From: a virus
DNA: 64,000 nt
Reading direction: 5' to 3' (one strand)
Virus record (IMG/VR): IMGVR_UViG_3300027541_000218
Location: 1-64,000 of that record
Position numbers and translations under genes: made by a program. Shown piece after piece: positions 1 to 64,000 of the stretch (positions are counted from its first letter, which is position 1; each line of letters begins with the position of its first letter). The notes below the pieces were generated by a model. The model was given only the letters and a program-made list of their open reading frames with translations, ran no database searches and was not told the origin of the DNA.

Positions 1-2
1 AG

Positions 3-128
3 AGTTTCCACGATTGGCAATACAAGGAAATGGTAGAGGAAATTGAAAACGCTATCCGTATTCTGAAAATGACAGATGAGGAAGTAGTTTCAACTTCAAC
101 TTACAACGCTATCGCTAGATACTTGTAA
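3..128 (+). CDS. 3' end of an unrecognised small protein (partial)
   Basis: An open frame enters from the left edge and gives 41 residues before TAA. The visible peptide is acidic and probably helical (EMVEEIENAIRILKM) and ends in IARYL. The start lies outside the window. Copy A of the GAGCA/TGCTC hairpin follows 8 nt after the stop, the same arrangement seen after other genes of this arm. Function unknown. Confidence 0.6.
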   Translation, partial: SFHDWQYKEMVEEIENAIRILKMTDEEVVSTSTYNAIARYL

Positions 129-136
129 ATCACTTT

Positions 137-160
137 CCTGAGCATGAAATAAAACTGCTC
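137..160 (+). repeat. GAGCA/TGCTC hairpin element, copy A
   Basis: CCTGAGCA and ACTGCTC flank a short loop, forming a 5-bp GAGCA/TGCTC stem. The loop ends in TAAAAC, shared with the other copies (448-471, 1343-1368, 2564-2587, 7208-7231). It lies just after a stop codon and has no T-tract of its own. Confidence 0.7.
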
Positions 161-192
161 ACCAAACCACCACAAACAGAAAGGTAAAACAA

Positions 193-360
193 ATGACATT
201 AGGCGGATACACTTATCAAGTAGGAGATTTATTCACTACTTCTAAGACAGGCGTTACAGGCAGAATTGAAAAGTTTATTCCTGTTCGTCAAAATGTAACT
301 CGTGTTATGTTGCGCTTGGCAAATAATCAAACAAGATTTGCTATGGTAAAAACATACTAA
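193..360 (+). CDS. small protein, function unknown (55 aa)
   Basis: ATG is preceded by a CAGAAAGG ribosome binding site (177-184), the typical site of this arm. The protein starts MTLGGYTYQVGDLF and contains a TGVTGRIEKF segment. It looks like a small beta-rich fold, with no catalytic or metal-binding motif. A structured, gene-free stretch follows its stop. No family recognised. Confidence 0.65.
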   Translation: MTLGGYTYQVGDLFTTSKTGVTGRIEKFIPVRQNVTRVMLRLANNQTRFAMVKTY

Positions 361-447
361 CAGAATTGCTCTCTGTGTTCACGGCAGACTGCGATCTAAA
401 ACTAGATTAGATTGAACTTTCTGCGAAAGTCCCTTGAGAGCCTTCAT
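361..447 (+). ncRNA. structured RNA candidate between two early genes
   Basis: Perfect inverted repeats nest here. GCTCTC (368-373) pairs with GAGAGC (436-441) and encloses ATCTA/TAGAT (394-398 with 403-407) and ACTTTC/GAAAGT (416-421 with 425-430). This resembles a junction closed by a 6-bp helix. It is not a tRNA, because no T-loop or anticodon arm fits. It lies directly before hairpin copy B. It could be a 3' untranslated structure of the preceding gene rather than a separate RNA; no promoter was seen. Confidence 0.4.
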
Positions 448-471
448 CCTGAGCATGATGTAAAACTGCTC
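448..471 (+). repeat. GAGCA/TGCTC hairpin element, copy B
   Basis: CCTGAGCA, a TGATG loop start, then TAAAACTGCTC. The stem and the TAAAAC loop end match copy A. It closes the structured stretch 361-447 and is followed by a C-rich run (CCCCCCGACCC, 477-487). Confidence 0.7.
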
Positions 472-488
472 TAAAACCCCCCGACCCG

Positions 489-504
489 TGTGACTAAGAT
501 CACA
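489..504 (+). promoter_or_regulatory. CRP/GlxR-like operator palindrome
   Basis: TGTGA-N6-TCACA matches the classical CRP half-sites exactly, with spacer CTAAGA. A second half-site, TGTGAGATTAA, follows at 513-523. The palindrome centre is about 40 bp upstream of the -35 box at 537. Binding by a host CRP-family regulator is inferred. Confidence 0.5.
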
Positions 505-536
505 TCTCATTATGTGAGATTAATTAAGAAATAGAT

Positions 537-565
537 TTGTATTTCCCACATTTTTTTGCTATGCT
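537..565 (+). promoter_or_regulatory. sigma-70-type promoter for the 596 operon
   Basis: TTGTAT, a 17-bp spacer, then TATGCT. A start point near 573 would leave a short leader containing the AAGAAAGGA ribosome binding site of the gene at 596. Confidence 0.6.
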
Positions 566-595
566 TAGTTATACCAACAAGAAAGGAAAGCCCTA

Positions 596-859
596 ATGAT
601 ATCAACCGCATTAGCAATACAAGAAGCAACAATGGAAGCCGTTCATGACGAGGAAACTATGAATATGGCTGCCCATATTTTTCATTCACGAAATGAAGTT
701 TCAGAGGATGAATTTATCAGAATGATGTTTATGTATTCTGCTCATCTATCAGCGATTACTGCTACTCTAGTTACTCATGCCTGCTTGACTGAAAGCCAAC
801 TAAATGATATGCTAGAAACAATAAAAGAAATGGAAACAATGGGAAAGGACATTGAATAA
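596..859 (+). CDS. hypothetical early protein (87 aa)
   Basis: ATG follows an AAGAAAGGA site. The protein is acidic, Met-rich and predicted all-helical, with a central segment FIRMMFMYSAHLSAITATL that could be amphipathic. No known domain was recognised. The stop overlaps the next start (TAATG), so the two genes are translationally coupled. It sits behind a promoter with an upstream CRP-like palindrome, which suggests early expression. Confidence 0.7.
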   Translation: MISTALAIQEATMEAVHDEETMNMAAHIFHSRNEVSEDEFIRMMFMYSAHLSAITATLVTHACLTESQLNDMLETIKEMETMGKDIE

Positions 860-1314
860 TGGAAGAGACAACAATAGAGGTCCCCTCACACTATAACGCT
901 AATCAATTAGTAACCTATAAGGTTATCAAGGATGGCGTAGCCTCATTCCCAACTACTAAGGTTAATGACCTTGAGTGGGAACTAGAGCAATACCGTCGCA
1001 CTCAGGACAGAGTTAATGAACTCCAGTCTACAATCAATAAAATTATCGATAACATGTCTGAAGAGTATTGGTTTAATCCTAATACAGAAAAAGAAACAAT
1101 ACTCGAAGACCTTTGCGAGATTTTAAAATTCAACCCAGTTAAAACTGTAGAATTCTCTGCAGTAATTAATGTTAATGGTGCAATCGAAATTCCTCTAAAC
1201 GAAGCAGAAGACTTTGATTTAGAATCATTCTTGTCAGATACAATTAGCGTTGATTCTTACGGCGGTAATGTTGATATTCATGATTGGAATATTGATAATG
1301 CATATGAAAACTAG
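859..1314 (+). CDS. hypothetical early protein (151 aa)
   Basis: Coupled to the preceding gene through the TAATG overlap. The N-terminal third contains a coiled-coil-like stretch (YRRTQDRVNELQSTINKIID). The C-terminal half is acidic and beta-rich (VEFSAVINVNGAIEIPL). Similar layouts occur in small phage early proteins, but I cannot name a family. Hairpin copy C lies 29 nt after the stop. Confidence 0.7.
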   Translation: MEETTIEVPSHYNANQLVTYKVIKDGVASFPTTKVNDLEWELEQYRRTQDRVNELQSTINKIIDNMSEEYWFNPNTEKETILEDLCEILKFNPVKTVEFSAVINVNGAIEIPLNEAEDFDLESFLSDTISVDSYGGNVDIHDWNIDNAYEN

Positions 1315-1342
1315 TTTCTGATAGGGGGCTATCCGAAAAGGA

Positions 1343-1368
1343 CCTGAGTACGTCCTAATAAACTGCTC
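1343..1368 (+). repeat. GAGCA/TGCTC hairpin element, copy C (G-U variant)
   Basis: This copy reads CCTGAGTA ... TAAACTGCTC. The C-to-T change in the 5' arm keeps pairing through a G-U wobble, so the stem is conserved at RNA level. A T-rich run (AATTTTTATTT) follows, and a GATAG/CTATC hairpin (1320-1333) precedes it. Confidence 0.6.
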
Positions 1369-1384
1369 AATTTTTATTTGAGAT

Positions 1385-1405
1385 CCCCCGCAAATGGGTC
1401 GGGGG
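1385..1405 (+). terminator. GC-rich hairpin with GGGTCGGGG motif
   Basis: CCCCCG (1385-1390) pairs with CGGGGG (1400-1405) across a 9-nt loop. The right arm carries GGGTCGGGGGG (1396-1406). The same motif recurs at 2640-2649 and, inverted, at 477-487 and 5932-5940. Together with copy C this may end the 596 operon, but no T-tract follows. Confidence 0.35.
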
Positions 1406-1406
1406 G

Positions 1407-1438
1407 CGTGATATAAATCACATGTGAGATTAAGCACA
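1407..1438 (+). promoter_or_regulatory. two abutting CRP-like palindromes
   Basis: CGTGA-TATAAA-TCACA (1407-1422) is followed immediately by TGTGA-GATTAA-GCACA (1423-1438). Each is one base off the CRP half-site pair. The second site is centred about 40 bp before the -35 box at 1471, the same distance as the site upstream of gene 596. This shared geometry argues for function. Confidence 0.5.
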
Positions 1439-1470
1439 TGTCCGATTTTTCCCATTTTAATTAAGATGAT

Positions 1471-1499
1471 TTGACTTTATTTCCCCGTAATGCTAAACT
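1471..1499 (+). promoter_or_regulatory. sigma-70-type promoter for the DUF932-like gene
   Basis: TTGACT, a 17-bp spacer, then TAAACT. It is followed by a short leader with a TGAAAGGAA ribosome binding site and the ATG at 1529. Confidence 0.7.
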
Positions 1500-1528
1500 A
1501 GATTGTAATCTATTGAAAGGAAAAAAAT

Positions 1529-2551
1529 ATGGCTCATGAATTAGAAACCCAAAATGGTGTTGCTAGTTTCGCTTCTTTCCGTGAACCTGCTTGGCATGGT
1601 CTAGGCACAGTATTCACAGAAGAAAAAAATACAGCAGAAATGTTGGCTGCTGCTAATCTAAATAACTGGAATGTTCGTCTTGAAGATGTAAATATTCCTA
1701 CTCACTTATCATCAGATAAGAACTACCAATATGTAGTGCGTACCAATCCTACAGATAACACTCAGACAGATATTCTTGGTGTTGTAGGTGAGCGTTATCA
1801 TGTTCTACAGAATGAAGATTTATTTTCATTTGGTGACAATATCCTAGATGGTGGTGGTCGTTGGGAAACTGCTGGCGCTATTCGTGGTGGTCGTGTAGTA
1901 TTTGGCTCTCTTGCTCTTGAGCGTGAGACAGTGCTAGACCCTAATGGTGTTGCAGATAAGGTAAAGACTTATCTTCTTATCAACACATCACACGATGGCT
2001 CTATTGCTATTCAAGCGTCAATCACTCCCGTTCGTGTTGTGTGCGCTAACACTCTCAACCTTGCTCTTGGTGGCGTAGGTCGTAAGCGTAATAAAGGTAT
2101 CAAGCAATCTTTCAAGATTCGCCATACTCAGACAGCACAAGGTAAAGTCGCTATTGCTCGTGAGGCTCTTGGTCTTGCCAATACCTACATGGATGAATTC
2201 GACAAGATGGCACACGCAATGATTCAGAAAGAAATCACAGCCGTTGATTTTAATAAAATCATTCTTGCTGCTTATCCAAAGCCTGAGAAAGATACTAAGG
2301 GCGCAATCAAGAAGTGGGAAAATAAAGTTGATACAATCAACGATATTTACACTGGCGAATTCAATGGCATGATTGCTAACACTGCTTGGGGTGCGTTCAA
2401 TGCTCTAACTGAGCGCCTTGACTGGTATCGTTCTGCTCGTGGTGGCAATAACGAGAGTATTCTCGCTGCTGCTAGTGGATTTGACCCATCTATCACAGCA
2501 GAAAAAAATCGTTTGCTAACTATTGTTCGCAACACATTAGAATTAGTGTAA
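1529..2551 (+). CDS. DUF932 / TIGR03299-type phage-plasmid protein (340 aa)
   Basis: The sequence opens with the family signature region EPAWHGLGTVF (about residues 19-29). Later it has LGVVGERYHVLQNEDLF (near 85) and ITPVRVVCANTLNLAL (near 166), with an Arg/Lys-rich segment GRKRNKGIKQ. These fit the DUF932 family of phage and plasmid proteins, whose biochemical role is not established. It is transcribed alone from a consensus promoter and ended by a T-tract hairpin. It is the largest gene of the left cassette, so it is probably an abundant early protein. Confidence 0.8.
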   Translation: MAHELETQNGVASFASFREPAWHGLGTVFTEEKNTAEMLAAANLNNWNVRLEDVNIPTHLSSDKNYQYVVRTNPTDNTQTDILGVVGERYHVLQNEDLFSFGDNILDGGGRWETAGAIRGGRVVFGSLALERETVLDPNGVADKVKTYLLINTSHDGSIAIQASITPVRVVCANTLNLALGGVGRKRNKGIKQSFKIRHTQTAQGKVAIAREALGLANTYMDEFDKMAHAMIQKEITAVDFNKIILAAYPKPEKDTKGAIKKWENKVDTINDIYTGEFNGMIANTAWGAFNALTERLDWYRSARGGNNESILAAASGFDPSITAEKNRLLTIVRNTLELV

Positions 2552-2563
2552 ACTAATTCAACA

Positions 2564-2599
2564 CCTGAGCAAGTGTAAAAACTGCTCACTATTTTTTTT
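2564..2599 (+). terminator. intrinsic terminator built on hairpin element copy D
   Basis: CCTGAGCA, loop AGTGTAAAA, then ACTGCTC, followed by ACTA and eight T residues (2592-2599). Of the five copies this one has the clearest U-tract. It suggests the family derives from, or acts as, transcript 3' ends. Confidence 0.7.
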
Positions 2600-2716
2600 G
2601 CAGATCATAAATTGAAATTGTAATCTTAATATGTGAGACGGGTCGGGGGTGTCCGTTTTGTACCTTTTATTAAGAATGATAGTATTATTTTTTAAAATTT
2701 TTTTATTAAGAGGGAC

Positions 2717-2745
2717 TTGATTTTTTCCCGAAATTTTGGTATTCT
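2717..2745 (+). promoter_or_regulatory. sigma-70-type promoter for the 2773 operon
   Basis: TTGATT, a 17-bp spacer, then TATTCT. The leader carries an AAGAAAGGA site 5' of ATG 2773. An upstream TGTGAGA half-site (2632-2638) and a GGGTCGGGGG motif (2640-2649) lie in the same gap. Confidence 0.6.
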
Positions 2746-2772
2746 ATATTTACACCAAGAAAGGAAATAAAA

Positions 2773-2994
2773 ATGAAAGTTGAATTATATGAAATGGAAT
2801 ATTCTGTTTCTCCAGGAGGCAAGGATTGCTGGGAAGCAACAGTATATACAGGCTTAGGACATTCTTCTAACTATAGTGAATATAGATCTGCTGGAGAGGC
2901 TTTAGACCATTTGATTTCTGTATACCCTGGCGTAGAACTAGAAGTTGACGTAACTACCCTTGAAGCGTATAATTTACAACAGGAAAGGGTATAA
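2773..2994 (+). CDS. hypothetical early protein (73 aa)
   Basis: ATG follows AAGAAAGGAAAT. The protein is acidic and has a probable beta-sheet N-terminal half (KVELYEMEYSVSPGGKDCWE). No catalytic motif is visible. It is the first gene of a run of very small genes separated by 2 nt or overlapping. Family not recognised. Confidence 0.65.
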   Translation: MKVELYEMEYSVSPGGKDCWEATVYTGLGHSSNYSEYRSAGEALDHLISVYPGVELEVDVTTLEAYNLQQERV

Positions 2995-2996
2995 AA

Positions 2997-3134
2997 ATGT
3001 TAGTAGACGACTTAATTATTAAAGTATATGAGGATAATTATTCCCATATGGACTTTATGGAAAATATGAATGGTGGAGACTGTGATTGTGCTTTACATTC
3101 TTTCTTTAAAGTAATAGAGGTTTATACATGCTAG
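2997..3134 (+). CDS. small CDC-motif protein (45 aa)
   Basis: ATG lies 2 nt after the previous stop with AGGAAAGGG as ribosome binding site. The 45 residues include GGDCDCALHSFF, a Cys-x-Cys pair also seen in the 40-aa product at 3459 (YCDCRDC). That may indicate metal binding in both. Its 3' end overlaps the next start by 7 nt. Confidence 0.55.
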   Translation: MLVDDLIIKVYEDNYSHMDFMENMNGGDCDCALHSFFKVIEVYTC

Positions 3135-3277
3135 GTTATGAAAAATCAGATTTAGACATGATGATTGCTAATGTAAACATTGCTTCTAAGCAATTAGGCA
3201 ATTCAGGTATTGCTAGGGGACTAGATGAAGTATCTTTATTTCTTCAAGGTCTATGGGCAGAGGGGTACTTTGACTAA
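3128..3277 (+). CDS. hypothetical small protein (49 aa)
   Basis: It starts inside the end of the preceding gene and stops in TAATG, shared with the next start. The composition is helical and amphiphilic (SDLDMMIANVNIASKQLG). No recognisable family. Support comes mainly from tight tiling with its neighbours. Confidence 0.5.
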   Translation: MLGYEKSDLDMMIANVNIASKQLGNSGIARGLDEVSLFLQGLWAEGYFD

Positions 3278-3402
3278 TGGATAAAGTTTTATACTGGTCA
3301 GATCTAGCAGAGTTAACTCATCAAACACAAGTAGATTTATTTGACTTCTGTGCTTGTGAAGAGCAAGAGTTATTTCCATATGAGGATTGTCCAAGGGTGT
3401 GA
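3277..3402 (+). CDS. hypothetical small protein (41 aa)
   Basis: Coupled to the upstream gene by TAATG. It contains an acidic FDFCACEEQELFPYEDC stretch with three Cys residues. The last codons overlap the CRP-like palindrome at 3398-3413, so coding and operator sequence share bases. No function assigned. Confidence 0.5.
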   Translation: MDKVLYWSDLAELTHQTQVDLFDFCACEEQELFPYEDCPRV

Positions 3403-3413
3403 CGAAAGTCACA
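3398..3413 (+). promoter_or_regulatory. CRP/GlxR-like operator palindrome
   Basis: TGTGA-CGAAAG-TCACA is an exact match to the CRP half-site pair. It lies 10 bp before a TTGACT -35-like box (3424-3429). The -10 partner is unclear: TAAGAC at 3452 is 22 bp from that box, or 17 bp from TTATAC at 3429. It probably controls the 3459-5296 operon. Confidence 0.45.
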
Positions 3414-3458
3414 TTACGAGGGCTTGACTTATACCCCTGATTTTGGGAAAATAAGACT

Positions 3459-3581
3459 ATGGACATTTACTTAGAGGAACTCACCAAAACTGTAGCCTAT
3501 CACGATTCGTATTGTGATTGCCGTGATTGCGCTATGTATTATTTTCTAACAGAAAGGGAAAATGAAAATGCCAATGTATGA
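3459..3581 (+). CDS. small Cys-rich protein (40 aa)
   Basis: ATG stands a few bases after TAAGACT with no good Shine-Dalgarno site, so translation may be near-leaderless. The product contains YCDCRDCAMYYF, a three-Cys cluster resembling the CDC motif of the 2997 gene. It overlaps the following gene by 20 nt in another frame. Confidence 0.45.
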   Translation: MDIYLEELTKTVAYHDSYCDCRDCAMYYFLTERENENANV

Positions 3582-3750
3582 CCTAAAGGTAGTAGTAGAG
3601 TATTTCTATGAAGTAGAAGCAGAGACTGAGGAACAAGCAGAGGAACTTGGTTGGCACTATGAAGACCACGCTTACTCAGGCGAAGTTTATTCTATTGAGG
3701 TATGGGAAAAAGAAGAAGAGGAAGTAGAACTAGATGAGGAGGTTAAGTAA
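3562..3750 (+). CDS. very acidic small protein (62 aa)
   Basis: It is preceded by CAGAAAGGGA (3550-3559), a perfect 10-nt complement of the loop of the noncoding RNA at 7104-7239. The protein begins MKMPMYDLKVVVEYFYEVEAE and ends in a Glu/Lys-rich tail. Small acidic phage proteins sometimes act as protein or DNA mimics, but nothing here proves that. The stop overlaps the next ATG. Confidence 0.65.
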   Translation: MKMPMYDLKVVVEYFYEVEAETEEQAEELGWHYEDHAYSGEVYSIEVWEKEEEEVELDEEVK

Positions 3751-4481
3751 TGCCTAACTGGTGCTATAACTATCTTGACATATCAGGTGATGAAGCCTTG
3801 GTTGCAGATGTAAAACGACAACTCAACAAACCATTTGTCATGAGCCATGATTCATGGAATATGAATACAAAACAAATGGAAATATCAGAAACAAGTTATT
3901 CAAACCCTGTCTTTGCATTTCATAATATATATAATCATAGACAAGACGGTATCTCAGATGAGGATTACATAAAGCAACCTGACCATACCCTGCCTTTAGA
4001 AGAATCTCTTATGTTCAAGGGCAACCATTGGTACGACTGGAATGTTCGCAACTGGGGAACCAAATGGGATGTTGCAGTTCGTGACGGTGATGAGTATCCT
4101 GAGACTGAGTTATATGAAGAGACTGATAGTTCTGTGGGGTATAAGTTTAATACTGCTTGGTCTCCACCTGTTGAGGCTATAACTAAACTATCAGAACAGT
4201 ATCCTAGCCTAGAGATGAATCTATCTTATGAGGAAGAAACTGGTTGGGGTGGTTCTGTCAACTTCAATAACGGTATTGCTACTGAAGAAGAATCATATGA
4301 AAACAAATGTAGAGATTGTGATTCACTAAATAGTTTAGAATACTGTGAAAATGATTGTGGTGAGATTTGTTCAGAGTGTAATTATATGGGGGAAGCAGAC
4401 CTTGACTGTGTTGCGGAATGTGATACCCACAAGGTATACTTGGACAATGTGCCAGAATACAGAAAGGTAAGCAATGATTGA
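3750..4481 (+). CDS. MPNWCYN-type YubB/DUF1281 ferredoxin-like protein (243 aa)
   Basis: The N-terminus MPNWCYNYLDISGD is the hallmark of the DUF1281/YubB ferredoxin-like family common on plasmids and phages, whose function is unknown. The middle has the family-type region WNVRNWGTKWDV (near residue 100) and FNTAWSPP (near 133). A C-terminal extension of about 60 residues carries Cys pairs (CRDCDS, CENDCGEICSECN) and looks like a zinc-binding add-on. Coupled on both sides by short overlaps. Confidence 0.75.
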   Translation: MPNWCYNYLDISGDEALVADVKRQLNKPFVMSHDSWNMNTKQMEISETSYSNPVFAFHNIYNHRQDGISDEDYIKQPDHTLPLEESLMFKGNHWYDWNVRNWGTKWDVAVRDGDEYPETELYEETDSSVGYKFNTAWSPPVEAITKLSEQYPSLEMNLSYEEETGWGGSVNFNNGIATEEESYENKCRDCDSLNSLEYCENDCGEICSECNYMGEADLDCVAECDTHKVYLDNVPEYRKVSND

Positions 4482-4671
4482 CAAGTTAGTAGAATATATC
4501 AAGTTACATGCTCTTAGCATGGAGCAAGATATTGAAAACATTCATACTAAATATGAAGCAGGTGGTATGTATTCAAATGAGGATACGTACATGGAAGAGT
4601 ATTTGGCAGGTGCCATTGCTGCCTGCTATCATATTCTATCTACAATTGACGAGTTCAGAAAGGAACAGTAG
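4474..4671 (+). CDS. hypothetical early protein (65 aa)
   Basis: ATG follows CAGAAAGG (4460-4467) and overlaps the upstream gene by 8 nt. The product is predicted helical (MIDKLVEYIKLHALSMEQD). No domain recognised. The stop overlaps the GTG of the next gene. Confidence 0.6.
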   Translation: MIDKLVEYIKLHALSMEQDIENIHTKYEAGGMYSNEDTYMEEYLAGAIAACYHILSTIDEFRKEQ

Positions 4672-4946
4672 TGGAAATATCACCAACAACATTAGAACCA
4701 TACCTGCAAAAACAGGTAGACCATGATATCAGCGGTATCGATATCATGCACGGTCACCTAAAAGTTCTCATGCTGCAGGCAGAGCAAGAACTAATTAATG
4801 CACAGGCTTTGGAGGATGAAACTGAAGAGGCTATGGATTCTATGGAACGTAAATATTGGGAGGGTATGTGTGACGCATATGCTCATCTATATAGTTTGAC
4901 ATATGATTTATCATTCGCAATAGCAGCAAGAAAGGAAGAAGAATAA
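4671..4946 (+). CDS. hypothetical early protein, GTG start (91 aa)
   Basis: The frame opens at GTG, overlapping the previous stop by one base, with CAGAAAGG (4656-4663) as ribosome binding site. The product is long-helical and Glu-rich (LMLQAEQELINAQALEDETE). No motif identifies it. Coupled to the following gene through TAATG. Confidence 0.6.
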   Translation: MEISPTTLEPYLQKQVDHDISGIDIMHGHLKVLMLQAEQELINAQALEDETEEAMDSMERKYWEGMCDAYAHLYSLTYDLSFAIAARKEEE

Positions 4947-5296
4947 TGGGAGCACGTTGTACATTTGTATTTAAAACTAGTGAGGACCATGCCGTGGCAC
5001 TATACAGCCACTGGGGTGAGGACTCGTTGTATCCAGACCTGGCAGCGGCATTGAATCATGCAAGACCTAGGTGGACGGACCCTTCATATGGTACCCGTAT
5101 GGCAATTAGTTATTTAATTCAGGATAACATCATGGACGAGACTGGCTTTGGTATCTATGGGTGTGACCCTACGGACCAGGCATTCATGGACACACCAATC
5201 ACAATTGATTTTACAGATAATACTGTAGGCAATGGTGAAGACTGGCATTCATTTGATGAGTTTGTTAATTATCATGGAATGGCTATCTCAAAATAA
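4946..5296 (+). CDS. conserved-looking phage protein, function unknown (116 aa)
   Basis: ATG is preceded by AAGAAAGGAAG. The protein starts MGARCTFVFKTSEDHAVALY and includes SHWGEDSL and ARPRWTDPSYGTRMAISYL, a layout I associate with small uncharacterised actinophage proteins. It is probably globular and cytoplasmic. Last gene of its operon; a strong terminator follows. Confidence 0.65.
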   Translation: MGARCTFVFKTSEDHAVALYSHWGEDSLYPDLAAALNHARPRWTDPSYGTRMAISYLIQDNIMDETGFGIYGCDPTDQAFMDTPITIDFTDNTVGNGEDWHSFDEFVNYHGMAISK

Positions 5297-5336
5297 ATTT
5301 ATCTGAGAAGACGGAGAATGGGTCACTCCGCACACA

Positions 5337-5383
5337 GGGTGAGGCGCAGGCTGTGGTGGGTCTTGCGCCTCCCCACCTTTTTT
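5337..5383 (+). terminator. intrinsic terminator with alternative pairing
   Basis: GAGGCGCA (5341-5348) pairs with TGCGCCTC (5364-5371), and flanking GGTG/CACC extend the stem to a run of six T residues (5378-5383). An alternative hairpin GGTGGG/CCCACC (5355-5360 with 5372-5377) also abuts the T-run. Either way it ends the 3459 operon. Confidence 0.7.
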
Positions 5384-5391
5384 GGTAGAAT
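5363..5391 (+). promoter_or_regulatory. promoter inside the terminator stem, leaderless geometry
   Basis: TTGCGC, a 17-bp spacer, then TAGAAT. Six bases (GGAGGT) and the ATG at 5398 follow, so the transcript should begin at or next to the start codon. The -35 box is part of the terminator's 3' arm. Confidence 0.5.
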
Positions 5392-5397
5392 GGAGGT

Positions 5398-5637
5398 ATG
5401 CGTATATTGAGAGGTCTTAGGCTAGGAATATCAAAAGAAGAAAAGGTTGCTATTGCTATTGGCAGACTTGTATCTGACTTTGGTCTTGACCTTGAGGCAG
5501 TTGGAAAATATCTAGCAACAACACAGCCATATGTAGTTTATGCTCGTGTGCTGGAGGTATTAGAAGCAACTGAATACAACAAGACTGTATCAGAGTATAG
5601 GCAGATAGGACAATACTATGGCGACCAACTTCGCTAA
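5398..5637 (+). CDS. hypothetical protein, HTH-like (79 aa)
   Basis: ATG lies 6 nt after a TAGAAT -10 box. The middle (EEKVAIAIGRLVSDFGLDLEAVGKYL, read in parts) resembles a helix-turn-helix-like helical bundle, but no clear DNA-binding signature is present. The basic N-terminus MRILRGLRLG may contact nucleic acid. Overlaps the next gene by 20 nt. Confidence 0.55.
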   Translation: MRILRGLRLGISKEEKVAIAIGRLVSDFGLDLEAVGKYLATTQPYVVYARVLEVLEATEYNKTVSEYRQIGQYYGDQLR

Positions 5638-5890
5638 CAAAGCGGGTATATTATCAGATCTCTGGATTAACTTTAGAGATGAAGAACAGTTCAGTGACTT
5701 TATAGAATATAATGACATTGGACTCCCGTTAGCATATTTTGTTCATACTGAATTAGTTAAACCTGCTGATCAAGCAATAATGTATATAGAAGAAACATTT
5801 AATTTGTTATGTGCTGCATTAGAGTTAGATCTAGAAGGAGACTATGAATCATTGAATGAAATGTTTGATAAATCTAATAATGTAGAGTAG
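5618..5890 (+). CDS. hypothetical acidic protein (90 aa)
   Basis: It starts inside the end of the preceding gene. It contains INFRDEEQFSDFIEYNDIGL and a long helix around ETFNLLCAALELDLEG. The FSDFIEYNDIGLPLAY arrangement recurs in small uncharacterised actinobacterial phage proteins as far as I recall. No catalytic residues suggest an enzyme. Last gene before the AT-rich non-coding stretch. Confidence 0.55.
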   Translation: MATNFANKAGILSDLWINFRDEEQFSDFIEYNDIGLPLAYFVHTELVKPADQAIMYIEETFNLLCAALELDLEGDYESLNEMFDKSNNVE

Positions 5891-5892
5891 GG

Positions 5893-5921
5893 TTGACAGC
5901 CTGCAGCAGATGTGCTATGCT
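5893..5921 (+). promoter_or_regulatory. consensus promoter reading into the non-coding stretch
   Basis: TTGACA, a 17-bp spacer, then TATGCT. No open reading frame of note follows, so the product is probably a small RNA. Confidence 0.6.
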
Positions 5922-5927
5922 GTGGGC

Positions 5928-5986
5928 TGCGCCCCGACCCTATCTTTCAAATTCCAAACACTTTATTACGAAGATAGTATTTTTTT
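5928..5986 (+). ncRNA. candidate small RNA upstream of the origin-like region
   Basis: Downstream of the promoter comes a GGGC/GCCC mini-hairpin followed by CCCCGACCC (5932-5940). Then CTATCTT (5940-5946) pairs with AAGATAG (5971-5977), immediately followed by TAT and more T residues (to 5986). Promoter plus hairpin plus T-tract gives a transcript of about 60 nt. CCCCGACCC is the exact complement of the GGGTCGGGG motif at 1396 and 2640. Confidence 0.4.
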
Positions 5987-6115
5987 CCCAGAATTTTTAT
6001 TACGATCAAACATAAAAAATCCCAGCATTTTATCAAACAAATTTTTATTTGTCAAATCAGGGTTATATCCCTTATACTGTATATAGGTATGTTTGTCAAG
6101 GATCTTTTATATACC

Positions 6116-6145
6116 GCCGCCGAATGGCGGCAGCCCCGAAGGGGC
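6116..6145. repeat. tandem GC-rich hairpins in AT-rich DNA
   Basis: GCCGCC-GAAT-GGCGGC (6116-6131) is followed directly by GCCCC-GAA-GGGGC (6133-6145). Both stems are perfect with GNA-type or GAAT loops. They stand out from strongly AT-rich flanks and have no T-tract. They could be a protein- or primase-recognition structure. Confidence 0.5.
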
Positions 6146-6276
6146 GTGAGATTTCCCAAAAAAACATTAAGAACCCTTTTCAAAAAATCCCTGAAAGTTT
6201 GGCGGGGTACAAAAAGATATACCCAAATCCCTCTATATAAAACATTACGAAAACACTTTATTTTTCCCTGATTTTC

Positions 6277-6350
6277 AAACATTTTAAAACATTTTTATAT
6301 GGTTTTATAACATTTTGTTATGGTTTTTAAACATTTTTAAACCACATTTT
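6277..6350. repeat. iteron-like AACATTTT / TATGGTTTT repeats
   Basis: Five ACATTTT units start near 6279, 6288, 6310, 6331 and 6344. Two 19-nt direct repeats with the pattern TATGGTTTT-NN-AACATTTT lie at 6298-6316 and 6319-6337, differing at two bases. Further ATGGT units follow at 6382-6397. The arrangement resembles iterons of replication origins. Confidence 0.45.
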
Positions 6351-6373
6351 GTCTATAATTTGGGACAAATCAT

Positions 6374-6402
6374 TTGACAAATATGGTTTGATATGGTATT
6401 AT
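6374..6402 (+). promoter_or_regulatory. consensus promoter within the origin-like region
   Basis: TTGACA, a 17-bp spacer, then TATTAT. A second TTGACA lies at 6420-6425 with a poorer TATGGG at 17 bp. Transcripts would run through a polypyrimidine tract (6511-6538) and the DnaA boxes, as primer RNAs do at some origins. Confidence 0.5.
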
Positions 6403-6572
6403 GCAGGCTATTTGGCTATTTGACATATAAGGTTTTATATGATATGGGGTTTGGGAACTGGGTTGGTTTGAACTGTCGCATTACGATCCATCTTCTAAAG
6501 ATGTTCCATTCCCCACTTTCCTCCCTTTTCCTCCACCTATAGTATATGAAAATATAATCAGTAATATATTTT

Positions 6573-6593
6573 TGTGGATAAACCTGTGGATAA
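6573..6593 (-). promoter_or_regulatory. two exact DnaA boxes
   Basis: TGTGGATAA at 6573-6581 and 6585-6593 are both exact reverse complements of the DnaA box TTATCCACA. A third imperfect copy, TGTGGAAAA, lies at 6605-6613. The starts are 12 and 20 bp apart. Confidence 0.55.
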
Positions 6594-6653
6594 CTATGAG
6601 ATTTTGTGGAAAACGGGGTATACAAATCAGGACATTTAGGCTATACTTGTCAT

Positions 6654-7019
6654 ATGCAATTCATTCCTGAGCATCAAACCAATAACCTAATCTTGAGGTT
6701 TATAGCCAATCAGATATTTCACCGTATATCCCATATGTTCTTATCTAGGTCATTAAGGATATATTATATATATGAGAATGAGTATGATGAGGATAACTCC
6801 TTTGTACCGCCGAAGTTTGACCATCTTAGAATTAGAACCTATAACTGGCTATACAATGTTTTAGATAAGCCATATAGTAGATGGGGAACACATTACGATA
6901 TATCTTTTGATGATGAAGACCAAGAATTAATGGATAGGCTTGGCTCTGATTATGACGAGAATGGTATCCCATATTGGGAGAAGACAGGAACAGTGGATCC
7001 AGATTATGATTTACGATAA
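6654..7019 (+). CDS. hypothetical protein, leaderless start (121 aa)
   Basis: ATG 6654 is preceded by TATACT at 6642-6647 with exactly six bases between. That predicts a leaderless mRNA, and no Shine-Dalgarno site is present. An upstream in-frame GTG at 6606 lies inside the DnaA-box area and is less likely. The N-terminal half is hydrophobic/basic (ILRFIANQIFHRISHMFLSR) and the C-terminal half acidic (DISFDDEDQELMDRLG). No family recognised. Confidence 0.55.
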   Translation: MQFIPEHQTNNLILRFIANQIFHRISHMFLSRSLRIYYIYENEYDEDNSFVPPKFDHLRIRTYNWLYNVLDKPYSRWGTHYDISFDDEDQELMDRLGSDYDENGIPYWEKTGTVDPDYDLR

Positions 7020-7068
7020 AATATCTACATGCCTTGAATGGCTAAGTATAAATGACATTGAATGGGAT

Positions 7069-7098
7069 TTGACATACTAGCCAACACTTTGCTATAAT
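7069..7098 (+). promoter_or_regulatory. perfect-hexamer promoter for the 7104 RNA
   Basis: TTGACA, an 18-bp spacer, then TATAAT: both hexamers are exact consensus, among the strongest promoters in the window. The predicted start (about 7104-7106) coincides with the first base of the closing helix CTAGAAG. Confidence 0.75.
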
Positions 7099-7103
7099 TA
7101 TAT

Positions 7104-7239
7104 CTAGAAGGCATGAACGGCTGATGGTTTACCGTGTGGTCGTACCTCTTCTAGCATCCGCTCCCTTTCTGGCGGATAAGTCGCCTCTCCCTTTCTGGAG
7201 GCGCACTCCTGAGCATGAGTCTAAACTGCTCCCTTTCTG
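7104..7239 (+). ncRNA. noncoding RNA with anti-Shine-Dalgarno-mimic loops
   Basis: CTAGAAG (7104-7110) pairs with CTTCTAG (7148-7154), closing a 5' domain with nested ACGG/CCGT. Two hairpins follow with different 6-bp stems but the identical loop TCCCTTTCTG: ATCCGC/GCGGAT (7156-7177) and CGCCTC/GAGGCG (7182-7203). Hairpin element copy E (7208-7231) then leads into a third CTCCCTTTCTG (7229-7239). Different stems with an invariant loop are typical of functional RNA. CCUUUCU equals the 16S rRNA 3' tail and complements the AGAAAGG ribosome binding sites of the left-arm genes. No protein of note is encoded. The 3' end is uncertain. Confidence 0.6.
7208..7231 (+). repeat. GAGCA/TGCTC hairpin element, copy E
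   Basis: CCTGAGCA, TGAGT loop start, TAAACTGCTC. It lies at the 3' end of the anti-SD-type RNA, supporting a 3'-end role for this repeat family. Its TGCTC arm overlaps the third CTCCCTTTCTG repeat. Confidence 0.65.
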
Positions 7240-7251
7240 TATAATATAGAT

Positions 7252-7344
7252 ATGAGTCTATACAGAGAAAAGAATGAGTTTATTCCCATTATGAGGGATA
7301 CAGATGATCATATAGATGATTATGAAGCAATAGGCATTGATTGA
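7252..7344 (+). CDS. short acidic peptide, leaderless (30 aa)
   Basis: TATAAT (7240-7245) is followed by six bases and ATG 7252, matching the leaderless spacing of other genes here. The 30-residue product is acidic (RDTDDHIDDYEAIGID). The -35 is poor. It could be a real small protein or a chance frame behind the noncoding RNA. Confidence 0.35.
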   Translation: MSLYREKNEFIPIMRDTDDHIDDYEAIGID

Positions 7345-7347
7345 TAT

Positions 7348-7394
7348 ACCCCAACCATATTGCCCTGCAAAGGGGCAAATGTTGGTTGTGGGGT
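7348..7394. terminator. bidirectional terminator-like hairpin between converging genes
   Basis: ACCCCAACCA (7348-7357) pairs with TGGTTGTGGGGT (7383-7394), with one bulge. An inner ATTGCCC/GGGCAAAT stem forms around a TGCAAA loop. It separates the rightward 7252 transcript from the leftward gene ending at 7396. On the plus strand TCTATTTT follows. Confidence 0.65.
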
Positions 7395-7395
7395 T

Positions 7396-8040
7396 CTATT
7401 TTGCGCCGAACTTTAAACGCCGCTTTTCCCATATTTCTAGATCTTGCGGATGATCAAAGTCTTCAGTCCAGTCGTTGATTTCAACATAGTTTGATTTATT
7501 TGTAAAGTGATGCTGTACCCGTAGGCTTTCAAGGTTCCTTATCTTTTTATACAACAGGTATGTTCCAGGACCTTTTTTGTTTTCTTCTATTACCTGCTGT
7601 AGGACATTACGAACGAACTCTTTTTGTCCCCCGTCAAAACTCAATGCAAATATTTCTTTATATTTTTTGCCAGTAATTTTTGATGCTTTGGGGCGTAGAA
7701 AAAACTGTATTGGATCTATATTATTTGCTATTGTCTCTACCGCTTGATCAGAAAACCAAACATCACCAAATGCAATAATTGTTCTATCTTCCCCCCACAG
7801 ATGGACTGATGAGTACAGTTTGGCTGCATCATTCCAGTTGCCTTCAAGAGGATATTCAGTGGCAGCATTTATACTTATATTGTTTTTAGATATTACGACT
7901 ATATCATTGCTAAACTTATTAAACTGATTAATGGTTCTGTTTAGCAGTGGTTCGCCATCTATTATTGCAAGATGTTTTGGGGTATTACGAAAGTTATTCC
8001 AACGTGTACCTTTTCCTGCTGCTGGAATGATTACTCTCAT
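7396..8040 (-). CDS. NTP-transferase / sugar-1-phosphate nucleotidyltransferase-like protein (214 aa)
   Basis: The N-terminus MRVIIPAAGKGTRW carries the GxGTRW-type nucleotide-binding loop of NTP transferases. It is followed by TPKHLAIIDGEPLLNRTI (near residues 20-37), with the Lys of the PKHL motif expected to contact phosphate. AFGDVWF (near 90) supplies the metal-binding Asp. The length fits a single-domain nucleotidylyltransferase without the left-handed helix domain. It could activate a sugar or phosphocholine-like group for the glycan cassette downstream, or act on the host surface. Substrate cannot be inferred. Confidence 0.7.
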   Translation of the reverse strand: MRVIIPAAGKGTRWNNFRNTPKHLAIIDGEPLLNRTINQFNKFSNDIVVISKNNISINAATEYPLEGNWNDAAKLYSSVHLWGEDRTIIAFGDVWFSDQAVETIANNIDPIQFFLRPKASKITGKKYKEIFALSFDGGQKEFVRNVLQQVIEENKKGPGTYLLYKKIRNLESLRVQHHFTNKSNYVEINDWTEDFDHPQDLEIWEKRRLKFGAK

Positions 8041-8041
8041 G

Positions 8042-8224
8042 TCAGTCCATATAAACTAATACATCAAATGCTTCTTCGCAAGATATACATAGTGATGTTG
8101 GCTTGCCTTTAACATACTTACCGTCGCCGAGAATTATTTTTCCGCTTTTTTGCATGTCTAATAGATCTGGCGTTAATTTACCATAAATAATTGGTAATAG
8201 TTTTACATGACATTTTGGACACAT
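8042..8224 (-). CDS. zinc-ribbon protein of the CPKC...GKVILG type (60 aa)
   Basis: I start it at MCPKCHVKLLPIIYG, where TAGAAT lies seven bases before the ATG in leaderless style. The longer frame from 8287 would overlap the divergent CDGSH gene. CPKC (residues 2-5) and CISC near the C-terminus form a probable zinc knuckle pair. The LPIIYGKLTPDLLD...GKIILGDG middle matches a widespread small zinc-ribbon family of unknown role. It directly precedes the nucleotidyltransferase. Confidence 0.6.
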   Translation of the reverse strand: MCPKCHVKLLPIIYGKLTPDLLDMQKSGKIILGDGKYVKGKPTSLCISCEEAFDVLVYMD

Positions 8225-8243
8225 AAGAATTATTCTATCATAG

Positions 8244-8272
8244 TTGCATTTATTTTTGCTATAAGGTATACT
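8244..8272 (+). promoter_or_regulatory. leaderless promoter for the CDGSH gene
   Basis: TTGCAT, a 17-bp spacer, TATACT, then CTTTAT and ATG 8279. The divergent start at 8224 is only 20 bp from the -35 box, so this is a compact divergent promoter pair. Confidence 0.7.
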
Positions 8273-8278
8273 CTTTAT

Positions 8279-8458
8279 ATGGGACAATGTAAATGTGGTT
8301 ATTCAACTGAGTATCCAGACTGCAACGGCACACATAAAATTGTGAAAGCAGTTAAGGATGATATTATTAAACAATTAGAAGATATAGATATAGATGGTAG
8401 CAAACTAAATGCTCTTGGGTTTAAAATGCTTGCCATCGCAGCAATCAGGGGTAAGTAA
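8279..8458 (+). CDS. CDGSH-type iron-sulfur protein (59 aa)
   Basis: Residues 4-19 fit the CDGSH pattern C-x-C-x2-S-x3-P-x-C-N-G-T-H: Cys4, Cys6, Cys15 and His19 would ligate a 2Fe-2S cluster, with Asn replacing the usual Asp. A C-terminal helical extension (residues 23-59) replaces the second strand region of larger homologues. Family members (mitoNEET-like) are redox or Fe-S transfer proteins. An IscA-type carrier is encoded 0.9 kb downstream. A start at 8279 is fixed by the -10 box six bases upstream. Confidence 0.75.
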   Translation: MGQCKCGYSTEYPDCNGTHKIVKAVKDDIIKQLEDIDIDGSKLNALGFKMLAIAAIRGK

Positions 8459-8556
8459 TGAAACATGAGGACTTGAGAGATCCTTTCACATATTGGAGAG
8501 AAATCTTGACTATGGTATTTATTATAGGCTTTTTACTTGGCGTATGGGCTTCTTAA
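8458..8556 (+). CDS. single-pass membrane peptide (32 aa)
   Basis: ATG overlaps the previous stop (TAATG). The sequence has a polar N-terminus (MKHEDLRDPFTYWRE) and one hydrophobic span (LTMVFIIGFLLGVWAS). It may be a small holin-like or signalling membrane peptide. Assigned mainly from tiling and composition. Confidence 0.45.
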   Translation: MKHEDLRDPFTYWREILTMVFIIGFLLGVWAS

Positions 8557-8660
8557 AATACTGTAATGACTGTAATACCCCGCTACAAAATGGGGCTTGC
8601 CTTTATTGTTATAATAATAAAGAAGCGTTAGAGGAATTTGAAAAAGAAGACGATATGTGA
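8544..8660 (+). CDS. small zinc-ribbon protein (38 aa)
   Basis: It overlaps the preceding gene by 13 nt. CNDCNTPLQNGACLYCYN gives four Cys in two C-x2-C pairs spaced like a zinc ribbon. An acidic tail follows. Role unknown; nucleic-acid or protein binding is typical of such mini zinc ribbons. Confidence 0.5.
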   Translation: MGFLKYCNDCNTPLQNGACLYCYNNKEALEEFEKEDDM

Positions 8661-8707
8661 TATCCTTATAATAAGGGTCTAATTAAAATATAGAGAGCGA
8701 GATATAA

Positions 8708-9100
8708 ATGAATCCTAAAGTAACTATTGTTGGAAGACTTGGCAAAGATCCAGAGGCTATTGGACAGTCTGGAGCACGTTTTACAGTTGCCACAAACGAC
8801 AGAGTAAAGAATGAAACAACGGGTAAGTGGGAAGATAAAGACACATCTTGGTGGACAGTAAAGGCTTGGAAAACTCTTGGACAACAAGCACTTGCTAACC
8901 TTAAAAAGGGACAAGAAGTAACAATTGTTGGAACAATTTATCAAGAAAGTTGGAAAGACAGCAGTGGCAATGCAAGAACATCCTATGAAGTTAATGCAGA
9001 ATCAATTGCTCTAACTCTTCACACAATTGCAAAAGAAGTTCCATCGCCTGCTATGGCAACAGTGAGTGGAGAAGATCCATGGGTCAAGGCTAATGCCTAA
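8708..9100 (+). CDS. ssb: single-stranded DNA-binding protein (130 aa)
   Basis: OB-fold SSB: the start NPKVTIVGRLGKDPEAIGQSG is typical when read in two parts (strand 1 and the DPE turn). WWTVKAWKTLGQQAL (near residues 47-61) and KGQEVTIVGTIYQESWKD (near 68-85) follow. A short C-terminal tail ends in DPWVKANA, lacking the canonical DDDIPF tip, though GEDPW is acidic. It should coat ssDNA during phage replication. A GAGAGCGAG site precedes ATG. A second ssDNA-binding-like protein is encoded at 45282. Confidence 0.9.
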   Translation: MNPKVTIVGRLGKDPEAIGQSGARFTVATNDRVKNETTGKWEDKDTSWWTVKAWKTLGQQALANLKKGQEVTIVGTIYQESWKDSSGNARTSYEVNAESIALTLHTIAKEVPSPAMATVSGEDPWVKANA

Positions 9101-9344
9101 TTGGACAGAGGAACTCTCAGACGAGCAGAAGAAGCAAGTCTGGGAGTTCATTGTTTTTACAGTAAAAGAAATACGAGAGCAGATTGCTCTTGATATTGAG
9201 TATACTTATGAAGTATGGGCTACACACGGCAAAACAAAAAGTCGTAGAACTAAAAAGGCTTTTGAAGTTTGTGCAGATATAGCCAGAGGATTAAACGAAA
9301 GGATGCCAGATGAAACTAACAGAGGCAGCACAGGAGAAGGTTAG
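9093..9344 (+). CDS. hypothetical protein downstream of SSB (83 aa)
   Basis: I choose ATG 9093 (MPNWTEELSDEQKKQ), which overlaps the end of ssb by 8 nt. An upstream ATG at 9066 would lie deeper inside ssb. The product is predicted helical with a basic patch THGKTKSRRTKKAFE. It overlaps the Fe-S carrier gene by 35 nt. No family recognised. Confidence 0.6.
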   Translation: MPNWTEELSDEQKKQVWEFIVFTVKEIREQIALDIEYTYEVWATHGKTKSRRTKKAFEVCADIARGLNERMPDETNRGSTGEG

Positions 9345-9639
9345 AGAATTAATTAAGGGTACACAAATTGCTATCCCTAATCATGAAATATTCTTACGTG
9401 TTACTGTAATGCCTGGAGGATGCTCAGGGCTAAAACATCAAACATATTTTGATTACGAAAAACGTGATAATGATAGCGTGTTTAGTTATGATGGGTTTGA
9501 TCTTAGAGTAGATAATCTATCTTTGCCTTATCTAGATGGGGCTACCATAGAATACTTTGATACCATTGAAAAACAAGGATTTTTTCTAGATAATCCAAAT
9601 GCTACAGGAACATGTTCTTGTGGTGATAGTTTTCACTAA
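9310..9639 (+). CDS. A-type Fe-S carrier (IscA/ErpA/HesB family) (109 aa)
   Basis: Family length and all three cluster-binding Cys are present: Cys38 in VMPGGCSGL, and Cys102 and Cys104 in GTCSCGDSF. LTEAAQEKVRELI at the N-terminus and the YLDGATIEYFD segment also fit. A-type carriers accept Fe-S clusters from the ISC/SUF scaffold and deliver them to apoproteins. Likely clients in this phage are the CDGSH protein, WhiB (23116) and the Cas4-like nuclease (39068). ATG is preceded by CGAAAGGA. Confidence 0.9.
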   Translation: MKLTEAAQEKVRELIKGTQIAIPNHEIFLRVTVMPGGCSGLKHQTYFDYEKRDNDSVFSYDGFDLRVDNLSLPYLDGATIEYFDTIEKQGFFLDNPNATGTCSCGDSFH

Positions 9640-9645
9640 TGGTGT

Positions 9646-9651
9646 TATACT
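9646..9651 (+). promoter_or_regulatory. TATACT -10 box, leaderless geometry
   Basis: TATACT is followed by six bases (CACCAT) and ATG 9658. The -35 is poor. Spacing is identical to the other leaderless starts. Confidence 0.5.
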
Positions 9652-9657
9652 CACCAT

Positions 9658-9939
9658 ATGACAACAAACAGAATAGTTGCTCTTAGCACAACTTCACCTT
9701 TATTGCTAAGTCCTGCAGGAACACACTCTGGAGTTGATATCACAGTGCAAAATATCAACGCTACAGGATATGTTTATCTTGGCGGATCAAATTTAACTAA
9801 CGCAAATTATGGTTTTAGAATTGATCCTAGCCATGCAATTTCAATTGAATTAAATGGAAGAGATGCTTTGTATGCCCTTGGTTCTACCAGTGGATTATCT
9901 GCTTCTATTCTTATGACTAATCTAGAACAAGGAATGTAA
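9658..9939 (+). CDS. putative virion-associated beta protein (93 aa)
   Basis: Beta-rich and Thr/Ser/Asn-rich, with DITVQNINATGYVYLGGSN and ISIELNGRDALYALG. This composition recurs in small phage head- or tail-associated proteins that present a repeated binding fold. No signal peptide. It is coupled to the collagen-like gene by the TAATG overlap, so the two may form one virion appendage. Structural role inferred. Confidence 0.55.
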   Translation: MTTNRIVALSTTSPLLLSPAGTHSGVDITVQNINATGYVYLGGSNLTNANYGFRIDPSHAISIELNGRDALYALGSTSGLSASILMTNLEQGM

Positions 9940-10508
9940 TGGCACGTTTTTATAATCCACCAGATGTTGGCGTACCTGGTCCACAAGGTCCACAAGGTCC
10001 TACTGGTCCGCAAGGTCCACAAGGAGATCCTGGTCCTGCTGGAGGATTTGGATATTCAGCATCATATTGGAGCACTGTAGATCAAACTGGAACAAGTGGA
10101 TCTATTCAAGCACATACATTAAATAATATTGATTGGGAAGATGGAATTCAGTTAGTAGATAATTCTAAAATTACCTTTTTATATGCTGGTAAATACAATA
10201 TTGCATTTTCTGATCAGTGGCACCACACTGGCGGTGGAGGATCTGGTAGCACAGTAAATATTTGGCTTGCAAAAAACGGTACAGCAATAGAGGATACAAA
10301 TACAAAAGTAATTGTTAACACTAATAATCCTTATTATGTTGCAGCATGGAACTTTTTTGTTAATGCTAGTACAAATGATTATTATCAAATAATGTGGTCT
10401 GCTGATACTACAACTATAAAATTAGAAGCAGAGCCTGGAACTGGCAGTGGTGCAAATCGCCATCCGTCAATTCCTTCTGTTATTGTAACTGTTAACCAAG
10501 TAGGTTAA
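9939..10508 (+). CDS. collagen-like virion/receptor-binding protein (189 aa)
   Basis: Residues 11-36 are Gly-x-y triplets (GVPGPQGPQGPTGPQGPQGD and so on), a trimeric collagen-like stalk. They are followed by a C-terminal beta-rich globular domain of about 150 residues. Segments such as YAGKYNIAFSDQWHH and NGTAIEDTNTKVIV fit a C1q/TNF-like jelly roll. Such proteins are trimeric phage fibres or head fibres. Location far from the tail operon, together with its 93-aa partner, suggests an accessory fibre. Composition at the stalk is G+C-richer than the surroundings. Confidence 0.7.
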   Translation: MARFYNPPDVGVPGPQGPQGPTGPQGPQGDPGPAGGFGYSASYWSTVDQTGTSGSIQAHTLNNIDWEDGIQLVDNSKITFLYAGKYNIAFSDQWHHTGGGGSGSTVNIWLAKNGTAIEDTNTKVIVNTNNPYYVAAWNFFVNASTNDYYQIMWSADTTTIKLEAEPGTGSGANRHPSIPSVIVTVNQVG

Positions 10509-10509
10509 T

Positions 10510-10538
10510 TTGACAAAACCTAGGGGTAGGTATATAAT
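10510..10538 (+). promoter_or_regulatory. perfect consensus promoter, leaderless
   Basis: TTGACA, a 17-bp spacer, TATAAT, then AGAAGT and ATG 10545. It is the clearest example of the leaderless promoter class on the plus strand and probably drives the glycan cassette. Confidence 0.8.
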
Positions 10539-10544
10539 AGAAGT

Positions 10545-10658
10545 ATGGAAAAGGGTAGAGTAGTTATTTGTGATTTATGCAATAAAACTATAGAAGTTCG
10601 TTGGGGTATTTTTGCTCATCAATCTTTATACCGCCATAAAAAGGCTGATCATAAATGA
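10545..10658 (+). CDS. small C2H2-like zinc-finger protein (37 aa)
   Basis: VICDLCNKTIEVRWGIFAHQ followed by SLYRHKK places Cys-x2-Cys and a His pair as in a zinc finger. Six bases separate ATG from the -10 box. The stop overlaps the next ATG (ATGA). Role unknown; possibly a regulator of the cassette it leads. Confidence 0.6.
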   Translation: MEKGRVVICDLCNKTIEVRWGIFAHQSLYRHKKADHK

Positions 10659-11347
10659 AACAAAGAATCATTGAGTTTGCTGCAGATGGTACAGCAATTC
10701 CAGATATAAAACCTTCTAAAAACTCTATACCCACATGGTATAAAGATATACCAACTTTTAACAAAAAGAATATAGTCTTTAATGATGGCATAGAGCCATT
10801 TAAAAATGTCAAATCATGTGTACCATTTTTAGATGCAATGAACACTGGTTATACCGTTACACTATGGTCAGACGTTTATTGTAATCTTGGTGATACTGGT
10901 AATCATAATTTTAGATGGACAATCGGACCAGATCCTATTTTATACCGTGGTAAAAATAAACATTTTTTAACTACAACAGATGAGTTTACTGATGATAGTT
11001 TTGCATGGCAGTCTCCATACTGCTTTAAATTACCAGATGGTTACAGTGCTATTGTAACTCACCCATTTAATAGGCATGACTTGCCCTTTGTTACACTTAC
11101 AGGAATTGTAGATGCCGATGATATTATGACTTCTGGTAATGTACCGTTTTTGCTTAAAAAGGACTTTAGTGGTATCATTGAAATAGGAACTCCTTTATTT
11201 CAGATTATTCCATTCAAAAGAGAAACTTGGAAAGCAGAAAGAAATGAAGAACTTCTCAAAATTGCTAATGATCAAAAAATTTCATCACAAAGAAAGTTTT
11301 TTAATTATTACAGAGATAAAATTTGGAAAAAGAAAGAATATCTATAG
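10655..11347 (+). CDS. uncharacterised phage protein, paralogue of the 21545 gene (230 aa)
   Basis: It shares with the leftward gene at 21545 the order P-x-W(Y/W)KDIP, a VK-C-P-D-TAGY/NTGY region, LWSD, a LPDGYS/VPDGYS motif and GIVD/GVVDTD. Both also have PF(L/F)(L/I)K, FSG-IE-GTP and IPFKRE/IPFRRD near the C-terminus. The family is common in environmental phages and resembles a jelly-roll or cupin-like fold. I do not know its activity. The two copies bracket the glycan cassette at both ends, which suggests a shared role with it. Confidence 0.65.
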   Translation: MKQRIIEFAADGTAIPDIKPSKNSIPTWYKDIPTFNKKNIVFNDGIEPFKNVKSCVPFLDAMNTGYTVTLWSDVYCNLGDTGNHNFRWTIGPDPILYRGKNKHFLTTTDEFTDDSFAWQSPYCFKLPDGYSAIVTHPFNRHDLPFVTLTGIVDADDIMTSGNVPFLLKKDFSGIIEIGTPLFQIIPFKRETWKAERNEELLKIANDQKISSQRKFFNYYRDKIWKKKEYL

Positions 11348-11355
11348 GAGATAAT

Positions 11356-12081
11356 ATGCCACACAGCGTAAAAGAAAGAATAACAATTGGATGGTGCGAT
11401 AACGGAGTTGTAGAAGGACGTTTTGCAAGCGGTATTGTTAATACTGTCATTCAAGGAAAAGAATTTGGATTAAATATTATTAACACTATTCGTGTTAATG
11501 GTAATCAGATTGCACGTCAAAGACAATCTTTATGGGATTTTTGGGCAGACCTATCTGATAGTGAATGGTTGTTATGGGTTGATTCTGATATTATCATTAC
11601 CCCACAAGTTGTAAAAATGCTTTGGGAAGTTGCAGATAAAAAGACTAAGCCAGTTGTAACGGGGACATATTTTGTTTCTGCAGAAAACGAACAAACTCTT
11701 ATGAGACCAATGCCAGCGTTGTATTTAGAAACAGGTGATATTTATCAAACACAAGTTTTACATCCTTTGCCAGAAAATCAGGTTGTTCCAGTAGATGTGG
11801 CTGGGTTTGGACTTATGCTAATGCACCGCTCAATTATTGATCCAGTAAAGGCTGTTGCTGGTGATATTTCTGTGTTTGGAGAAAACCAACAGGCTGCTAA
11901 TAAGTTTGTTAGTGAAGATGTTTCATTCTGTCGCAATCTTAAGAAAGCAGGATTCCAATTGTACGCACATACTGGTGCAACTGTTCAGCATATGAAAACA
12001 TTTTCATTTGATAAAAACTATTACAACATATATTGGGATGCTATGACTAGCGGAAAGATTAAGAAGCCCGAAAATGGCTGA
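11356..12081 (+). CDS. GT-A fold glycosyltransferase-like protein (241 aa)
   Basis: I start at ATG 11356 behind AGGAG, not at the upstream in-frame codon in the preceding gene. EWLLWVDSDIIITPQVV (near residues 69-85) provides the DxD metal/nucleotide-sugar motif. VDVAGFGLMLMHRS (near 152-165) and FVSEDVSFCRNLKKAG (near 186-201) are the acceptor-side and catalytic-acid-like regions of GT-A enzymes. Likely modifies a phage or host glycan. Confidence 0.75.
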   Translation: MPHSVKERITIGWCDNGVVEGRFASGIVNTVIQGKEFGLNIINTIRVNGNQIARQRQSLWDFWADLSDSEWLLWVDSDIIITPQVVKMLWEVADKKTKPVVTGTYFVSAENEQTLMRPMPALYLETGDIYQTQVLHPLPENQVVPVDVAGFGLMLMHRSIIDPVKAVAGDISVFGENQQAANKFVSEDVSFCRNLKKAGFQLYAHTGATVQHMKTFSFDKNYYNIYWDAMTSGKIKKPENG

Positions 12082-12331
12082 TCCAAATCAAACTCCACAA
12101 AGAGGTGATTGGGCTTGTCCATGCAATGGCTGTAAAAAGGCTGTTGCTTTTGAACGCAAACAACTTTTAGAACTACTTGAAGTAACCAAAGTTGAATATC
12201 AGATTTATCGTGGGTCAAGTTTTGATAAAGATGGCAATCTTCTTTGGATGAAAGATGATGTTGAAGCATATTCTGAAGGAATAGATGTTGCAATTAATTT
12301 AATAAAAAGCAGAATGGATAAAAAGAAATGA
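12074..12331 (+). CDS. hypothetical protein with Cys cluster (85 aa)
   Basis: DWACPCNGCKKAVAFERKQL at the N-terminus has three Cys (C-x-C-x2-C) and could bind a metal. The rest is a helix-rich segment. It overlaps the neighbouring genes by 8 and 4 nt, so it is coupled into the glycan operon. Function unknown. Confidence 0.6.
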   Translation: MADPNQTPQRGDWACPCNGCKKAVAFERKQLLELLEVTKVEYQIYRGSSFDKDGNLLWMKDDVEAYSEGIDVAINLIKSRMDKKK

Positions 12332-13857
12332 AACTATTGGCAATAGGTATGCAACATCACGATCATAATGCAGCATATTTTGATGGAGAAAAACTACACT
12401 ATCATAAATTTGAAAGAACAAAACAAATTAAACACTTTGAATATGAAAATAGATGGGAAATATTTAAAGATGTTCAAGAACTATGGAACTTTAAATTAGA
12501 TGAAATAGATGATATTGTTATTGATTATGACTATGCTACCTTTTTTCAAAACATAGACCCAGAGTTTGATTTAACAAGACCAGAAGTGTTATTTTATAGA
12601 ATACCAAAAAAATACAATCCTTTTGAATCTTTTGGTATAAAAAATGCATGGCATATAAGCCATCATTATTCTCACGCCTTATCCACATGGATGCTAGAAG
12701 ATAAGAATAATTCTCCAAGAGTTAGAGTTGTTATAGATGGCATGGGAAATAATAAAACATGTACAATTTTTGAAAATAATGTTGTTATAAAGAGTGTATA
12801 TGAGGCTGACGCTGGATCAATTGGGTTTCATATGAACAATGCTGCTATGTGGCTTGGTGTAAACAAAGTGAGTTCGCTTGACAATGCTGGCAAAGTTATG
12901 GGCTTACAGTCATACGGAAGGGTTCATGACCAATACTTAAAAGAAATTAATGAGTTTGGAATTGATAATGCTAATGCCATATTTGACTTGACTAGATGGA
13001 ATAACTACATGAAAGATCCATTGTTAACTAATCTTACCCCTCTTGACTGGATTAGAACTGTGCATGAAAGAGTTGGGGATCTTTTAGTAGAACTATTTAG
13101 TAAGTATATTAATAAAGAAGAAAGTGTTTCGTACTCTGGAGGAGTAGCACAAAATGTTGTATGGAATACAAAACTAATTCATAATTTTCCTAATATAATT
13201 ATTCCACCACATTCTAGTGATGAAGGATGTAGTTTAGGTGCAATTGAATGGTTAAGAAAATATCACGATCTTCCTGAGTTTAAACTTGAAAACTTTCCAT
13301 ATTGTCAAAATGATTATGCTCCAAGCACAGAGCCTACAGATGAAACAATTAAGTATGCAGCCAAAATGTTGGCAGAAAATAAGATTGTAGGTTGGTATCA
13401 GGGACATGGGGAAGTTGGTCCTAGAGCGTTGGGTCATAGGTCTATATTAATGAATCCTGCTATACCGCTTGGAAAAGAAATTATTAATTCTGTTAAAAAA
13501 CGAGAAAACTATAGACCATTTGGAGCATCTGTTTTATCTGAGCATGTACTAGATTATTTTAAATATGATATAAAAGATCCACACATGCTATTTACTAATG
13601 ACTTTAAGGTTGATACGTTCCCAGCAATTACTCACGTTGATGGCACTTGTAGAACTCAAACGGTAGAAAATGATGGATCTGCATACAGAAAACTAATTGA
13701 AGAATTTTATAAGTTGACTGGACATGCATTAATTCTGAATACTAGTTTAAACATTAATGGAAAACCAATTGCAGGATATCCTGAGAATGCTATTGACTTG
13801 TTTGAGTTTTCTATGATAGACTGTATGATAATTGGAAATACAATATTAAATAAATAA
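12328..13857 (+). CDS. O-carbamoyltransferase, NodU/CmcH (TobZ-like) family (509 aa)
   Basis: Family landmarks occur in order: HHYSHA (112-117), GGVAQN (271-276, the YrdC/Kae1-like nucleotide site), then the C-domain QGHGEVGPRALGHRSIL (near 358-374). RENYRPFGASVL and ALILNTSLNINGKPI follow near the end. The enzyme uses carbamoyl phosphate and ATP to make carbamoyl-adenylate and transfers the carbamoyl group to a hydroxyl. In this operon the acceptor may be a sugar; modified DNA bases are an alternative in phages, though no base hydroxymethylase is visible. Full length. The stop is followed immediately by the tRNA cluster. Confidence 0.9.
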   Translation: MKLLAIGMQHHDHNAAYFDGEKLHYHKFERTKQIKHFEYENRWEIFKDVQELWNFKLDEIDDIVIDYDYATFFQNIDPEFDLTRPEVLFYRIPKKYNPFESFGIKNAWHISHHYSHALSTWMLEDKNNSPRVRVVIDGMGNNKTCTIFENNVVIKSVYEADAGSIGFHMNNAAMWLGVNKVSSLDNAGKVMGLQSYGRVHDQYLKEINEFGIDNANAIFDLTRWNNYMKDPLLTNLTPLDWIRTVHERVGDLLVELFSKYINKEESVSYSGGVAQNVVWNTKLIHNFPNIIIPPHSSDEGCSLGAIEWLRKYHDLPEFKLENFPYCQNDYAPSTEPTDETIKYAAKMLAENKIVGWYQGHGEVGPRALGHRSILMNPAIPLGKEIINSVKKRENYRPFGASVLSEHVLDYFKYDIKDPHMLFTNDFKVDTFPAITHVDGTCRTQTVENDGSAYRKLIEEFYKLTGHALILNTSLNINGKPIAGYPENAIDLFEFSMIDCMIIGNTILNK

Positions 13858-13933
13858 TGGTCTGTAGTTCAGTTGGCAGAACAAGGCACTGTTAATGCCT
13901 GGGTCGTAGGTTCGAGTCCTACCAGACCAGCCA
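13858..13933 (+). tRNA. tRNA-Asn (GTT)
   Basis: TGGTCTG/CAGACCA acceptor, anticodon loop CTGTTAA giving GTT, T-arm GTAGG-TTCGAGT-CCTAC, discriminator G and an encoded CCA. It begins one base after the carbamoyltransferase stop. Confidence 0.95.
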
Positions 13934-13934
13934 A

Positions 13935-14008
13935 GCGAATATTGCATAGTGGTAGTGCGTAACCTTGCCAAGGTTAATGTGCGAGTTCGATTCTCGCTAT
14001 TCGCTCCA
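13935..14008 (+). tRNA. tRNA-Gly (GCC)
   Basis: GCGAATA/TATTCGC acceptor, anticodon loop TTGCCAA giving GCC, T-arm GCGAG-TTCGATT-CTCGC, discriminator T and encoded CCA. Confidence 0.95.
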
Positions 14009-14009
14009 A

Positions 14010-14083
14010 GGTCCGTTAGTTCAGTTGGTTAGAACGCCACCCTGTCACGGTGGAGGTCGTGAGTTCAAGTCTCATACGGATCG
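14010..14083 (+). tRNA. tRNA-Asp (GTC)
   Basis: GGTCCGT/ACGGATC acceptor with one G-U pair, anticodon loop CTGTCAC giving GTC, T-loop TTCAAGT, discriminator G. CCA is not encoded. Confidence 0.93.
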
Positions 14084-14087
14084 CTAA

Positions 14088-14159
14088 GTCTCCATCGTCT
14101 AGTGGTTAGGACAACACCCTTTCACGGTGTAAACGAGAGTTCAATTCTCTCTGGAGATA
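14088..14159 (+). tRNA. tRNA-Glu (TTC)
   Basis: GTCTCCA/TGGAGAT acceptor with one G-U pair, anticodon loop CTTTCAC giving TTC, T-arm GAGAG-TTCAATT-CTCTC, discriminator A. CCA is not encoded. Confidence 0.93.
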
Positions 14160-14306
14160 CTCGAAATAACATCTGAACAATGTTATGGAGATCGTTATTA
14201 CTGAAACTGAGTTCGTGGGCGCATCATACGAAGGTGTTCAGACCGAAGGAGATTGCTCTGCTACCCCACTAGGTAATAACAGCCAGCGGAGACTTTGTGG
14301 CTGGCA
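14160..14306 (+). ncRNA. structured RNA candidate inside the tRNA cluster
   Basis: ATAACAT-CTGAACA-ATGTTAT (14166-14186) is a perfect 7-bp hairpin. GTTATTAC (14194-14201) pairs with GTAATAAC (14273-14280), enclosing a GTGGG/CCCAC pairing. GCCAGC/GCTGGC (14282-14305) ends it. The first hairpin's loop CTGAACA is the exact complement of TGTTCAG (14235-14241), itself in a GGT/ACC mini-hairpin, which predicts a kissing loop. It is not a tRNA. A 44-codon frame at 14185-14319 crosses it but runs into tRNA-Thr and looks incidental. Confidence 0.5.
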
Positions 14307-14309
14307 TTT

Positions 14310-14381
14310 GCCTCCTTAACTCAGGGGTAGAGTACCCGCCTTGTAAGCGGGTTGTCGTAGGTTCAAATCCTACAGGAGGCT
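14310..14381 (+). tRNA. tRNA-Thr (TGT)
   Basis: GCCTCCT/AGGAGGC acceptor, anticodon loop CTTGTAA giving TGT, T-arm GTAGG-TTCAAAT-CCTAC, discriminator T. CCA is not encoded. The next gene's GTG begins two bases later. Confidence 0.93.
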
Positions 14382-14382
14382 C

Positions 14383-15306
14383 GTGGCACACTTATCAATT
14401 AAAGAATTGTCTAAGCGCAATAACTTTCAGACCTTTGTCTATAGAATAGGCATTGGTCAAGGGTTTTATCTTGTTAATACAGATATACTTGTTAAGTTAA
14501 ATAAATCTATTTTAGAAAATATTTTATCAGTTGACGATTTAAATAATTATAAAGTTGGTAGATCAATACAATTACCAACTGAAACTAATGATTTAGTTCC
14601 ATTAAGTATGCTTTATAAAGACTCAGATTTTTCTACTAGAACACAAAATACAACAGCAAAACAAGATGAACAGATATTTAATATTGCATGTTTAATGGAT
14701 AGTATTAAAAATGAAAGTGGCTTAGAATATGTGCCAATTAAAATTATAGATAATATATATAATGTAAGGTCAATAAAATCTTTAGAAGATAAATCCAAGG
14801 CTGATTTTTGTTTCATAGACTTAGATGGTAAAGAAGTAGGTTTTGTATCACATAAAGATGGTATAAGCCCTAGAGACTTCCAACAGTGGTCTGGTACATC
14901 AAAAAGATTTCAAGAAGAAATATTTTTACATCCTGAGACTCAAGATTTTATTTCTGTTTTGAAAGAAAATTTTAATGACAGTCTTCCACCAGCGTCAACA
15001 GTAGCAAGAAAAATATCAGATCAAAGACTAAAACATCTTGCCGTATTTGGTAATGATTTTGGTCAAGTGCTTGGTAGAAACAATGTTGAGGCTGTAATGC
15101 AAGGAGATTTACAACTTATATTTAAGAATGAATACTGTGAATTGGTTGGATCTCACTATACTATTAAGAATGGAGAGATACCTGTTTACGGATATGAGCC
15201 AGTGCTTATGGCAGTACACAAAAGAGATAGAAGCGATCATTGGATTAAAAACTGTAGGCTTACTATAAATCCATTAGGTACTAGAACTATTAAGTTGTTC
15301 ATATAG
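14383..15306 (+). CDS. conserved phage protein, possible PD-(D/E)XK-type nuclease (307 aa)
   Basis: The GTG start abuts tRNA-Thr, so no Shine-Dalgarno site is possible and translation presumably follows tRNA processing. The segment KSKADFCFIDLDGKEVGFVS (near residues 138-157) has the spacing of a restriction-type nuclease core (D...D/E-x-K-like). It is followed by HKDGISPRDFQQWSG. I recall this HKDG...DFQQW arrangement from uncharacterised proteins of other large phages. Nuclease activity is a guess; no neighbour confirms it. Confidence 0.5.
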   Translation: MAHLSIKELSKRNNFQTFVYRIGIGQGFYLVNTDILVKLNKSILENILSVDDLNNYKVGRSIQLPTETNDLVPLSMLYKDSDFSTRTQNTTAKQDEQIFNIACLMDSIKNESGLEYVPIKIIDNIYNVRSIKSLEDKSKADFCFIDLDGKEVGFVSHKDGISPRDFQQWSGTSKRFQEEIFLHPETQDFISVLKENFNDSLPPASTVARKISDQRLKHLAVFGNDFGQVLGRNNVEAVMQGDLQLIFKNEYCELVGSHYTIKNGEIPVYGYEPVLMAVHKRDRSDHWIKNCRLTINPLGTRTIKLFI

Positions 15307-15337
15307 TTGATGCTATAATTATATAAAAGGGGTAATA

Positions 15338-16291
15338 TTGGCTAAAATTGTATTCTTAGGTAACTTTAGTGTTGACTACAGTAGTGAAACGCATCATGCT
15401 AAATCATTAGAGGCTCTTGGGCATACCGTCGTTAAAATGCAGGAGCAAAAGGCTAAGAGCAATGTTATTCTTGCTGAAGCATTACAAAGCGATTTATTTG
15501 TATGGGTTCATACTCATGGCTGGAAGACTCCAGGATCACCTTCTATGGATGTAGTTTTAACTGAATTAAAGAAGGCTGGCATACCAACAATGACCTATCA
15601 TCTTGATCTTTGGTTTGGACTAAAACGACAAAAAGATTTAGAAAATGATAATTTTTATAGAACAATTGGTCACTTCTTTACTGTAGATAAACTTATGGCT
15701 GATTGGTTTAATGATAATACATCAGTAAAAGGACACTACCTTCCTGCTGGGGTATATGGAGAAGAGTGTTATTTAGATAGTTCTTATGGAAATGGTTACG
15801 AGCATGACATTATATTTGTTGGAAGTAAGGGTTATCACCCAGAATATCCATATCGCCCAATGTTAATTGACTATCTAAGACAAACCTATGGCAAAAGATT
15901 TTTACATGTTGGTGGAGATGGCGATACTGGAACTGTGCGTGGAGAAAAGTTAAATAGGATTTATGCTAAAAGTAAGATTGCAATTGGAGATAGTTTAAAT
16001 TTAAATTTTGACTATCCGTATTATACAAGTGATAGACTATTTGAAAGTACTGGTCGTGGTGGGTTCACAATCTACCCTGATATTAAAGGACTAAGAGATT
16101 TATTTGTAGATAAAGAAGAAATTGTTTTTTATGAACATGGTAACTTTAAAGATCTAAAAAACAAAATAGATTATTATCTTGAGCATGATGAAGAACGTGA
16201 AAAGATAAGGGTCGCTGGACATGAAAGAACTAAAAAAGAACATACATATGTTCATAGATGGGCAACAATAATAAGGGAGTTAAACCTATGA
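15338..16291 (+). CDS. GT-B glycosyltransferase-like protein (317 aa)
   Basis: TTG start at 15338 with AAAGGGG eight bases upstream; a TATAAT box (15315 area) may give a local promoter. The N-domain begins IVFLGNFSVDYSSETHH. The C-domain has HDIIFVGSKGYHPEYPYRP and RFLHVGGDGDTGTVRGEKL, then the sugar-nucleotide region SDRLFESTGRGGFTIYPDI and a terminal EHTYVHRWATI helix. This is the layout of glycosyltransferases with a group-1-like C-terminal domain. Stop overlaps the next ATG. Confidence 0.75.
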   Translation: MAKIVFLGNFSVDYSSETHHAKSLEALGHTVVKMQEQKAKSNVILAEALQSDLFVWVHTHGWKTPGSPSMDVVLTELKKAGIPTMTYHLDLWFGLKRQKDLENDNFYRTIGHFFTVDKLMADWFNDNTSVKGHYLPAGVYGEECYLDSSYGNGYEHDIIFVGSKGYHPEYPYRPMLIDYLRQTYGKRFLHVGGDGDTGTVRGEKLNRIYAKSKIAIGDSLNLNFDYPYYTSDRLFESTGRGGFTIYPDIKGLRDLFVDKEEIVFYEHGNFKDLKNKIDYYLEHDEEREKIRVAGHERTKKEHTYVHRWATIIRELNL

Positions 16292-17001
16292 CAGAGATGG
16301 TTAAAGCCGTTATAAACGGAGAGTTTGAAATAACATTACCAAAGCATAGGGCAGATAGACCAGACTGGTATCAACCACAAGGTTGGGAGAAACCAAGATT
16401 AAAGTCTATGCATGAAAATATTGGTGAAAACGATGTTGTTTACTATGTTGGTGCTGAAGAAGGAGAGATGCCAGCATTATGTCAGATGTGGGGTGCTGAG
16501 GTTGTTTTATTTGAGCCTAACCCAAAAGTTTGGTCACACTTTCCATTACTTTGGAGTGCTAATAATTTAAAAATGCCACTTGCCTGTATTCCTGGATTTG
16601 CATCAGATAAAGATAATAAGTTAGCAAGAATTTATTACAGCGAGTTTCCACCAGAGGCTGATTCTCCTATTGAGGCAGCGCATGGATTTAAAGAACTTCA
16701 GTATGAAGCAGATAAATATGGACAAACTAAAATTGATACTCTTGTTTATGAAAAAGGATTAAAGCCACCAACAGTAATCTCTCTTGATGTTGAGGGAAGT
16801 GAATGGCGTGTTCTTGGTGGTGCAGAAAAAACAATGAGAGAATTTAGACCAAAAATTTGGTTATCTGGTCATCCAGAATTTATGATGATGTATTGGAAAG
16901 AATATCTATATGATTTAAGACAGTTTATTAAAGGCATTGGATATAAAGAATATCTTTTAGATTATCAACATGAGGTTCATTTTTATTATGAACCAGCCTA
17001 A
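16288..17001 (+). CDS. FkbM-family methyltransferase (237 aa)
   Basis: Start at ATG 16288, overlapping the previous stop and preceded by AAGGGAG. DVVYYVGAEEGEMPALCQMWGAE (near residues 46-68, read in parts) is the SAM-binding loop. VVLFEPNP is the acidic strand-2 motif. KIDTLV ... PTVISLDVEGSEWRVLGGAE (near 146-175) is the diagnostic FkbM region. FkbM enzymes O-methylate sugars or polyketides, so it likely caps a glycan built by the surrounding transferases. Confidence 0.85.
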   Translation: MTEMVKAVINGEFEITLPKHRADRPDWYQPQGWEKPRLKSMHENIGENDVVYYVGAEEGEMPALCQMWGAEVVLFEPNPKVWSHFPLLWSANNLKMPLACIPGFASDKDNKLARIYYSEFPPEADSPIEAAHGFKELQYEADKYGQTKIDTLVYEKGLKPPTVISLDVEGSEWRVLGGAEKTMREFRPKIWLSGHPEFMMMYWKEYLYDLRQFIKGIGYKEYLLDYQHEVHFYYEPA

Positions 17002-17848
17002 AGCATATATATTTTCTATTGATCCTTTAGATGCTGCTGATGGTAAATGGGATTACGGTTTGCTTAAAGAAACTTTTGAACGTCATCACATTGATCAATT
17101 AGTTGTAAAAAATATACCAAAAGATGAAAGAGCATTTGTAGTAATTCCTGGTCAAGGTAATGCGGGTAAAGAAGAACTAATTAATAAGGAACTTAGTAAT
17201 CTTGATAGAGTAGTATTATTTATTACTGGAGACGAGTCTGCTACATTTAATGTAGATCTTATTAGTCATCCTAATATTAAGATATGGGTTCAATACCCCC
17301 ACAAAAAACATGAAAAATATCAAAAGTTTTTTATTGGTGTTCCACAGCATTTAAAGGCTGAAAAGCCAGATTATCCTAGCAAAGATTATGACGTTTATTT
17401 TGGTGGACAGGTTACACATCAACGTAGAAAGCAACTAGGAGAGGTCATGCAAACCCTTCCAAATGCCCTTTATAAGCCCACAAAAGGCTTTGCACAGGGT
17501 GATACACCAAAGGAATACTATAAGACGCTCTCAAAGGCAAAGATAGCCCCTGCGCCAGCGGGTGCTGTAGTAGTTGATTCTTTTAGATTTTTTGAGGCTA
17601 TAGAAATGTTATGTATGCCTGTTGGAGATGGAAGAAACTCTCAAGGAGAAGTTGATAGTTATTTTAAATATATTTATCCTAAAGATCTACCTTTTCCAAT
17701 AGTAGATAATTGGAATGAATTAAATGAACTTCTACCAGATCTTATTTCTAACTATCCTAATAATATGCATCAAGTAGTTTGTTGGTGGTTAAAATATAAA
17801 AGAGATTTTGGTTTTAAGGTTATGAGGCAACTTCATGAACAAGAGTGA
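16988..17848 (+). CDS. exostosin/GT-B-like glycosyltransferase (286 aa)
   Basis: ATG 16988 (MNQPKAYIFSIDPL) is chosen over an earlier in-frame ATG at 16970; both lie inside the FkbM gene's end. The C-terminal half has DVYFGGQVTHQRRKQLG, then APAPAGAVVVDSFRFFEAIE (near 188-207) and CMPVGDG. This is the pattern of exostosin-like donor domains. The N-half contains a Rossmann-like VVIPGQGNAGKE segment. Probably adds a sugar in the same glycan pathway. Confidence 0.6.
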   Translation: MNQPKAYIFSIDPLDAADGKWDYGLLKETFERHHIDQLVVKNIPKDERAFVVIPGQGNAGKEELINKELSNLDRVVLFITGDESATFNVDLISHPNIKIWVQYPHKKHEKYQKFFIGVPQHLKAEKPDYPSKDYDVYFGGQVTHQRRKQLGEVMQTLPNALYKPTKGFAQGDTPKEYYKTLSKAKIAPAPAGAVVVDSFRFFEAIEMLCMPVGDGRNSQGEVDSYFKYIYPKDLPFPIVDNWNELNELLPDLISNYPNNMHQVVCWWLKYKRDFGFKVMRQLHEQE

Positions 17849-18566
17849 TATTACGGCTATACTTGTTACCTCTGTATTGCCAAGTCATCCAGATACCCGC
17901 ATACTTGATGAAACACTTGCTTCTATTCGTACCCATTTGCCAGAGAATGAGGTTATCCTTCAAATTGATGGGCTTAGAGAAGAAAGAGCAAGCCGCAAAG
18001 AAGATTACAATGAGTTTAAAAATCGTGTACTTTGGAAATGCATACATGAATGGAAAAATGTTTTACCAGTAATATTTGACGAACATTGTCATCAGACTAC
18101 AATGATGAAAAGAACTATTGATATGGTGAACACTTCAGCACTTTTATATGTTGAGGGAGATGCACCGCTTACATCAGATCAGCCAATTGATTGGCAGAAA
18201 TGTTTAGACATGATGGAATACAATAGTGCCAATACTATTAGGTTTCATTTTGAAGCATCCATTCCTAAAGAACACGAACATTTAATGTTTGGTATTGAAA
18301 ACGGTTTTATGAAAACAAATCAATGGAGCCAAAGACCACATCTTAGTTTAGCAAAATATTATAGAGAAATAGTTCTACCCTTCTCTGATGAAAAAACTTT
18401 TATTGAAGATAGATTTCATGGAAAAGTTCAAGACGACCCATGGTGGAAACATAAACTATGGATCTATCATCCTGAAGGTAACATAAAAAGATCTTATCAT
18501 TTAGACGGACGTGAGGGAACAAGAAAATTTACTGCAGATGATGAAGTCTGGGGATATAAAGAGTGA
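17835..18566 (+). CDS. GT-A fold glycosyltransferase-like protein (243 aa)
   Basis: The N-terminus ITAILVTSVLPSHPDTRILD begins a Rossmann-like sheet. ALLYVEGDAPLTSD (near residues 100-113) supplies an E-x-D motif in the DxD position. QDDPWWKHKLWIYH near the C-terminus matches the W-rich end of some small GT-A enzymes. Overlaps both neighbours by a few bases, so it is an operon member. Confidence 0.6.
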   Translation: MNKSDITAILVTSVLPSHPDTRILDETLASIRTHLPENEVILQIDGLREERASRKEDYNEFKNRVLWKCIHEWKNVLPVIFDEHCHQTTMMKRTIDMVNTSALLYVEGDAPLTSDQPIDWQKCLDMMEYNSANTIRFHFEASIPKEHEHLMFGIENGFMKTNQWSQRPHLSLAKYYREIVLPFSDEKTFIEDRFHGKVQDDPWWKHKLWIYHPEGNIKRSYHLDGREGTRKFTADDEVWGYKE

Positions 18567-19594
18567 ACCTAGGAATAATTGTAAGATCAGATAATACTGG
18601 TCTTGGGAATCAAACAAGAGAATTAACTTATATGCTAAATCCTACAAAGGTTATGCTTATCAACTCTCATTCTTTTAATAAAAATAAACAGCACCCAGAG
18701 TGGTATGATAAATATAATATTTATCCTGTAAGGGGTTTTCCAAAGGCTGGAGATATATCTGCATTTCTAAAAGGGCTTGATGTTGTTTTAACCTGTGAAA
18801 CATTTTATAATAATCAGTTTGTAGATATTGCTAGAAAGATGGGCGTTAAAACAGTATTGCAATATAATTATGAGTTTTTAGATATGGTTGTTAATCCTAG
18901 AATATCTGTACCAGATATTTTGCTTGGTCCTAGCATGTGGTATTTTGATCATATGCAGGAGTTATTTTCAGATAAAGCAAAAGTTTTGCATTTACCGCCA
19001 CCAATTGATCACACAAAATTTAATGAGGTAAGAAAAGAAAACATGTCTAAAGATCATTTTAGAGTACTACATGTAGGTGGAAAGGCTGCATCTGAAGATA
19101 GAAACGGCACTCATTCAGTGCTGGAAATGTTAAGATACTCAAAAACAGATTACGAACTTGTTATCAAAACCCAAACACATATTAATATTTCTACCAAAGA
19201 TTCTAGGATTAAGGTGGATCATAGTGATGAACCAGTTAGAGAAAATCTTTATAAAGGATTTGATTTAGTAATTATGCCAAGAAGATATGCAGGCTTATGC
19301 CTGCCAATGAATGAGGCATTAATGAGTGGTTTGCCAGTGTTTATGACTAATATATCTCCTAATAACTATGTTTTACCAAAGGAGTGGCTTGCTAATTCTG
19401 AAAAAACTGGAACATTAAAAACTAGAATGATGCTTGATGTGTATTCTGCAGATCCAAAACATTTGGGCAAGATGGTTGATAAATTTATGAATCAAAGAAG
19501 TAGATACAAAGATAAAGAACATGCTTTTGAAATTGCTATGAATAACTTTTCTACTGAAAAACTTAAAGATAAATATATTGATATATTAAAATAA
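18563..19594 (+). CDS. GT-B group-1-like glycosyltransferase (343 aa)
   Basis: GTG start overlaps the previous stop (GTGA). The N-domain begins NLGIIVRSDNTGLGNQTREL, typical of a Gly-rich acceptor loop. The C-domain has RVLHVGGKAASEDRNGTHSV (near 177-196) and YKGFDLVIMPRRYAGLCLPM ... EALMSGLPVFMTNIS (near 228-262), the nucleotide-sugar binding helix-strand pair. Last rightward gene; a bidirectional terminator follows. Confidence 0.8.
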   Translation: MNLGIIVRSDNTGLGNQTRELTYMLNPTKVMLINSHSFNKNKQHPEWYDKYNIYPVRGFPKAGDISAFLKGLDVVLTCETFYNNQFVDIARKMGVKTVLQYNYEFLDMVVNPRISVPDILLGPSMWYFDHMQELFSDKAKVLHLPPPIDHTKFNEVRKENMSKDHFRVLHVGGKAASEDRNGTHSVLEMLRYSKTDYELVIKTQTHINISTKDSRIKVDHSDEPVRENLYKGFDLVIMPRRYAGLCLPMNEALMSGLPVFMTNISPNNYVLPKEWLANSEKTGTLKTRMMLDVYSADPKHLGKMVDKFMNQRSRYKDKEHAFEIAMNNFSTEKLKDKYIDILK

Positions 19595-19622
19595 GACGGG
19601 TCCATTGCTAGACCCGCCTTAT
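19595..19622. terminator. bidirectional terminator between converging operons
   Basis: CGGGTC (19597-19602) pairs with GACCCG (19611-19616), with flanking AAGA and CCTT partly extending the stem. It lies just after the last rightward stop and 15 bp before the last leftward stop. Confidence 0.7.
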
Positions 19623-19636
19623 AGTTACTAACTAAA

Positions 19637-19888
19637 TTACTTAGCAGTCTTCTTCTTTGGCTTTGCAGCCTTAAGAGCCTCTTCAACTACAGAAGCCTTT
19701 GGCAAACGACCAAATGCTGCATCGTTAGGATTAATTGCACGTGCTGCTACTGGAATGAGTGCACCAACAAGTGCTGCCCATAGATCCTTTGGATCTGTTA
19801 CTCCTGCAACGTACAATGCTGCTACTGCACCAACAATCGAACGACCATATGATGCAAGCATTGCTTTATGTTTCTTACTTAGTTCCAT
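19637..19888 (-). CDS. putative holin-like membrane protein (83 aa)
   Basis: A hydrophilic N-terminus (MELSKKHKAMLASYG) precedes two hydrophobic stretches, SIVGAVAALYVAGV and LWAALVGALIPVAARAI. A Lys-rich tail KAAKPKKKTAK follows. Two spans with a charged C-terminus is the class II holin pattern and is frequent in actinophages. A TAGGAGG site precedes ATG. It is remote from the endolysin, so the holin role is tentative. Confidence 0.55.
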   Translation of the reverse strand: MELSKKHKAMLASYGRSIVGAVAALYVAGVTDPKDLWAALVGALIPVAARAINPNDAAFGRLPKASVVEEALKAAKPKKKTAK

Positions 19889-19897
19889 GTTTTCCTC

Positions 19898-20056
19898 CTA
19901 GGATAGAACCTTTATTAGTATAGCATAGCCAGCCCACAAGCCAATAATTCCTGCCACCCCTGCAAAAACTGGCGGTGCTGGAACTGGCAACTTGAATGCA
20001 GCAAATACTAAACCGCATCCAAAACCTGTTAATGTTGATAATATAATATCTTTCAT
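19898..20056 (-). CDS. XapX-type small membrane protein (52 aa)
   Basis: The sequence matches the XapX pattern: STLTGFGCGLVFAAFKLPVP followed by APPVFAGVAGIIGLWAGY. That gives two transmembrane spans separated by a P-x-PAPP loop. ATG overlaps the stop of the preceding gene (ATGA). XapX proteins are of unknown function. With the holin-like neighbour it may form a membrane module. Confidence 0.7.
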   Translation of the reverse strand: MKDIILSTLTGFGCGLVFAAFKLPVPAPPVFAGVAGIIGLWAGYAILIKVLS

Positions 20057-20262
20057 CCCTTTACCCCCTTACCACTGTCTGGATTTTCTGGATGATCCAA
20101 TGGAGTTGGTGCGGTACATAGCGCACCACAGTTATCGCACTGAATATCCAAATGATACATAGCAACCATATAAGTTTCTGGATCAAATGATATTAATGCC
20201 CTGAATAAATTTTGTCCACAATTTGGGCAATCGCAAGTTGGAATACCCCTAGCGTCTATCAT
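20053..20262 (-). CDS. zinc-ribbon protein (69 aa)
   Basis: Two C-x2-C pairs, CDCPNCGQN (residues 10-18) and CDNCGAL (near 42-48), form a zinc ribbon. The rest is polar with a Pro-rich C-terminus. The start overlaps the upstream stop. Role unknown. Confidence 0.65.
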   Translation of the reverse strand: MIDARGIPTCDCPNCGQNLFRALISFDPETYMVAMYHLDIQCDNCGALCTAPTPLDHPENPDSGKGVKG

Positions 20263-20611
20263 CTATGTTCTCTGGTAAAAGTGTAAGTAACTTATCTGAT
20301 AGTTCTTTTTTATCAATACTATTTAACTCTTCAATAACTTCTTTTATAGTTTCTTGAGACCGCTCAATATAATCAAAAGCCCAATCACGAGAATCAGATA
20401 AAAATTTAATAAAGTTTTCTTTATGAATATCTTGATCTTCTGGAGATGATGCAAAAGACTGGGTAGTTTCAAGTGCTGTTGACATTGAACTATAGGCAAC
20501 AAGTAGTTGTGCAAATCCATCACTTACAGTTTTAAGTTTTTTTACTACAGCAACATATGCAATCATAAAAGATAAAGAAATGATGCTAAGTACAGCCAGT
20601 GCGATTTCCAT
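20249..20611 (-). CDS. membrane-anchored helical protein (120 aa)
   Basis: I choose ATG 20611 behind AAAGGAA. The product begins with an uncleaved N-terminal membrane span (IALAVLSIISLSFMIAYVAV) and continues as a charged coiled-coil-like domain (DYIERSQETIKEVIEELNSI). It looks like a type II membrane protein facing the cytoplasm, or a spanin-like lysis factor. No family identified. Confidence 0.6.
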   Translation of the reverse strand: MEIALAVLSIISLSFMIAYVAVVKKLKTVSDGFAQLLVAYSSMSTALETTQSFASSPEDQDIHKENFIKFLSDSRDWAFDYIERSQETIKEVIEELNSIDKKELSDKLLTLLPENIDDRR

Positions 20612-20612
20612 A

Positions 20613-21545
20613 TTAATTCCTTTGTCCAAATACTATTGTATCACCAGAGTGGTTATACATTTTTTTAAAGTCTATACCTGTCATTTTTTCATAAAGTTTA
20701 ATATGCCTATATTTTCCCACACCAAAAATACCCTCTTCAATTCCACACAACACCTTGCGCTGTTTATCTTTAGATATGTCTTCTAGTTCTTTCCAAGATA
20801 CCTTACGTATATTACGATCTTTCCATATCTTGCTATACCCCTCACGAGTATAAAAATGATAAAGAATTGTTATGCAAGGAGAATAAATATCCCATCCTCG
20901 TGTCCATGCTCGTACTGCAAAACATAACTCTTCTCCAAAAAATGATATCTCTGGATCATACGGAACTTCTTGTACAATGTTACCTGTGGTAAAAATAAAT
21001 CCACCTAATACTGTAGTAGATAACTCAGGAACATTTTTATTAGTTAGTTCTAATCTTTCAGCAGTCCACTCATTACGCTTAGTAAGTTTTGGTATTTGTT
21101 TTGTTGGGTAGGGCAATTGAGTTTTATTATTTTTTATAATATTAATTGTTTTATTTGTCTCTACATAAAATGGTGGAGGAAAATAAGAAAGAATTATCTT
21201 ATCATTGTTTGATAATAGTTTTGCTAACTCATGTTGTTTAATGCATAAGAGATCCCAATGTTTTTCAAACATTGTGTGTGAATCAATTTGTAAAAAATAA
21301 TCTTGCCCATCATACGATTCCATAGCCTTTGCTCTTGCAAAACCAGCACCTCTAGCATACTTAGGATGCATCTTTTGTAGAGAAAGTCTAGGTACCCAAG
21401 ATAAATCTGGTTCAAACTTTTCAAACTCTTGAAGAACTACAGAGAAGTATAGTTCTTCTGGATGTGCGGCATTATCAATAGCAGATTTAATAGTTCTAAC
21501 TAATTCTGGATCTCTATAACTTGCTATTGATATAAATATGCTCAC
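20613..21545 (-). CDS. GlcNAc-transferase-type glycosyltransferase (310 aa)
   Basis: The start MSIFISIASYRDPELVRTIK is characteristic of the eukaryote-like UDP-GlcNAc:polypeptide transferase (GT60-like) family. RGAGFARAKAMESYDGQDYF and LQIDSHTMFEKHWD (near residues 70-105) carry the nucleotide and D-x-H metal motif. FFGEELCFAVRAWTRGWDIY (near 217-236) is the catalytic-acid region. Family members glycosylate hydroxylated residues on proteins, so a virion or host protein may be the target. Coupled to the 21545 gene. Confidence 0.8.
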   Translation of the reverse strand: MSIFISIASYRDPELVRTIKSAIDNAAHPEELYFSVVLQEFEKFEPDLSWVPRLSLQKMHPKYARGAGFARAKAMESYDGQDYFLQIDSHTMFEKHWDLLCIKQHELAKLLSNNDKIILSYFPPPFYVETNKTINIIKNNKTQLPYPTKQIPKLTKRNEWTAERLELTNKNVPELSTTVLGGFIFTTGNIVQEVPYDPEISFFGEELCFAVRAWTRGWDIYSPCITILYHFYTREGYSKIWKDRNIRKVSWKELEDISKDKQRKVLCGIEEGIFGVGKYRHIKLYEKMTGIDFKKMYNHSGDTIVFGQRN

Positions 21546-22246
21546 TACTTATAAATTTTCTTTGCTCTTTTTGAAGCATAATAGCCATAAAGTTTAGTAA
21601 ATAGTTTTTCTGACTCAAAGTATGCTTTGTTTCTACCAGGATTAGTAAACTCTGATTCCCATGCATCTCGTCTAAATGGAATCATTTGTACCATAGGAGT
21701 ACCTTTTTCAATAGTACCGCTAAATCCTTCTTTAATAAAGAATGGACAATTAATTGATGTTGTTAAAATATCTGTATCAACAACGCCAGGAATTACACGT
21801 ATTGGTAAATTTTGATATCCAACTGGATGTATGAATAATGTTGACCAGCCAGGGGGAGTTATGATATTCCATCCATGATAATATTTAAAAGCGGATGGGC
21901 TATAACCATCTGGAACTTGAAAACTACTTAACTGATCAGCAGACCATACACTTAATACTTCCTCATCTGTGGTCCACTGAACATATGGAATATTATTTTG
22001 TTGTGTAACATATAGGTCAGACCATAATGGAAGAATGTATCCAGCAGTTAACATATCTATTGTAGGAGCACACTGCTTTACTGTAATACTTGCTTTTGGA
22101 TCAAACTTTAACATGTTTTGGTCATTTGCATACTTTGGAATGTCTTTCCACCAATCAGGAACCATCTTGGCTGCTGGCACTGGTCTTTCTCTGACCTCAT
22201 ATACATGCTCAGTTTGCGCTTCAAATGTTATGATATTATTTTTCAT
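21545..22246 (-). CDS. uncharacterised phage protein, paralogue of the 10655 gene (233 aa)
   Basis: It shares PDWWKDIP, the VKQCAP..D..TAGY region, LPLWSDLY, QVPDGYS, PGVVDTD, PFFIKEGFSG and GTP..Q.IPFRRDAW with the gene at 10655, in the same order. Identity is partial, so the duplication is old or the copies were acquired separately. Each copy sits next to glycosyltransferase genes. Activity unknown; a jelly-roll/cupin-like fold is plausible from the beta-rich sequence. Confidence 0.65.
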   Translation of the reverse strand: MKNNIITFEAQTEHVYEVRERPVPAAKMVPDWWKDIPKYANDQNMLKFDPKASITVKQCAPTIDMLTAGYILPLWSDLYVTQQNNIPYVQWTTDEEVLSVWSADQLSSFQVPDGYSPSAFKYYHGWNIITPPGWSTLFIHPVGYQNLPIRVIPGVVDTDILTTSINCPFFIKEGFSGTIEKGTPMVQMIPFRRDAWESEFTNPGRNKAYFESEKLFTKLYGYYASKRAKKIYK

Positions 22247-22727
22247 TATCTTCCTTTACATGTGTAACCCAATAGTATTTACACGTTGAGCAGCATGGAA
22301 CATTATATGGACTAAATGTTGCTGGCTGAAACTGTGCATAATATAGTGGATCCTTATTAAATAAATTTGCTTTATGAGTAGTTACAACACGCATCATTGT
22401 ATGCTCATTAGTTAACCAGTCTGGCATTCCTGATCCCCAAGAATCTCCCACTTTAGTAAAAAGTGCTTGTATATTTGCTTCGTTTTTATCTGTCTTGATA
22501 CCTCTAAGTCTAGCCTCATGTATCATTGCTTTAATGTAAATATGCAAAGTTTTCTCAAAACCACGCCACATTTTTACGGCTGGATGATTACGCCATCCAC
22601 CAGTAGGAGATTGACCCGATAAAACATTGAGTATTTGATAGCCTTCTAAAATCTGTTTATTAAGACGCTTAGAGTCTAACATTTGAGCACAGGTAATAAA
22701 ATTACTAGACGGTAAAAAAGTTTGCAT
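22236..22727 (-). CDS. MSMEG_6728-type / pyrimidine-dimer glycosylase-like protein (163 aa)
   Basis: MQTFLPSSNFITCAQMLDSK followed by RLNKQILEGYQIL is the signature of the MSMEG_6728 family. GGWRNHPAVKMWRGFEK (near residues 43-59) also fits; this family is related to T4 endonuclease V-type DNA glycosylases. The C-terminus adds a CCSTCKYYW Cys cluster. It likely acts in DNA repair or in handling UV damage, useful for a phage in sunlit water. Its start is fixed by a leaderless promoter six bases upstream. Confidence 0.75.
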   Translation of the reverse strand: MQTFLPSSNFITCAQMLDSKRLNKQILEGYQILNVLSGQSPTGGWRNHPAVKMWRGFEKTLHIYIKAMIHEARLRGIKTDKNEANIQALFTKVGDSWGSGMPDWLTNEHTMMRVVTTHKANLFNKDPLYYAQFQPATFSPYNVPCCSTCKYYWVTHVKEDNEK

Positions 22728-22733
22728 GATTCT

Positions 22734-22762
22734 AATATACCATTACTGCTTGGATTTGTCAA
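22734..22762 (-). promoter_or_regulatory. leaderless promoter for the 22236 glycosylase gene
   Basis: On the minus strand: TTGACA, a 17-bp spacer, TATATT, six bases, ATG 22727. The -35 and spacer overlap the end of the upstream small gene. Confidence 0.7.
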
Positions 22763-22889
22763 TAGGAAATGTAGTTGTACATACAATGCATACTTTATAA
22801 CTTAATCCTGTAAAAGGGCAAGATCCAGCATCTGCTAAATTATGACCCTTTATTTTACATTTAAAATAATTTATAAAATGTTTAATCAT
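22743..22889 (-). CDS. small Cys-containing protein (48 aa)
   Basis: ATG 22889 overlaps the preceding stop. The 48 residues include KCKIKGHN and GSCPFTGLSYKVCIVCTTT, four or five Cys/His placed as in a small zinc-binding domain. Such C...H...C...C-x2-C mini-proteins are frequent in this genome. Function unknown. Confidence 0.5.
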   Translation of the reverse strand: MIKHFINYFKCKIKGHNLADAGSCPFTGLSYKVCIVCTTTFPIDKSKQ

Positions 22890-23116
22890 TTAATTACCTC
22901 TCTAGTAACTAGCACAATTGCCCCTTCCATTTCTAAAGCCTTCTTTACCATTGATACATACTTGACTGCATCTAACTTTTCATCATGAGTCATTCGTATA
23001 AATGATCTCTCATCTAATTTTATCGTAATGAATGTCTCATTGTCAATAAGACTTACCCCAAAGTTTTTAGGAGCGGGTATAGAATGAAATGCCATACGCA
23101 TTTTATCTGTATACAT
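22886..23116 (-). CDS. hypothetical protein downstream of whiB (76 aa)
   Basis: I take ATG 23116, which overlaps the whiB stop, over a start at 23155 inside whiB. The protein (MYTDKMRMAFHSIPAPKNFG at its start) has an alternating beta pattern and then a helix KYVSMVKKALEMEGAIVLV. No recognised family. Confidence 0.55.
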   Translation of the reverse strand: MYTDKMRMAFHSIPAPKNFGVSLIDNETFITIKLDERSFIRMTHDEKLDAVKYVSMVKKALEMEGAIVLVTREVIK

Positions 23117-23400
23117 TATTGCTCCATTGTTAGTGCTTGCCAGGTATAAGACCAATCTTTTTTAGTCTTATGATTATTAAATTCTTTAGAGATTTCTCCG
23201 CCCTCTAAATATATTCCACCCCAAATTCCCCACTCTTTGCCAGATACGCCTACTGCAAAACATTTATTAGCAACTGGACATGTTCTACAAAGAGAGTCTA
23301 CAAATTCTCTTGTTTCAGTTTGTTCTTCGTAAATATCAAAGAATACATTAGTATCGGATCCTAGACAAAGAGCATCGTCTTTCCACAGATGCTGTTTCAT
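23116..23400 (-). CDS. whiB: WhiB-family Fe-S transcription factor (94 aa)
   Basis: The four cluster Cys are in place (Cys12, then Cys38-x2-Cys41-x5-Cys47), followed by the family turn GIWGG (58-62) and a basic tail (HKTKKDW). WhiB proteins are found in actinobacteria and their phages. They bind a 4Fe-4S cluster and the primary sigma factor region 4 to redirect transcription. A phage copy probably tunes host or phage promoters. It is a likely client of the phage IscA-type carrier. This gene is strong evidence for an actinobacterial host. Confidence 0.92.
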   Translation of the reverse strand: MKQHLWKDDALCLGSDTNVFFDIYEEQTETREFVDSLCRTCPVANKCFAVGVSGKEWGIWGGIYLEGGEISKEFNNHKTKKDWSYTWQALTMEQ

Positions 23401-23402
23401 AT

Positions 23403-23612
23403 CTATCCCCTATACTTATTTGGAATATCCCATCCATTGCGGTTAACTGGATAAATGCGCTGAAGGTACCAGACTCCATTTACTCTAACCCCATTGACGG
23501 CAGTACGTGCAGCATCTGATCTTTTACGATCTGCTACATCCCAACCAATCCAAGAAAGATTATTGTTACGAGCAACAATCTTTTCCATTTTTTCTAAATT
23601 TGTTACTATCAT
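23403..23612 (-). CDS. hypothetical protein (69 aa)
   Basis: Immediately upstream of whiB, ATG 23612 after a GGGGGAAA-type site. NNNLSWIGWDVADRKRSDAA and NGVRVNGVWYLQRIYPVNRN are Trp/Arg-rich segments suggesting nucleic-acid or protein contact. No family known to me. Confidence 0.6.
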   Translation of the reverse strand: MIVTNLEKMEKIVARNNNLSWIGWDVADRKRSDAARTAVNGVRVNGVWYLQRIYPVNRNGWDIPNKYRG

Positions 23613-23620
23613 ATTTCCCC

Positions 23621-23971
23621 CTAGTATCTAAAAATTCCAACTTCAATGTTTTTTAGTTCTGCTTCTGCAACAAGTTTAGAAACTGGTTGTTTTGGTTTAC
23701 TTAAGAATGCAAAATAATTAACATAAGTCATATTTTCATAAACCCATTGAATAGGAACTTTATAGTATTTAATTCTTTTTCCTCTTGCCTTCATGCCACG
23801 TTCTGAAAGGTTACAGAATTCTGAGACCATAGAATTAATTCTTGCAGGTCCAGCGGAGTAGATAAAGAAGTCTTGATCATCTTCTTTCATGCTTGACATA
23901 GCAACGCCCATAGCACGAATGAAGACATTATAATCATTAAAGTCACTCGTTCCCTGTACTACTACTATCAT
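23621..23971 (-). CDS. SLOG/YspA-like nucleotide-binding protein (116 aa)
   Basis: MIVVVQGTSDFNDYNVFIRA has the start of the YspA/DUF2493-type SLOG family: a G-(S/T)-x-D-F-x-D-Y loop after the first strand. SAGPARINSMVSEF follows near residues 59-72. SLOG proteins bind nucleotides or nucleotide-derived ligands. The length suits a single Rossmann domain. Precise ligand unknown. Its start overlaps the next upstream gene by 29 nt. Confidence 0.55.
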   Translation of the reverse strand: MIVVVQGTSDFNDYNVFIRAMGVAMSSMKEDDQDFFIYSAGPARINSMVSEFCNLSERGMKARGKRIKYYKVPIQWVYENMTYVNYFAFLSKPKQPVSKLVAEAELKNIEVGIFRY

Positions 23972-24365
23972 CTCTCTTCTTTCCCTTACCTAAATTATCC
24001 AATATAAAAAGCATTTTGTCAATATCTTTTTTAGACATATCTGCAGTGTCAACTGGCTTCACACTTTCTGGAATTATGTTTCCATATTGTGTTTCAGCCA
24101 CATAAAAGATATTATCTTTAACCCAGTATGCCTTGTCCTCTATAACAATTATTTTTACCATATGTGCTTCTACATGTTTTCTAGACTGTGAAACCACTTC
24201 TGGTTTTTTATATAGATTTTTAGGCATAAAATGTTTTGTTCTCTCATGTATAGATGTTTGGCTATACGTGATACGACCAATATTTTTCATGCTTTTTCTT
24301 GTGCTAAGTTTAATTATAGCCAAAGACAATACAAAAGTCAAGCCTATGGCTAAAATGTATTCCAT
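23943..24365 (-). CDS. membrane-anchored hypothetical protein (140 aa)
   Basis: An N-terminal span MEYILAIGLTFVLSLAIIKL is followed by a basic segment. A central soluble part (VKIIVIEDKAYWVKDNIFYV) and a charged, Ser-rich C-terminus complete it. Predicted single-pass with a cytoplasmic domain. No family identified. Confidence 0.6.
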   Translation of the reverse strand: MEYILAIGLTFVLSLAIIKLSTRKSMKNIGRITYSQTSIHERTKHFMPKNLYKKPEVVSQSRKHVEAHMVKIIVIEDKAYWVKDNIFYVAETQYGNIIPESVKPVDTADMSKKDIDKMLFILDNLGKGKKRDDSSSTGNE

Positions 24366-24379
24366 CTTATTTCCTACTA

Positions 24380-24547
24380 TTAAGATTTAGTTTTTGTTAT
24401 TTTTGTTGCAGGCACTGGTTCTGCTTGGCTGATCATAAGTTTATTAAACCTGATCTGTGTTTGTAGCAATTGAAATTCTGTATCAGATGCTTTCTGACGA
24501 TAAAAATTAACTAATTGCTTTAGTTCCTCTACCCCAAGTTCTTCCAT
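24380..24547 (-). CDS. hypothetical helical protein (55 aa)
   Basis: ATG 24547 lies 13 bases after a GGGGGTAAG-type site. The product MEELGVEELKQLVNFYRQKA continues as one long amphipathic helix, then an Ala/Pro/Thr/Lys tail. Such short helical proteins often accompany virion assembly genes, but the role is unknown. Confidence 0.55.
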   Translation of the reverse strand: MEELGVEELKQLVNFYRQKASDTEFQLLQTQIRFNKLMISQAEPVPATKITKTKS

Positions 24548-24550
24548 GAC

Positions 24551-24955
24551 TTACCCCCTTTTTGGACTAAATGCGCTACCTTCCCAGACTTTCTGAGACT
24601 TTTTCTTTTCACGCTCTACAATTGCACGAGACCAAGAGAATCCTGCGTCTCCACCCCATGCATCCCACATAATTCTTCCATTAGATGGATTACTATTATT
24701 ATAGAAGTCTTTTCCTTTTTTGTCAACTTCATGACGAGAAAAGAAAGAATACATGCGCTTAACTGTATCTAATGATAATGCACGACCAGCGACAATATCT
24801 GTTGCACGACCCCAACCTACTGGAGTTCCCGCACCTGTTGCTTTACCTTCTTCTTTCCAGCGCAAAGCACGACGTGCTGCTGCTTTCATACCAGAAGTTG
24901 GTGTGTATGTTTCTGCTTTGTACATATCTGAAGGCTGAATAATTTTACTTTTCAT
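24551..24955 (-). CDS. actinophage head-region-type protein (134 aa)
   Basis: Start at ATG 24955, overlapping the previous gene's stop. The segment AARRALRWKEEGKATGAGTP, then RATDIVAGRALSLDTVKRMY and SFFSRHEVDKKG and GRIMWDAWGGDAGFSW, is a recurrent module in actinophages. I have seen it near or fused to portal and protease proteins. Biochemical function is unknown. Its neighbour at 25085 carries a related style of basic repeats. Confidence 0.6.
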   Translation of the reverse strand: MKSKIIQPSDMYKAETYTPTSGMKAAARRALRWKEEGKATGAGTPVGWGRATDIVAGRALSLDTVKRMYSFFSRHEVDKKGKDFYNNSNPSNGRIMWDAWGGDAGFSWSRAIVEREKKKSQKVWEGSAFSPKRG

Positions 24956-25085
24956 TTTTCTTATACTCTCCATATTTACCAAGAATTGATTTAACTGTTC
25001 CATTCTTATTAAGTCTAACAATCATGCCATTTTTAATTTGAATGGGGTTAAAAGGATGTTTTGTTTTATATTTGCCAGAAGACAT
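24945..25085 (-). CDS. small basic protein (46 aa)
   Basis: ATG 25085 overlaps the previous stop (TAATG). The 46 residues start MSSGKYKTKHPFNPIQIKNG and are Lys-rich throughout. Probably a nucleic-acid or virion-binding peptide, unidentified. Confidence 0.5.
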   Translation of the reverse strand: MSSGKYKTKHPFNPIQIKNGMIVRLNKNGTVKSILGKYGEYKKNEK

Positions 25086-26302
25086 TATTTTACAAATGGA
25101 TTTAGATCAAAAATTGATCCAGACCAATCTCCCATACCCTTTGTTGCTTTATTACGCCAATCTTCAGGAAGCATATCCATTGCATTTAGTGCACGTGCAC
25201 GACGAATAATATGTGCTCTTGCAGCACCATAATCTTTTGCACGTCCAACAGAACGAATTGCATTCATAAGATCTGCACGATTTCCAATTGGGAAAGAACC
25301 ATCAGGCATTGCTGTTCCAGCCTCTGCCATTCTTTCACGTTGTCCTCCAGAGAATTCTCTCTTGTCCATGTCAACTCCTTTGTATGTACCACCACGACGT
25401 TTGTATTCTTGAACTACCCAGCCATTTGCAACTGCAGAAGGATAAACGTCAAATTTATCTTTTGCTGCTTGCACAACTGAAGCATATAGTCTTGGATTTG
25501 CTGGTGTTGAACCACTTCTGCGTGGCTTAATCATATCTTCATAGTTAGGTTTAGCAGCCAATTCTATATCTGCACTATCTTGTCTATCTAATTCAGCATC
25601 TTGATATGGTGCATTAGCCATCTGCGCTTTATTTACAGGCACACAGTTAGGAACCATTCTTCCATCTTTTTCTTTCATGCCTCTTTGCTCATATCCTACC
25701 CAACAGGCTTTTGTCATATTATCCCATTTATCTTCATCTTCATTGTCGGATTGATAAGATTTGCCAATTGAATTATCATAAGCATCCATTGAAGACTGCA
25801 TTGTTTCTTCTGGAGAAGAACTTGAAGACATTTCTTCAACAACGTCTCTTGATACCATTAATGATTCAATTTTTACTACTTCAGATGCTCTGTGTGCATG
25901 AATATCTTCAGTTGCTTCCCAAGCACCGTCTTCTTCTTCAAAAATACGAATAGATAATACTGGATCTTCTGGCGTTGCTTCCATTGCATATTCTGAACCT
26001 GTTAGTCCATAAGTACCTTCAGTCATTACAAACTCTACTTGACCAACTTTAATTTCATCTTCTTCGCAAAGAAACATAACATAATCACCTTCAGTGACCA
26101 TTGCTTTTTCTACACCATTTATAAATTTTTTAGCCGTACTTGCCCAAATAGCACGAGCCTGTGCTTGAGCCTTAGCCTTAGTTGGATGGCATCCATGTAC
26201 TGTGCCGTCAGCACTTACAGTTGGAAATCCTGCACAACCATAAGATCCTTTTTTACCAGCACGGTACCCGCCTGCTGGCTTTCCTTTACCACCTACTGGC
26301 AT
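25085..26302 (-). CDS. multi-domain phage protein with DUF6582-like end (405 aa)
   Basis: ATG 26302 is preceded by TAGGAGG. The N-terminal ~55 residues contain SYGCAGFPTVSADGTVHGCH and a Lys/Ala helix. Residues ~60-140 are an acidic beta domain (GDYVMFLCEEDEIKVGQVEF). The C-terminal third carries ARLYASVVQAAKDKF-like and GAARAHIIRRARALNAMDML with LPEDW, the end I associate with DUF6582. This architecture recurs in actinophage head-morphogenesis neighbourhoods. Maturation protease activity cannot be shown. Confidence 0.6.
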   Translation of the reverse strand: MPVGGKGKPAGGYRAGKKGSYGCAGFPTVSADGTVHGCHPTKAKAQAQARAIWASTAKKFINGVEKAMVTEGDYVMFLCEEDEIKVGQVEFVMTEGTYGLTGSEYAMEATPEDPVLSIRIFEEEDGAWEATEDIHAHRASEVVKIESLMVSRDVVEEMSSSSSPEETMQSSMDAYDNSIGKSYQSDNEDEDKWDNMTKACWVGYEQRGMKEKDGRMVPNCVPVNKAQMANAPYQDAELDRQDSADIELAAKPNYEDMIKPRRSGSTPANPRLYASVVQAAKDKFDVYPSAVANGWVVQEYKRRGGTYKGVDMDKREFSGGQRERMAEAGTAMPDGSFPIGNRADLMNAIRSVGRAKDYGAARAHIIRRARALNAMDMLPEDWRNKATKGMGDWSGSIFDLNPFVK

Positions 26303-26331
26303 ATAATCCTCCTAGATATACATAGATTATA

Positions 26332-26715
26332 TCAGAAGTTTCGCCTCTTCATGAGGCGCTTCATTTCATCCAAAGCCCAGCGGTGATCCTGAGATAATTT
26401 AGCCACTTCATTTTTATCAAATGCTTTATCTGTTAGGGTAACTATAGGCTCATCAGATAACAAATCTACATTTACAAACCCTTTTTCCCACATAGTCATT
26501 ATCTCAGAATTAACGTGGTTTAAATGCTCCCTATATAATTCTGGCATTATGTCCTTTATTTTAGGAGTAAATCCATACAGAAGTTCTCCTGTTGTTGAAT
26601 CTACCCCAACAACTTCAAGAGCCTTATTTAAGATAAGATAGTCTATAGCATTTTGATCTTCTGGTATCATATTTTTCCCATCAGGATTGAATATCAGTTT
26701 CAGTATTTTTTTCAT
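26332..26715 (-). CDS. hypothetical protein (127 aa)
   Basis: Two starts are possible: ATG 26715, overlapping the thioredoxin gene by 35 nt, or ATG 26670 (MIPEDQNAIDYLILNK) behind GGGAAAA. The body is helical and acidic with a basic end (ALDEMKRLMKRRNF). It resembles winged-helix-like phage proteins in layout but has no diagnostic motif. Confidence 0.55.
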   Translation of the reverse strand: MKKILKLIFNPDGKNMIPEDQNAIDYLILNKALEVVGVDSTTGELLYGFTPKIKDIMPELYREHLNHVNSEIMTMWEKGFVNVDLLSDEPIVTLTDKAFDKNEVAKLSQDHRWALDEMKRLMKRRNF

Positions 26716-26965
26716 AATTAATTAGATCCACCAACTGCTCTCTTGTTTTTCCACCTATTTCTCTTTTTATTTCTATTCCATCATCAAATAAAATAAAAGT
26801 TGGAACAGATTTAATGTTAAAATTTGCTACAAGTTCTGGATTATAATCTACATCTATAATTTGAAAACCAGCAACTGTTTGATCACGATTTAACTCTTCA
26901 ACAATTGGTCTTGTACGCTTGCATGGTTGGCACCATTCGGCGGTAAAATAATAAATCGTTTTCAT
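26681..26965 (-). CDS. thioredoxin (94 aa)
   Basis: The active site WCQPC (Cys12, Cys15) follows IYYFTAE. The cis-Pro motif SVPTFILF and the GIEIKREIGGKTREQLVDLI end complete a standard thioredoxin fold. The C-x-P-C pair differs from the CGPC consensus by Gln. Phage thioredoxins act as reductant for ribonucleotide reductase or as polymerase partners. No reductase gene is in the window. Overlaps both neighbours. Confidence 0.9.
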   Translation of the reverse strand: MKTIYYFTAEWCQPCKRTRPIVEELNRDQTVAGFQIIDVDYNPELVANFNIKSVPTFILFDDGIEIKREIGGKTREQLVDLINYEKNTETDIQS

Positions 26966-27369
26966 TTTCCAGACTTTGCTCTAGCCTTTTTAAGTACATC
27001 AAAGTCTTTAATTTTTGTTTCGCCAAGATATCCCCAAGCATATCCATCATTAATCATCTTATTATTTAATGATTCAGACTCTCCGTTTACATATACCCAG
27101 CCAAGAATACGACCATACTTTTCAGATGAGTCCATCTTTTCTGTACGAATAACTACAGACTTTGCATCTTTTAAATGCTTCTTTAAATATTCTTTTGCTT
27201 CTAAACCTAAAGCCTTCTCTGCTTTGTCTGTTGTACGAGATTCTGGCGTATCAATACCAGCAAGTCTTACACGAGACGCAAACATAATATCAAACCCTAA
27301 ATCAATAATAACGTCAATGGTGTCTCCATCAACAACATTTTTTACTTCTCTTACAAAATACTCATACAT
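26962..27369 (-). CDS. staphylococcal-nuclease-type thermonuclease (135 aa)
   Basis: VKNVVDGDTIDVIIDLGF (near residues 10-27) and RVRLAGIDTPESR (near 33-45, with the catalytic Arg and Asp) show an SNase domain. KYGRILGWVYV supplies the second catalytic-type Arg region (near 85). No signal peptide, so it probably acts inside the cell, perhaps on host nucleic acid. One-domain length. Overlaps the thioredoxin start by 4 nt. Confidence 0.88.
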   Translation of the reverse strand: MYEYFVREVKNVVDGDTIDVIIDLGFDIMFASRVRLAGIDTPESRTTDKAEKALGLEAKEYLKKHLKDAKSVVIRTEKMDSSEKYGRILGWVYVNGESESLNNKMINDGYAWGYLGETKIKDFDVLKKARAKSGK

Positions 27370-27644
27370 TAGTTAGCACTTCCTATCAGTCTATTTTCTA
27401 TCAATCGTTCACGCTCATCTATAATTTCAAGCATAAAAGCCATCATCTTGGTATAAGAGTTTGGATCATTCATAATTTTTTCATAATGATGACCACAAAA
27501 AAGAAGATCACCAGTAGAACCTTTGACTTGAACATATGCCTGTGCCCCACATCTATCACAGCGATCTATAGCCTTTAAAATATATTCTTTTGGCTTTACA
27601 CTTGGATGATCTTCTACTATGTTTGTCATAATTTGATTATACAT
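27369..27644 (-). CDS. DUF7455-type zinc-binding protein (91 aa)
   Basis: DRCDRCGAQAYVQV and GDLLFCGHHYEKI form the C-x2-C ... C-x2-H site of a family almost confined to actinobacteria and their phages. In hosts it is a single-copy small protein of unknown role. A helical C-terminus ends the chain. An alternative ATG lies at 27629. Supports the host assignment. Confidence 0.75.
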   Translation of the reverse strand: MYNQIMTNIVEDHPSVKPKEYILKAIDRCDRCGAQAYVQVKGSTGDLLFCGHHYEKIMNDPNSYTKMMAFMLEIIDERERLIENRLIGSAN

Positions 27645-27818
27645 CTACTTTCTATTATCTGTTGAATAAAACCCTGAACCATTAAATAAAACGCCAGGAG
27701 ATGACCACTGTCTTTGCATTGTATTTCCACAGCAAACTGGTTCTCTATCTTCACCAAAACCACGCTGAAATTCAATGCTAGAAGAACACTGCAAACACTT
27801 ATAATCGTATACTGGCAT
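27645..27818 (-). CDS. FmdB-type zinc-ribbon protein (57 aa)
   Basis: MPVYDYKCLQCSSSIEFQRG, then EPVCCGNTMQRQW and the ending VLFNGSGFYSTDNRK, match the FmdB regulatory-ribbon family. Two C-x2-C-type pairs bind zinc, and the GSGFYxTD end is diagnostic. ATG lies six bases after a TATACT box. These ribbons are thought to regulate transcription. Confidence 0.75.
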   Translation of the reverse strand: MPVYDYKCLQCSSSIEFQRGFGEDREPVCCGNTMQRQWSSPGVLFNGSGFYSTDNRK

Positions 27819-27824
27819 AACTTA

Positions 27825-27853
27825 AGTATACCTTATGCTGTCTTAGTTGTCAA
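27825..27853 (-). promoter_or_regulatory. leaderless promoter for the FmdB-like gene
   Basis: Minus strand: TTGACA, a 17-bp spacer, TATACT, six bases, ATG 27818. Consensus -35 and strong -10, overlapping the 3' end of the HNH gene. Confidence 0.75.
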
Positions 27854-28108
27854 TCTAGCATATGTACGTATTCTATGACAATTGGCACATACAACTTCAC
27901 ACTTTTGTACTTCTTTCATGATTGCCTTCCACGAAAAACCGTCATGAATCATTCTAGAAACATTATATTTTTTATCTCTAACATGATCAAAATCAAGAAC
28001 TATATGATTATTTTCTCCGCAGTCAACACATCCGCTGGCTTGCTTTATCTCTACCAGCCTTTTTTTGTATTGCTGTTTTTGTCTATGTACTAATTCTTTT
28101 TCAGTCAT
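27833..28108 (-). CDS. HNH-type endonuclease (91 aa)
   Basis: Start at ATG 28108, ten bases after a TATAAT box, with no Shine-Dalgarno site. CVDCGENNHIVLDFDHVRDK (near residues 27-46) gives the first zinc pair and the D-H catalytic centre. CEVVCANCHRIRT (near 71-83) gives the second zinc pair and the final His. This is a compact HNH fold as in homing or packaging-associated nucleases. Not next to the terminase here, so a free-standing mobile nuclease is possible. Confidence 0.8.
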   Translation of the reverse strand: MTEKELVHRQKQQYKKRLVEIKQASGCVDCGENNHIVLDFDHVRDKKYNVSRMIHDGFSWKAIMKEVQKCEVVCANCHRIRTYARLTTKTA

Positions 28109-28138
28109 AGCACTTAATATTATATCAAAATATACAAG

Positions 28139-28216
28139 CCCCACACAGGGAAATCCAGGCACAATAGCCACGGAATATAAAGTAGGTAACTAATCCACCC
28201 TAAGTCCTGTGTGGGG
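28139..28216 (-). repeat. 11-bp inverted repeat between hsp20 and the HNH gene
   Basis: CCCCACACAGG (28139-28149) and CCTGTGTGGGG (28206-28216) are perfect complements 56 nt apart. They lie downstream of hsp20 and upstream of the HNH start. The stem could terminate hsp20 transcription or fold a leader RNA. Its length and large loop are unusual for a simple terminator. Confidence 0.55.
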
Positions 28217-28231
28217 TTCTACTATTGTATA

Positions 28232-28663
28232 TTACTTTTTAGCAACTTTGATTGCAATTTCCTTTGGCTTTTTTTCTTCTGGAACAATGCGATCAATGTC
28301 AATATGAAGCATTCCATCTTTCATCTCTGCCCCAGTTACTTCCATATATTCACCAAGAGCAAATGTGCGGGTAAACTTTCGTGTTGCAATACCCTTATGA
28401 ATTGCTTCGCCTTCAGTTTCTGTAGTAATTTCACCCTTTACAATAAGAGTTCCATCTTCAACAGTTACCTTTACATCATCTTTTGTAAAGCCAGCAACTG
28501 CTACAGACAACTTATAGGTATCTTCATCAACCTTAATTAAATCATAAGGTGGATAAGATTGACGTGTTGCTACGTTATGTACTGTATTAAAACGGTCCAA
28601 CTCACGGTTGAAACCAATAAAAAATGGATCCTTAAAAAGATCCAATGTAAATGAACTTACCAT
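28232..28663 (-). CDS. small heat shock protein Hsp20 (143 aa)
   Basis: ATG 28663 follows AAAAGGAG. The alpha-crystallin domain occupies about residues 35-135: PPYDLIKVDEDTYKLSVAVA, GFTKDDVKVTVEDGTLIVKG, then ATRKFTRTFALGEYMEV and MKDGMLHIDI, closing with an I-x-I-like IAIKVAKK. It should act as an ATP-independent holdase. It has its own promoter with an inverted repeat over the start point. Neighbouring genes encode a subtilase and a proteasome-like hydrolase, a protein-quality theme. Confidence 0.92.
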   Translation of the reverse strand: MVSSFTLDLFKDPFFIGFNRELDRFNTVHNVATRQSYPPYDLIKVDEDTYKLSVAVAGFTKDDVKVTVEDGTLIVKGEITTETEGEAIHKGIATRKFTRTFALGEYMEVTGAEMKDGMLHIDIDRIVPEEKKPKEIAIKVAKK

Positions 28664-28687
28664 TTTGTTCTCCTTTTCAGCGAGTAA

Positions 28688-28718
28688 GTAGTGCACCCCC
28701 ATTTGGCAGGTGCACTAC
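28688..28718 (-). promoter_or_regulatory. inverted-repeat operator over the hsp20 start point
   Basis: GTAGTGCACC (28688-28697) and GGTGCACTAC (28709-28718) are perfect 10-bp complements separated by 11 bp. On the minus strand the repeat begins two bases after the -10 box, so it overlaps the start point and leader. The form recalls CIRCE-type heat-shock operators, but the sequence differs from CIRCE and HAIR. Confidence 0.6.
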
Positions 28719-28720
28719 CT

Positions 28721-28749
28721 ATTATACCACTACCCTACATTTACTGCAA
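28721..28749 (-). promoter_or_regulatory. hsp20 promoter
   Basis: Minus strand: TTGCAG, a 17-bp spacer, TATAAT. It lies over the 3' end of the subtilase gene and directly upstream of the inverted-repeat operator. Confidence 0.7.
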
Positions 28750-29548
28750 GTTGAGAAGAATTATTTTTAAGAAAATCATATGTTGGCTGATATGCTCCCT
28801 GATATGATTTAGCCCAAAATGCTGCTAGTGCTGCCGTAGCACCAGAAGTTCCAATAATACGTCTTCCAACTACATCATGGGTGCCAAGAGCATAAAAATC
28901 TAATTCTGCACCAGTATTACTATAGTTTTCAATGTTTCCACGCTCTCCAATTGCTCCAACTGCTACAGCCTCCGAGATACAGGCTGGGTAGTCTACACGA
29001 GTTTTATCATAACGATTTCCAGCAGCAAATAAAGATGCTACTCCCATTGACTGCAATGTAACAATTGTATTACGAAGATTTTGATTTACAGGACAATAGT
29101 GCCCCTTCTTTGTAAATCTATTTGATCCAAATGAAATAGATGTTGCAACAATATTAAACTTAGTTTTATTTGCAATAACCCACTTCATTGCTTCATTAAT
29201 AGTATTGTCTGTATAAATACCAAGAGTTCCACTATTTGTTGCTGGAACAATACGAATAAAAATAATATCCATATTTGGATTTACCTTTTGTGCAATAGCA
29301 GACATATGTGTACCATGCTCAAATCCATTGATTGGATTGATCATTGTTGCAGATCCAGGACCTTCCTGAAAAGTCTGCTTATTTGGGCAACGCTTTTCTT
29401 CCATAATACATACTTCATATGCAACATTTACTTTGGTTGTATCTACTGCTGTATCTAGAATTGCAATTGCTGGTTTTTGGTTTGCACTTACCGCTGGCAA
29501 AAACGCAGCAGTAAATAGAATTACTAGTAGCCCCACTACCTTTTTCAT
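28730..29548 (-). CDS. secreted subtilisin-like serine protease, S8 family (272 aa)
   Basis: A Sec signal peptide (MKKVVGLLVILFTAAFLPAV, cleavage near SANQ) is followed directly by the catalytic domain with no pro-domain. The triad is complete: Asp32 in AILDTAVD, His78 in FEHGTHMSA, Ser235 in IGTSGATAA, with the oxyanion Asn178 in FAAGNRY. Two Cys pairs may form disulfides outside the cell. The enzyme probably trims host surface proteins, or blocks superinfection by removing receptors. ATG is preceded by AAAAGGAG. Confidence 0.9.
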   Translation of the reverse strand: MKKVVGLLVILFTAAFLPAVSANQKPAIAILDTAVDTTKVNVAYEVCIMEEKRCPNKQTFQEGPGSATMINPINGFEHGTHMSAIAQKVNPNMDIIFIRIVPATNSGTLGIYTDNTINEAMKWVIANKTKFNIVATSISFGSNRFTKKGHYCPVNQNLRNTIVTLQSMGVASLFAAGNRYDKTRVDYPACISEAVAVGAIGERGNIENYSNTGAELDFYALGTHDVVGRRIIGTSGATAALAAFWAKSYQGAYQPTYDFLKNNSSQLAVNVG

Positions 29549-29563
29549 TTTTCTCCTTTTATA

Positions 29564-29767
29564 TTAGATGAATATTCTAATAACGTGTTCGCATGGGTCG
29601 CCTCCTGCTTCCCATTCTTCTATCTCTTCTTCACTCATATACTGATATCCACCGTCATGTGTATGACAGTATGGCTCACTAATCCAACCTTTTTCAATGC
29701 CGTTAGATAGCCAAATACCAAACTCCTGTTCTTCAGGAGAAAGATTTTCTTCACTAATATGATTCAT
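29564..29767 (-). CDS. hypothetical acidic protein (67 aa)
   Basis: Leaderless start at 29767. The product begins MNHISEENLSPEEQEFGIWL and includes EPYCHTHDGGYQYMSEEEIE and GGDPCEHVIRIF. This resembles the small His/Cys-containing proteins frequent in actinophages (the W-x-SEPYCxTHD motif). Function unknown. The fit to the six-base promoter spacing supports the gene call. Confidence 0.65.
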   Translation of the reverse strand: MNHISEENLSPEEQEFGIWLSNGIEKGWISEPYCHTHDGGYQYMSEEEIEEWEAGGDPCEHVIRIFI

Positions 29768-29773
29768 ATATAA

Positions 29774-29802
29774 AGTATATCCCTACTTGCTAAGAAAGTC
29801 AA
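29774..29802 (-). promoter_or_regulatory. leaderless promoter for the 29564 gene
   Basis: Minus strand: TTGACT, a 17-bp spacer, TATACT, then TTATAT and ATG 29767. The -35 lies inside the end of the proteasome-like gene. Confidence 0.75.
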
Positions 29803-30304
29803 TTGGATATAAACAATGTGGACTATATAAAATAGCAGCATCTAATGCTTGAGTCAGCCTACGCTTTGGATCTTTATAGTTTTGGGTGGCATGTAAAGAA
29901 CCCATTGCGTAGGCTGAACCTGAACCTATGGCAGCAAAATTTGTGTCATAGGATATCATGGTTAAATTGGCAGATTCATGTTCATACATTCTGCCTTTAA
30001 CACATATAAGTAATGTTAAATCAGACTCTTTTTCAGCAGGCATACCCCACTTATCATAAAATAACTTAATTGATTCAAGAAATTTACCACGCATAAATTT
30101 ATCTATATTACCTTCAACTTTAGGTGGTATAAAATTATTTTGAATTATTTGACCTTCTAAGGTGCCACAATAGCCAAATAAATAATCTCCAGACTTCCAT
30201 ATTTTAGGAATGTCTGATTTCATTTGTTGTGATTCATCTACAACGGCTCTTTCTCCAGCCATATAAGACTTTCCATCTTTAATTATTGCAGCAATACAAG
30301 TCAT
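29783..30304 (-). CDS. proteasome-beta/HslV-like Ntn hydrolase (173 aa)
   Basis: MTCIAAIIKDGKSYMAGERA aligns with HslV and proteasome beta starts. Met removal would expose Thr2 as nucleophile, and the K33-equivalent is likely in SDIPKIWKSGD. The conserved Asp17-type residue is replaced by Glu (AGE instead of AGD). FAAIGSGSAYAMGSL (near residues 130-144) matches the HslV-type GSG motif. Length equals a single beta subunit, with no propeptide. It may form a ring protease or a related acylase. It has its own consensus promoter. Confidence 0.75.
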   Translation of the reverse strand: MTCIAAIIKDGKSYMAGERAVVDESQQMKSDIPKIWKSGDYLFGYCGTLEGQIIQNNFIPPKVEGNIDKFMRGKFLESIKLFYDKWGMPAEKESDLTLLICVKGRMYEHESANLTMISYDTNFAAIGSGSAYAMGSLHATQNYKDPKRRLTQALDAAILYSPHCLYPIDFLSK

Positions 30305-30332
30305 GCCAACCCCTTAGTTTTCTTGTCTTTCT

Positions 30333-30361
30333 AGTATAGCAGACAGATTTTTATACGTCAA
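30333..30361 (-). promoter_or_regulatory. promoter for the proteasome-like gene
   Basis: Minus strand: TTGACG, a 17-bp spacer, TATACT. A leader of about 20 nt carries an AAGGGG site before ATG 30304. Confidence 0.7.
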
Positions 30362-30367
30362 ATACCG

Positions 30368-30949
30368 TTATTTTACAGTTTGTCCGCAGGTTGGGCAGGT
30401 TTTTGTATTTTTAGCAGTACTATCAGTCTTTACCTTAGCCTTAGTGTCACCTTTAAATTTTGGACGACCAAAACCTACGATAGAAATCATTTCGCCTTGT
30501 TTATTTTTTCTAAATGCACGAAGTTTTTTTGAAACCTGTCCACCATTACGCTGGCTACCCTTTTTATCTGGGCTAGTATTTCCTTCAATGCACCAAACAG
30601 TTCCGTCTTCATTATCTTTAATAACAATTCCAACGTGAGAAATTCTATCGACACCATCTGAGGGGAAATCGAAATAGGCAATATCTCCTGGTTCTGGATC
30701 TGCTAAATCTCCATCGATCCATGCTCCAGCCTTCTTAAATGCTTGTGCTCCACCTGGAGTATAAACAGTATTAGGAACTTTTACACCCGCTTCATTTGCA
30801 CACCACATAACAAACGAACCACACCATGGTTGAAAGTTTGCTTTAGTAAAAGCACCGTACTTTGTTTCGTTATCTTTTGGACCCTCAATGGTTCCTAGTT
30901 CTGCTGTAGCAACCTCAATTAAACGTGCTGCCGTACCTTGCTCTGCCAT
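30368..30949 (-). CDS. CHAP-domain endolysin (193 aa)
   Basis: A CHAP amidase/peptidase domain spans about residues 1-160: Cys43 in QPWCGSFVMW, His105 in ISHVGIVI, with GDIAYFDFPSDG between. The C-terminal 30 residues are a Lys/Thr-rich linker ending in CPTCGQTVK, half of a zinc ribbon. That may be a wall- or ligand-binding tip. It cleaves peptidoglycan peptide bonds for host lysis. The next three upstream genes encode membrane and lipoprotein partners, forming a lysis module. Confidence 0.88.
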   Translation of the reverse strand: MAEQGTAARLIEVATAELGTIEGPKDNETKYGAFTKANFQPWCGSFVMWCANEAGVKVPNTVYTPGGAQAFKKAGAWIDGDLADPEPGDIAYFDFPSDGVDRISHVGIVIKDNEDGTVWCIEGNTSPDKKGSQRNGGQVSKKLRAFRKNKQGEMISIVGFGRPKFKGDTKAKVKTDSTAKNTKTCPTCGQTVK

Positions 30950-30951
30950 AA

Positions 30952-31362
30952 TTAATCCTTATCCCAATCTGTATCTACTGGTTGTGGCTCTGGCATCTGA
31001 CCATCTGGTTTTGCTGCAAGCCTTGCCATAGTAGCATCAATTTCTGCTTCAAGTTTTTTATCTGCTTGAGTGTTCTTTGCATCCATCTCTTTATTATCAA
31101 GTTGTGCCTTCATAATATCTTTAGCACCAGATTGACCAATCAATAGACCAGCAAGTGTTCCTGTAATAAATGTTGCAACTGATCCAAGCACGTTGAAGAA
31201 CATTTTGTCATTCTCTGACTGTGCTCCAATTGGTTGAGTTACAAACAGTAGTCCATAAAGAATTCCTACTGCTGTTAAAAATAAAATTGATCCAAGTGTA
31301 ATGCCTAGAATAAATTTTAATCTAGCATCTAGTTCTTGTGGAGTTAATCGTTCTTTGCTCAT
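30952..31362 (-). CDS. two-span membrane protein, holin candidate (136 aa)
   Basis: Two spans, FILGITLGSILFLTAVGILY and SVATFITGTLAGLLIGQSG, are followed by a long charged coiled-coil-like tail (AQLDNKEMDAKNTQADKKLE). The gene ends 3 nt before the endolysin start. Position and topology suit a holin or spanin-like partner. The long cytoplasmic tail is atypical for a holin. Confidence 0.65.
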   Translation of the reverse strand: MSKERLTPQELDARLKFILGITLGSILFLTAVGILYGLLFVTQPIGAQSENDKMFFNVLGSVATFITGTLAGLLIGQSGAKDIMKAQLDNKEMDAKNTQADKKLEAEIDATMARLAAKPDGQMPEPQPVDTDWDKD

Positions 31363-31365
31363 TCT

Positions 31366-31569
31366 CTACCCTTTACTTTTTTGATATTCTTCCCATGTTG
31401 TTTTGCTAACTAGGTCTTTTGAGCATGTTCCACTTGTTTCACAAACAGGTGGATTACATTCTGCTTTATCCCAATTGGCTGAATCTTGACAAGGATAACG
31501 ATAGTGACCATCATAGCCACATCCTGTTAACAATAGCCCTAGGAGGGCTACTCCAATTATCCTGATCAT
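31366..31569 (-). CDS. small lipoprotein (67 aa)
   Basis: Start at ATG 31569 (MIRIIGVALLGLLLTGCGYD), with lipobox LTGC giving lipidated Cys17. A TATAAT box lies seven bases before this ATG, so the mRNA may be nearly leaderless. Five further Cys in the mature part (CQDS, CNPPVCETSGTC) suggest disulfides. It may be an outer-face spanin-type or superinfection-exclusion lipoprotein of the lysis module. Confidence 0.7.
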   Translation of the reverse strand: MIRIIGVALLGLLLTGCGYDGHYRYPCQDSANWDKAECNPPVCETSGTCSKDLVSKTTWEEYQKSKG

Positions 31570-31586
31570 ACCCACCATTATATCAG

Positions 31587-31796
31587 TTATTCCTTTTCTT
31601 CACGAAGGGGAATTGTAACCAGCCATAGCACTATAGATACTAGTGTGGCTAATCCCACGATTTGTTGAGCAGTACCTGTAAGGGTAAGCCAAGCAATAAA
31701 AAAGCCCAAAATGGTAAATACCTGAGCAATACTTTCAATAATTGCAGCCTTAAACCATTTAAGTAGACCTTTAACTATCTTACCTATCATGTTCAT
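31587..31796 (-). CDS. two-span small membrane protein, holin-like (69 aa)
   Basis: A basic amphipathic N-terminus (MNMIGKIVKGLLKWFKAAII) precedes FTILGFFIAWLTLTG and IVGLATLVSIVLWLVTIPL, with a charged end REEKE. A GGAGG site stands seven bases before ATG. The arrangement is that of a class II holin or antiholin. With the 30952 gene there are two holin candidates. Confidence 0.6.
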   Translation of the reverse strand: MNMIGKIVKGLLKWFKAAIIESIAQVFTILGFFIAWLTLTGTAQQIVGLATLVSIVLWLVTIPLREEKE

Positions 31797-31797
31797 A

Positions 31798-33411
31798 TTA
31801 TAACCTCCTTATTGACATAACAGAACTAACTATATTTCCTACTAAAATAACAGGGACTACCACCTCTTGAACCTTTTCTCTTTGGTCATCTGTCATATCT
31901 TTACCCCATTCAGATGGGCTAAATACCTTATCAAAATCTATATTTGTTAATGTTCCTAACGGATCAGATAAAAATTGATCAGCCTGTGCTTCTGTAATAG
32001 CATCTGCTACAGTGTATGGCATTGGAGCATCTGCATTTTGTTCTGCCTTGTCAGCAAATGTTGCAATAGCAATAGCAACTGCTGGGTTATCTTTTGCTGA
32101 TTTTGCAAGAATTTCTACTTCATTTGACTTTACACCAAGATTTTTTGCAACCTCAGCCTTTGCTTCTTCTGTTAATGCCAACAATGTATTTCCAATTGCA
32201 GCCATTTGATCCGCTGTTAGTTTAACTATCTTGTTATCTTTGCTTGTAAGATTAGCAATAACTCTGCTTAAATCTTCAGTGGTACCCTCGCCTTGTTCTG
32301 GAACAAGATTTATGATAGTATCTTCTTGTGATGGTTCTTCAGAAGGTTCGTCAAGAGTTGGCTCTGGTTCAGGAGTTGAATTTAGATCTGTATCCGTTGG
32401 CTGAGGTAAAGGCTCTTGTGAAGGCTCTGGAGTTGGATCAGTCTCTTCATCTACCCCATCTGTTATATCAGGGCTTGGAGAAGGATTGGGATTTTCTGGT
32501 TCAGTTTGTTCTATATCATCAGGGAATCTTGGATCCTCTGGAGTAATTATTTCTGGCTCAATCTCTATATCTGGTTCTTGTGTTGGTTCTGGAGTTGGTT
32601 CTGGTGTTGGAATTATAACCTCTGGAGTTGGATCTGGCTCAGGCACTACAGTTGACTGAGCAGCAGCAATAGCATTTGCAATTAATGATGCAGTTACTCT
32701 AGCCTCTTCTTGAAATGCTATTTCTTCTTGAGTTGGTCCAGTTGGTGTTGGGCTAGGCTCTGGAATAGGTTCTGCAGACAAAGTTGGGATTGGTTCTCCT
32801 GCTTGTATTTGTGTAGCACCCCACTCTTCAAGAGAAACTATTTGACCACTATGAAGCCTTACTCCTGTTCTTAAGTTAGGATATTCTGGACCTTGATAAC
32901 TATAGGCTACAGAAATACCACCAGTATTTGTAATAGCAACAATAATATTAATATTACTTGGAGTAGGGGCAGACCATTGTCCAAATGGAATTACTTCTAG
33001 ATCTAATTGAAATCCGCCTTCAGAATAAGATATGTTAAGAGTGTCTGGTGCGTTATACCATCCTGAAACCCAATCCATAGAATAAAGAGATATAGATGGG
33101 GTATTTGGATACTGCCAATACGTATTGTCTGGTTGTCCAAATGTAATTACAGAATTAGTTGTTGCATAAATATTTGAGTATTGAACTCCATCAAACGTAA
33201 TTGTTGTTGCTATAGGTATTTGATAAGAGGTATCATCTCCACCGCAAGTATCCATTGTGTGTACAGTCGGAACTTCATCACCATTATACGCTGCTGCAAT
33301 AGTTTGTGATTCAATATAATTTACACAGGTTGCATATGCGTTTTCTGGAAATGTTAGCAAACCACTTAAAGCAATCCCTGCCACTGCAATTATGCGTAGG
33401 AATTTATTTAT
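31798..33411 (-). CDS. secreted Pro/Glu/Thr-rich surface or virion protein, apparent AUA start (537 aa)
   Basis: A complete signal peptide (NKFLRIIAVAGIALSGLLTF, ending AYA) is encoded only if translation begins at ATA 33409-33411. AGGAG lies seven bases upstream of that codon, and no ATG occurs in frame. The nearest standard start, GTG 33384, would cut off the Lys/Arg n-region. The mature protein has an N-terminal beta domain (to ~190), then a long P-E-P-T-P repeat linker (~200-360). A helical domain (~365-490) and a C-terminal membrane span (VVVPVILVGNIVSSVMS) complete it. It looks wall-spanning and membrane-anchored. Confidence 0.7.
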   Translation of the reverse strand: MNKFLRIIAVAGIALSGLLTFPENAYATCVNYIESQTIAAAYNGDEVPTVHTMDTCGGDDTSYQIPIATTITFDGVQYSNIYATTNSVITFGQPDNTYWQYPNTPSISLYSMDWVSGWYNAPDTLNISYSEGGFQLDLEVIPFGQWSAPTPSNINIIVAITNTGGISVAYSYQGPEYPNLRTGVRLHSGQIVSLEEWGATQIQAGEPIPTLSAEPIPEPSPTPTGPTQEEIAFQEEARVTASLIANAIAAAQSTVVPEPDPTPEVIIPTPEPTPEPTQEPDIEIEPEIITPEDPRFPDDIEQTEPENPNPSPSPDITDGVDEETDPTPEPSQEPLPQPTDTDLNSTPEPEPTLDEPSEEPSQEDTIINLVPEQGEGTTEDLSRVIANLTSKDNKIVKLTADQMAAIGNTLLALTEEAKAEVAKNLGVKSNEVEILAKSAKDNPAVAIAIATFADKAEQNADAPMPYTVADAITEAQADQFLSDPLGTLTNIDFDKVFSPSEWGKDMTDDQREKVQEVVVPVILVGNIVSSVMSIRRL

Positions 33412-33460
33412 GGGGGCACTCCTATTTAATTGTTTAATTATACATATTATATCATGATAA

Positions 33461-33489
33461 AAGAAAAGAGCGCAGATTTCTCTGCGCCC
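33461..33489 (-). terminator. intrinsic terminator after the 33510 gene
   Basis: GCGCAGA and TCTGCGC (33470-33476 with 33481-33487) form a 7-bp stem with a 4-nt loop. On the minus strand it is followed by TCTTTTCTTTT. It insulates the highly expressed-looking surface protein gene. Confidence 0.8.
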
Positions 33490-33509
33490 TAATCTTTTTT
33501 AATTGTTAA

Positions 33510-34640
33510 TTACTTAACAAGTGCAACTTTTGCTTTTGGATTAGCCTTATTCCACTTAACAATAAGTGCATTGAATGACTTCTTTAGTGCAGCAAGAGCC
33601 TTAGCGTTTTCTGCCTTAACTGCATCTAGTTCTGTCTTAGCAGCAGCCTGTGCATCAGCAAGAGCCTTGTCTGAAGCAACCTTAGCGGTTACGGCTTCAG
33701 CCTTTAACTTTGCAATTTCTGCGTTAGCCTTCAATAGTTCTGCATCAGAAAGAGCCTTTGCATCAGCAAGAGCCTTTGCAGAAGCAGCCTTTTCTGCAGT
33801 AAGTGCAGCATTAGCAGCATCACGAGCAGCAGTCATTGATGCAAGTTCAGTTGCAAGATCACGATTTGCAACTACCTTTGATGCTGTTAGAACTGGAGTA
33901 GCAAAACCTGCAATTGCAGACTGTGCTGTAACAGAAGAACCAAGACCAAAAATAGCAACAGCATTGCCAGAGGCAGCCATTGTTACCTTAAAGTCAGCAG
34001 TTCCAAAGTTTGTTAGTCCAGAACCAGTTGTTGCAGTTACTGTATCAAGTGTTCCATTAGAAACAGTTGCAGTAAGAGCAACGCCAGTTACTTTATTACC
34101 AAACACGTCAGTAGTTGTAACTGTATAAGTTTTTTGTGTTCCTGATGCAGCGGTATCATCACCAGCAACAGATACTGTATTTACGTTACCAGCAGTACCC
34201 TGAACATAATATGTTGTAGTTGTACCCTGATTTGTAATTACAACAGTACCAACAGCAGTAGTCTTTGTAAAAACAAAGAATGTTGCAGTTGTGCCTGTAC
34301 CAGTTGCAATGGTTGCAGAAGCAGAACCAGCAGATGCTGTTACTGGAGCAGCAGATGTTGCAGTAGCAAGAATGATTGAAGCATTAGTTGCTGAAACTGT
34401 AACTACTGTGCCAGTATCTACTGTAGCAACAAACTTAAGAGCGTCTGTTGCATCTACAGAGTTATCTGAAGGAACTGGAAGTGCTACGGCTGCTGTTGTT
34501 GACAAACCATTGTTTGTCGGAGCAGAACCATTAACCGTGATTGCCACTGTCATTGGGGCAGCACTTGCAGGTGTTGCGACAATTGTGCTCAGTGACAGGG
34601 CTGCAACCACGCCAAGAGCGATCTTCTTAAATGAATTCAT
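33510..34640 (-). CDS. secreted S-layer-like surface protein (376 aa)
   Basis: Signal peptide MNSFKKIALGVVAALSLSTI with cleavage near PASA. Residues ~30-260 are Ala/Thr/Val/Ser-rich beta domains with Ig-like VTGVALTATVSNGTLDTVTA segments, of bacterial surface-layer style. Residues ~265-365 form an Ala/Lys/Glu coiled coil (AELLKANAEIAKLKAEA type). G+C is clearly higher than in neighbours and codons favour GCA/ACT/GTT. AAGGAG precedes ATG and a terminator follows, implying strong expression. It resembles host cell-surface proteins more than virion proteins, suggesting capture from the host. Confidence 0.7.
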   Translation of the reverse strand: MNSFKKIALGVVAALSLSTIVATPASAAPMTVAITVNGSAPTNNGLSTTAAVALPVPSDNSVDATDALKFVATVDTGTVVTVSATNASIILATATSAAPVTASAGSASATIATGTGTTATFFVFTKTTAVGTVVITNQGTTTTYYVQGTAGNVNTVSVAGDDTAASGTQKTYTVTTTDVFGNKVTGVALTATVSNGTLDTVTATTGSGLTNFGTADFKVTMAASGNAVAIFGLGSSVTAQSAIAGFATPVLTASKVVANRDLATELASMTAARDAANAALTAEKAASAKALADAKALSDAELLKANAEIAKLKAEAVTAKVASDKALADAQAAAKTELDAVKAENAKALAALKKSFNALIVKWNKANPKAKVALVK

Positions 34641-34664
34641 TTTTCTCCTTATAATTCATCGTAT

Positions 34665-36437
34665 TTATATTAGTTTATATTGATTAAGGTAATCCTCAAC
34701 CTCGTCGGGGATTTCCTTAGTATCTAATTCTACCATAGCCCTTTGCTTCTCTGCAAGTCGGGTAGCAGAACTCCATGTATGAACCTCAATCTCAAGATTA
34801 GAGTCCCTACTGGTGTGAGATATTGCTCCAAATACCGCCCCACAAACGGCATCTGCCAAGTCCTTAGATTTTTTTCTTGGGTGATCTACACGATTATTTT
34901 TCATAATCTTTAGTTCACTCATTTCCTCAAGAAGTAAAGGAATCATAGGCATTGCAATTCTTTCTTCATATATCATCATTGCTAGGTCTTCATAATGTTT
35001 TTTAGCAACAGAAACAGTATCAGTTCTCATTCCTACCGCTTTTAACTCCTGCTGAATATCAAATGATTGCCAACGGTCAAAAGAAACTGTACCAATATTA
35101 AATCCTTCTCTGCGTAAATTCATAATCCATTTTTTAACTTCAGATAGGTCTACTGGACCTTCAACCTTTGGTTCCCACCATGCAACTGCGTCCACAACAA
35201 CAATTGGGGCAACCTGTTCGTAATCTTTAATTACCTGAATGTTCACCCAGCGTTCAACATGTGCAATTGCTACTGCACACTTATCGTGCTTTTGTGCAAG
35301 GTCAGCATGAATATAATAAGTTTTTTCTGGATCTGGCTTAAAAGCAGGATCAAACCTCCTGTGAGAATCCAGTGGATTTCTCAATGTCATACATTTTTCT
35401 AACTTCTCTTTTTGTTTGAAGAAAGCATCAGATGAATATGTTGGGGTACATAGGAAACGCATCATGGCATCTCCTAAATCTGTTAAAAATGCAATCTTAA
35501 AATCATCAATCTTTCTAGTAGGATTTACTTCCCATGTAGGTCTTTTAAGGGCAAACATTCTAGGATATTTATAGGATAAAATATGATCTTCTTCCCATAC
35601 TATTTCAAACTCATTGTCTGGTCCTTCTGGTAACTCTTCATTAATAACAAACTTATGTCGTCTTTCTATTACTTCTTTGTCCATGATTACATCGTCATAC
35701 CGTTTTGAAATAAAGTCACCGTTATAGCGGGGGAATGAAAGAAGAACTACCTTTCCTAAATCTGGAAAACGAGAATCTACTGTACCTCTAAATGCTTTGT
35801 ATATATTGTCAGCAGTTTTACCTTGATCGTTTCCTGTTCCTACTTCTGTGGCAAAACCAGAAATTTCATCCAGTACCGCCATGAATAAATTAAGACCTTC
35901 ATGTGATTCACGCTCAGAGTGACCTGAGTAAACAGTAATAGACTTATCAAAACTAATAGAATTTACTTTTGGATCATATTTACCAGCAAACCATGGAGAC
36001 TTTTCAATCTTGGTTTTAAAGCCTTTAAAGAAAACATTTTTAGCCTGCTCTGCGTTAATTGCTACGTTAATAATGTCTATGGCATCTCCACTGGGTTTAC
36101 CGTAATATCTTGCTGGGTCCTTAAGGCATAATAACTTATACACAACGTAAGCACAAGCAACAGTACTAACAAAATCTTTTCCACTGCCTTTGCCAAGTTG
36201 GAGGATAATTTCATTTTTGGTATATTTAGCATAGTGTTTATCTCCTTGCTCTGTACCCATTAGCATTTGTAAATCTTCTTTGCGATATATCTGACTCATT
36301 GCCTCAACAATGTCATACTGGATATTAGACAATGGTGGTTGACCTAAATAATCTAGAGACTCAACAAATGTTTTTACATCTACAGGTGTTTGTTCAAACT
36401 GATTATCCTGTAATGCCTCTAAAAAATCATTGAACAT
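34665..36437 (-). CDS. terL: terminase large subunit (590 aa)
   Basis: Start at ATG 36437, overlapping the small-subunit-like gene. Walker A QLGKGSGKDFVS (near residue 82) and a Walker B region MAVLDEIS (near 190) form the packaging ATPase. The nuclease domain has IHADLAQKHDKC (near 375), VSFDRWQS (near 460) and KDLADAV (near 540), whose Asp residues fit the RNase H-like metal centre. The protein pumps DNA into the procapsid and cuts it. Full length. Confidence 0.93.
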   Translation of the reverse strand: MFNDFLEALQDNQFEQTPVDVKTFVESLDYLGQPPLSNIQYDIVEAMSQIYRKEDLQMLMGTEQGDKHYAKYTKNEIILQLGKGSGKDFVSTVACAYVVYKLLCLKDPARYYGKPSGDAIDIINVAINAEQAKNVFFKGFKTKIEKSPWFAGKYDPKVNSISFDKSITVYSGHSERESHEGLNLFMAVLDEISGFATEVGTGNDQGKTADNIYKAFRGTVDSRFPDLGKVVLLSFPRYNGDFISKRYDDVIMDKEVIERRHKFVINEELPEGPDNEFEIVWEEDHILSYKYPRMFALKRPTWEVNPTRKIDDFKIAFLTDLGDAMMRFLCTPTYSSDAFFKQKEKLEKCMTLRNPLDSHRRFDPAFKPDPEKTYYIHADLAQKHDKCAVAIAHVERWVNIQVIKDYEQVAPIVVVDAVAWWEPKVEGPVDLSEVKKWIMNLRREGFNIGTVSFDRWQSFDIQQELKAVGMRTDTVSVAKKHYEDLAMMIYEERIAMPMIPLLLEEMSELKIMKNNRVDHPRKKSKDLADAVCGAVFGAISHTSRDSNLEIEVHTWSSATRLAEKQRAMVELDTKEIPDEVEDYLNQYKLI

Positions 36438-36963
36438 TGTGGACAACAGTAATCACTTCTCCATCTTTTGCAATTGCAGATAGTCTTTGCATAATAAGAT
36501 CTCTAATTTCTGGATGTTCAGATGCAATGTCTCTTAATATATTCATTAAAACTTCTTGTCTCTTTTCAATCTCAACCATCTCTTCTGCAAGTTCTTTATT
36601 TTCTAACAATCCAGCCTTCTGCAACATATCAATTCTTTTTGCCTCAATATCCATAACAAGTTTAATTGCTGTTGTTTTTGCATTAAGATTGGCTGTGGTG
36701 GTTGCATCTTCAATAACCTCATAAGCCTGCTGAATTAGTTTTGTATAGTGTGCGTCTGCACCAACCAAAGCATCTTTTGCACGAGCACGAATAGCATCAT
36801 TAGCAGATGCCATAACTTTCCACTCATTAAGAAGTTCAACAACTTTTGTTCGTGGCATAGTAAGTTGTTTAGCAATTTTTGTAGGATCATTACCCTTTAA
36901 ATATTCAGTAACAACATTATTCATTTCATCAAGATGTTTAACTAAATCTATTTCAGTTGACAT
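36427..36963 (-). CDS. terS: putative terminase small subunit (178 aa)
   Basis: ATG 36963 has an AAAGGAAAA site. DPTKIAKQLTMPRTKVVELL (near residues 27-46) is a clear helix-turn-helix, followed by a long helical oligomerisation-like region (KTTAIKLVMDIEAKRIDMLQ). Position directly before terL and this domain order fit a DNA-recognising small terminase subunit. Assignment is by context. Confidence 0.65.
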   Translation of the reverse strand: MSTEIDLVKHLDEMNNVVTEYLKGNDPTKIAKQLTMPRTKVVELLNEWKVMASANDAIRARAKDALVGADAHYTKLIQQAYEVIEDATTTANLNAKTTAIKLVMDIEAKRIDMLQKAGLLENKELAEEMVEIEKRQEVLMNILRDIASEHPEIRDLIMQRLSAIAKDGEVITVVHNVQ

Positions 36964-37291
36964 TATCTTTTCCTTTAGCAATTTTAAGCAAGACTAGGTA
37001 TCCAATAAGATCATCAATATCATTGTCACCTGGATAATCTGTACCCTTCATAAGTCTATTTAGTTTATCATCAATACGGACATGAAGTTGCTCTCTTGGT
37101 CCTGCCTTTGAAAATATGCGAACAGGATCCAGTGCTGAATTACCATAAGCAATATTCTTCTTAACAAGCATATGTGCAATTTCGTGGCAAGTTTCCCAAA
37201 TTTCTTTACCCGCCTCTGTACCTACGGTTAAAAGATATAGGTCTTCACACCTAAAATCTTCTACATCTGGAAATACTGGATTAAGACTCAT
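36953..37291 (-). CDS. DUF1599/Nmad1-like protein (112 aa)
   Basis: KKNIAYGNSALDPVRIFSKA (near residues 44-63), then LHVRIDDKLNRLMKGTDYPG and DNDIDDLIGYLVLLKIAKG, follow the K..YG ... R..DK..R ... DD..D..GY pattern. This matches the nucleotide-modification-associated (DUF1599-type) all-alpha family. These are thought to bind or hydrolyse modified nucleotides. Very common next to terminase in actinophages. Confidence 0.6.
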   Translation of the reverse strand: MSLNPVFPDVEDFRCEDLYLLTVGTEAGKEIWETCHEIAHMLVKKNIAYGNSALDPVRIFSKAGPREQLHVRIDDKLNRLMKGTDYPGDNDIDDLIGYLVLLKIAKGKDNVN

Positions 37292-38051
37292 TGGTTCCCC
37301 CTACAACATTCTTTTTAATTTCTGTTAATATTGTATCAGCAAGGCGTGACTGCTTAAATTTATTGTATCGTTCGGCAAGTGGTTTAATTGGTCCAAACAA
37401 AACTTTATAAGCAATACAATGATCTATATATCCCCATAAATCATCATTTAAATTAAACCTATGTAACCTAATTTCTTTGTCTGTATTAAATTTAACATAA
37501 ACAAGTGGTTCATTTTCTTTTAATTCAAAGGTACCTTTTTTATCCCACATTTGCATTTCCATAGTATATGGTCTAAACCACTGCCCAATATCAAACTCAC
37601 CTGGAACTGGGGTACCATATTTAGTATATTCTGGCTTACTAAAAGTTGGATTTGTAAAGGTAGTAAGTAGTGGTTGGTCAGCAAATAAAACATAAGAAAG
37701 AGCAATCCTAATTAAAGGACCAGTAGTTATACTTGGTTCCCTATTAACAAATGAATGTAAAAATTCTTCTGTAAGAGGAGTAATAATATTATTGTTACCG
37801 CTAAAATCATATTCATATTTACAGTTAATTACATTTTTAAATACGTAGGTTTTTTTAAACAAATCTTTTGTTGCTGGACAAACTAAAAAAGAATCTGTTT
37901 TAGCAGCAAGATTTCTGCTTTTGGTTAAATCAGTATATAGATTAACTGGATCTGGATAAAGCATAGACCAGTCCTCTGGATTTTCAAATGTCTTTTTATA
38001 TCCTGGCGCCCAGTAAACATTAATTATATCTTTATCTTTTTTATTTTTCAT
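37281..38051 (-). CDS. uncharacterised phage protein (256 aa)
   Basis: The start (INVYWAPGYKKTFENPEDWS and LYPDPVNLYTDLTKSRN) and the end (WDKKGTFELKENEPLVYVKF, then RLHRFNL) resemble a family seen in marine and freshwater phages. Its function is not known to me. Soluble, mixed alpha/beta, with Trp-rich N-terminus. It is distinct from the 10655/21545 pair. Overlaps neighbours by 11 and 3 nt. Confidence 0.6.
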   Translation of the reverse strand: MKNKKDKDIINVYWAPGYKKTFENPEDWSMLYPDPVNLYTDLTKSRNLAAKTDSFLVCPATKDLFKKTYVFKNVINCKYEYDFSGNNNIITPLTEEFLHSFVNREPSITTGPLIRIALSYVLFADQPLLTTFTNPTFSKPEYTKYGTPVPGEFDIGQWFRPYTMEMQMWDKKGTFELKENEPLVYVKFNTDKEIRLHRFNLNDDLWGYIDHCIAYKVLFGPIKPLAERYNKFKQSRLADTILTEIKKNVVGGTNES

Positions 38052-38203
38052 CGCTTTGACTTTCTTAATCCAAATTTAGCAAGGTACACATAGATGGTTT
38101 CCACGCTTACCCCACACTCCTTAGCAATATCTTCTGGAGATTTTTTATCTAAAGTATAACGCTTACGAAGCCAAATCTCATTTGTATATAGTTTACCAGC
38201 CAT
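38048..38203 (-). CDS. small HTH DNA-binding protein (51 aa)
   Basis: KSPEDIAKECGVSVETIYVY (residues 21-40) is a textbook helix-turn-helix, flanked by basic residues (LRKRYTLDKK and FGLRKSKR). Probably a small repressor or a resolvase-type DNA-binding partner. The stop overlaps the next ATG (ATGA). Confidence 0.7.
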   Translation of the reverse strand: MAGKLYTNEIWLRKRYTLDKKSPEDIAKECGVSVETIYVYLAKFGLRKSKR

Positions 38204-38207
38204 GATG

Positions 38208-38798
38208 TTATTTGTCAACTCCTATAGCCTTGTCCCAGTTATGGATAGCCCAATGTCCAATACCACAGGCATCTGCTACATCATTATCATCTATCGATCT
38301 ATCATAGTTTATATTAATAAACTTAATAGTTCTTTGTTTACGAATACCACGTTCATATCCTTTATACCATGCTTGAGATTTTCCAGGATTTTGACTTCTA
38401 ACAAGCAACTGTTCTTCTTTGGTTAATTTCTTATTGCCTATATAGTTTTGCCATGTTATAGGTGATACCTTGCCTATTACCTTTGTACCGCTTTGACCAG
38501 CAGCACCTAAGATAGCCCCTTGCACTAAAGCAAGATCTGCAGCAGTCTTTGGACTATTCATAAACACTGTATGCTCAATTACGATTGCTTCAAAACCACC
38601 ATAATAATCAAAAAATGCCTTAGTCTTTTGACCAGCGTCCATTACCTTTTCATAAATATTAGAACCTTCAAAATTAATTTTGCCTACTGTTCCTAAATCA
38701 TTTTTAAATTTGCCTGAATCTGTAGTAAATAAAGCAAAGGCAAGACTATTGGTGCTGGCATCAATAGCACATAATACTTTTGGTTTAGTCTTGCTCAT
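38208..38798 (-). CDS. RuvC-like Holliday junction resolvase (196 aa)
   Basis: Start at ATG 38798. The RNase H-fold acidic residues are visible: Asp in VLCAIDASTNSLAFAL (near 11), Glu in AIVIEHTVF (near 70), and DDNDVADA near the C-terminus. It should cleave branched DNA before packaging or during recombination. RecA and a Cas4-like nuclease are encoded just upstream in the operon. Length is typical for phage RuvC homologues. Confidence 0.85.
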   Translation of the reverse strand: MSKTKPKVLCAIDASTNSLAFALFTTDSGKFKNDLGTVGKINFEGSNIYEKVMDAGQKTKAFFDYYGGFEAIVIEHTVFMNSPKTAADLALVQGAILGAAGQSGTKVIGKVSPITWQNYIGNKKLTKEEQLLVRSQNPGKSQAWYKGYERGIRKQRTIKFININYDRSIDDNDVADACGIGHWAIHNWDKAIGVDK

Positions 38799-39081
38799 AA
38801 TCAAAATACCCCTTAAGTTCTTTTAACATTTTATCTACTGCTTTTTTACTAACATTACAGTTAGAGCAAAATCCAGAATCATTGTAGATAGAAAGTTTTA
38901 CTCCACATCCACCAAGACACTTTCTATCTTTACCTTTTCGTTTTTGTCTGCGTGTTAATTGATATCTTTCAGCAATCTTTTCTTTTGTAGCCTCATCTCT
39001 ACAAAATTCGCTGCAATATATCTGATAACTTACTTTTGGTTCAAAGTATGTATTACAGTCAAAACGACTACAAAGTTTCAC
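38785..39081 (-). CDS. double zinc-ribbon protein (98 aa)
   Basis: MKLCSRFDCNTYFEPKVSYQ with YCSEFCRDEA forms one four-Cys site, and CLGGCGVKLSIY with FCSNCNVS a second. A basic linker RRQKRKGKDRK lies between. Likely binds nucleic acid and perhaps partners the adjacent resolvase and nuclease. Overlaps both neighbours. Confidence 0.65.
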   Translation of the reverse strand: MKLCSRFDCNTYFEPKVSYQIYCSEFCRDEATKEKIAERYQLTRRQKRKGKDRKCLGGCGVKLSIYNDSGFCSNCNVSKKAVDKMLKELKGYFDYEQD

Positions 39082-39856
39082 TCAATTCCTCCAGAGAAGC
39101 AATCTTTATTACTCCTGGTTCGGCTTTTGCACAGTCAGCCTGTAGCGGACAGTGCTTACAGATCTTAGCATTTGATCTATAATTTTTCATAGGAAGTTGC
39201 TTATCTTCCCAAGCCTTACGAACTTGTCGCATCCATTCAAACGCATTGTCAATCCATTGAATGTAATTATCATTAATGTTTACTGGTATTGCTAACAACT
39301 CATGATTATTTTTATTTTCATAAACAATAACACCCTTAGCCTTCTTAAGAACTTTCATATATATTAATGTTTGAATAATATGACCAGTCTTAGCCTTACC
39401 AGTTTTCTTACGATATTCAAATACTTGTTCGTTGGTAGTCTTTACTTCAACTACAACCTCATCATCTTTCCAGTTAACTAGCCCATCAACCTTGCCATAG
39501 ATTGGTGGATCTTCATGCTTTAGTTCAAACTCATAGTCAATAAGAATTCCTGAGTTTTTAAATGCTGTTCCCAAAATTCTTTCATGCGAGAGCGTACCAT
39601 TATCCATATTTGCAACATCATATGGACTAGCGTTATCTTCAAAGTTAGCCCCCTCAAATGCTAGATACCAGTATCTTGGACATTCTCCTTCACCATAGGC
39701 AATCTTTGAAGGGCTGAACATCTTCTTTTTTTGAAACTTAGTACCACGTTCTGATACATATCCGCTTTCTACAGTTTTGATAAAGTCTGCTGCACCAAAT
39801 TCATCATTTTCTTCTGTAGGCTTAAGCATTATCTGCTTTAGTAAATTTTTAGTCAT
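39068..39856 (-). CDS. Cas4/RecB-like PD-(D/E)XK exonuclease with Fe-S cysteines (262 aa)
   Basis: ECPRYWYLAFEG (near residues 53-64) supplies the first Cys; ICKHCPLQADC near the C-terminus supplies three more, the Cas4/AddB-type 4Fe-4S arrangement. The nuclease core has YGKVDGLVNW (Asp) and VVVEVKTTNEQVF (the E-x-K motif), followed by a GHIIQTLIYMKV Q-Y helix. No CRISPR genes are near, so it probably processes DNA ends in recombination. Another candidate client of the phage Fe-S carrier. Confidence 0.88.
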   Translation of the reverse strand: MTKNLLKQIMLKPTEENDEFGAADFIKTVESGYVSERGTKFQKKKMFSPSKIAYGEGECPRYWYLAFEGANFEDNASPYDVANMDNGTLSHERILGTAFKNSGILIDYEFELKHEDPPIYGKVDGLVNWKDDEVVVEVKTTNEQVFEYRKKTGKAKTGHIIQTLIYMKVLKKAKGVIVYENKNNHELLAIPVNINDNYIQWIDNAFEWMRQVRKAWEDKQLPMKNYRSNAKICKHCPLQADCAKAEPGVIKIASLEELSETL

Positions 39857-39890
39857 TTGTCCGTTTTATCCTTTTTATCTATTATATCAG

Positions 39891-40208
39891 TTATCGCATT
39901 ATGTACTTAAGCGCTGAAACTAAATTGTTGATTGCCTCTGCTGCAGTATAGTAAATATTTTTCTTTGATCTATCACTTTTATCAACATTGGTTAACCATG
40001 TTGCTTTAAATGACATTTTGGCTGCTATAGCCTGTAATCTTACAATTTCAAGACTTGCTACTTGTGGAGGAATATCTGGTTTAATAATTAACTTAGCAAT
40101 CATTGTAAGTGCTGTAGTCAATTCCTCATCTTTCATAAATTCTGCAATCTCAGATAGCCCATTGACCATCTCAAGCGTTGTCTGTTGTGGCTGTGCTTGT
40201 TCCGCCAT
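39891..40208 (-). CDS. hypothetical helical protein (105 aa)
   Basis: ATG 40208 overlaps the upstream gene by 38 nt. Predicted all-alpha: LEMVNGLSEIAEFMKDEELT and AASLEIVRLQAIAAKMSFKA-like helices, with a KSDRSKKNIYYTAAEAINN segment. Probably a small DNA-metabolism accessory, unidentified. Confidence 0.6.
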   Translation of the reverse strand: MAEQAQPQQTTLEMVNGLSEIAEFMKDEELTTALTMIAKLIIKPDIPPQVASLEIVRLQAIAAKMSFKATWLTNVDKSDRSKKNIYYTAAEAINNLVSALKYIMR

Positions 40209-40500
40209 GATTTGCCTCCCATGTTAATTGATCTAATAAGTCAAACTCTATAATTGCTAAACGAGTCTTTTTATTACCTTCACCAAGTATTACTACAATA
40301 GCAGGAGATTTATCTGTGCCAGATTTTATAGAATCTGTTACAGCCTTAGCCCAAACATCTTGATTCAATGTAAATGATTTAGCAGACTCTTTAAAATCAA
40401 CCACAAAGTCTCTCCAGGTAGCATCACCTTTTTGAGTATTTCTACCTGAATTTTTGTGCTGTTTGGCACCTATTCTTTTACTCTCGTTCTTTTCGCTCAT
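40171..40500 (-). CDS. hypothetical protein (109 aa)
   Basis: A basic N-terminus (KNESKRIGAKQHKNSGRNTQ) is followed by a mixed domain with PAIVVILGEGNKKTRLAIIE, which resembles a Holliday-resolvase-like or PDDEXK-minimal strand pair. Catalytic residues are not obvious. It lies between recA and the Cas4-like gene in a recombination operon. Confidence 0.55.
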   Translation of the reverse strand: MSEKNESKRIGAKQHKNSGRNTQKGDATWRDFVVDFKESAKSFTLNQDVWAKAVTDSIKSGTDKSPAIVVILGEGNKKTRLAIIEFDLLDQLTWEANHGGTSTATTDNA

Positions 40501-40672
40501 AATCCTTTTTTGTTTTCTTTTGTGGTATTAAATTAACTTTTGATAAATGCTTTTTACTACACATCCAAGTTGCATCCCCTGTTTCAATCCATAGTCTTAA
40601 AGAAGTGGCTTCTTCTCCACATTCCTTACATGGAAACTTGCCAGAGTAAGTAGAGAATCTACTATCCGCCAT
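40478..40672 (-). CDS. small zinc-finger protein (64 aa)
   Basis: FPCKECGEEATSLRLWIETG and WMCSKKHL give C-x2-C and C-x4-H ligands of one zinc site. A basic C-terminus (KKTKKDYERKERE) suggests nucleic-acid contact. It overlaps the end of recA by 11 nt. Confidence 0.65.
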   Translation of the reverse strand: MADSRFSTYSGKFPCKECGEEATSLRLWIETGDATWMCSKKHLSKVNLIPQKKTKKDYERKERE

Positions 40673-41681
40673 TAGATAATTTGGTCTTTAAAGTTTCTTG
40701 CAAGTCCAAATCCTCTCTTACTCTATTGATAAATCCTTCACGACCCTGTACCTTTGTGCCATCTTCTAATTGATACCATGCTCCAGTTCTTGTAACAAGA
40801 CCTGCTAATTCTGCAGTATCAACAAGATCACCAATAGAATCAATACCTACTTGGTCTCCTCTAAAATAAAAATCATATTCACCTGATTGAAATGCTGGAG
40901 AAGTTTTAGAGAACTGTAGTTCCCATCTAACCTTTCTACCAATCTTTTCTTCAATTAACTTATCGCCAACATGGATCTTACCTTTGATAGCCTGATTATC
41001 TGACTCAGATGAAAATAATTTAATAACTGTAGATGAATAAAATTTAGTAGCCTGACCACCAGTAGGTTGCTGACTGGTGTACATAGCACTAATATTATTA
41101 CGAGATTGGCTGATAAGAACAAGCATAGTTGGCTTAACTTTGTTATTTGCATAATTAAGCATTTTCCAAGCATTGCTAAAATCTCTAGACTCTGCACCAA
41201 TCTGCTTTGTATTTTCTAATTGTTTAAGTTCATCTGAATCTTTTTCAAAATAAATTGCTGGCAATAGGGATGTAATTGAGTCTACTACAATCATGTCTAC
41301 CCCTGCTTCCATTAGATTTACCCCAACATCTACCATCTCATTAATAGTACGAGCCTTTGATACTATAAGTTTACTTGTATCAACCCCCATATGCTCTGCC
41401 CATTTTTTATCGTATGACATTTCTGCATCAATCCAAGCACATACTTTTCCTTCTTTTTGTGCTAGTCCAATCATCTGAAGACATAAAGATGATTTAGCAG
41501 ATGACTTAGAACCCCATATAAGTACCTGACGACCATATGGAAGTCCACCATTTAGTGCACGGTTTAATCCAAAACTTGGGGTAGCAGCATATTCAGTATC
41601 TGGAACAGAATCTCCAGACATAATTGCTTTACGTAGTTTTGGATCTAGTTGAGATAAAACATCTTCAATTGTCATTGTCAT
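40662..41681 (-). CDS. recA: RecA recombinase (339 aa)
   Basis: The RecA core is clear: IWGSKSSAKSSLCLQ (P-loop, residues ~56-70), CAWIDAEMSYD (near 81), MIVVDSITSLLP (Walker B, near 130) and ISQSRNN with PTGGQATKFY (loop 2, near 205-225). Odd point: the P-loop reads AKS where most RecA proteins have GKT, so ATP handling may differ. It drives strand exchange and recombination-dependent replication. ATG overlaps the MazG stop. Confidence 0.93.
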   Translation of the reverse strand: MTMTIEDVLSQLDPKLRKAIMSGDSVPDTEYAATPSFGLNRALNGGLPYGRQVLIWGSKSSAKSSLCLQMIGLAQKEGKVCAWIDAEMSYDKKWAEHMGVDTSKLIVSKARTINEMVDVGVNLMEAGVDMIVVDSITSLLPAIYFEKDSDELKQLENTKQIGAESRDFSNAWKMLNYANNKVKPTMLVLISQSRNNISAMYTSQQPTGGQATKFYSSTVIKLFSSESDNQAIKGKIHVGDKLIEEKIGRKVRWELQFSKTSPAFQSGEYDFYFRGDQVGIDSIGDLVDTAELAGLVTRTGAWYQLEDGTKVQGREGFINRVREDLDLQETLKTKLSNGG

Positions 41682-41998
41682 TAGAATCTTACCCCATGCT
41701 TCTTTGGTCTATGAGAGTTTTTTTCCATCTTTTCTTTTACAGCATAATCAAGAGATTTTACAACATATCCTGCTTTTGCAATACCAGCATAAAGATCAAG
41801 TGTACGAATAATAATATCTGCAAACTCGTCTGATATTTCATCTGGATGCATATCTTTACGAAGTGCTTCCATAGCCTCAGATACTTCTGAGACAATCATC
41901 ATCATCTGCTTTGCTATAAATATAGGGTCTACAGTCTTATCCCAAAATCCTTTATCTACCGCATTTTTATGTATTTCTTCTGCTATTTCATCAAACAT
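41681..41998 (-). CDS. MazG-like nucleotide pyrophosphohydrolase (105 aa)
   Basis: MIVSEVSEAMEALRKD (near residues 34-49) and ISDEFADIIIRTLDL (near 55-69) give the E-x2-E and D/E-x3-D metal sites of all-alpha NTP pyrophosphatases. Phage MazG proteins hydrolyse dNTPs or ppGpp-like nucleotides to sustain metabolism in infected cells. Single-domain length. Overlaps the polymerase start region by 8 nt. Confidence 0.85.
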   Translation of the reverse strand: MFDEIAEEIHKNAVDKGFWDKTVDPIFIAKQMMMIVSEVSEAMEALRKDMHPDEISDEFADIIIRTLDLYAGIAKAGYVVKSLDYAVKEKMEKNSHRPKKHGVRF

Positions 41999-44900
41999 TT
42001 ACTACATCCTCCATTATCACTGTTCCATCTTTTGTTTTACCAAATTTAAATTTATATATGTTGCCTGCTTCAATATTCATATATGCTCTAGCAAAAGCGG
42101 TTGGAAACACAGTTACAGCATGTAGTTCTCTGCCAGCATCTGCTAATGTAAGAGATGCCATCTTTTTGCCAGTTTTTGTTACTCTAGGTTTAAAAGATAC
42201 TACAAACATTTCATCATCTTTAAATGGAAGCATTTTATAATTTAAAAACTTAATAAATGCATCTTTAGAATCTTTTATTTCATCAGCAGGAACTGCAGAT
42301 ACAATCCTGTTATCATTTGCAAGAATAATATAAGTACGACCAGCCTCAATAGAGGTATTTTCTTCATCAAATATACCCACGCTTCCTGTCTTATCTAGCA
42401 ACTCTACCCTTGACCATCCTTTTGATCTCTTAATTGATTTTACCATACCCATCAAAATGAATGCGCCCTTTTCTTCATATTCTTCAATATCATTTATATA
42501 TGCATAATAATGTTGTGGTACTGGCATATTAAATTCAGGGAGGTTAAGATACTCATATAAGTTTTCTTTAACCTTTTCTGCATCTGCTGGATTATCTGGG
42601 AATGTAAGTGCGCCAATAGCATTCATTGCTTGTAGTGCACGAGAATTTACTCCATTGCCTTTAGTAAATGTAAACTCTTCTACTTCTTTGAAAGAAGCAA
42701 ATGGTCTAGCAGCAATATAACGATCAGCAATGGTATCAGAAATAAACTTAATAGCGGAGAGTCCAAACCTGATGCCTTTACCTTCAATTTTAAAATCTTT
42801 ATCCGAATCATTAATATGAGGCAATTTAATTGGAATGCCCATTCTTTTCGCTTCAATCAAATACTCCGTTCTAGTATCTTTATCTTTTTCATTCTTAAGA
42901 AGAGCAAACATAAACTCTAGCGGATAGTGGTATTTGAGCCACGCCGTCCAATACGAGAGAGTACTGTAAGCAACGGCATGTGATTTGTTAAATGAGTAAC
43001 CCGCATGAGCCTCAAAGTCATGCCATAGATCAAGCGCATCATTAGGAGCAATATACTGAGAGGCACCCTTAATAAACTTGTCTTTGAATACATCAAACTC
43101 TTTAGCATCTTTTTTCTTTCCAATGATTTTTCTAACTTTATCTGCTTCCGACATGGACATACCGCCAAGGTGTACGCATGTTTGCATAACTTGTTCCTGG
43201 TAAAGAACGCAACCATAAGTGTCCTCCGTAAATGGTTTCATGATTTGGTGCTTATAATTAATATTTTGACGACCATGCTTACGAGCAATATAGTCTTTAC
43301 CAATTGTATTCATAGCACCAGGACGAACTAGAGCATTTGATGCAGCCAATTCATCAAGATTTTTTACCCCCATTTTAACAAGCAAGTTAGTATATGGGGT
43401 TGCTTCACATTGAAATACACCTTTAGTATATCCATCTGAAAGCATTTGATAAACATTTTTGTCTTTCATATCAATACTTAATAGATCAATTTTTTTATCA
43501 TGTCTTTGTTCAATAATGTCTAATGTGTCTTTAAGAACGCTCAAAGTCTTTAAACCAAGAGCATCAATTTTAATTAGACCAATCTTCTCAGCCTCTTCCA
43601 TATCGACTGCAACAACTGGAATCCTATCGTCACTTCCAGTAGAACTGCGAGTCTCCATCGGCGCATACCTAAAGATTGGATCTTTACTAGTAACAACTCC
43701 TGCAGCGTGAATACCAGTACCCCTAATTCGACCACGTAACTGTTCTCCATAAATTTCTACCTCTGGATATTTCTCTCTGAACCAAGCAGAGTTTTTAGAA
43801 GTACAGTAGTCATCCCATGTATCTACTGTCTTCAATACTTTATTCACATCTGGCAATGGTATATTTAACGCTCTTGCAACATCTCTAACAACACCCTTGT
43901 CTTTAAATTGTAAGAATGTAGCAATAGAAGCAACATGTCTATATTGTCTTACTAAATAATCTTTTACTTCATCACGACGAGAATCTTGAATATCTGTATC
44001 AATATCAGGAAAATCATTACGCTCAGGATTAATAAAGCGAAAGAACAAAAGTCCATGCTCAATTGGATCAATATCAGTAATACCTAAAGTATAACAAAGA
44101 AGTGAGCCTGCGGATGATCCACGACCTGGACCAACCATAATTCCTTCTTTCTTTGCCCAGTTAAGCATGTTACGAACAACTAGAAAATATGGTGCAAACT
44201 TTTTATCACGAATAATTTCTAACTCTTCCATTAATCTATTATCATATATGTCATTACCAAGCCAATTAGAGTTTAGCCTTTTTTCTTCTAATCCTGCAAA
44301 TGCTAAGTTTGCTAACTCTTGGTCTGGATTTCTATATTGAACTGGAAGCAGATTCATGCCAGACTTAATATCGTATTCTTCAACTTTGTTTGCAATCTCT
44401 ATAGTATGATCATAAATATCAGTGCGTGTAATACCGTGAGATTCCATGGCACTTTTCATTTCGTCAAATGATAAAAGATGAATATCAAACGATCTAAATG
44501 ACATTTGTCTATCTGCACCATAAAGGTAATCTAATCTATCCATCATATCTTTATGCTTTTTAGATTTATCATATGTTGCGTCTTTTTGTAATTTAGCATG
44601 GGTATTTAAAATTAGCATCATTTCTTGAATAACCTTTTGGTCTTCATTAGAATGGTGGCAGTCTGGCGTTACTACAAGTTTTACATTAAGAGAATCTGCA
44701 ATATCACAAATAGTTTTATTTACCTCTGGAGGATTATGTGGCATAATTTCTACATAATAATCATCGCCAAACTCATCAGCAAACCACTGTATATACTTCT
44801 TTGCTACTGCTAGTTCTCCAAGTTCTACCGCTTTTGCTACCCAACCACTCAGACATGCTGATGTAACAATTAAACCTTCTTTATATTTTTTTAATGTGTC

Positions 44901-45278
44901 AAAATCAAATCTTGGCTTGCTAAAAAATCCTTCAGTCCAAGCAATTTCATTAATTTTATTTAAGTTGTCTAGACCAACTTGATTCTTAGCAAGAAGGACT
45001 ATATGATGATAATTTTGATCAAGAGGATCAGTACGATCTGCCTTTGCTCTCTTATCAGCCATATCTGTAGTCATATAGCCTTCTACGCCAAGTATTGGCT
45101 TAATACCCTTTGCTTTTGCAATACGGTGCAGTTCCCTATGCCCAGATAAAGTACCGTGATCTGTGATTGCCAATGCAGGCATTCCCAGTTCAACTGCACG
45201 GTTCACGTATTCTTCTGGAGTAGCAACACCATCCATTAAGGAATAGTGTGTATGGACATGTAAGCCAACGTAGTTCAT
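41991..45278 (-). CDS. dnaE: DNA polymerase III alpha subunit (1095 aa)
   Basis: Start at ATG 45278; the TTG one codon earlier is unneeded. The PHP domain opens with HVHTHYSLMDG and has ITDHGTLSGH and VTPDCHHS. The polymerase core has GPGRGSSAGSL (near 384-394) and FPDIDTDIQDSRR (425-436, the metal Asp residues). The finger/Zn region HAGYSFNKSHAVAY (near 735) and a C-terminal OB-like domain follow. It is the replicative polymerase of the phage, a C-family enzyme rather than the usual phage A- or B-family type. Complete. Confidence 0.95.
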   Translation of the reverse strand: MNYVGLHVHTHYSLMDGVATPEEYVNRAVELGMPALAITDHGTLSGHRELHRIAKAKGIKPILGVEGYMTTDMADKRAKADRTDPLDQNYHHIVLLAKNQVGLDNLNKINEIAWTEGFFSKPRFDFDTLKKYKEGLIVTSACLSGWVAKAVELGELAVAKKYIQWFADEFGDDYYVEIMPHNPPEVNKTICDIADSLNVKLVVTPDCHHSNEDQKVIQEMMLILNTHAKLQKDATYDKSKKHKDMMDRLDYLYGADRQMSFRSFDIHLLSFDEMKSAMESHGITRTDIYDHTIEIANKVEEYDIKSGMNLLPVQYRNPDQELANLAFAGLEEKRLNSNWLGNDIYDNRLMEELEIIRDKKFAPYFLVVRNMLNWAKKEGIMVGPGRGSSAGSLLCYTLGITDIDPIEHGLLFFRFINPERNDFPDIDTDIQDSRRDEVKDYLVRQYRHVASIATFLQFKDKGVVRDVARALNIPLPDVNKVLKTVDTWDDYCTSKNSAWFREKYPEVEIYGEQLRGRIRGTGIHAAGVVTSKDPIFRYAPMETRSSTGSDDRIPVVAVDMEEAEKIGLIKIDALGLKTLSVLKDTLDIIEQRHDKKIDLLSIDMKDKNVYQMLSDGYTKGVFQCEATPYTNLLVKMGVKNLDELAASNALVRPGAMNTIGKDYIARKHGRQNINYKHQIMKPFTEDTYGCVLYQEQVMQTCVHLGGMSMSEADKVRKIIGKKKDAKEFDVFKDKFIKGASQYIAPNDALDLWHDFEAHAGYSFNKSHAVAYSTLSYWTAWLKYHYPLEFMFALLKNEKDKDTRTEYLIEAKRMGIPIKLPHINDSDKDFKIEGKGIRFGLSAIKFISDTIADRYIAARPFASFKEVEEFTFTKGNGVNSRALQAMNAIGALTFPDNPADAEKVKENLYEYLNLPEFNMPVPQHYYAYINDIEEYEEKGAFILMGMVKSIKRSKGWSRVELLDKTGSVGIFDEENTSIEAGRTYIILANDNRIVSAVPADEIKDSKDAFIKFLNYKMLPFKDDEMFVVSFKPRVTKTGKKMASLTLADAGRELHAVTVFPTAFARAYMNIEAGNIYKFKFGKTKDGTVIMEDVVNV

Positions 45279-45281
45279 CAA

Positions 45282-45935
45282 TTACCAGTCAATATTAGTT
45301 GCTGTTACTGATGGAGTGTCAAACCCAAAGTAGAATGCTTCTTGCTCTGGATATGGAACTTCACGAACTACCTTTTCTAGATTAAAGAACTCACGACCAT
45401 CCCACTTGAATGGTTCTGAGTCTGGAGTGCTTGGAATAAGTGTGTAATTAGTTTCAGTTCCCTGACCATTACGCTTTAGTTTCCAAGTCAAATTTGAGAT
45501 GCTTCCTGTTTCAAGTGCATACTCACGAATTGTATTAAATGCAGATTGCTTGCTGATACCTTGTGACCATACTGCAATGTATGGATCTTCTGTGCCATCA
45601 TCAACTAGTACATTTGTATAGAAGCGAAGACGTGCTCTCCAACCACTCTTTGGTTCTTTACGAGCCATCTCACAGCCAAAGCAACGACCTTCTGATTCTT
45701 GAGTACAAGCAGCCTTACGCTTGTAGTCTTTTGGATTAGTATGTTCAGAAACAACTACAGCCATACCACGATCTTCATTATAGTTTGCTGAGTCAGAATC
45801 TAATTCGTTAACAAAACGAATCTTTGCTGCTTGTCCATCTGCTAGTTTAACCCAGCGGACTTTTGTTCCTGTGCTTTCGTATTTTGGTTTTTCGACTAGG
45901 GCGTTAATATTTTTTAGTCCCTTTACAATAGTCAT
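45282..45935 (-). CDS. gp32-like ssDNA-binding/replication protein (217 aa)
   Basis: ATG follows AAGGAG. Residues 25-110 have an OB-like strand pattern (KVRWVKLADGQAAKIRFVNE). A Cys/His group ACTQESEGRCFGCEMARKEP (near 77-96) is like the zinc site of T4 gp32-type proteins. GWRARLRFYTNVLVDDG follows. The short C-terminal tail is not strongly acidic. Its place between primase and polymerase supports a replisome ssDNA-binding role, in addition to the SSB at 8708. Confidence 0.7.
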   Translation of the reverse strand: MTIVKGLKNINALVEKPKYESTGTKVRWVKLADGQAAKIRFVNELDSDSANYNEDRGMAVVVSEHTNPKDYKRKAACTQESEGRCFGCEMARKEPKSGWRARLRFYTNVLVDDGTEDPYIAVWSQGISKQSAFNTIREYALETGSISNLTWKLKRNGQGTETNYTLIPSTPDSEPFKWDGREFFNLEKVVREVPYPEQEAFYFGFDTPSVTATNIDW

Positions 45936-45961
45936 ATTTTCTCCTTATATATAAGTTTTAT

Positions 45962-46885
45962 CTATTTTAGCATAGCATCAATAACATTGTCAAATGAAAG
46001 TTTTAGTTGCCTAATTTCATCATCTGTCATATCACCAATGTCTTTATATTTTTTATCAGGTCGGATAACTGTAACTAAGTTTCCTAATTTTTCAATTAGT
46101 CTATCAGCCATAATTGATCCAGCCTCATCGTTGTCTGCTACAAGTACAATACTATTAAAGTATTTTTTCAAAAGTCCCATCTGGCTTGATGAAACATTTG
46201 CCCCTAGGGTAGCAACCGCAGGGAAACCTACTTGATCTAATCGAATTGCATCAAAAGATGATTCAACAACATAGATAGTCTTTGATGCTTTTACTCTATG
46301 CAAATTAAAAAGTATTTTACTCTTAGGTAAGCCTGGTGTATTTTTAAACTCTTTACCCTCAATAGTTCTAGCAACAAATCCAATAGTCATACCTTCTGGA
46401 GACTGCATTGGAATTACCACTGAATCTTGTTTTTCTGAATATCCTAAATCAAACTTGGTAACAGAATCTTTTGTAATTCTTCTACCTTCAAAATATGTCA
46501 TTGCCCTAGGAGATTCTAGTGCCTGCTTATTCAATCTTTTAATCAATAATTCATCATATTGAACAAAGTCAGGTGCTGCATATAAAGTTTTATTAACAAG
46601 AGATTCAATATCTGTTTCTACTTCTTTGCTTTTAATATATCTAACAGATTCAAAATATGTTCTACCTGTCATATGCATAATTAATTCTATAAGGTTCTTA
46701 GTAGTTTGACAGCCAAAACAAAAGAATAGCCCAGAGTCTTTAGAAACTTCTCCAGCAGGAGTTCTATTATTGTTATGGTATGGACAAAATATAATATAGT
46801 CAGTGCCGTATTCTGCCTCTATATCTATTCCTGCGCCTGTTAGTACTCTATGTATCTGTTGTGTTGTATATATCTCTTTAAGCAT
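45962..46885 (-). CDS. DnaG-type DNA primase (307 aa)
   Basis: Start at ATG 46885, overlapping the helicase stop. A CHC2-like zinc site lies at FCPYHNNNRTPAG and FFCFGCQTTKN. The Toprim domain shows IYVVESSFDAIRLDQ (catalytic Glu, near 210) and IVLVADNDEAGSIMAD (D-x-D, near 250). It lacks the helicase-binding C-terminal domain, as is usual for phage primases. It synthesises RNA primers with the adjoining DnaB. Confidence 0.9.
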   Translation of the reverse strand: MLKEIYTTQQIHRVLTGAGIDIEAEYGTDYIIFCPYHNNNRTPAGEVSKDSGLFFCFGCQTTKNLIELIMHMTGRTYFESVRYIKSKEVETDIESLVNKTLYAAPDFVQYDELLIKRLNKQALESPRAMTYFEGRRITKDSVTKFDLGYSEKQDSVVIPMQSPEGMTIGFVARTIEGKEFKNTPGLPKSKILFNLHRVKASKTIYVVESSFDAIRLDQVGFPAVATLGANVSSSQMGLLKKYFNSIVLVADNDEAGSIMADRLIEKLGNLVTVIRPDKKYKDIGDMTDDEIRQLKLSFDNVIDAMLK

Positions 46886-48104
46886 TTTTATCTTCGAAAT
46901 CTTTATATCTGTAATATCCTTTATCAAAATCTACTTGTATTAAAAAGTCTCCCATAAATCCGTTACGATTTTTTCTGAATGCACATTCAATTATATCACT
47001 GTTGGATGCACGACCCAATGCTAATACCCAGTCAGCATCGTAGGCAATCTGTCTTGACCATGCTGTTTGACCAAGTGTAGGTACAGTAGAAAGATCTTTT
47101 ACATCATCTGGAGTTGCAGAAGAAATTGCAATAATGGGCATTTCTTCACTAATAGCCATAAGTTTAAGTTCTCGTGAAAGGTTCTTCATTCTAACTGTTT
47201 CATTATCTGCTTTTTGATTTGGAGACATAAGTTGTAAATAGTCAACAATAACAAAGTCTGGTTTATATTGATCTATCTTTCCACGAATAACTGATGGTGT
47301 AATCTCTCCGCCCTGATCGTTAGAAATAATATGAAAGTGTGGTCTACCTTCTACCTTATTTGAATGCCACTTCTTAAGCATATCTGTTTCAACTTCACCA
47401 TTGCTAAGTTTACGATGAGACCATAATCCCTCACCCATAATTGCAAATACACGGTTACGAACTTCTGTTTCAGACATTTCAAGACTGATAATCATAGGCG
47501 TTTTGCCTTGCTTCCATGCCTGTACCGCAAAATAAAGAGCAAGCCATGATTTACCAATACCTGGATAAGCAAGGAAAATACCTAGTTGACCTGCCGTAAT
47601 ACCAGAAGGTAGGTAGTTATCAAAACCTGGAAGACCAGTTTTAATTCCTATAGATCCAAGTTCTTGTTGCTTTCTTACATTTTCAAAATATGCAATTGCT
47701 GATTCTAAATCTGTAGCATCAACATCTCTAATTGTAGATGTATTTTTCTTTAATTCTGAAGTTTTAGTAATTAATTGCTCTAGTGCCTTTTGACCTTCTC
47801 CACCTTGAATTTCAGATGCAGCGTTACGAATAATATCTTTAAGGCTATCGTTTAAATATTCAACTTGAAGTTCATCTAAATGGTGCTTTGTTGCACCTAC
47901 CTCTTGAACTGGAGTAAAATCTCTAAACTTTTCTACAACTAATGATAGTGGAGGAACTGTGCCATTATGCTCTGCGTAGTTTCTAATGAAAAGCCAAACA
48001 TCATTATGCGTTCTAAGAATATTATCTACATTGGCTTGCAGGAGTACGTGAACCTGTTTATCTTGCAATACTGCTGATATTAGTTTTGCCTCTGTGTTAT
48101 TCAC
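46878..48104 (-). CDS. DnaB-like replicative helicase (408 aa)
   Basis: GTG start 48104 overlaps the preceding gene. RecA-fold motor: LAYPGIGKSWLALYF (P-loop, near residues 180-195), TPMIISLEMSETEVRNRVF (near 205), PDFVIVDYLQLMSP (Walker B, near 282-295) and SRELKLMAISEEMPIIAISS (near 307). The N-terminal ~130 residues form a helical domain. It should be a 5'-3' hexameric helicase, coupled to the primase gene. Confidence 0.93.
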   Translation of the reverse strand: MNNTEAKLISAVLQDKQVHVLLQANVDNILRTHNDVWLFIRNYAEHNGTVPPLSLVVEKFRDFTPVQEVGATKHHLDELQVEYLNDSLKDIIRNAASEIQGGEGQKALEQLITKTSELKKNTSTIRDVDATDLESAIAYFENVRKQQELGSIGIKTGLPGFDNYLPSGITAGQLGIFLAYPGIGKSWLALYFAVQAWKQGKTPMIISLEMSETEVRNRVFAIMGEGLWSHRKLSNGEVETDMLKKWHSNKVEGRPHFHIISNDQGGEITPSVIRGKIDQYKPDFVIVDYLQLMSPNQKADNETVRMKNLSRELKLMAISEEMPIIAISSATPDDVKDLSTVPTLGQTAWSRQIAYDADWVLALGRASNSDIIECAFRKNRNGFMGDFLIQVDFDKGYYRYKDFEDKNA

Positions 48105-48405
48105 TTAGCCACTCCCTTGCTAATTTTCTACGCTCTTCTCGTTCTTTAATATCTGCCTGCACTTCTAGTTTACCATTAAGAATTTTTTCTGCATTATATG
48201 CAAAGAAGTTCCAATTTGGATCTTGAGCAACTAAAAAATAATAATCTAATAAATCATAACAGTCTTTTATCCCATAGGATTCAACAAGGGCATCTGCAGC
48301 CCATTGCTCAACATTAAGATTGAGATTAGACTTTTGCTCATATCTTTGCAAATATAATTTGTTGTATCGACTGAGCAAAGCCATTCGGTCTTTGCGGTCA
48401 GCCAT
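48097..48405 (-). CDS. possible helicase loader or replication accessory (102 aa)
   Basis: All-alpha, Leu/Tyr/Glu-rich, with YGIKDCYDLLDYYFLVAQDP and a charged C-terminus (ADIKEREERRKLAREWLSE). It overlaps dnaB by 8 nt. Size, helical character and position suggest a loader or DnaB partner. Role inferred only. Confidence 0.5.
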   Translation of the reverse strand: MADRKDRMALLSRYNKLYLQRYEQKSNLNLNVEQWAADALVESYGIKDCYDLLDYYFLVAQDPNWNFFAYNAEKILNGKLEVQADIKEREERRKLAREWLSE

Positions 48406-48406
48406 A

Positions 48407-48634
48407 CTATTCTTCTACTAACTCTGTCTTTGCTTCTTGAACCTTTTCTACCACTTTGCTTTCAACAAAGGAGTAAACACGGTCCATAGCCTCATTTGTA
48501 GTTTCTCCATCACGGGTATAATCAACTACCCCAAGATCAACTCTTAAAGACTGGAAATTACCCAGATTAAGGGTATATCCAAGTGTTACTGATACTTTTG
48601 TGTCATTACGTTCTTCCACCACTGCCTCCTTCAA
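48407..48634 (-). CDS. hypothetical protein (75 aa)
   Basis: VSVTLGYTLNLGNFQSLRVD begins a beta-rich core, then DEAMDRVYSFVESKVVEKVQ-like helix and an acidic end. Similar small 'LG(F/Y)T.NLGNF.S.R' proteins accompany replication genes in actinophages and may be ssDNA-annealing factors. I cannot confirm this. Confidence 0.55.
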   Translation of the reverse strand: MKEAVVEERNDTKVSVTLGYTLNLGNFQSLRVDLGVVDYTRDGETTNEAMDRVYSFVESKVVEKVQEAKTELVEE

Positions 48635-48637
48635 AGG

Positions 48638-49183
48638 CTAATTAATGCTCTCTCCCCAAACAGGAATAAATCTACCATCTTCAGTTTTTGTATAAACCAG
48701 TATACCATCGCCAGTTCTTCGTGTCAACTCCTGAGATGTAGGAGTCATATTGTTTGTTATTAAATTATCTTTTCTTGGTCTACCAATATGTATGCTTGCA
48801 AGTATATCACGTATCTCTTTTAATTGCGATTCAGAGTAGTACGCTCTTACTTGCCAATCTCTTGTACCGCCAACCTGTGCTCCTATTGGAGGCGGAATAA
48901 CTCCACGTTTAATTAGATATGGAATATATTTACGATGCCTATTGACAAGTCTTGCAGTTTCTGCTACAGTATATGCCCTTTGTCTATTTTTTCTGAAGTC
49001 ATTACGAAAACAAGTTTCTAGTCTATCTTTTGTAATATTGTAAAATGTAACCATACCAGTTGATCTAGAACTATGATATAGTCTAACTAAATCATTATTT
49101 AAAAACCAAATTTTTTGGTTACCTTTAATTATAGGCTGACTATTGTAGTCTTTGCTCTCAAGTTTTCTTGGTCCAAAAGCCAT
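48638..49183 (-). CDS. MerR/excisionase-like HTH protein (181 aa)
   Basis: RQRAYTVAETARLVNRHRKY (near residues 67-86) and IPYLIKRGVIPPP match the winged HTH used by MerR and excisionase-like regulators. QVGGTRDWQVRAYYSESQLK gives the wing. A basic N-terminus (LESKDYNSQPIIKGNQKI) and a free C-terminal tail are added. It may regulate the switch between tail and replication transcription at this junction. Confidence 0.7.
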   Translation of the reverse strand: MAFGPRKLESKDYNSQPIIKGNQKIWFLNNDLVRLYHSSRSTGMVTFYNITKDRLETCFRNDFRKNRQRAYTVAETARLVNRHRKYIPYLIKRGVIPPPIGAQVGGTRDWQVRAYYSESQLKEIRDILASIHIGRPRKDNLITNNMTPTSQELTRRTGDGILVYTKTEDGRFIPVWGESIN

Positions 49184-49320
49184 TTTCCCTCCTTGCTATC
49201 TGAAGGTGGATGATAAAAATTTCTAGATCCACAACGGATGCAATAGGTCTCTAAGTGTATTTGGCTAGAATATTGTCTATCAACAAACATTCTACCTTTG
49301 CAGCGTCTGCAATGGATCAT
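49129..49320 (-). CDS. zinc-ribbon protein (63 aa)
   Basis: Start at ATG 49320 (MIHCRRCKGRMFVDRQYSSQ); an earlier start at 49353 would lie inside the structural gene. CRRC and YCIRCGSRNFY supply the four-Cys ribbon. Its end overlaps the HTH gene by 55 nt, so co-translation is likely. Similar ribbons precede HTH genes in other actinophages. Confidence 0.65.
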   Translation of the reverse strand: MIHCRRCKGRMFVDRQYSSQIHLETYCIRCGSRNFYHPPSDSKEGKWLLDQENLRAKTTIVSL

Positions 49321-49336
49321 GTACCCAATTCCCCTT

Positions 49337-49780
49337 TTAGTTTGGAATTCCAATAATAATTAGGTGAACAGCCAAGGACAGATCTCCTGACGCTCCAAAC
49401 CTAACCACTCCTTCTACTCTTGATGTAGTAACAGATTTTAAAATAACATTTACATTTTGTCCTGCTGGAGTATTTCCAATATTAACTGCAGTAGCAGATG
49501 CTATTGGTGCATATTTAAAATCAGATGGGAAGTCATATGAAAATGTCTTTTCGTTTCCTGCGCTAACTGTTGAGTTATTTGCTACTTCAACATACCCACC
49601 AACTACTCTAGCCTCTGATGTTTTTACACTCTGCTTACCTGCAGAAACAGTATCTACAGTAGTATAGTTGTAGGTTGCAGATGAAACCTGCGTAGAAATA
49701 TCATTAATTGTATCTGCCAACTGATAAATGTATGTAACATCTAACGGTTGACCTCGTTCTGGTAGTGGTACTTTTGCCAT
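49337..49780 (-). CDS. virion structural/tail protein (147 aa)
   Basis: LPERGQPLDVTYIYQLADTI, then a Ser/Thr-rich beta domain with VVGGYVEVANNSTVSAGNEK and VNVILKSVTTSRVEGVVRF. The composition matches the small tail-tip or fibre-associated proteins that end actinophage tail operons. ATG has a GAGAGA-type site. Exact role unknown. Confidence 0.6.
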   Translation of the reverse strand: MAKVPLPERGQPLDVTYIYQLADTINDISTQVSSATYNYTTVDTVSAGKQSVKTSEARVVGGYVEVANNSTVSAGNEKTFSYDFPSDFKYAPIASATAVNIGNTPAGQNVNVILKSVTTSRVEGVVRFGASGDLSLAVHLIIIGIPN

Positions 49781-49798
49781 TATCTCTCCATTATATCA

Positions 49799-50332
49799 TT
49801 AAACAGTCTCATTGAGCAGTCTATAAACTTTTAAAAATGGTGTTCCTGGAGCGCCATCTGCTCTTTCAATTGGTTCTCCTTTTAAATAAATCTCAACACT
49901 CATTCTATTTGGCGTGGTTGGTTGCACAACTCCATTAATTGTCCATGTATTTGGAATTGGTAAAGCAAGAGATGTTGTATCAATTCTTTCTTTATATAGC
50001 CAATCACCATTTCCACCACCACGATCCCATCTTACCCAAATATCATATTCATGTGTTTTAGTTATTGAATAAGTATTTCCACCATCAACTTTGGTTACTT
50101 CTACAGCATCCCAAACAATAGTAGCAATTGATCCTGCTTTATTAAATACAATATTTCCAGGCACAAATGTATAACCTGGTTGTATTAAATAGACAGGAGA
50201 CCAATGAGATGTTCTGTTTCTATCTGAAGAAATAATCCTATATCTTACAGAATATCCCTCTGTATTAGAGTCAATGGCTGGTAAATTATTTGGAGAAGTT
50301 TTAAACTTTTTAATTGTTTCAGAAGTAGCCAT
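49799..50332 (-). CDS. tail-associated protein, fibronectin-III-like (177 aa)
   Basis: SVRYRIISSDRNRTSHWSPV with YDIWVRWDRGGGNGDWLYKE is the strand layout of a fibronectin type III-like fold, and a Pro/Thr-rich C-terminus follows. Such domains are frequent on tail-tip proteins. It is coupled to the 50332 gene by overlap. Confidence 0.6.
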   Translation of the reverse strand: MATSETIKKFKTSPNNLPAIDSNTEGYSVRYRIISSDRNRTSHWSPVYLIQPGYTFVPGNIVFNKAGSIATIVWDAVEVTKVDGGNTYSITKTHEYDIWVRWDRGGGNGDWLYKERIDTTSLALPIPNTWTINGVVQPTTPNRMSVEIYLKGEPIERADGAPGTPFLKVYRLLNETV

Positions 50333-51483
50333 TATGTTACTCCAACTGAAAATCTAAATTCAATATAATTACTTGTATTGGGAGACTTGACAACTGTTTC
50401 TGCATTAGTAGTTTTGATAACTGAATAACCAGTAAGACCATATAATGGATTTGTAGTAGCAATATTTTCTAGTCTCATTGCATCAAGTGCAACATAATAA
50501 TCATCAGACGGAACATCTGAAACTAAAACACATGCATATATTTTTACAACTGTTACAGCATTCCACGTAAATCCTTGTGTCTGATATAGTTCTTGTAGTT
50601 GTTTTGTTATTACAAAATAGCGGTTAGTAGAAAAATCATATGTTCCTCCAGTACCGCTTCCATTATCAAGTTCAGCCTCAAATCTAGCAAATTCTCCAGA
50701 ACCTTCTGCATCTGTACTTGCAAAATCTACAAGAATGCGAACGGTGTCAGGAACTGCAGAAGAATCTCCATCCTTACTTACAAGAGAAAATGCAAGACGC
50801 AATTCGTCAATTGGAGAGTTACGTGTAAAATTAACATCAGCACCAGTTAAATGTATATGATTTGATCCAGCCTCAACAACAAAATGTCCTTCAGCACTAC
50901 CTGTTGATGAGTCAATAGTTAGGTCTGAATCATTTCCACGAATTAAAATAATATTATTTAAAAATCTACAACGCTCATATCTTTCTGGGCGTGGTGATTT
51001 ATAAAATATAGAGTTATCTGCATTTGTTTGAAATACTGGGTCTGTAGTAGCAATTACGTTATCGTCTAGCGGATCATCCAACGGAGTTGTAATAGTTGGA
51101 ATAGATGTTGCAGCAGATGCTGTATGATATTGCCAGTTTTCACCTTGAGTAAAAGCAAACACAGTTTTGCTATCATAGGCTCCAGCAGAAGGATTTGATC
51201 CTGCAGAGTACAAGCCAATCTCTGAAATTTCATATCTTTCTTCTGTTGGTAGTTCTGCTGTTAATACAATTTTTTCTGTACCAGCATCATTAACAAAGCC
51301 CCTAGATGAAATAGGCACTCTGAACATTTCAAAATCTAGGTTGTCTTTAGTTGAGTAGTCTCCATATGGATCAGTAGTATCTAGTGGCTGTGCTCCACAT
51401 CCTATGGCAATATAAGAAGCATAGGCTGGTGCCTGACCAAGAAGATACTTACCAATGATAGATTTTCCAGTGTTTGTAATCAT
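50332..51483 (-). CDS. tail/baseplate protein (383 aa)
   Basis: The N-terminus NTGKSIIGKYLLGQAPAYAS with YIAIGCGAQPLD, then EISEIGLYSAGSNPSAGAYD, resembles phage tail-collar/baseplate wedge proteins that cap fibres. The middle (residues ~150-330) is a beta-sandwich, lectin-like (SAEGHFVVEAGSNHIHLTGA). It overlaps its neighbours by 1-4 nt. Confidence 0.65.
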   Translation of the reverse strand: MITNTGKSIIGKYLLGQAPAYASYIAIGCGAQPLDTTDPYGDYSTKDNLDFEMFRVPISSRGFVNDAGTEKIVLTAELPTEERYEISEIGLYSAGSNPSAGAYDSKTVFAFTQGENWQYHTASAATSIPTITTPLDDPLDDNVIATTDPVFQTNADNSIFYKSPRPERYERCRFLNNIILIRGNDSDLTIDSSTGSAEGHFVVEAGSNHIHLTGADVNFTRNSPIDELRLAFSLVSKDGDSSAVPDTVRILVDFASTDAEGSGEFARFEAELDNGSGTGGTYDFSTNRYFVITKQLQELYQTQGFTWNAVTVVKIYACVLVSDVPSDDYYVALDAMRLENIATTNPLYGLTGYSVIKTTNAETVVKSPNTSNYIEFRFSVGVT

Positions 51484-52409
51484 AATTCCGCCTCATATAT
51501 TGTACCACCTGTGGTAATTTCTACCTCTATCTGCTCATCTAGTTCTAAATTTACAGCCTCTACTACCAGTTCTCCAGTTTCTGGGTCTATATATACATGC
51601 GATCCATCTGGACCTGTTCCTTCTGTTGGAACTTTATTATCAAATCTAATAGAAAAATTTTGAAAATATTTATCGGAAGTAGCCTGTAAACTAACAATAT
51701 TATTAGCGTTATATTGTTGTTGAATCTGTGTCAAATTTTTAATAGGCTGATAAATAATTTGTTGACCATTAACCGTATCATTTCTAGCAATATTAATTAA
51801 CTCTTGTCCACCAATATTTTCAAAAATAAGGTCAGACATAATTTGAATTGGAACGGCGTCTTCGTCAAATAAAATAGTGTCAATTGGAGCAGTTTTTACT
51901 GGTGGTGGCGGCGGCGCTTGTGTAACTGGGCTTATGTTAGACGGGGTAGAAGAGAGAGTAGAGGGTGTTAAAGGAATAGGGTTTGGAGAAGACTGTTGGT
52001 TAGATCCACTACCATTATTTGGTGATTGAGAACTTGCTTGAACAACACTCTGCGTTGTTGGTATGACTATTTGATTATTTTTATCATATTCTGCTGCTTT
52101 TGCTGCTGATGCAGCATTAATTGCAGCACCTAAGTCTGTTCCTCTTCCTCCTGCTGCTTTTGCTGCATTAAGAGTATCAAAATATTCTTTATCTGTTAAA
52201 GTTTTTCCAGGTGTATAAGAATCTCCGTAGTACCCTGCCTTATTAACTCCACCACGTAGATCATAGTATTGTTCTGGTGTTGGTCTTTCAAAAGTTTTTG
52301 TTTCAGGGTTAAATACACTATATCCAGCAGCGTTTGCCTGTATAACTCTTTTTGTTGTTGCATCTAATTGTTCAAATGGAATTTTATTAAATGATTGATC
52401 GTCAGCCAT
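51480..52409 (-). CDS. tail protein with low-complexity linker (309 aa)
   Basis: An N-terminal helical part (AAKAAGGRGTDLGAAINAAS, AAKAAEY) leads to a Gln/Ser/Asn/Pro linker (residues ~125-175, ending PPPPPVKT-like). A C-terminal beta domain carries YQPIKNLTQIQQQYNANNIV and VYIDPETGELVVEAVNLELD. Likely a connector in the tail tip. No catalytic motif. Confidence 0.6.
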   Translation of the reverse strand: MADDQSFNKIPFEQLDATTKRVIQANAAGYSVFNPETKTFERPTPEQYYDLRGGVNKAGYYGDSYTPGKTLTDKEYFDTLNAAKAAGGRGTDLGAAINAASAAKAAEYDKNNQIVIPTTQSVVQASSQSPNNGSGSNQQSSPNPIPLTPSTLSSTPSNISPVTQAPPPPPVKTAPIDTILFDEDAVPIQIMSDLIFENIGGQELINIARNDTVNGQQIIYQPIKNLTQIQQQYNANNIVSLQATSDKYFQNFSIRFDNKVPTEGTGPDGSHVYIDPETGELVVEAVNLELDEQIEVEITTGGTIYEAEL

Positions 52410-52410
52410 T

Positions 52411-55400
52411 TTATACCTCGCTTAAATAAATAGTCATTTGTGGACCATTATTTCCTCTAGAATAGTCTATATTATACACAACAAACCTATCTGTATCTTC
52501 TGTAACTAAATCTAAATTTTCATTATTTTTATAATTAATTGTAACAATATCGCCTAGTTGTAACGTAGGAATGGAATATACATTAAGACCAATTACCTTT
52601 TTAGGAATCATGACTTTATTAATAATCCAACCCATTAAAGCATCTGCATCATCTTGAGTTTGTATATATGGGGTATCTAGGCTAAACTCATTTTTTCCAT
52701 AAATAAGTCTGCTTAGTTTAATGTCATCATATTTTGCTTTTTCTACCAAAGGAGAATAGATTAGTGCACTACCACTAAATGGTGGGTCGGACAGGTTGCT
52801 CTTTTTGCTAAAGTATTCATCTACTGTTAATTCATATGTTGTGTCTTGTGTAAAAGCAACACCCTGTATTCTTAAATAGTTACCACTTGTTTCATCCAAA
52901 ACAAGAGCCTTATCTGAAGCATTAAATATTAAGAATTCAGCACCATACGAGTCTGCTTGGAATCCAGATACTGAGTAGCCCTTGATACGATTAAATGTAG
53001 GAGAAAGTTGTGAATATAGTGCTGGATATGCACGATCATATCTAATATCAAAATAGGCACATTCACGCATAATTGTTCCAAACTCATCAAAATACATATT
53101 ATATTTTGGTGGTTGCTCTGAACTAATACCAGTTAAATAGGTACCTTGAATAATGCCATTCATTGCATATTTTCTAAATGATTCATTTGCGTCAATTTGT
53201 TTATCACCAAATACTGCAGACAATGTTTCACCTGTTGTAAATACTGTATTTTGAGAATAGTTTTCAGACAAAGCATATACATGTTCAAACATACAACGAG
53301 ATGATCCACGAATAAACAAAGCCATATTATTATATATTGGAAGCGGATCTGGGTCATCAACAATTTTAATTAACTTATTATTAATATATAAATAAAATCT
53401 ACGAGTCTTACCAATGTCTTGATATTCTACGGATAGATCATATACGGTAGGCTTGTCTTCTCCAGCCATTCTATATTGACCAGTAAAACGACCATCGTCA
53501 ACAATAACATTTGTTATACCGCCCCATAATTTAATTGGAATAGCATTATCATTAGCAGATTCTTTTTTAACTTTATAAAAAACAACATTATTAATGTTTA
53601 CCGCAGCCTGTCCATTTTTATCTAATTTAAGATATGATTCTACATTAGTTTCAGTTAGTGCAACAATCTCAAAATAGTATCCATTATTTGTTTCTGGATT
53701 AAGTAATACCGCTATACCGCCAGATCCTCCACCTATGCTAACATTTTGATTTGGCTGAACATTATTAACTTGATAGTATGCACTAGATCCAATTGGAGTT
53801 TGTCCACGGGTTTCATTATTTTCAATTTTACCAATAATACGAATACGTGTACCAAAATTTTTATAAGCGCCATTTAAGTTTTTATAAACATATGAAACAA
53901 AGTTAAGTGGTGTTTCTGTAGTTTTAAATGACGGTCCATTCATAACTAGAGCAGAAGATTGAACAGTTCCTGTTTGTGTAGATTTTAAGTTATTGATAGC
54001 AGTTTCAGTTAAATAGTTTGCAGACATGAAGTTTTTAATAATACCATTACGAGTTGTTTGACGAGCCAAAGTATTATTTACTCCAGCAGCGCCTACAGTG
54101 GTTGCTGGTCTTGTTACATCTTCATCTAGTGTTGTAGTAAATAAATATTGAGTTTGCATATTGCAGCCACGAACATAAGTATTATCTGCCCAGTAGTCGC
54201 TGATCCCTGCAGTATGAGTAGTTACAGGTGTTCCAAATTGTCCTCTACCATGTTCATATACGGCACCTGGCTGCAATCTTGCTATACCATCAACTGTTTC
54301 ATAAAAAGGCACTGAAAAAATTCTAACAAGACCTGTTGGATATATTTTTCCATTAAACGGAATAGACGCAAAGTATCTTTGATATTCTTGATTGCTGCTA
54401 ATCCAAACATTACCAGTGCCAGTTACGTTAAACTCTGCAGCATCATATTTAATAATTTCACCATTTGAATATAAAAATCCTTGATATCTTGTAAGCCAGT
54501 AAATATTTTCTCCAAGATCTAGCGTATTATTTACAACAACTCCGTTAACTACAGTTGGCAAATCTGCTGAAAGCGTTGCATTTAAAGGCATTGCACCTAA
54601 AACATAGTTACCCTGTTTTGCTGCTACTTCATTAATAGTTTTTGTTGCTTCATCTCCTGCAACTTCCCACAAAAGAACAGGTTTATAAATCCATGTTTTA
54701 TCACGATCAACCATGCTTGCTTCTCTAATACTTCCATATGAACGCTGAATATATCTAGTTGTATAATTAATTTTTCCATCATTATAAACACGCTTGTCTT
54801 CAGACGCAATAGATATAATATTAGGTAGGTTACCAGAGGATTGGTTTTCAATAACGCCTTCATCTGTTTGATTATTATTTCCCAATAGAACAAAATCTGT
54901 TGTTCTAGTATCTGCATCTGGCATTAAATAGTTTTTACTCATTACAATAAAATTATTGTATTCATCAAAAAACATTGCGCTTTGTGTTGATATTGCAAGT
55001 TGATTAAGTATTTCTGCAACATTTTGATCTGGTGCAACAAAGAAATACGGAATGATTGGGTCTGACTCTCCATCTATTCTTCTGAAAGAATAGTTTGTAA
55101 AACCAATATAATCAAGAATAGTACTTATAGCCATGCTTAAAGATGTTTGAGTCATCAATAATCTTGGAGCAGGCATTGATTCGAAAAAGAAATAAAAATC
55201 TCTTAGATTAATAGAGATTGTTCCAGCGGTAACGTCTGCTTGCGGAAAACCTTCTGAATATAAAGTTTTAAGAGGAATAAAATAGTCAAACCCATCAACA
55301 TCAATAATTGTTTCATAAAAATTAAATTTAATATTTTTTCTTGTATATCCTGCAATAATACTATTTGTATTATTAGGATTAAAAGCCTGATCATCATCAA

Positions 55401-56721
55401 AAATATTAATCTGACCCGTAGATGCAAGAAGTTGACCTACTGGTAAAGATGTAATTCCAACATCAGATAAAATTTTAGTAACCTTATAATCAATTACTTT
55501 ATCAGAAATATCTCCGACTAGCCTTGGAGAAATCTCAATTAAATCAAAAGTAGTATCAAACTTATTCATTGTTTCTACTACTACTCTTAATCCTTGAATA
55601 TATGCAAACTCTCTATATTCTGTACCGCCATTAATTTCGTCAGTAAATTGCTCTGGGTTTGTAAAATCAGTAACAAAACTTGTATTATTATCTATTTCTT
55701 CTGAACCTAAAGTCCATCCATATGTTGGAGAAAATGTTTCATAATCACTTCCAGTCCAAATATAAAATGTTCCACGGCTTCCTTCGTTTGCAATTACTAA
55801 ATATGCATAGCCAGTTACAGATGTGTCTGGCAATAAAGTTGATGAAGAAAGTGTTTCTGCAAATATAAAAATATCTCTGTAGGCTTCTGGAACTATAAGT
55901 CCATAGTGAATTTCAACATATCCATCAGTGCCAATAATTGGAGTTCCGTCTGCTCTTGTTGTATTTTCATTAAATGAAATTGCATTAGACCAATTATTAT
56001 TATAAAGATATTGTATCTTCCATCTTGCTGGAGTTGTCTTATTTGCAGTTCCGTATAGCGGATCTGGTATAGACCCAGACGCTGTTGTAAAGGGTCCAAG
56101 ATCTACAGAGCCAACATTAGTTTGCATTTTAACAATAATTCTATTTGTTGGAACTTGATTTTTATATACAACAAAAGGAACTGCATCATCTATATAATTT
56201 AGTCCATTAGATAATTTATTTGATACGCCATATTCAACATTATCTTCTGTTCTATAAGAAGTCCAATATCTAAACTCATCATATCGTGATGGCATATAAT
56301 ATCTTGGTCGTTCTGCTATTGATGCACCAGAATTTGCTAAATATCGTCCGCCAAAATATAAAGGTTTATTAATTCCTGATCTTGGTCTAAATGGTTTTAA
56401 ACAATCTTCTAAAGAATAAATCATCTTCATTTTGTCTTTTTGTAAAGTAAATTGTTGAGGGATGCCAGAATCAGTAAACCCATTATCAATAACTACGTCT
56501 GCATCTGTAGCACCTGTATAATAATTTCCAGCATCTAAATTATCAAATGTATTTGGCAAAGTATAATATGTAGAGCCTGGGGTACTTGGACGATATCTAT
56601 AGTTTCCTACTAAAAAAATATTATCTGGCATATTCATATTCCATTCAGCAAGAACTAGTGACTTTAACTGAACTGTTGCCGATGTTTCTAAATGAGTCTT
56701 TAATGCTTCACTAACAAACAC
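52411..56721 (-). CDS. large minor tail / central tail-tip protein (1436 aa)
   Basis: GTG start 56721 behind GAAGAGGTC. The N-terminus MFVSEALKTHLETSATVQLK matches the large minor tail proteins of actinophages. Beta-rich throughout, with a hub-like region FDLIEISPRLVGDISDKVID (near 390) and PVGQLLASTGQINIFDDD. A carbohydrate-binding/concanavalin-like section lies near 1080-1180 (RRFYLYINNKLIKIVDDPDP). It probably forms the tail tip and contacts the host surface. It is transcribed just after the tape measure and the 56723 gene. Confidence 0.75.
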   Translation of the reverse strand: MFVSEALKTHLETSATVQLKSLVLAEWNMNMPDNIFLVGNYRYRPSTPGSTYYTLPNTFDNLDAGNYYTGATDADVVIDNGFTDSGIPQQFTLQKDKMKMIYSLEDCLKPFRPRSGINKPLYFGGRYLANSGASIAERPRYYMPSRYDEFRYWTSYRTEDNVEYGVSNKLSNGLNYIDDAVPFVVYKNQVPTNRIIVKMQTNVGSVDLGPFTTASGSIPDPLYGTANKTTPARWKIQYLYNNNWSNAISFNENTTRADGTPIIGTDGYVEIHYGLIVPEAYRDIFIFAETLSSSTLLPDTSVTGYAYLVIANEGSRGTFYIWTGSDYETFSPTYGWTLGSEEIDNNTSFVTDFTNPEQFTDEINGGTEYREFAYIQGLRVVVETMNKFDTTFDLIEISPRLVGDISDKVIDYKVTKILSDVGITSLPVGQLLASTGQINIFDDDQAFNPNNTNSIIAGYTRKNIKFNFYETIIDVDGFDYFIPLKTLYSEGFPQADVTAGTISINLRDFYFFFESMPAPRLLMTQTSLSMAISTILDYIGFTNYSFRRIDGESDPIIPYFFVAPDQNVAEILNQLAISTQSAMFFDEYNNFIVMSKNYLMPDADTRTTDFVLLGNNNQTDEGVIENQSSGNLPNIISIASEDKRVYNDGKINYTTRYIQRSYGSIREASMVDRDKTWIYKPVLLWEVAGDEATKTINEVAAKQGNYVLGAMPLNATLSADLPTVVNGVVVNNTLDLGENIYWLTRYQGFLYSNGEIIKYDAAEFNVTGTGNVWISSNQEYQRYFASIPFNGKIYPTGLVRIFSVPFYETVDGIARLQPGAVYEHGRGQFGTPVTTHTAGISDYWADNTYVRGCNMQTQYLFTTTLDEDVTRPATTVGAAGVNNTLARQTTRNGIIKNFMSANYLTETAINNLKSTQTGTVQSSALVMNGPSFKTTETPLNFVSYVYKNLNGAYKNFGTRIRIIGKIENNETRGQTPIGSSAYYQVNNVQPNQNVSIGGGSGGIAVLLNPETNNGYYFEIVALTETNVESYLKLDKNGQAAVNINNVVFYKVKKESANDNAIPIKLWGGITNVIVDDGRFTGQYRMAGEDKPTVYDLSVEYQDIGKTRRFYLYINNKLIKIVDDPDPLPIYNNMALFIRGSSRCMFEHVYALSENYSQNTVFTTGETLSAVFGDKQIDANESFRKYAMNGIIQGTYLTGISSEQPPKYNMYFDEFGTIMRECAYFDIRYDRAYPALYSQLSPTFNRIKGYSVSGFQADSYGAEFLIFNASDKALVLDETSGNYLRIQGVAFTQDTTYELTVDEYFSKKSNLSDPPFSGSALIYSPLVEKAKYDDIKLSRLIYGKNEFSLDTPYIQTQDDADALMGWIINKVMIPKKVIGLNVYSIPTLQLGDIVTINYKNNENLDLVTEDTDRFVVYNIDYSRGNNGPQMTIYLSEV

Positions 56722-56722
56722 T

Positions 56723-57361
56723 TTAGACCTCTTCCAGGCTTACCGATATATTCCAAAGGTCAAAATTATTGCCACCACGTTTTACAACAGAATAATTAAA
56801 GTCAGCAAAGTAAACTTCAACAATTTGGTTATACTGTGCTAGATGACCAAATGCAGCATTATCTGTACCAAAATTAGAATATTTGTCATATGCTAAATAC
56901 ATCCAAAATGGACCTGTATGATTTTGATACCAATCTAAAATTTCTACACCTCCAGCACCACCGTCTGCTGTAAACTCTTGTGTATTATTTTGATATGGAG
57001 AAATTCCAGTATCTGGATCAAATTCTGCATTTTGATAAAATGCTCTTGATGGAAGTAAATTCCAAGACCAAGTAAAAATTAACTTGTCAGCAATGTGGTA
57101 CGATCTCATTCTTCCATTAATTGTTCTTTGACGCTGTTCTATTCTCTGTGGTGTAATAGAAATATCTCCACGATTATGGTCAGACAGAATTAAAAATTGA
57201 TCAATTAAACTGGAATCAGTTCCTTCAGGAACATCTGCTCCAACTTCATAACCATTAGGAACATATAGCCCATTGCTCAGTGTTCCAGCATTATCGGACC
57301 ATAAGACTGCTTGAGGACGCTGATATCTTTTTCTACCAGTTATATAACCAGACGTAGCCAT
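56723..57361 (-). CDS. minor tail protein, distal-tail-like (212 aa)
   Basis: ATG overlaps the tape-measure stop. RRGDISITPQRIEQRQRTI-type and FTWSWNLLPSRAFYQNAEFD segments, plus the end KRGGNNFDLWNISVSLEEV, are typical of the protein between tape measure and tip in actinophages. It corresponds positionally to the distal tail (Dit) protein. No enzymatic motif. Confidence 0.7.
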   Translation of the reverse strand: MATSGYITGRKRYQRPQAVLWSDNAGTLSNGLYVPNGYEVGADVPEGTDSSLIDQFLILSDHNRGDISITPQRIEQRQRTINGRMRSYHIADKLIFTWSWNLLPSRAFYQNAEFDPDTGISPYQNNTQEFTADGGAGGVEILDWYQNHTGPFWMYLAYDKYSNFGTDNAAFGHLAQYNQIVEVYFADFNYSVVKRGGNNFDLWNISVSLEEV

Positions 57362-60300
57362 TATGCTCTCTGACTCCTAATTCTTTGTGAATCAATATAT
57401 TTAATTTCATTTATTACTGCTCTTGCAATTCCATTTGGATTAGAGTTTGTACCGCCAACTGTAATACCAACATTATAATTATACACTGTGCTTGAGTTAT
57501 CTGATACAGGGGCAACTACTGTGGCGGTAGGCATAGAAGAAATATTTACAGGATTAGAAACTGCATAAACTGGCTGATTCATTTTATCCTTAATCATTGA
57601 TGGATAAACAGCATCATTAATTGACCTTAAAAATGGACGAAAAGCCTTTGCACTATTTTTATTAACTACAAATTCTCCAGGAGTAAGCATTGCTGGGACT
57701 GTATCTGAACCTTTTGCTACAAAACCTCCATTAGGGAAATATCTAGGAACCATTCCACCAGAACTTAAATATCCTAGTATTTGCTTTCTAGCAGCAACTA
57801 CCTGTGTAGAACTTAATTGAGTACCAGGTATTTTTGGATTTGCATCAACAGTTTGTTTTGCTGCTAAATCTTTCATTGCTTGAACCGCAATTGCTTCAGA
57901 TCCTCCAGAACCCATTACGTTGCCTTTTGCTGCTTGCGTTGATGCCTTACTTGCTGCTGTATTTATAATAGATTGTTGCTGTGTACTGAATGAACCAGTT
58001 ACGTTTCCACCACCGCCACCACCTCCGCCTCCTCCGCCCCCTGTAGAAGCAAGAGCAGCGGCAAGTTGCATAGCAGCCTGAATAGCAGCCTGAATCTTAG
58101 AAATAATAGTATCAATTTTTCCAGCAGTACCAACTAATAAATCATTTGTCATTGTAATCACATCATTAAATTCACCCTGTTTAATTTTTTCTAAATCAAG
58201 GGCACGTTGTGCATCTGACCAAGCCTCACGCTGAACTCTAATCTTTTCCATTTCAGCAGCCTTCTGGTCGTTAATTTTTTGAAGATTAGCCTCATGTACA
58301 AGTTTTTGTTGTTCAAGATTATAAATTTGATTATTTTGAATATTATATATTAAATCTTCTGTATTTCTAATACTCAAAAGTCTTGCTTCACGCTGCTCTT
58401 CAAGAGCATAAATTTGATCTTCTTTAATGCGTATTTCTTCCTGCTTTAATGCCCTGGCTTGCTCTAATTGATAAATTTGATCTTGCTTAATAAGCATTCT
58501 TGCTTGTACCGCTTCACGCTGCTCTTCTAGGGCAAAAACTTGTTGACTAATCTGGAACTGTCTTGCTTCTACTTGTTCTCTTGTCAGACCACCTGCTGTA
58601 CGTAATCCGCCTAGTTCTGCTTGACGTGCTGCATCTAATACTCCACTAGCACGTTGTGAAGCAGCCTCTGCTGACTGTGCCCTCATTTCTTGTGCAGCCT
58701 GTGCTGCTGCAGAAATATCACCTTGTGTTAAAGCATCTGCAAGACCAATTTGTTGTTTTTGTTGTGCAATAATTTGCTGATTAATTTCAGATACTTTATT
58801 AAGTGCCTCAGCCTGAGCATCATACTTTTGATTAATTCCTTCAGCAACCTTATCCATCAAGGTCATTTCATTAGCAAGATCTGAAGACTCTTCTTGAAGT
58901 GCTGCTATAGGACGTTCAAAATCAACTTCAATTCCACGCTGTAGGTCATCAATTGTCTTTTGAATATCTTCAATTGGACGAGTAAATTGCATTTCAATTT
59001 CTCTTGCAGCATCATTAACTTCTTCTTGCAATGCTTCAATTGGTCTTGTTAGTTCTAACTCAATTGATCTTTGTGCTAAATCAATGCTACGTTGATATCC
59101 ATCAATTTCTTTTTGTGCTGCTTGAATTGAACGCTCAATACCATTAATTGCTGTTTCTTCAACACGAATAGCATCTTCATATCTATCATTAATTTCTTCT
59201 TCAAGAATACTAAAATACTGTTCAGCCTTGTTTTGAAGATTATCAAAGAAATCACGTCTGCCTTCAGGGGTAGCCATTTGAATTTGAATCTTAATAGCCT
59301 TTTCTTGTCTAAATGAATCAAGAAGTTTCTTTACCTTTTCAGCATCTACCTTACCATCTTTAAGACCTTCTGTTAAGTATGTCATTAAGTCAGGATTGTC
59401 TAGGATAGTATTAATATCTTCTATTTTTGCACCCATGGCTGTTAATTGTGGTATTGCTTTTGCAAAACTTTCATTTAGTTTATTTTCAGTATTGATCTTT
59501 GTAAAGAACTCTGTAATGGCTGCAGCCTTAGATTTCTTTTCAATCTGCTCCATAAGTTTTGTAAGTTTTTCTAGGTTCTCTGGTTTAATATTTCCAGTAG
59601 CAATTCCAAGCGCAACAGTTGAATCGCTTGCATACTTTAGTGCTGTGGCTGCATCAAATCCTGCTTTTTTAAGAATATTAAATGCTTTTGCTTGTGCCCA
59701 AAGTTCTTCGTTTTGTCCTTGTAGTGCTTCAAGAGCCTTTTGGAATGGAGATTTTTCACCAGTGCCAGTGCCCTGTCCTTCTTTGTTTTTCTTTTCTGCT
59801 TCTGTTACTTTATTAACTGATTCAAAATATTTATCATATAATTTAGTTAATTGTAAAATACCTCTAGATCTAGTTTTAGAATCATTAGAAGATAAAGCCT
59901 TTAATATTCCACTTTCTTTATCTAATAAACCAGCGCTAATGAGTGCTAGAGCCATCATCTGTTGTTTAGCAGAATAAAGATTCTTTAAAAATGCTCCTGC
60001 ATCAACATTTAACTCTTTAAAGACTTTAGTCAAAATAAGTTGTCTTTGTGCTGCATCAAGACTATAAATTCTTTGATTTACTGAACTTAACATATTTTGA
60101 TACTGTTCTCCAGTAATAATTCCAGATTCAAACATAGTTGCTGCAGACTTGCTTGTAGTTGCTATAAATGATGATAGGTTTGCCGTTTGTCTTTCTAATT
60201 CTTTTGTAGGAACTAGTTTTTCTACTAATTCTATGCCACCTGATGCAGATGGGGCATATGTAAATACTTTATCAAATCCCTTTTTATATTTATCCTGAAA

Positions 60301-63300
60301 TACTTTTAGGTTGGCATCTAAAGCAGTGCCCATTTCCTTAAGTCCAGCCTCATCAAACTTAAGAGATTTAACATCAATCTTTATATCAGTTTGACCAGAC
60401 TCTTCACGTAGAGCATCGATAATTGTTTGAACTTGTTCTTTTGCAAATCCCCTAGACTGTAAATCTATAGCAAGAGACTGAAATGCAAGTTTTGCTTCTT
60501 CATTGCTTGCAGTTCTAAATGATTCAATTTGAGTTTTAAACTCTTTTTGGAATCCTTCATCCTGTCTTAATCTATCACGCTCAGATCTAGTTTGTGCTCC
60601 TACAACTTCACGATTACGTAAATCTGCACGAGATTCAAAGGCAGACCTTCCAGCAACTACTCCAAAGAAATCTCCAAGAGTTTTTGCCTGTTCTGCAGTA
60701 ACACGCATAGCCTCAGAAAGACCATATGTTGCTAATCTTTCCTTTTCTTTTTCAGCATTAAGTTTCTTTACAATAGCATATAAACCAGTAACTACTGTAA
60801 TTCCTATACCTATTGGACCTAAGAATCTTGCAATAATACCGCCAAATCTTAATAGGTTAGGAATAATTTTTTTAAGTCCACCAGCAAATAATCCTGGAAC
60901 CATACTAAACTTCTTTGTACTAATATTTTGAACAAGAAGACCTGCTGTTGCTGCTCTAGTAGCAGCCAATTCTAATATTTTTTGCTGTGTTAGTAGTTGG
61001 GTTACAGACATTAATGCAAATAGTAGACCAGAGTATTTAAATACTGCTTGAGATAATTCTCCAAGTTTACCGCCAGCCATTGATCCAGCACCTGCAAGAC
61101 TTGTTAGAGCAAATGTTCCAGTCATAAGAACTCTATTCATTGAGTCCATACGCTGTTGCATTGTTTTACGTGCTGCTATTTCCCCTTCAATTGCCTTCTT
61201 TGTTTCTTGATTAATAGCAGAACCTTGCGTTACGTTAGATATTGGGGCACTTGGTGTAACTGGTACACGAAGTGGTTTGCCTCCTGGACCCAAGAGACCA
61301 GTGTCTCTCATTTGTGTAACTGCACCCTGTGTAACTGCTCCTGCAGCCATTGCAACATCGTCAGCCTGATTCATCATTCCAACAGAAAGACCACGAGCAA
61401 TATCTTCTCCAATTGGAATAGTTCTCTTAGATGGAGATTGTGTTTGTGCAGCCTGCGCTGTTGCCATTACTGTTTGATTTACAATATCTTGCGCTGCTGC
61501 TGTAACTGGAGCAAATGACTGCTGACCTCTAAATCTTGCCTGTGTAAGCGTTTGTCTAGCAGTTTGTCTTTGCTGTTCTGTTCTATATCCAACACCAGCC
61601 TGTTGTGCAGGATTTTGCATTAAATAATCTGTAGCAGCAATGGCTCCCTTTGCCTGTGGAATAAATGATGTAGATAGTTTTGCCATTGAGTCTGTTGATG
61701 AAAGCATACGCTCAAGGACTTGTTTTTGAACCATTAATTCTTGTTCAGTTAAAGCGATATTATTAGTAATTTTTTCTCTAATAGATTTAACAATTGTTTC
61801 ATCAGCATTTATCTCTTCAAGATTTTTTAAATATTCATTGCGAGTAGATGTTGAAGAATCTAGAATATTGCTTACTTGATTTAAAGTTGATGATTGTGCA
61901 ATCCAAGCATTTGGATCCCATGCTTCATCAAACATTTTATCAATATTATCTTGCATTTCAATAACATGTGCTCTATGAACTTCTCCAGACTGAGCAATAG
62001 CATTTAAAACATTTTGTGTTTTCTTATCTGTTTTTGTTAAATCTATACCAAGTTCTGTATAGTATTCACGAATTGCTTCTTGTGCTACACGGCTAGATTC
62101 TTTTGCTCTAACTAATTCTTCTTCTAGAGCAGCATTTCCTGCTACTTGCTGCTCCATTGTGCCAACATTAGTTTGTCCAGCACTAAACTTTCTTTCTCCT
62201 CTGCCAGCAGCAAGAAATACTTCTTTTGGAATAACAGATCCAGTTAATTCTTTTGTAACAAGGTCTAGTTCTCTGGTAAATGATCCAATACTAATCTTAG
62301 TATCATTTGCCATTCTTGATAAAGTTTCTTGAACAATTTCTAATGCATTTTCAATACCCATACCCTCTGCAAGCATTGCATCAATAAGTTTTTGTGCTTT
62401 AGCAGCAGTATCTCGTCTAGCAAAGTCTAATCCTGTTGAACTTCCACCAACACTAACAGTACCTGCCATAAATCCTGGAATATTTCCAGCAATCATTCCT
62501 TGAATTAGTGGTGCATATTGTTTTGCTCTATCTTTTGGAATAATTGCTTCTCCAGGAGTAAGCATTGCGGGAACTGTATCCCTATTGCCACTTCCAGGAA
62601 CTACTGTTATACCATTATTATATTTCCTTGGTGGTATCATCATTCCAGGATTTTGCATTGCAAACTGTGCCCCAGCATTTGCAGCAGCACGATAAGCCTG
62701 GATTAATTGATTAATTGCTCCAACTTCAGCGGTAAATGTTTGTGTTAGTCTTGCGTGTGACTGATCAAGGGAGTGTGAAGCAGCAGCAGCGTTAACCTGC
62801 TCCATTGTCAAATAATCTGTTTGTTCTCCAAGTATTTGTGTTTGACCAGTTAATCTTAAATATCCATTACGAAGAATCATTGCACCCTTGACAATGTTTG
62901 CAAGTCCGTTTGCAAGCAAACCAAATGTCATAAGTGCAACTGGACCAATAGCACCAATAGCAACTGTTAGTACTACAATTGCTTTCTTTACTCCAGATGA
63001 AAGGTTGTTAAACTTCTCTAATATGCCACCAATAAATTCTACAATTGGTGTGACTGCTTCTAAAAATGTTTGACCAACTGGAATCAAAGACATTTTTAAG
63101 TCTTCTACAGACTTACGGAATTTATTCATAGCAGAGTCAGCAGTCATTCCTAATTCTGACTCAGATAGTGCAGCAAGATCTTCAATTGATGTACCTGCTA
63201 AATCAAGTACACGAGCAGCCTGACCAGTCTGATTTGTAACATTATCAAACAAAGTAGATAGACGAGCAAACTGGAATTTACCAAATAACTGTTCAATAGC

Positions 63301-64000
63301 ACGAGCACGAGTTAATGGATCAAGTGTGTCTAGAGCCTGTGCAAAAGCAATTACTGTTCCTTTAAGATCTCCCTTATTTGCCTCAACAATTTTTTTAATA
63401 TTAATACCCATACTTGCAAGCATTTCTGCTGCTTTTTCAGTTGGATTAATAAGAGATGCAAGACCAGACTTGAGTGCGTTTGCACCTTCTGATGCATTAA
63501 CACCGCCTTCTTTCATGGCTGCCATAAAGAATGCTAAATCTTTTACATCTCCGCCAAGTTGTTGAATAACTGGAGCAACTTTAGGAATAGCAGTTGTAAT
63601 ATCATCAAGAGATACGACTGTTTGGTTTTCTACTGCGTTAAGAAAGTCAATGGATCCAGCAAGATCTTCAGACGACATTTTAAATGCATTTTGCAAAGAA
63701 ATTGTAGTCTCAAGAGCCTTCTGGTTTTCAATTTGACCAAGAACAGAAAGTCGTGTTGCTTGTGTAGTCTGTCGCTGTAAATCTATACCCTGGAAACCTG
63801 CTGCTGCTGCTTCTGCTGCTAAACCAACAGTATCAGATACAGCAATTCCATATTTTGTAAACATTTCCCCAAGGGCAGTAATATCAGCAAGCGCTTGTTG
63901 TGTTTCTGCTTTTGGTGTAAATAAATCTCCATATACTTTTCTAAACTTAAGTGCTGCTGCTTCCATTTCCATAAATGTTCTTGCAGCAGTTGTTCCCAAA
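57361..64000 (-). CDS. tape measure protein, 5' end outside the window (>2,212 aa)
   Basis: The frame is open from the right edge to TAG/TAA at 57361. The visible N-terminal part carries the TP901-type tape-measure core (EAAALKFRKVYGDLFTPKAE ... VGLAAEAAAAGFQGIDLQRQ). Hydrophobic spans follow (AIVVLTVAIGAIGPVALMTF and a second set near 61,000 and 60,800). A long coiled coil at about 58,200-59,150 repeats the pattern (Q/I)Y-x-L-E-(E/Q)-(Q/A)-R. Two copies of a GS-x-DTVPAMLTPGE motif lie near 57,700 and 62,550. The length predicts a very long tail (see findings). The protein sets tail length and enters the host envelope. Confidence 0.92.
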   Translation of the reverse strand, partial: LGTTAARTFMEMEAAALKFRKVYGDLFTPKAETQQALADITALGEMFTKYGIAVSDTVGLAAEAAAAGFQGIDLQRQTTQATRLSVLGQIENQKALETTISLQNAFKMSSEDLAGSIDFLNAVENQTVVSLDDITTAIPKVAPVIQQLGGDVKDLAFFMAAMKEGGVNASEGANALKSGLASLINPTEKAAEMLASMGINIKKIVEANKGDLKGTVIAFAQALDTLDPLTRARAIEQLFGKFQFARLSTLFDNVTNQTGQAARVLDLAGTSIEDLAALSESELGMTADSAMNKFRKSVEDLKMSLIPVGQTFLEAVTPIVEFIGGILEKFNNLSSGVKKAIVVLTVAIGAIGPVALMTFGLLANGLANIVKGAMILRNGYLRLTGQTQILGEQTDYLTMEQVNAAAASHSLDQSHARLTQTFTAEVGAINQLIQAYRAAANAGAQFAMQNPGMMIPPRKYNNGITVVPGSGNRDTVPAMLTPGEAIIPKDRAKQYAPLIQGMIAGNIPGFMAGTVSVGGSSTGLDFARRDTAAKAQKLIDAMLAEGMGIENALEIVQETLSRMANDTKISIGSFTRELDLVTKELTGSVIPKEVFLAAGRGERKFSAGQTNVGTMEQQVAGNAALEEELVRAKESSRVAQEAIREYYTELGIDLTKTDKKTQNVLNAIAQSGEVHRAHVIEMQDNIDKMFDEAWDPNAWIAQSSTLNQVSNILDSSTSTRNEYLKNLEEINADETIVKSIREKITNNIALTEQELMVQKQVLERMLSSTDSMAKLSTSFIPQAKGAIAATDYLMQNPAQQAGVGYRTEQQRQTARQTLTQARFRGQQSFAPVTAAAQDIVNQTVMATAQAAQTQSPSKRTIPIGEDIARGLSVGMMNQADDVAMAAGAVTQGAVTQMRDTGLLGPGGKPLRVPVTPSAPISNVTQGSAINQETKKAIEGEIAARKTMQQRMDSMNRVLMTGTFALTSLAGAGSMAGGKLGELSQAVFKYSGLLFALMSVTQLLTQQKILELAATRAATAGLLVQNISTKKFSMVPGLFAGGLKKIIPNLLRFGGIIARFLGPIGIGITVVTGLYAIVKKLNAEKEKERLATYGLSEAMRVTAEQAKTLGDFFGVVAGRSAFESRADLRNREVVGAQTRSERDRLRQDEGFQKEFKTQIESFRTASNEEAKLAFQSLAIDLQSRGFAKEQVQTIIDALREESGQTDIKIDVKSLKFDEAGLKEMGTALDANLKVFQDKYKKGFDKVFTYAPSASGGIELVEKLVPTKELERQTANLSSFIATTSKSAATMFESGIITGEQYQNMLSSVNQRIYSLDAAQRQLILTKVFKELNVDAGAFLKNLYSAKQQMMALALISAGLLDKESGILKALSSNDSKTRSRGILQLTKLYDKYFESVNKVTEAEKKNKEGQGTGTGEKSPFQKALEALQGQNEELWAQAKAFNILKKAGFDAATALKYASDSTVALGIATGNIKPENLEKLTKLMEQIEKKSKAAAITEFFTKINTENKLNESFAKAIPQLTAMGAKIEDINTILDNPDLMTYLTEGLKDGKVDAEKVKKLLDSFRQEKAIKIQIQMATPEGRRDFFDNLQNKAEQYFSILEEEINDRYEDAIRVEETAINGIERSIQAAQKEIDGYQRSIDLAQRSIELELTRPIEALQEEVNDAAREIEMQFTRPIEDIQKTIDDLQRGIEVDFERPIAALQEESSDLANEMTLMDKVAEGINQKYDAQAEALNKVSEINQQIIAQQKQQIGLADALTQGDISAAAQAAQEMRAQSAEAASQRASGVLDAARQAELGGLRTAGGLTREQVEARQFQISQQVFALEEQREAVQARMLIKQDQIYQLEQARALKQEEIRIKEDQIYALEEQREARLLSIRNTEDLIYNIQNNQIYNLEQQKLVHEANLQKINDQKAAEMEKIRVQREAWSDAQRALDLEKIKQGEFNDVITMTNDLLVGTAGKIDTIISKIQAAIQAAMQLAAALASTGGGGGGGGGGGGNVTGSFSTQQQSIINTAASKASTQAAKGNVMGSGGSEAIAVQAMKDLAAKQTVDANPKIPGTQLSSTQVVAARKQILGYLSSGGMVPRYFPNGGFVAKGSDTVPAMLTPGEFVVNKNSAKAFRPFLRSINDAVYPSMIKDKMNQPVYAVSNPVNISSMPTATVVAPVSDNSSTVYNYNVGITVGGTNSNPNGIARAVINEIKYIDSQRIRSQRA

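Follow-up and report, generated by a model that had tools for sequence, protein, structure and literature searches.

The window, a stretch of 64,000 nucleotides from the 73.8-kb record of an uncultured virus, encodes between position 7104 and about 7235 a conserved phage noncoding RNA of about 130 nt, the transcription of which is predicted from its promoter. Its structure is conserved among relatives, its hairpin loops keep a constant core while the stems that carry them change, and this core is complementary to the ribosome-binding sites of early genes. The structural evidence for this apparently new RNA family is strong, and a putative regulatory role of a known type is plausible. We consider it probable that this trans-acting small RNA (sRNA) would pair with the early ribosome-binding sites and lower the translation of several early mRNAs.

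Architecture and relatives of the sRNA

The TTGACA-18-TATAAT promoter proposed in the first-pass annotation was located at 7069-7098 (Table 1), and perfect promoters of this type occur three times in the window compared with 0.11 expected. Upstream of the sRNA in the relatives, the boxes are conserved as TTGACA/TTGCAT and TATAMT, with a sigma70-type promoter in each. The transcript had been placed at about 7104, on the first base of a 7-bp closing helix; the start of the helix at 7104 stood, whereas the predicted fold gives it a length of 8 bp. The start site as such is deduced from the sequence, and it is supported because the 5' helices of most members begin 6-8 nt past the -10 box even though their sequences clearly differ (CTAGAAGG, AGAAGGG, CAGTCAA, GCAGGCAA and TTAAGAGC); a few members were left unresolved by the script.

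Both of the stems described earlier, ATCCGC/GCGGAT and CGCCTC/GAGGCG, are present and carry the same loop, TCCCTTTCTG. The predicted fold of the RNA has an energy of -45.8 kcal/mol (z -2.5 to -2.7), in which the eight core loop bases are unpaired with a probability of 0.96-1.0, and the loop sequence or its complement has four matches in the window where 0.08 would be expected. The third copy of the loop sequence also exists, at 7230-7239, but it is poorly kept in relatives, among which it is the least conserved part of the sRNA; the third CTCCCTTTCTG could possibly belong to a pyrimidine-rich 3' tail. Directly past the pseudoknot, most relatives show a TATAAT-N6-ATG layout ahead of varying ORFs, and since a leaderless gene lies 3' of the pseudoknot in most of them, the 3' end of the sRNA is apparently bounded there. 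The leaderless ORF at 7252-7344, together with the consensus promoters, would fit a putative actinobacterial host.

Table 1. Positions of the sRNA parts, the putative target sites and the further pseudoknot copies in the window
Feature	Position	Strand	Support or remark
Promoter TTGACA-18-TATAAT, extended -10	7069..7098	+	promoter search; similar boxes upstream of relatives
5' helix, from predicted transcript start	7104..7154	+	predicted folds; relatives' helices
Hairpin 1, stem ATCCGC/GCGGAT, loop TCCCTTTCTG 7162-7171	7156..7177	+	covariation, loop accessibility
Hairpin 2, stem CGCCTC/GAGGCG, loop TCCCTTTCTG 7188-7197	7182..7203	+	covariation, loop accessibility
3' H-type pseudoknot, S1 7205-7208/7217-7220, S2 GAGC 7211-7214/GCTC 7228-7231	7205..7231	+	covariation
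Third CTCCCTTTCTG	7229..7239	+	overlaps last pseudoknot strand
Downstream unit: TATAAT 7240-7245, 6 nt, leaderless ORF 7252-7344 (30 aa)	7240..7344	+	sequence; relatives
Putative target AGAAAGG, ORF 193-360	178..184	+	9/9 orthologs in sRNA phages
Putative target AGAAAGG, ORF 596-859	580..586	+	9/9 orthologs in sRNA phages
Putative target AGAAAGG, ORF 2773-2994	2758..2764	+	ribosome-binding site position
Putative strongest target CAGAAAGGGA, 10/10 loop complement, ORF 3562-3750	3550..3559 (AGAAAGG 3551)	+	
Putative target AGAAAGG, ORF 4474-4671	4461..4467	+	ribosome-binding site position
Putative target AGAAAGG, ORF 4671-4946	4657..4663	+	ribosome-binding site position
Putative target AGAAAGG, ORF 4946-5296	4929..4935	+	ribosome-binding site position; orthologs
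Pseudoknot copy, S1 TTTC/GAAA, after stop codon	134..160	+	
Pseudoknot copy, S1 CATC/GATG	445..471	+	
Pseudoknot copy, S1 ACAC/GTGT, 10 nt past ORF 1529-2551 stop	2561..2587	+	

When 2.9 million viral contigs were scanned for two CTCCCTTTCTG copies 8-38 nt apart, 21 contigs were obtained, which share a common plan in which the promoter and 5' helix are followed by one or two loop hairpins and then by a conserved element, TCCTGAGCATGAG...TAAA..GCTC. A second scan, with a shorter loop core as the query, yielded seven further members, most of which vary just before CCTTTCTG (TC, AC, TA, AA, TT or CC). The distinct relatives number more than 20, all in uncultured viral contigs, and a few of them have one hairpin only. 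Across 21 distinct members, the four helices formed by the two hairpins and both pseudoknot stems are paired in 97.9% of cells, compared with 34-51% in slid-partner controls; 13 of the 20 pairs are changed on both sides, with 59 double-change cells, and none of 500 shuffles matched the observed covariation on four of five measures. Covariation of the hairpins was also found in a smaller set of 14 members. Based on these compensatory changes, which support a conserved structure, on the 5' helix at the start site and on the separate promoter, the earlier claim of a noncoding RNA holds, and the members appear to form a structured RNA family that is apparently new.

Rfam 15 gave no match at gathering score over 7104-7240, the matches in the window being tRNAs only, and cmscan of 6990-7420 with E up to 10 returned five matches, all far below gathering scores; the loci of five relatives likewise matched only tRNAs. 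Isolate phages had no DNA match to window positions 1-25000 (near) or 5900-8100 (distant), and thus no cultured relative was found. Twenty bacterial and archaeal matches to the double-loop pattern were rejected as members, the best scoring 14.7 bits, and they look like chance matches or tandem repeats. In the open-licence full-text literature, no earlier description of the sRNA or of the pseudoknot was found. Elsewhere in the window, 9310-19594 holds metabolic and sugar-modification genes, including an Fe-S biosynthesis protein (9310-9639), a carbamoyltransferase (12328-13857) and several putative glycosyltransferase-like ORFs, and five tRNA genes lie at 13858-14382.

The loop core and early ribosome-binding sites

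Considering that both scans demanded the loop, and that most relatives come from a loop-containing pattern, these scans cannot answer whether the loop is constant. Loci were also gathered by three loop-blind routes: from relatives of the neighbouring protein, from 80 loci with relatives of a DUF932 protein encoded 5.5 kb upstream, and by a promoter-to-pseudoknot pattern in which no loop letters were specified. With its loops masked, a covariance model run over 3.1 Mb of mostly loop-blind loci scored the two-hairpin members at 50-87 bits and all else at 34 bits or less, and no member with another loop was found in these 3.1 Mb. All members found bear CCTTTCTG, including L051, L483 and L519 with a single hairpin, and the loop core CCUUUCUG is unchanged in all of them, also in those found independently of the loop; in the loop-blind set of about seven distinct members, the stems differ and the core is the same. 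The covariance search that had been suggested for the stems and loop in related phages thus came out in favour of the first-pass annotation, with varying stems and a kept core, which places the loops under strong constraint. Loop positions 5' of CCUUUCUG, the expected place of the anti-Shine-Dalgarno core CUCC, vary in relatives, and the constrained part therefore complements CAGAAAGG and not GGAGG. CCUUUCU, which the first-pass annotation equated with the 16S rRNA tail, may correspond to the 3' end of the host 16S rRNA if that end reads ...CCUCCUUUCU.

The heptamer AGAAAGG is present in the window at chance level, with 11 copies compared with 10.8 expected: seven are early-gene ribosome-binding sites, three are antisense to the loops and one lies elsewhere, so that outside the sRNA locus seven of eight copies are early ribosome-binding sites. 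What is unusual is the placement of AGAAAGG at ribosome-binding sites and not its count. All seven left-arm sites listed in the first-pass annotation were recovered, although their coordinates had been off by a few bases, and the 10-of-10 reverse complementarity between the loop and 3550-3559 was confirmed, as was the use of AGGAG/GGAGG-type sites by the leftward genes. The loops complement the early sites as had been proposed, and their predicted pairing is stronger there than at the sites of leftward genes (median -10.5 versus -6.2 kcal/mol, p 7e-5), a contrast that none of 300 shuffled loops equalled. In separating early from late sites, the loop showed no significant gain over the 16S tail (loop minus anti-Shine-Dalgarno, p 0.10).

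Six further records with the sRNA, among which G003 and G011 look like near-copies, contain 10-16 AGAAAGG sites, most of which share the strand of the sRNA and precede it. In a set of nine sRNA phages, which includes the near-identical G000 and L478, the orthologs of ORF 193 and ORF 596 all have AGAAAGG and those of ORF 1529 all have GAAAGG. For the orthologs of ORF 4946, AGAAAGG was found in 7/9 with the sRNA, 2/9 without it and 2/53 outside the AGAAAGG-using group, a difference that is no more than suggestive. In the DUF932 protein tree, frequent use of AGAAAGG characterises this one group, of 22 rows, the base branch of which is weakly supported, and the sRNA is confined to this group, where it occurs in half of the rows. 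Members of the group that lack the sRNA, including G093, also use AGAAAGG sites; as the sites are kept without the RNA, they are not maintained by it, and the RNA looks to exploit a pre-existing motif. Strict co-occurrence of the sRNA and AGAAAGG (p 9e-7 over all relatives) was set aside as largely a clade effect. A preference for C before and G after AGAAAGG was likewise discarded as a loop-specific signature, since G093 has the same preference. Among the 50 records of terminase relatives, several larger ones do not have the early module in the contig, so that the lack of the sRNA in these carries little weight.

In G093 and other relatives, a stretch of CTCCACTT repeats was considered as a substitute anti-Shine-Dalgarno RNA and rejected, for GGTTTG and TGTGGATAA boxes recur in the same stretch, which resembles a replication origin. 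The origin-like region was seen in relatives without the sRNA (L536 14949, L538 12133, L501 15398, L543 11455 and G093 10496), at about the same genomic place, and comprises GGTTTG repeats, CTCCACTTTA repeats and DnaA-box-like TGTGGATAA behind a conserved TTGACA promoter.

The 3' pseudoknot outside the sRNA

Judging from its sequence matches, the pseudoknot is not specific to the sRNA and is a widespread phage element. The window has four copies, each of which lies in the early region and on its + strand, and the consensus is S1 NNUC/GANN, loop CUGAGCAU and S2 GRGY/GCYC. A scan of viral contigs gave at least 120 stretches. The element was noted at the window copies and in L061-L179, and the matches listed comprise 122 distinct sequences with near-complete covariation. 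In these, A-T or G-C forms the free S2 pair in 122/122, where shuffling predicts 83, and S1 pairs 3 and 4 are formed in 120/122 and 104/122, compared with 72 and 51 expected. The copies are intergenic in 71 of 76 cases, at a median of 17 nt past a stop codon. Matches in isolate phages, from hosts of the genera Nostoc, Mycobacterium, Lactobacillus, Synechococcus and Arthrobacter (among these phages Mycobacterium phage Labelle, Arthrobacter phage Molivia and Lactobacillus phage phiEF-1.1), lie after CDS ends, and in three of the five a tRNA gene follows. In the 11 loci searched, the pseudoknot is covered by no Rfam 15 family. Rfam has no entry for this element, which shows strong covariation, is spread over more than 100 viral contigs and extends to phages of several bacterial phyla. 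It is also found 3' of other structured-looking phage RNAs, and that it protects RNA ends is a guess.

Several further stretches were seen beside copies of the pseudoknot. A possibly structured stretch with a GCGAAAGTCC core lies directly 5' of a copy at window 362-445, L099 ~1743 and L094 ~9433. Structured-looking RNAs of the form TCTGCACCCCGTCACTGGGGAGTCGCAGAT...GTCGGGGGAGACAGCGAC end in the same pseudoknot in L064, L153, L350-L354, L371, L373, L380 and others, and a second type of pseudoknot-ended RNA, GTGACAATATAGTCGCTGT...GTCGGGAAAC, is present in L348, L349 and L357. A third element, GCAGGGTAACCTGCAACCACAAAACCGCATATGGGGATCTGATAAATTTGC, precedes the pseudoknot in L359, L368, L370 and L555 ~14790, and a ribosome-binding site of the sequence AGGAGAA comes after it.

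Mode of action, alternatives and known systems

In the mechanism that we propose, the sRNA would be transcribed from its own consensus promoter (7069-7098), begin with a 5'-protecting helix, form two stable hairpins whose open loops display the CCUUUCU heptamer, with CCUUUCUG as the constant core, and terminate in the H-type pseudoknot. Base pairing of the loops would cover the (C)AGAAAGG ribosome-binding sites of the rightward early genes in competition with the 16S tail, and several early mRNAs would be translated less at once, with initiation blocked as for actinobacterial B11/6C. The (C)AGAAAGG motif would represent the upstream half of the Shine-Dalgarno region, where the open core would pair; as the loop positions that could pair with GGAGG are free to vary, this fits selection of AGAAAGG-type messages and not of all messages. 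The consensus housekeeping promoter suggests, if anything, early expression, and a limiter of early-protein dose is therefore as likely as an early-to-late switch. If this is true, the phage tells its own messages apart by which type of ribosome-binding site they carry, and one RNA controls one class, a translational counterpart of sigma-factor switching. A broader version, in which anti-Shine-Dalgarno mimic sRNAs would rule the early module via a shared motif and be stabilised by a general RNA-protecting pseudoknot of phages of many phyla, is a possibility that we put forward tentatively.

The loops might instead be protein-binding sites, with the RNA titrating or recruiting a CCUUUCU-recognising host or phage protein, for example of the cold-shock or KH-domain type, and with the complementarity to ribosome-binding sites being a by-product of resemblance to the 16S tail. 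We regard this as unlikely: while the same loop on two hairpins with free stems would also suit a sponge, and AGAAAGG sites occur in relatives without the RNA, the constant core exactly complements the early ribosome-binding site of the clade, the sRNA is confined to the clade in which this site is used, and no candidate protein is known. The RNA might also aim at host mRNAs and aid host shut-off, if host sites too end in AGAAAGG(AGG), considering that a CCUUUCU loop could pair with any such extended site and that the strong consensus promoter points to transcription as soon as infection begins; however, the loop positions pairing with GGAGG vary and the part matching the early phage sites is constant, which makes aiming at the host quite improbable. 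Complementarity to the sites gives by itself no direction of effect, and the RNA could act as a decoy or activator that protects or stores early mRNAs or sequesters another anti-Shine-Dalgarno RNA, but pairing across a ribosome-binding site normally stops initiation and the closest analogue, B11, represses (PMC10470900), so that we give this little credence. A cis role, in which the hairpins and pseudoknot would not be a free RNA and would serve the downstream ORF as a leader or as an intercistronic processing structure, seems very improbable, for although the same pseudoknot lies between operon genes in many phages, in most relatives the ORF has its own -10 box 6 nt ahead of the ATG, which makes it leaderless and independent, and the ORF is not the same one across them.

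Repression at the early sites by the sRNA, which remains our preferred reading, has several counterparts. The sRNAs of the RsaE/RoxS and 'cuckoo' types pair with purine-rich sites of many targets through open C-rich UCCC/CCUCC motifs; they are bacterial, have other structures and gave no Rfam match in the window. The pseudoknot alone resembles the coremin exoribonuclease-resistant RNA of plant viruses, GUCCGAAGACGUUAAACUAC, the consensus of which comprises two hairpins, the first with a YGAD or YGNNAD loop (PMC10520033). The commonest phage variant reads GUC-loop-GACGUUAAACU; in contrast to the 4-nt YGAD loop and second hairpin of coremin, however, the phage element departs from that consensus with an 8-nt loop, CUGAGCAU, that pairs in the pseudoknot, and the resemblance may be a lead at most. 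In phages P1 and P7, the loops of the c4 antisense RNA block translation by pairing around the ribosome-binding site (PMC12197685). The loops of the sRNA would likewise pair at ribosome-binding sites, whereas c4 has a single antirepressor message, repeated identical loops are not known for it, and it has no Rfam match at the sRNA locus. The 6C/B11 RNAs of actinobacteria have two hairpins with pyrimidine- or C-rich loops that pair with the ribosome-binding sites of many mRNAs, and either loop of B11 alone is enough for repression (PMC10470900). The phage RNA has two hairpins with pyrimidine loops, to which the ribosome-binding sites of several genes are complementary. The loops differ, being the constant CCUUUCU with core CCUUUCUG instead of the six-C runs of 6C (RF01066), for which cmscan of 6990-7420 at E up to 10 gave no match. 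Here the RNA is encoded by a phage and carries a 3' pseudoknot, and if the proposed action is true, it would be a simple example of a 6C-type RNA device that no bacterial chromosome carries.
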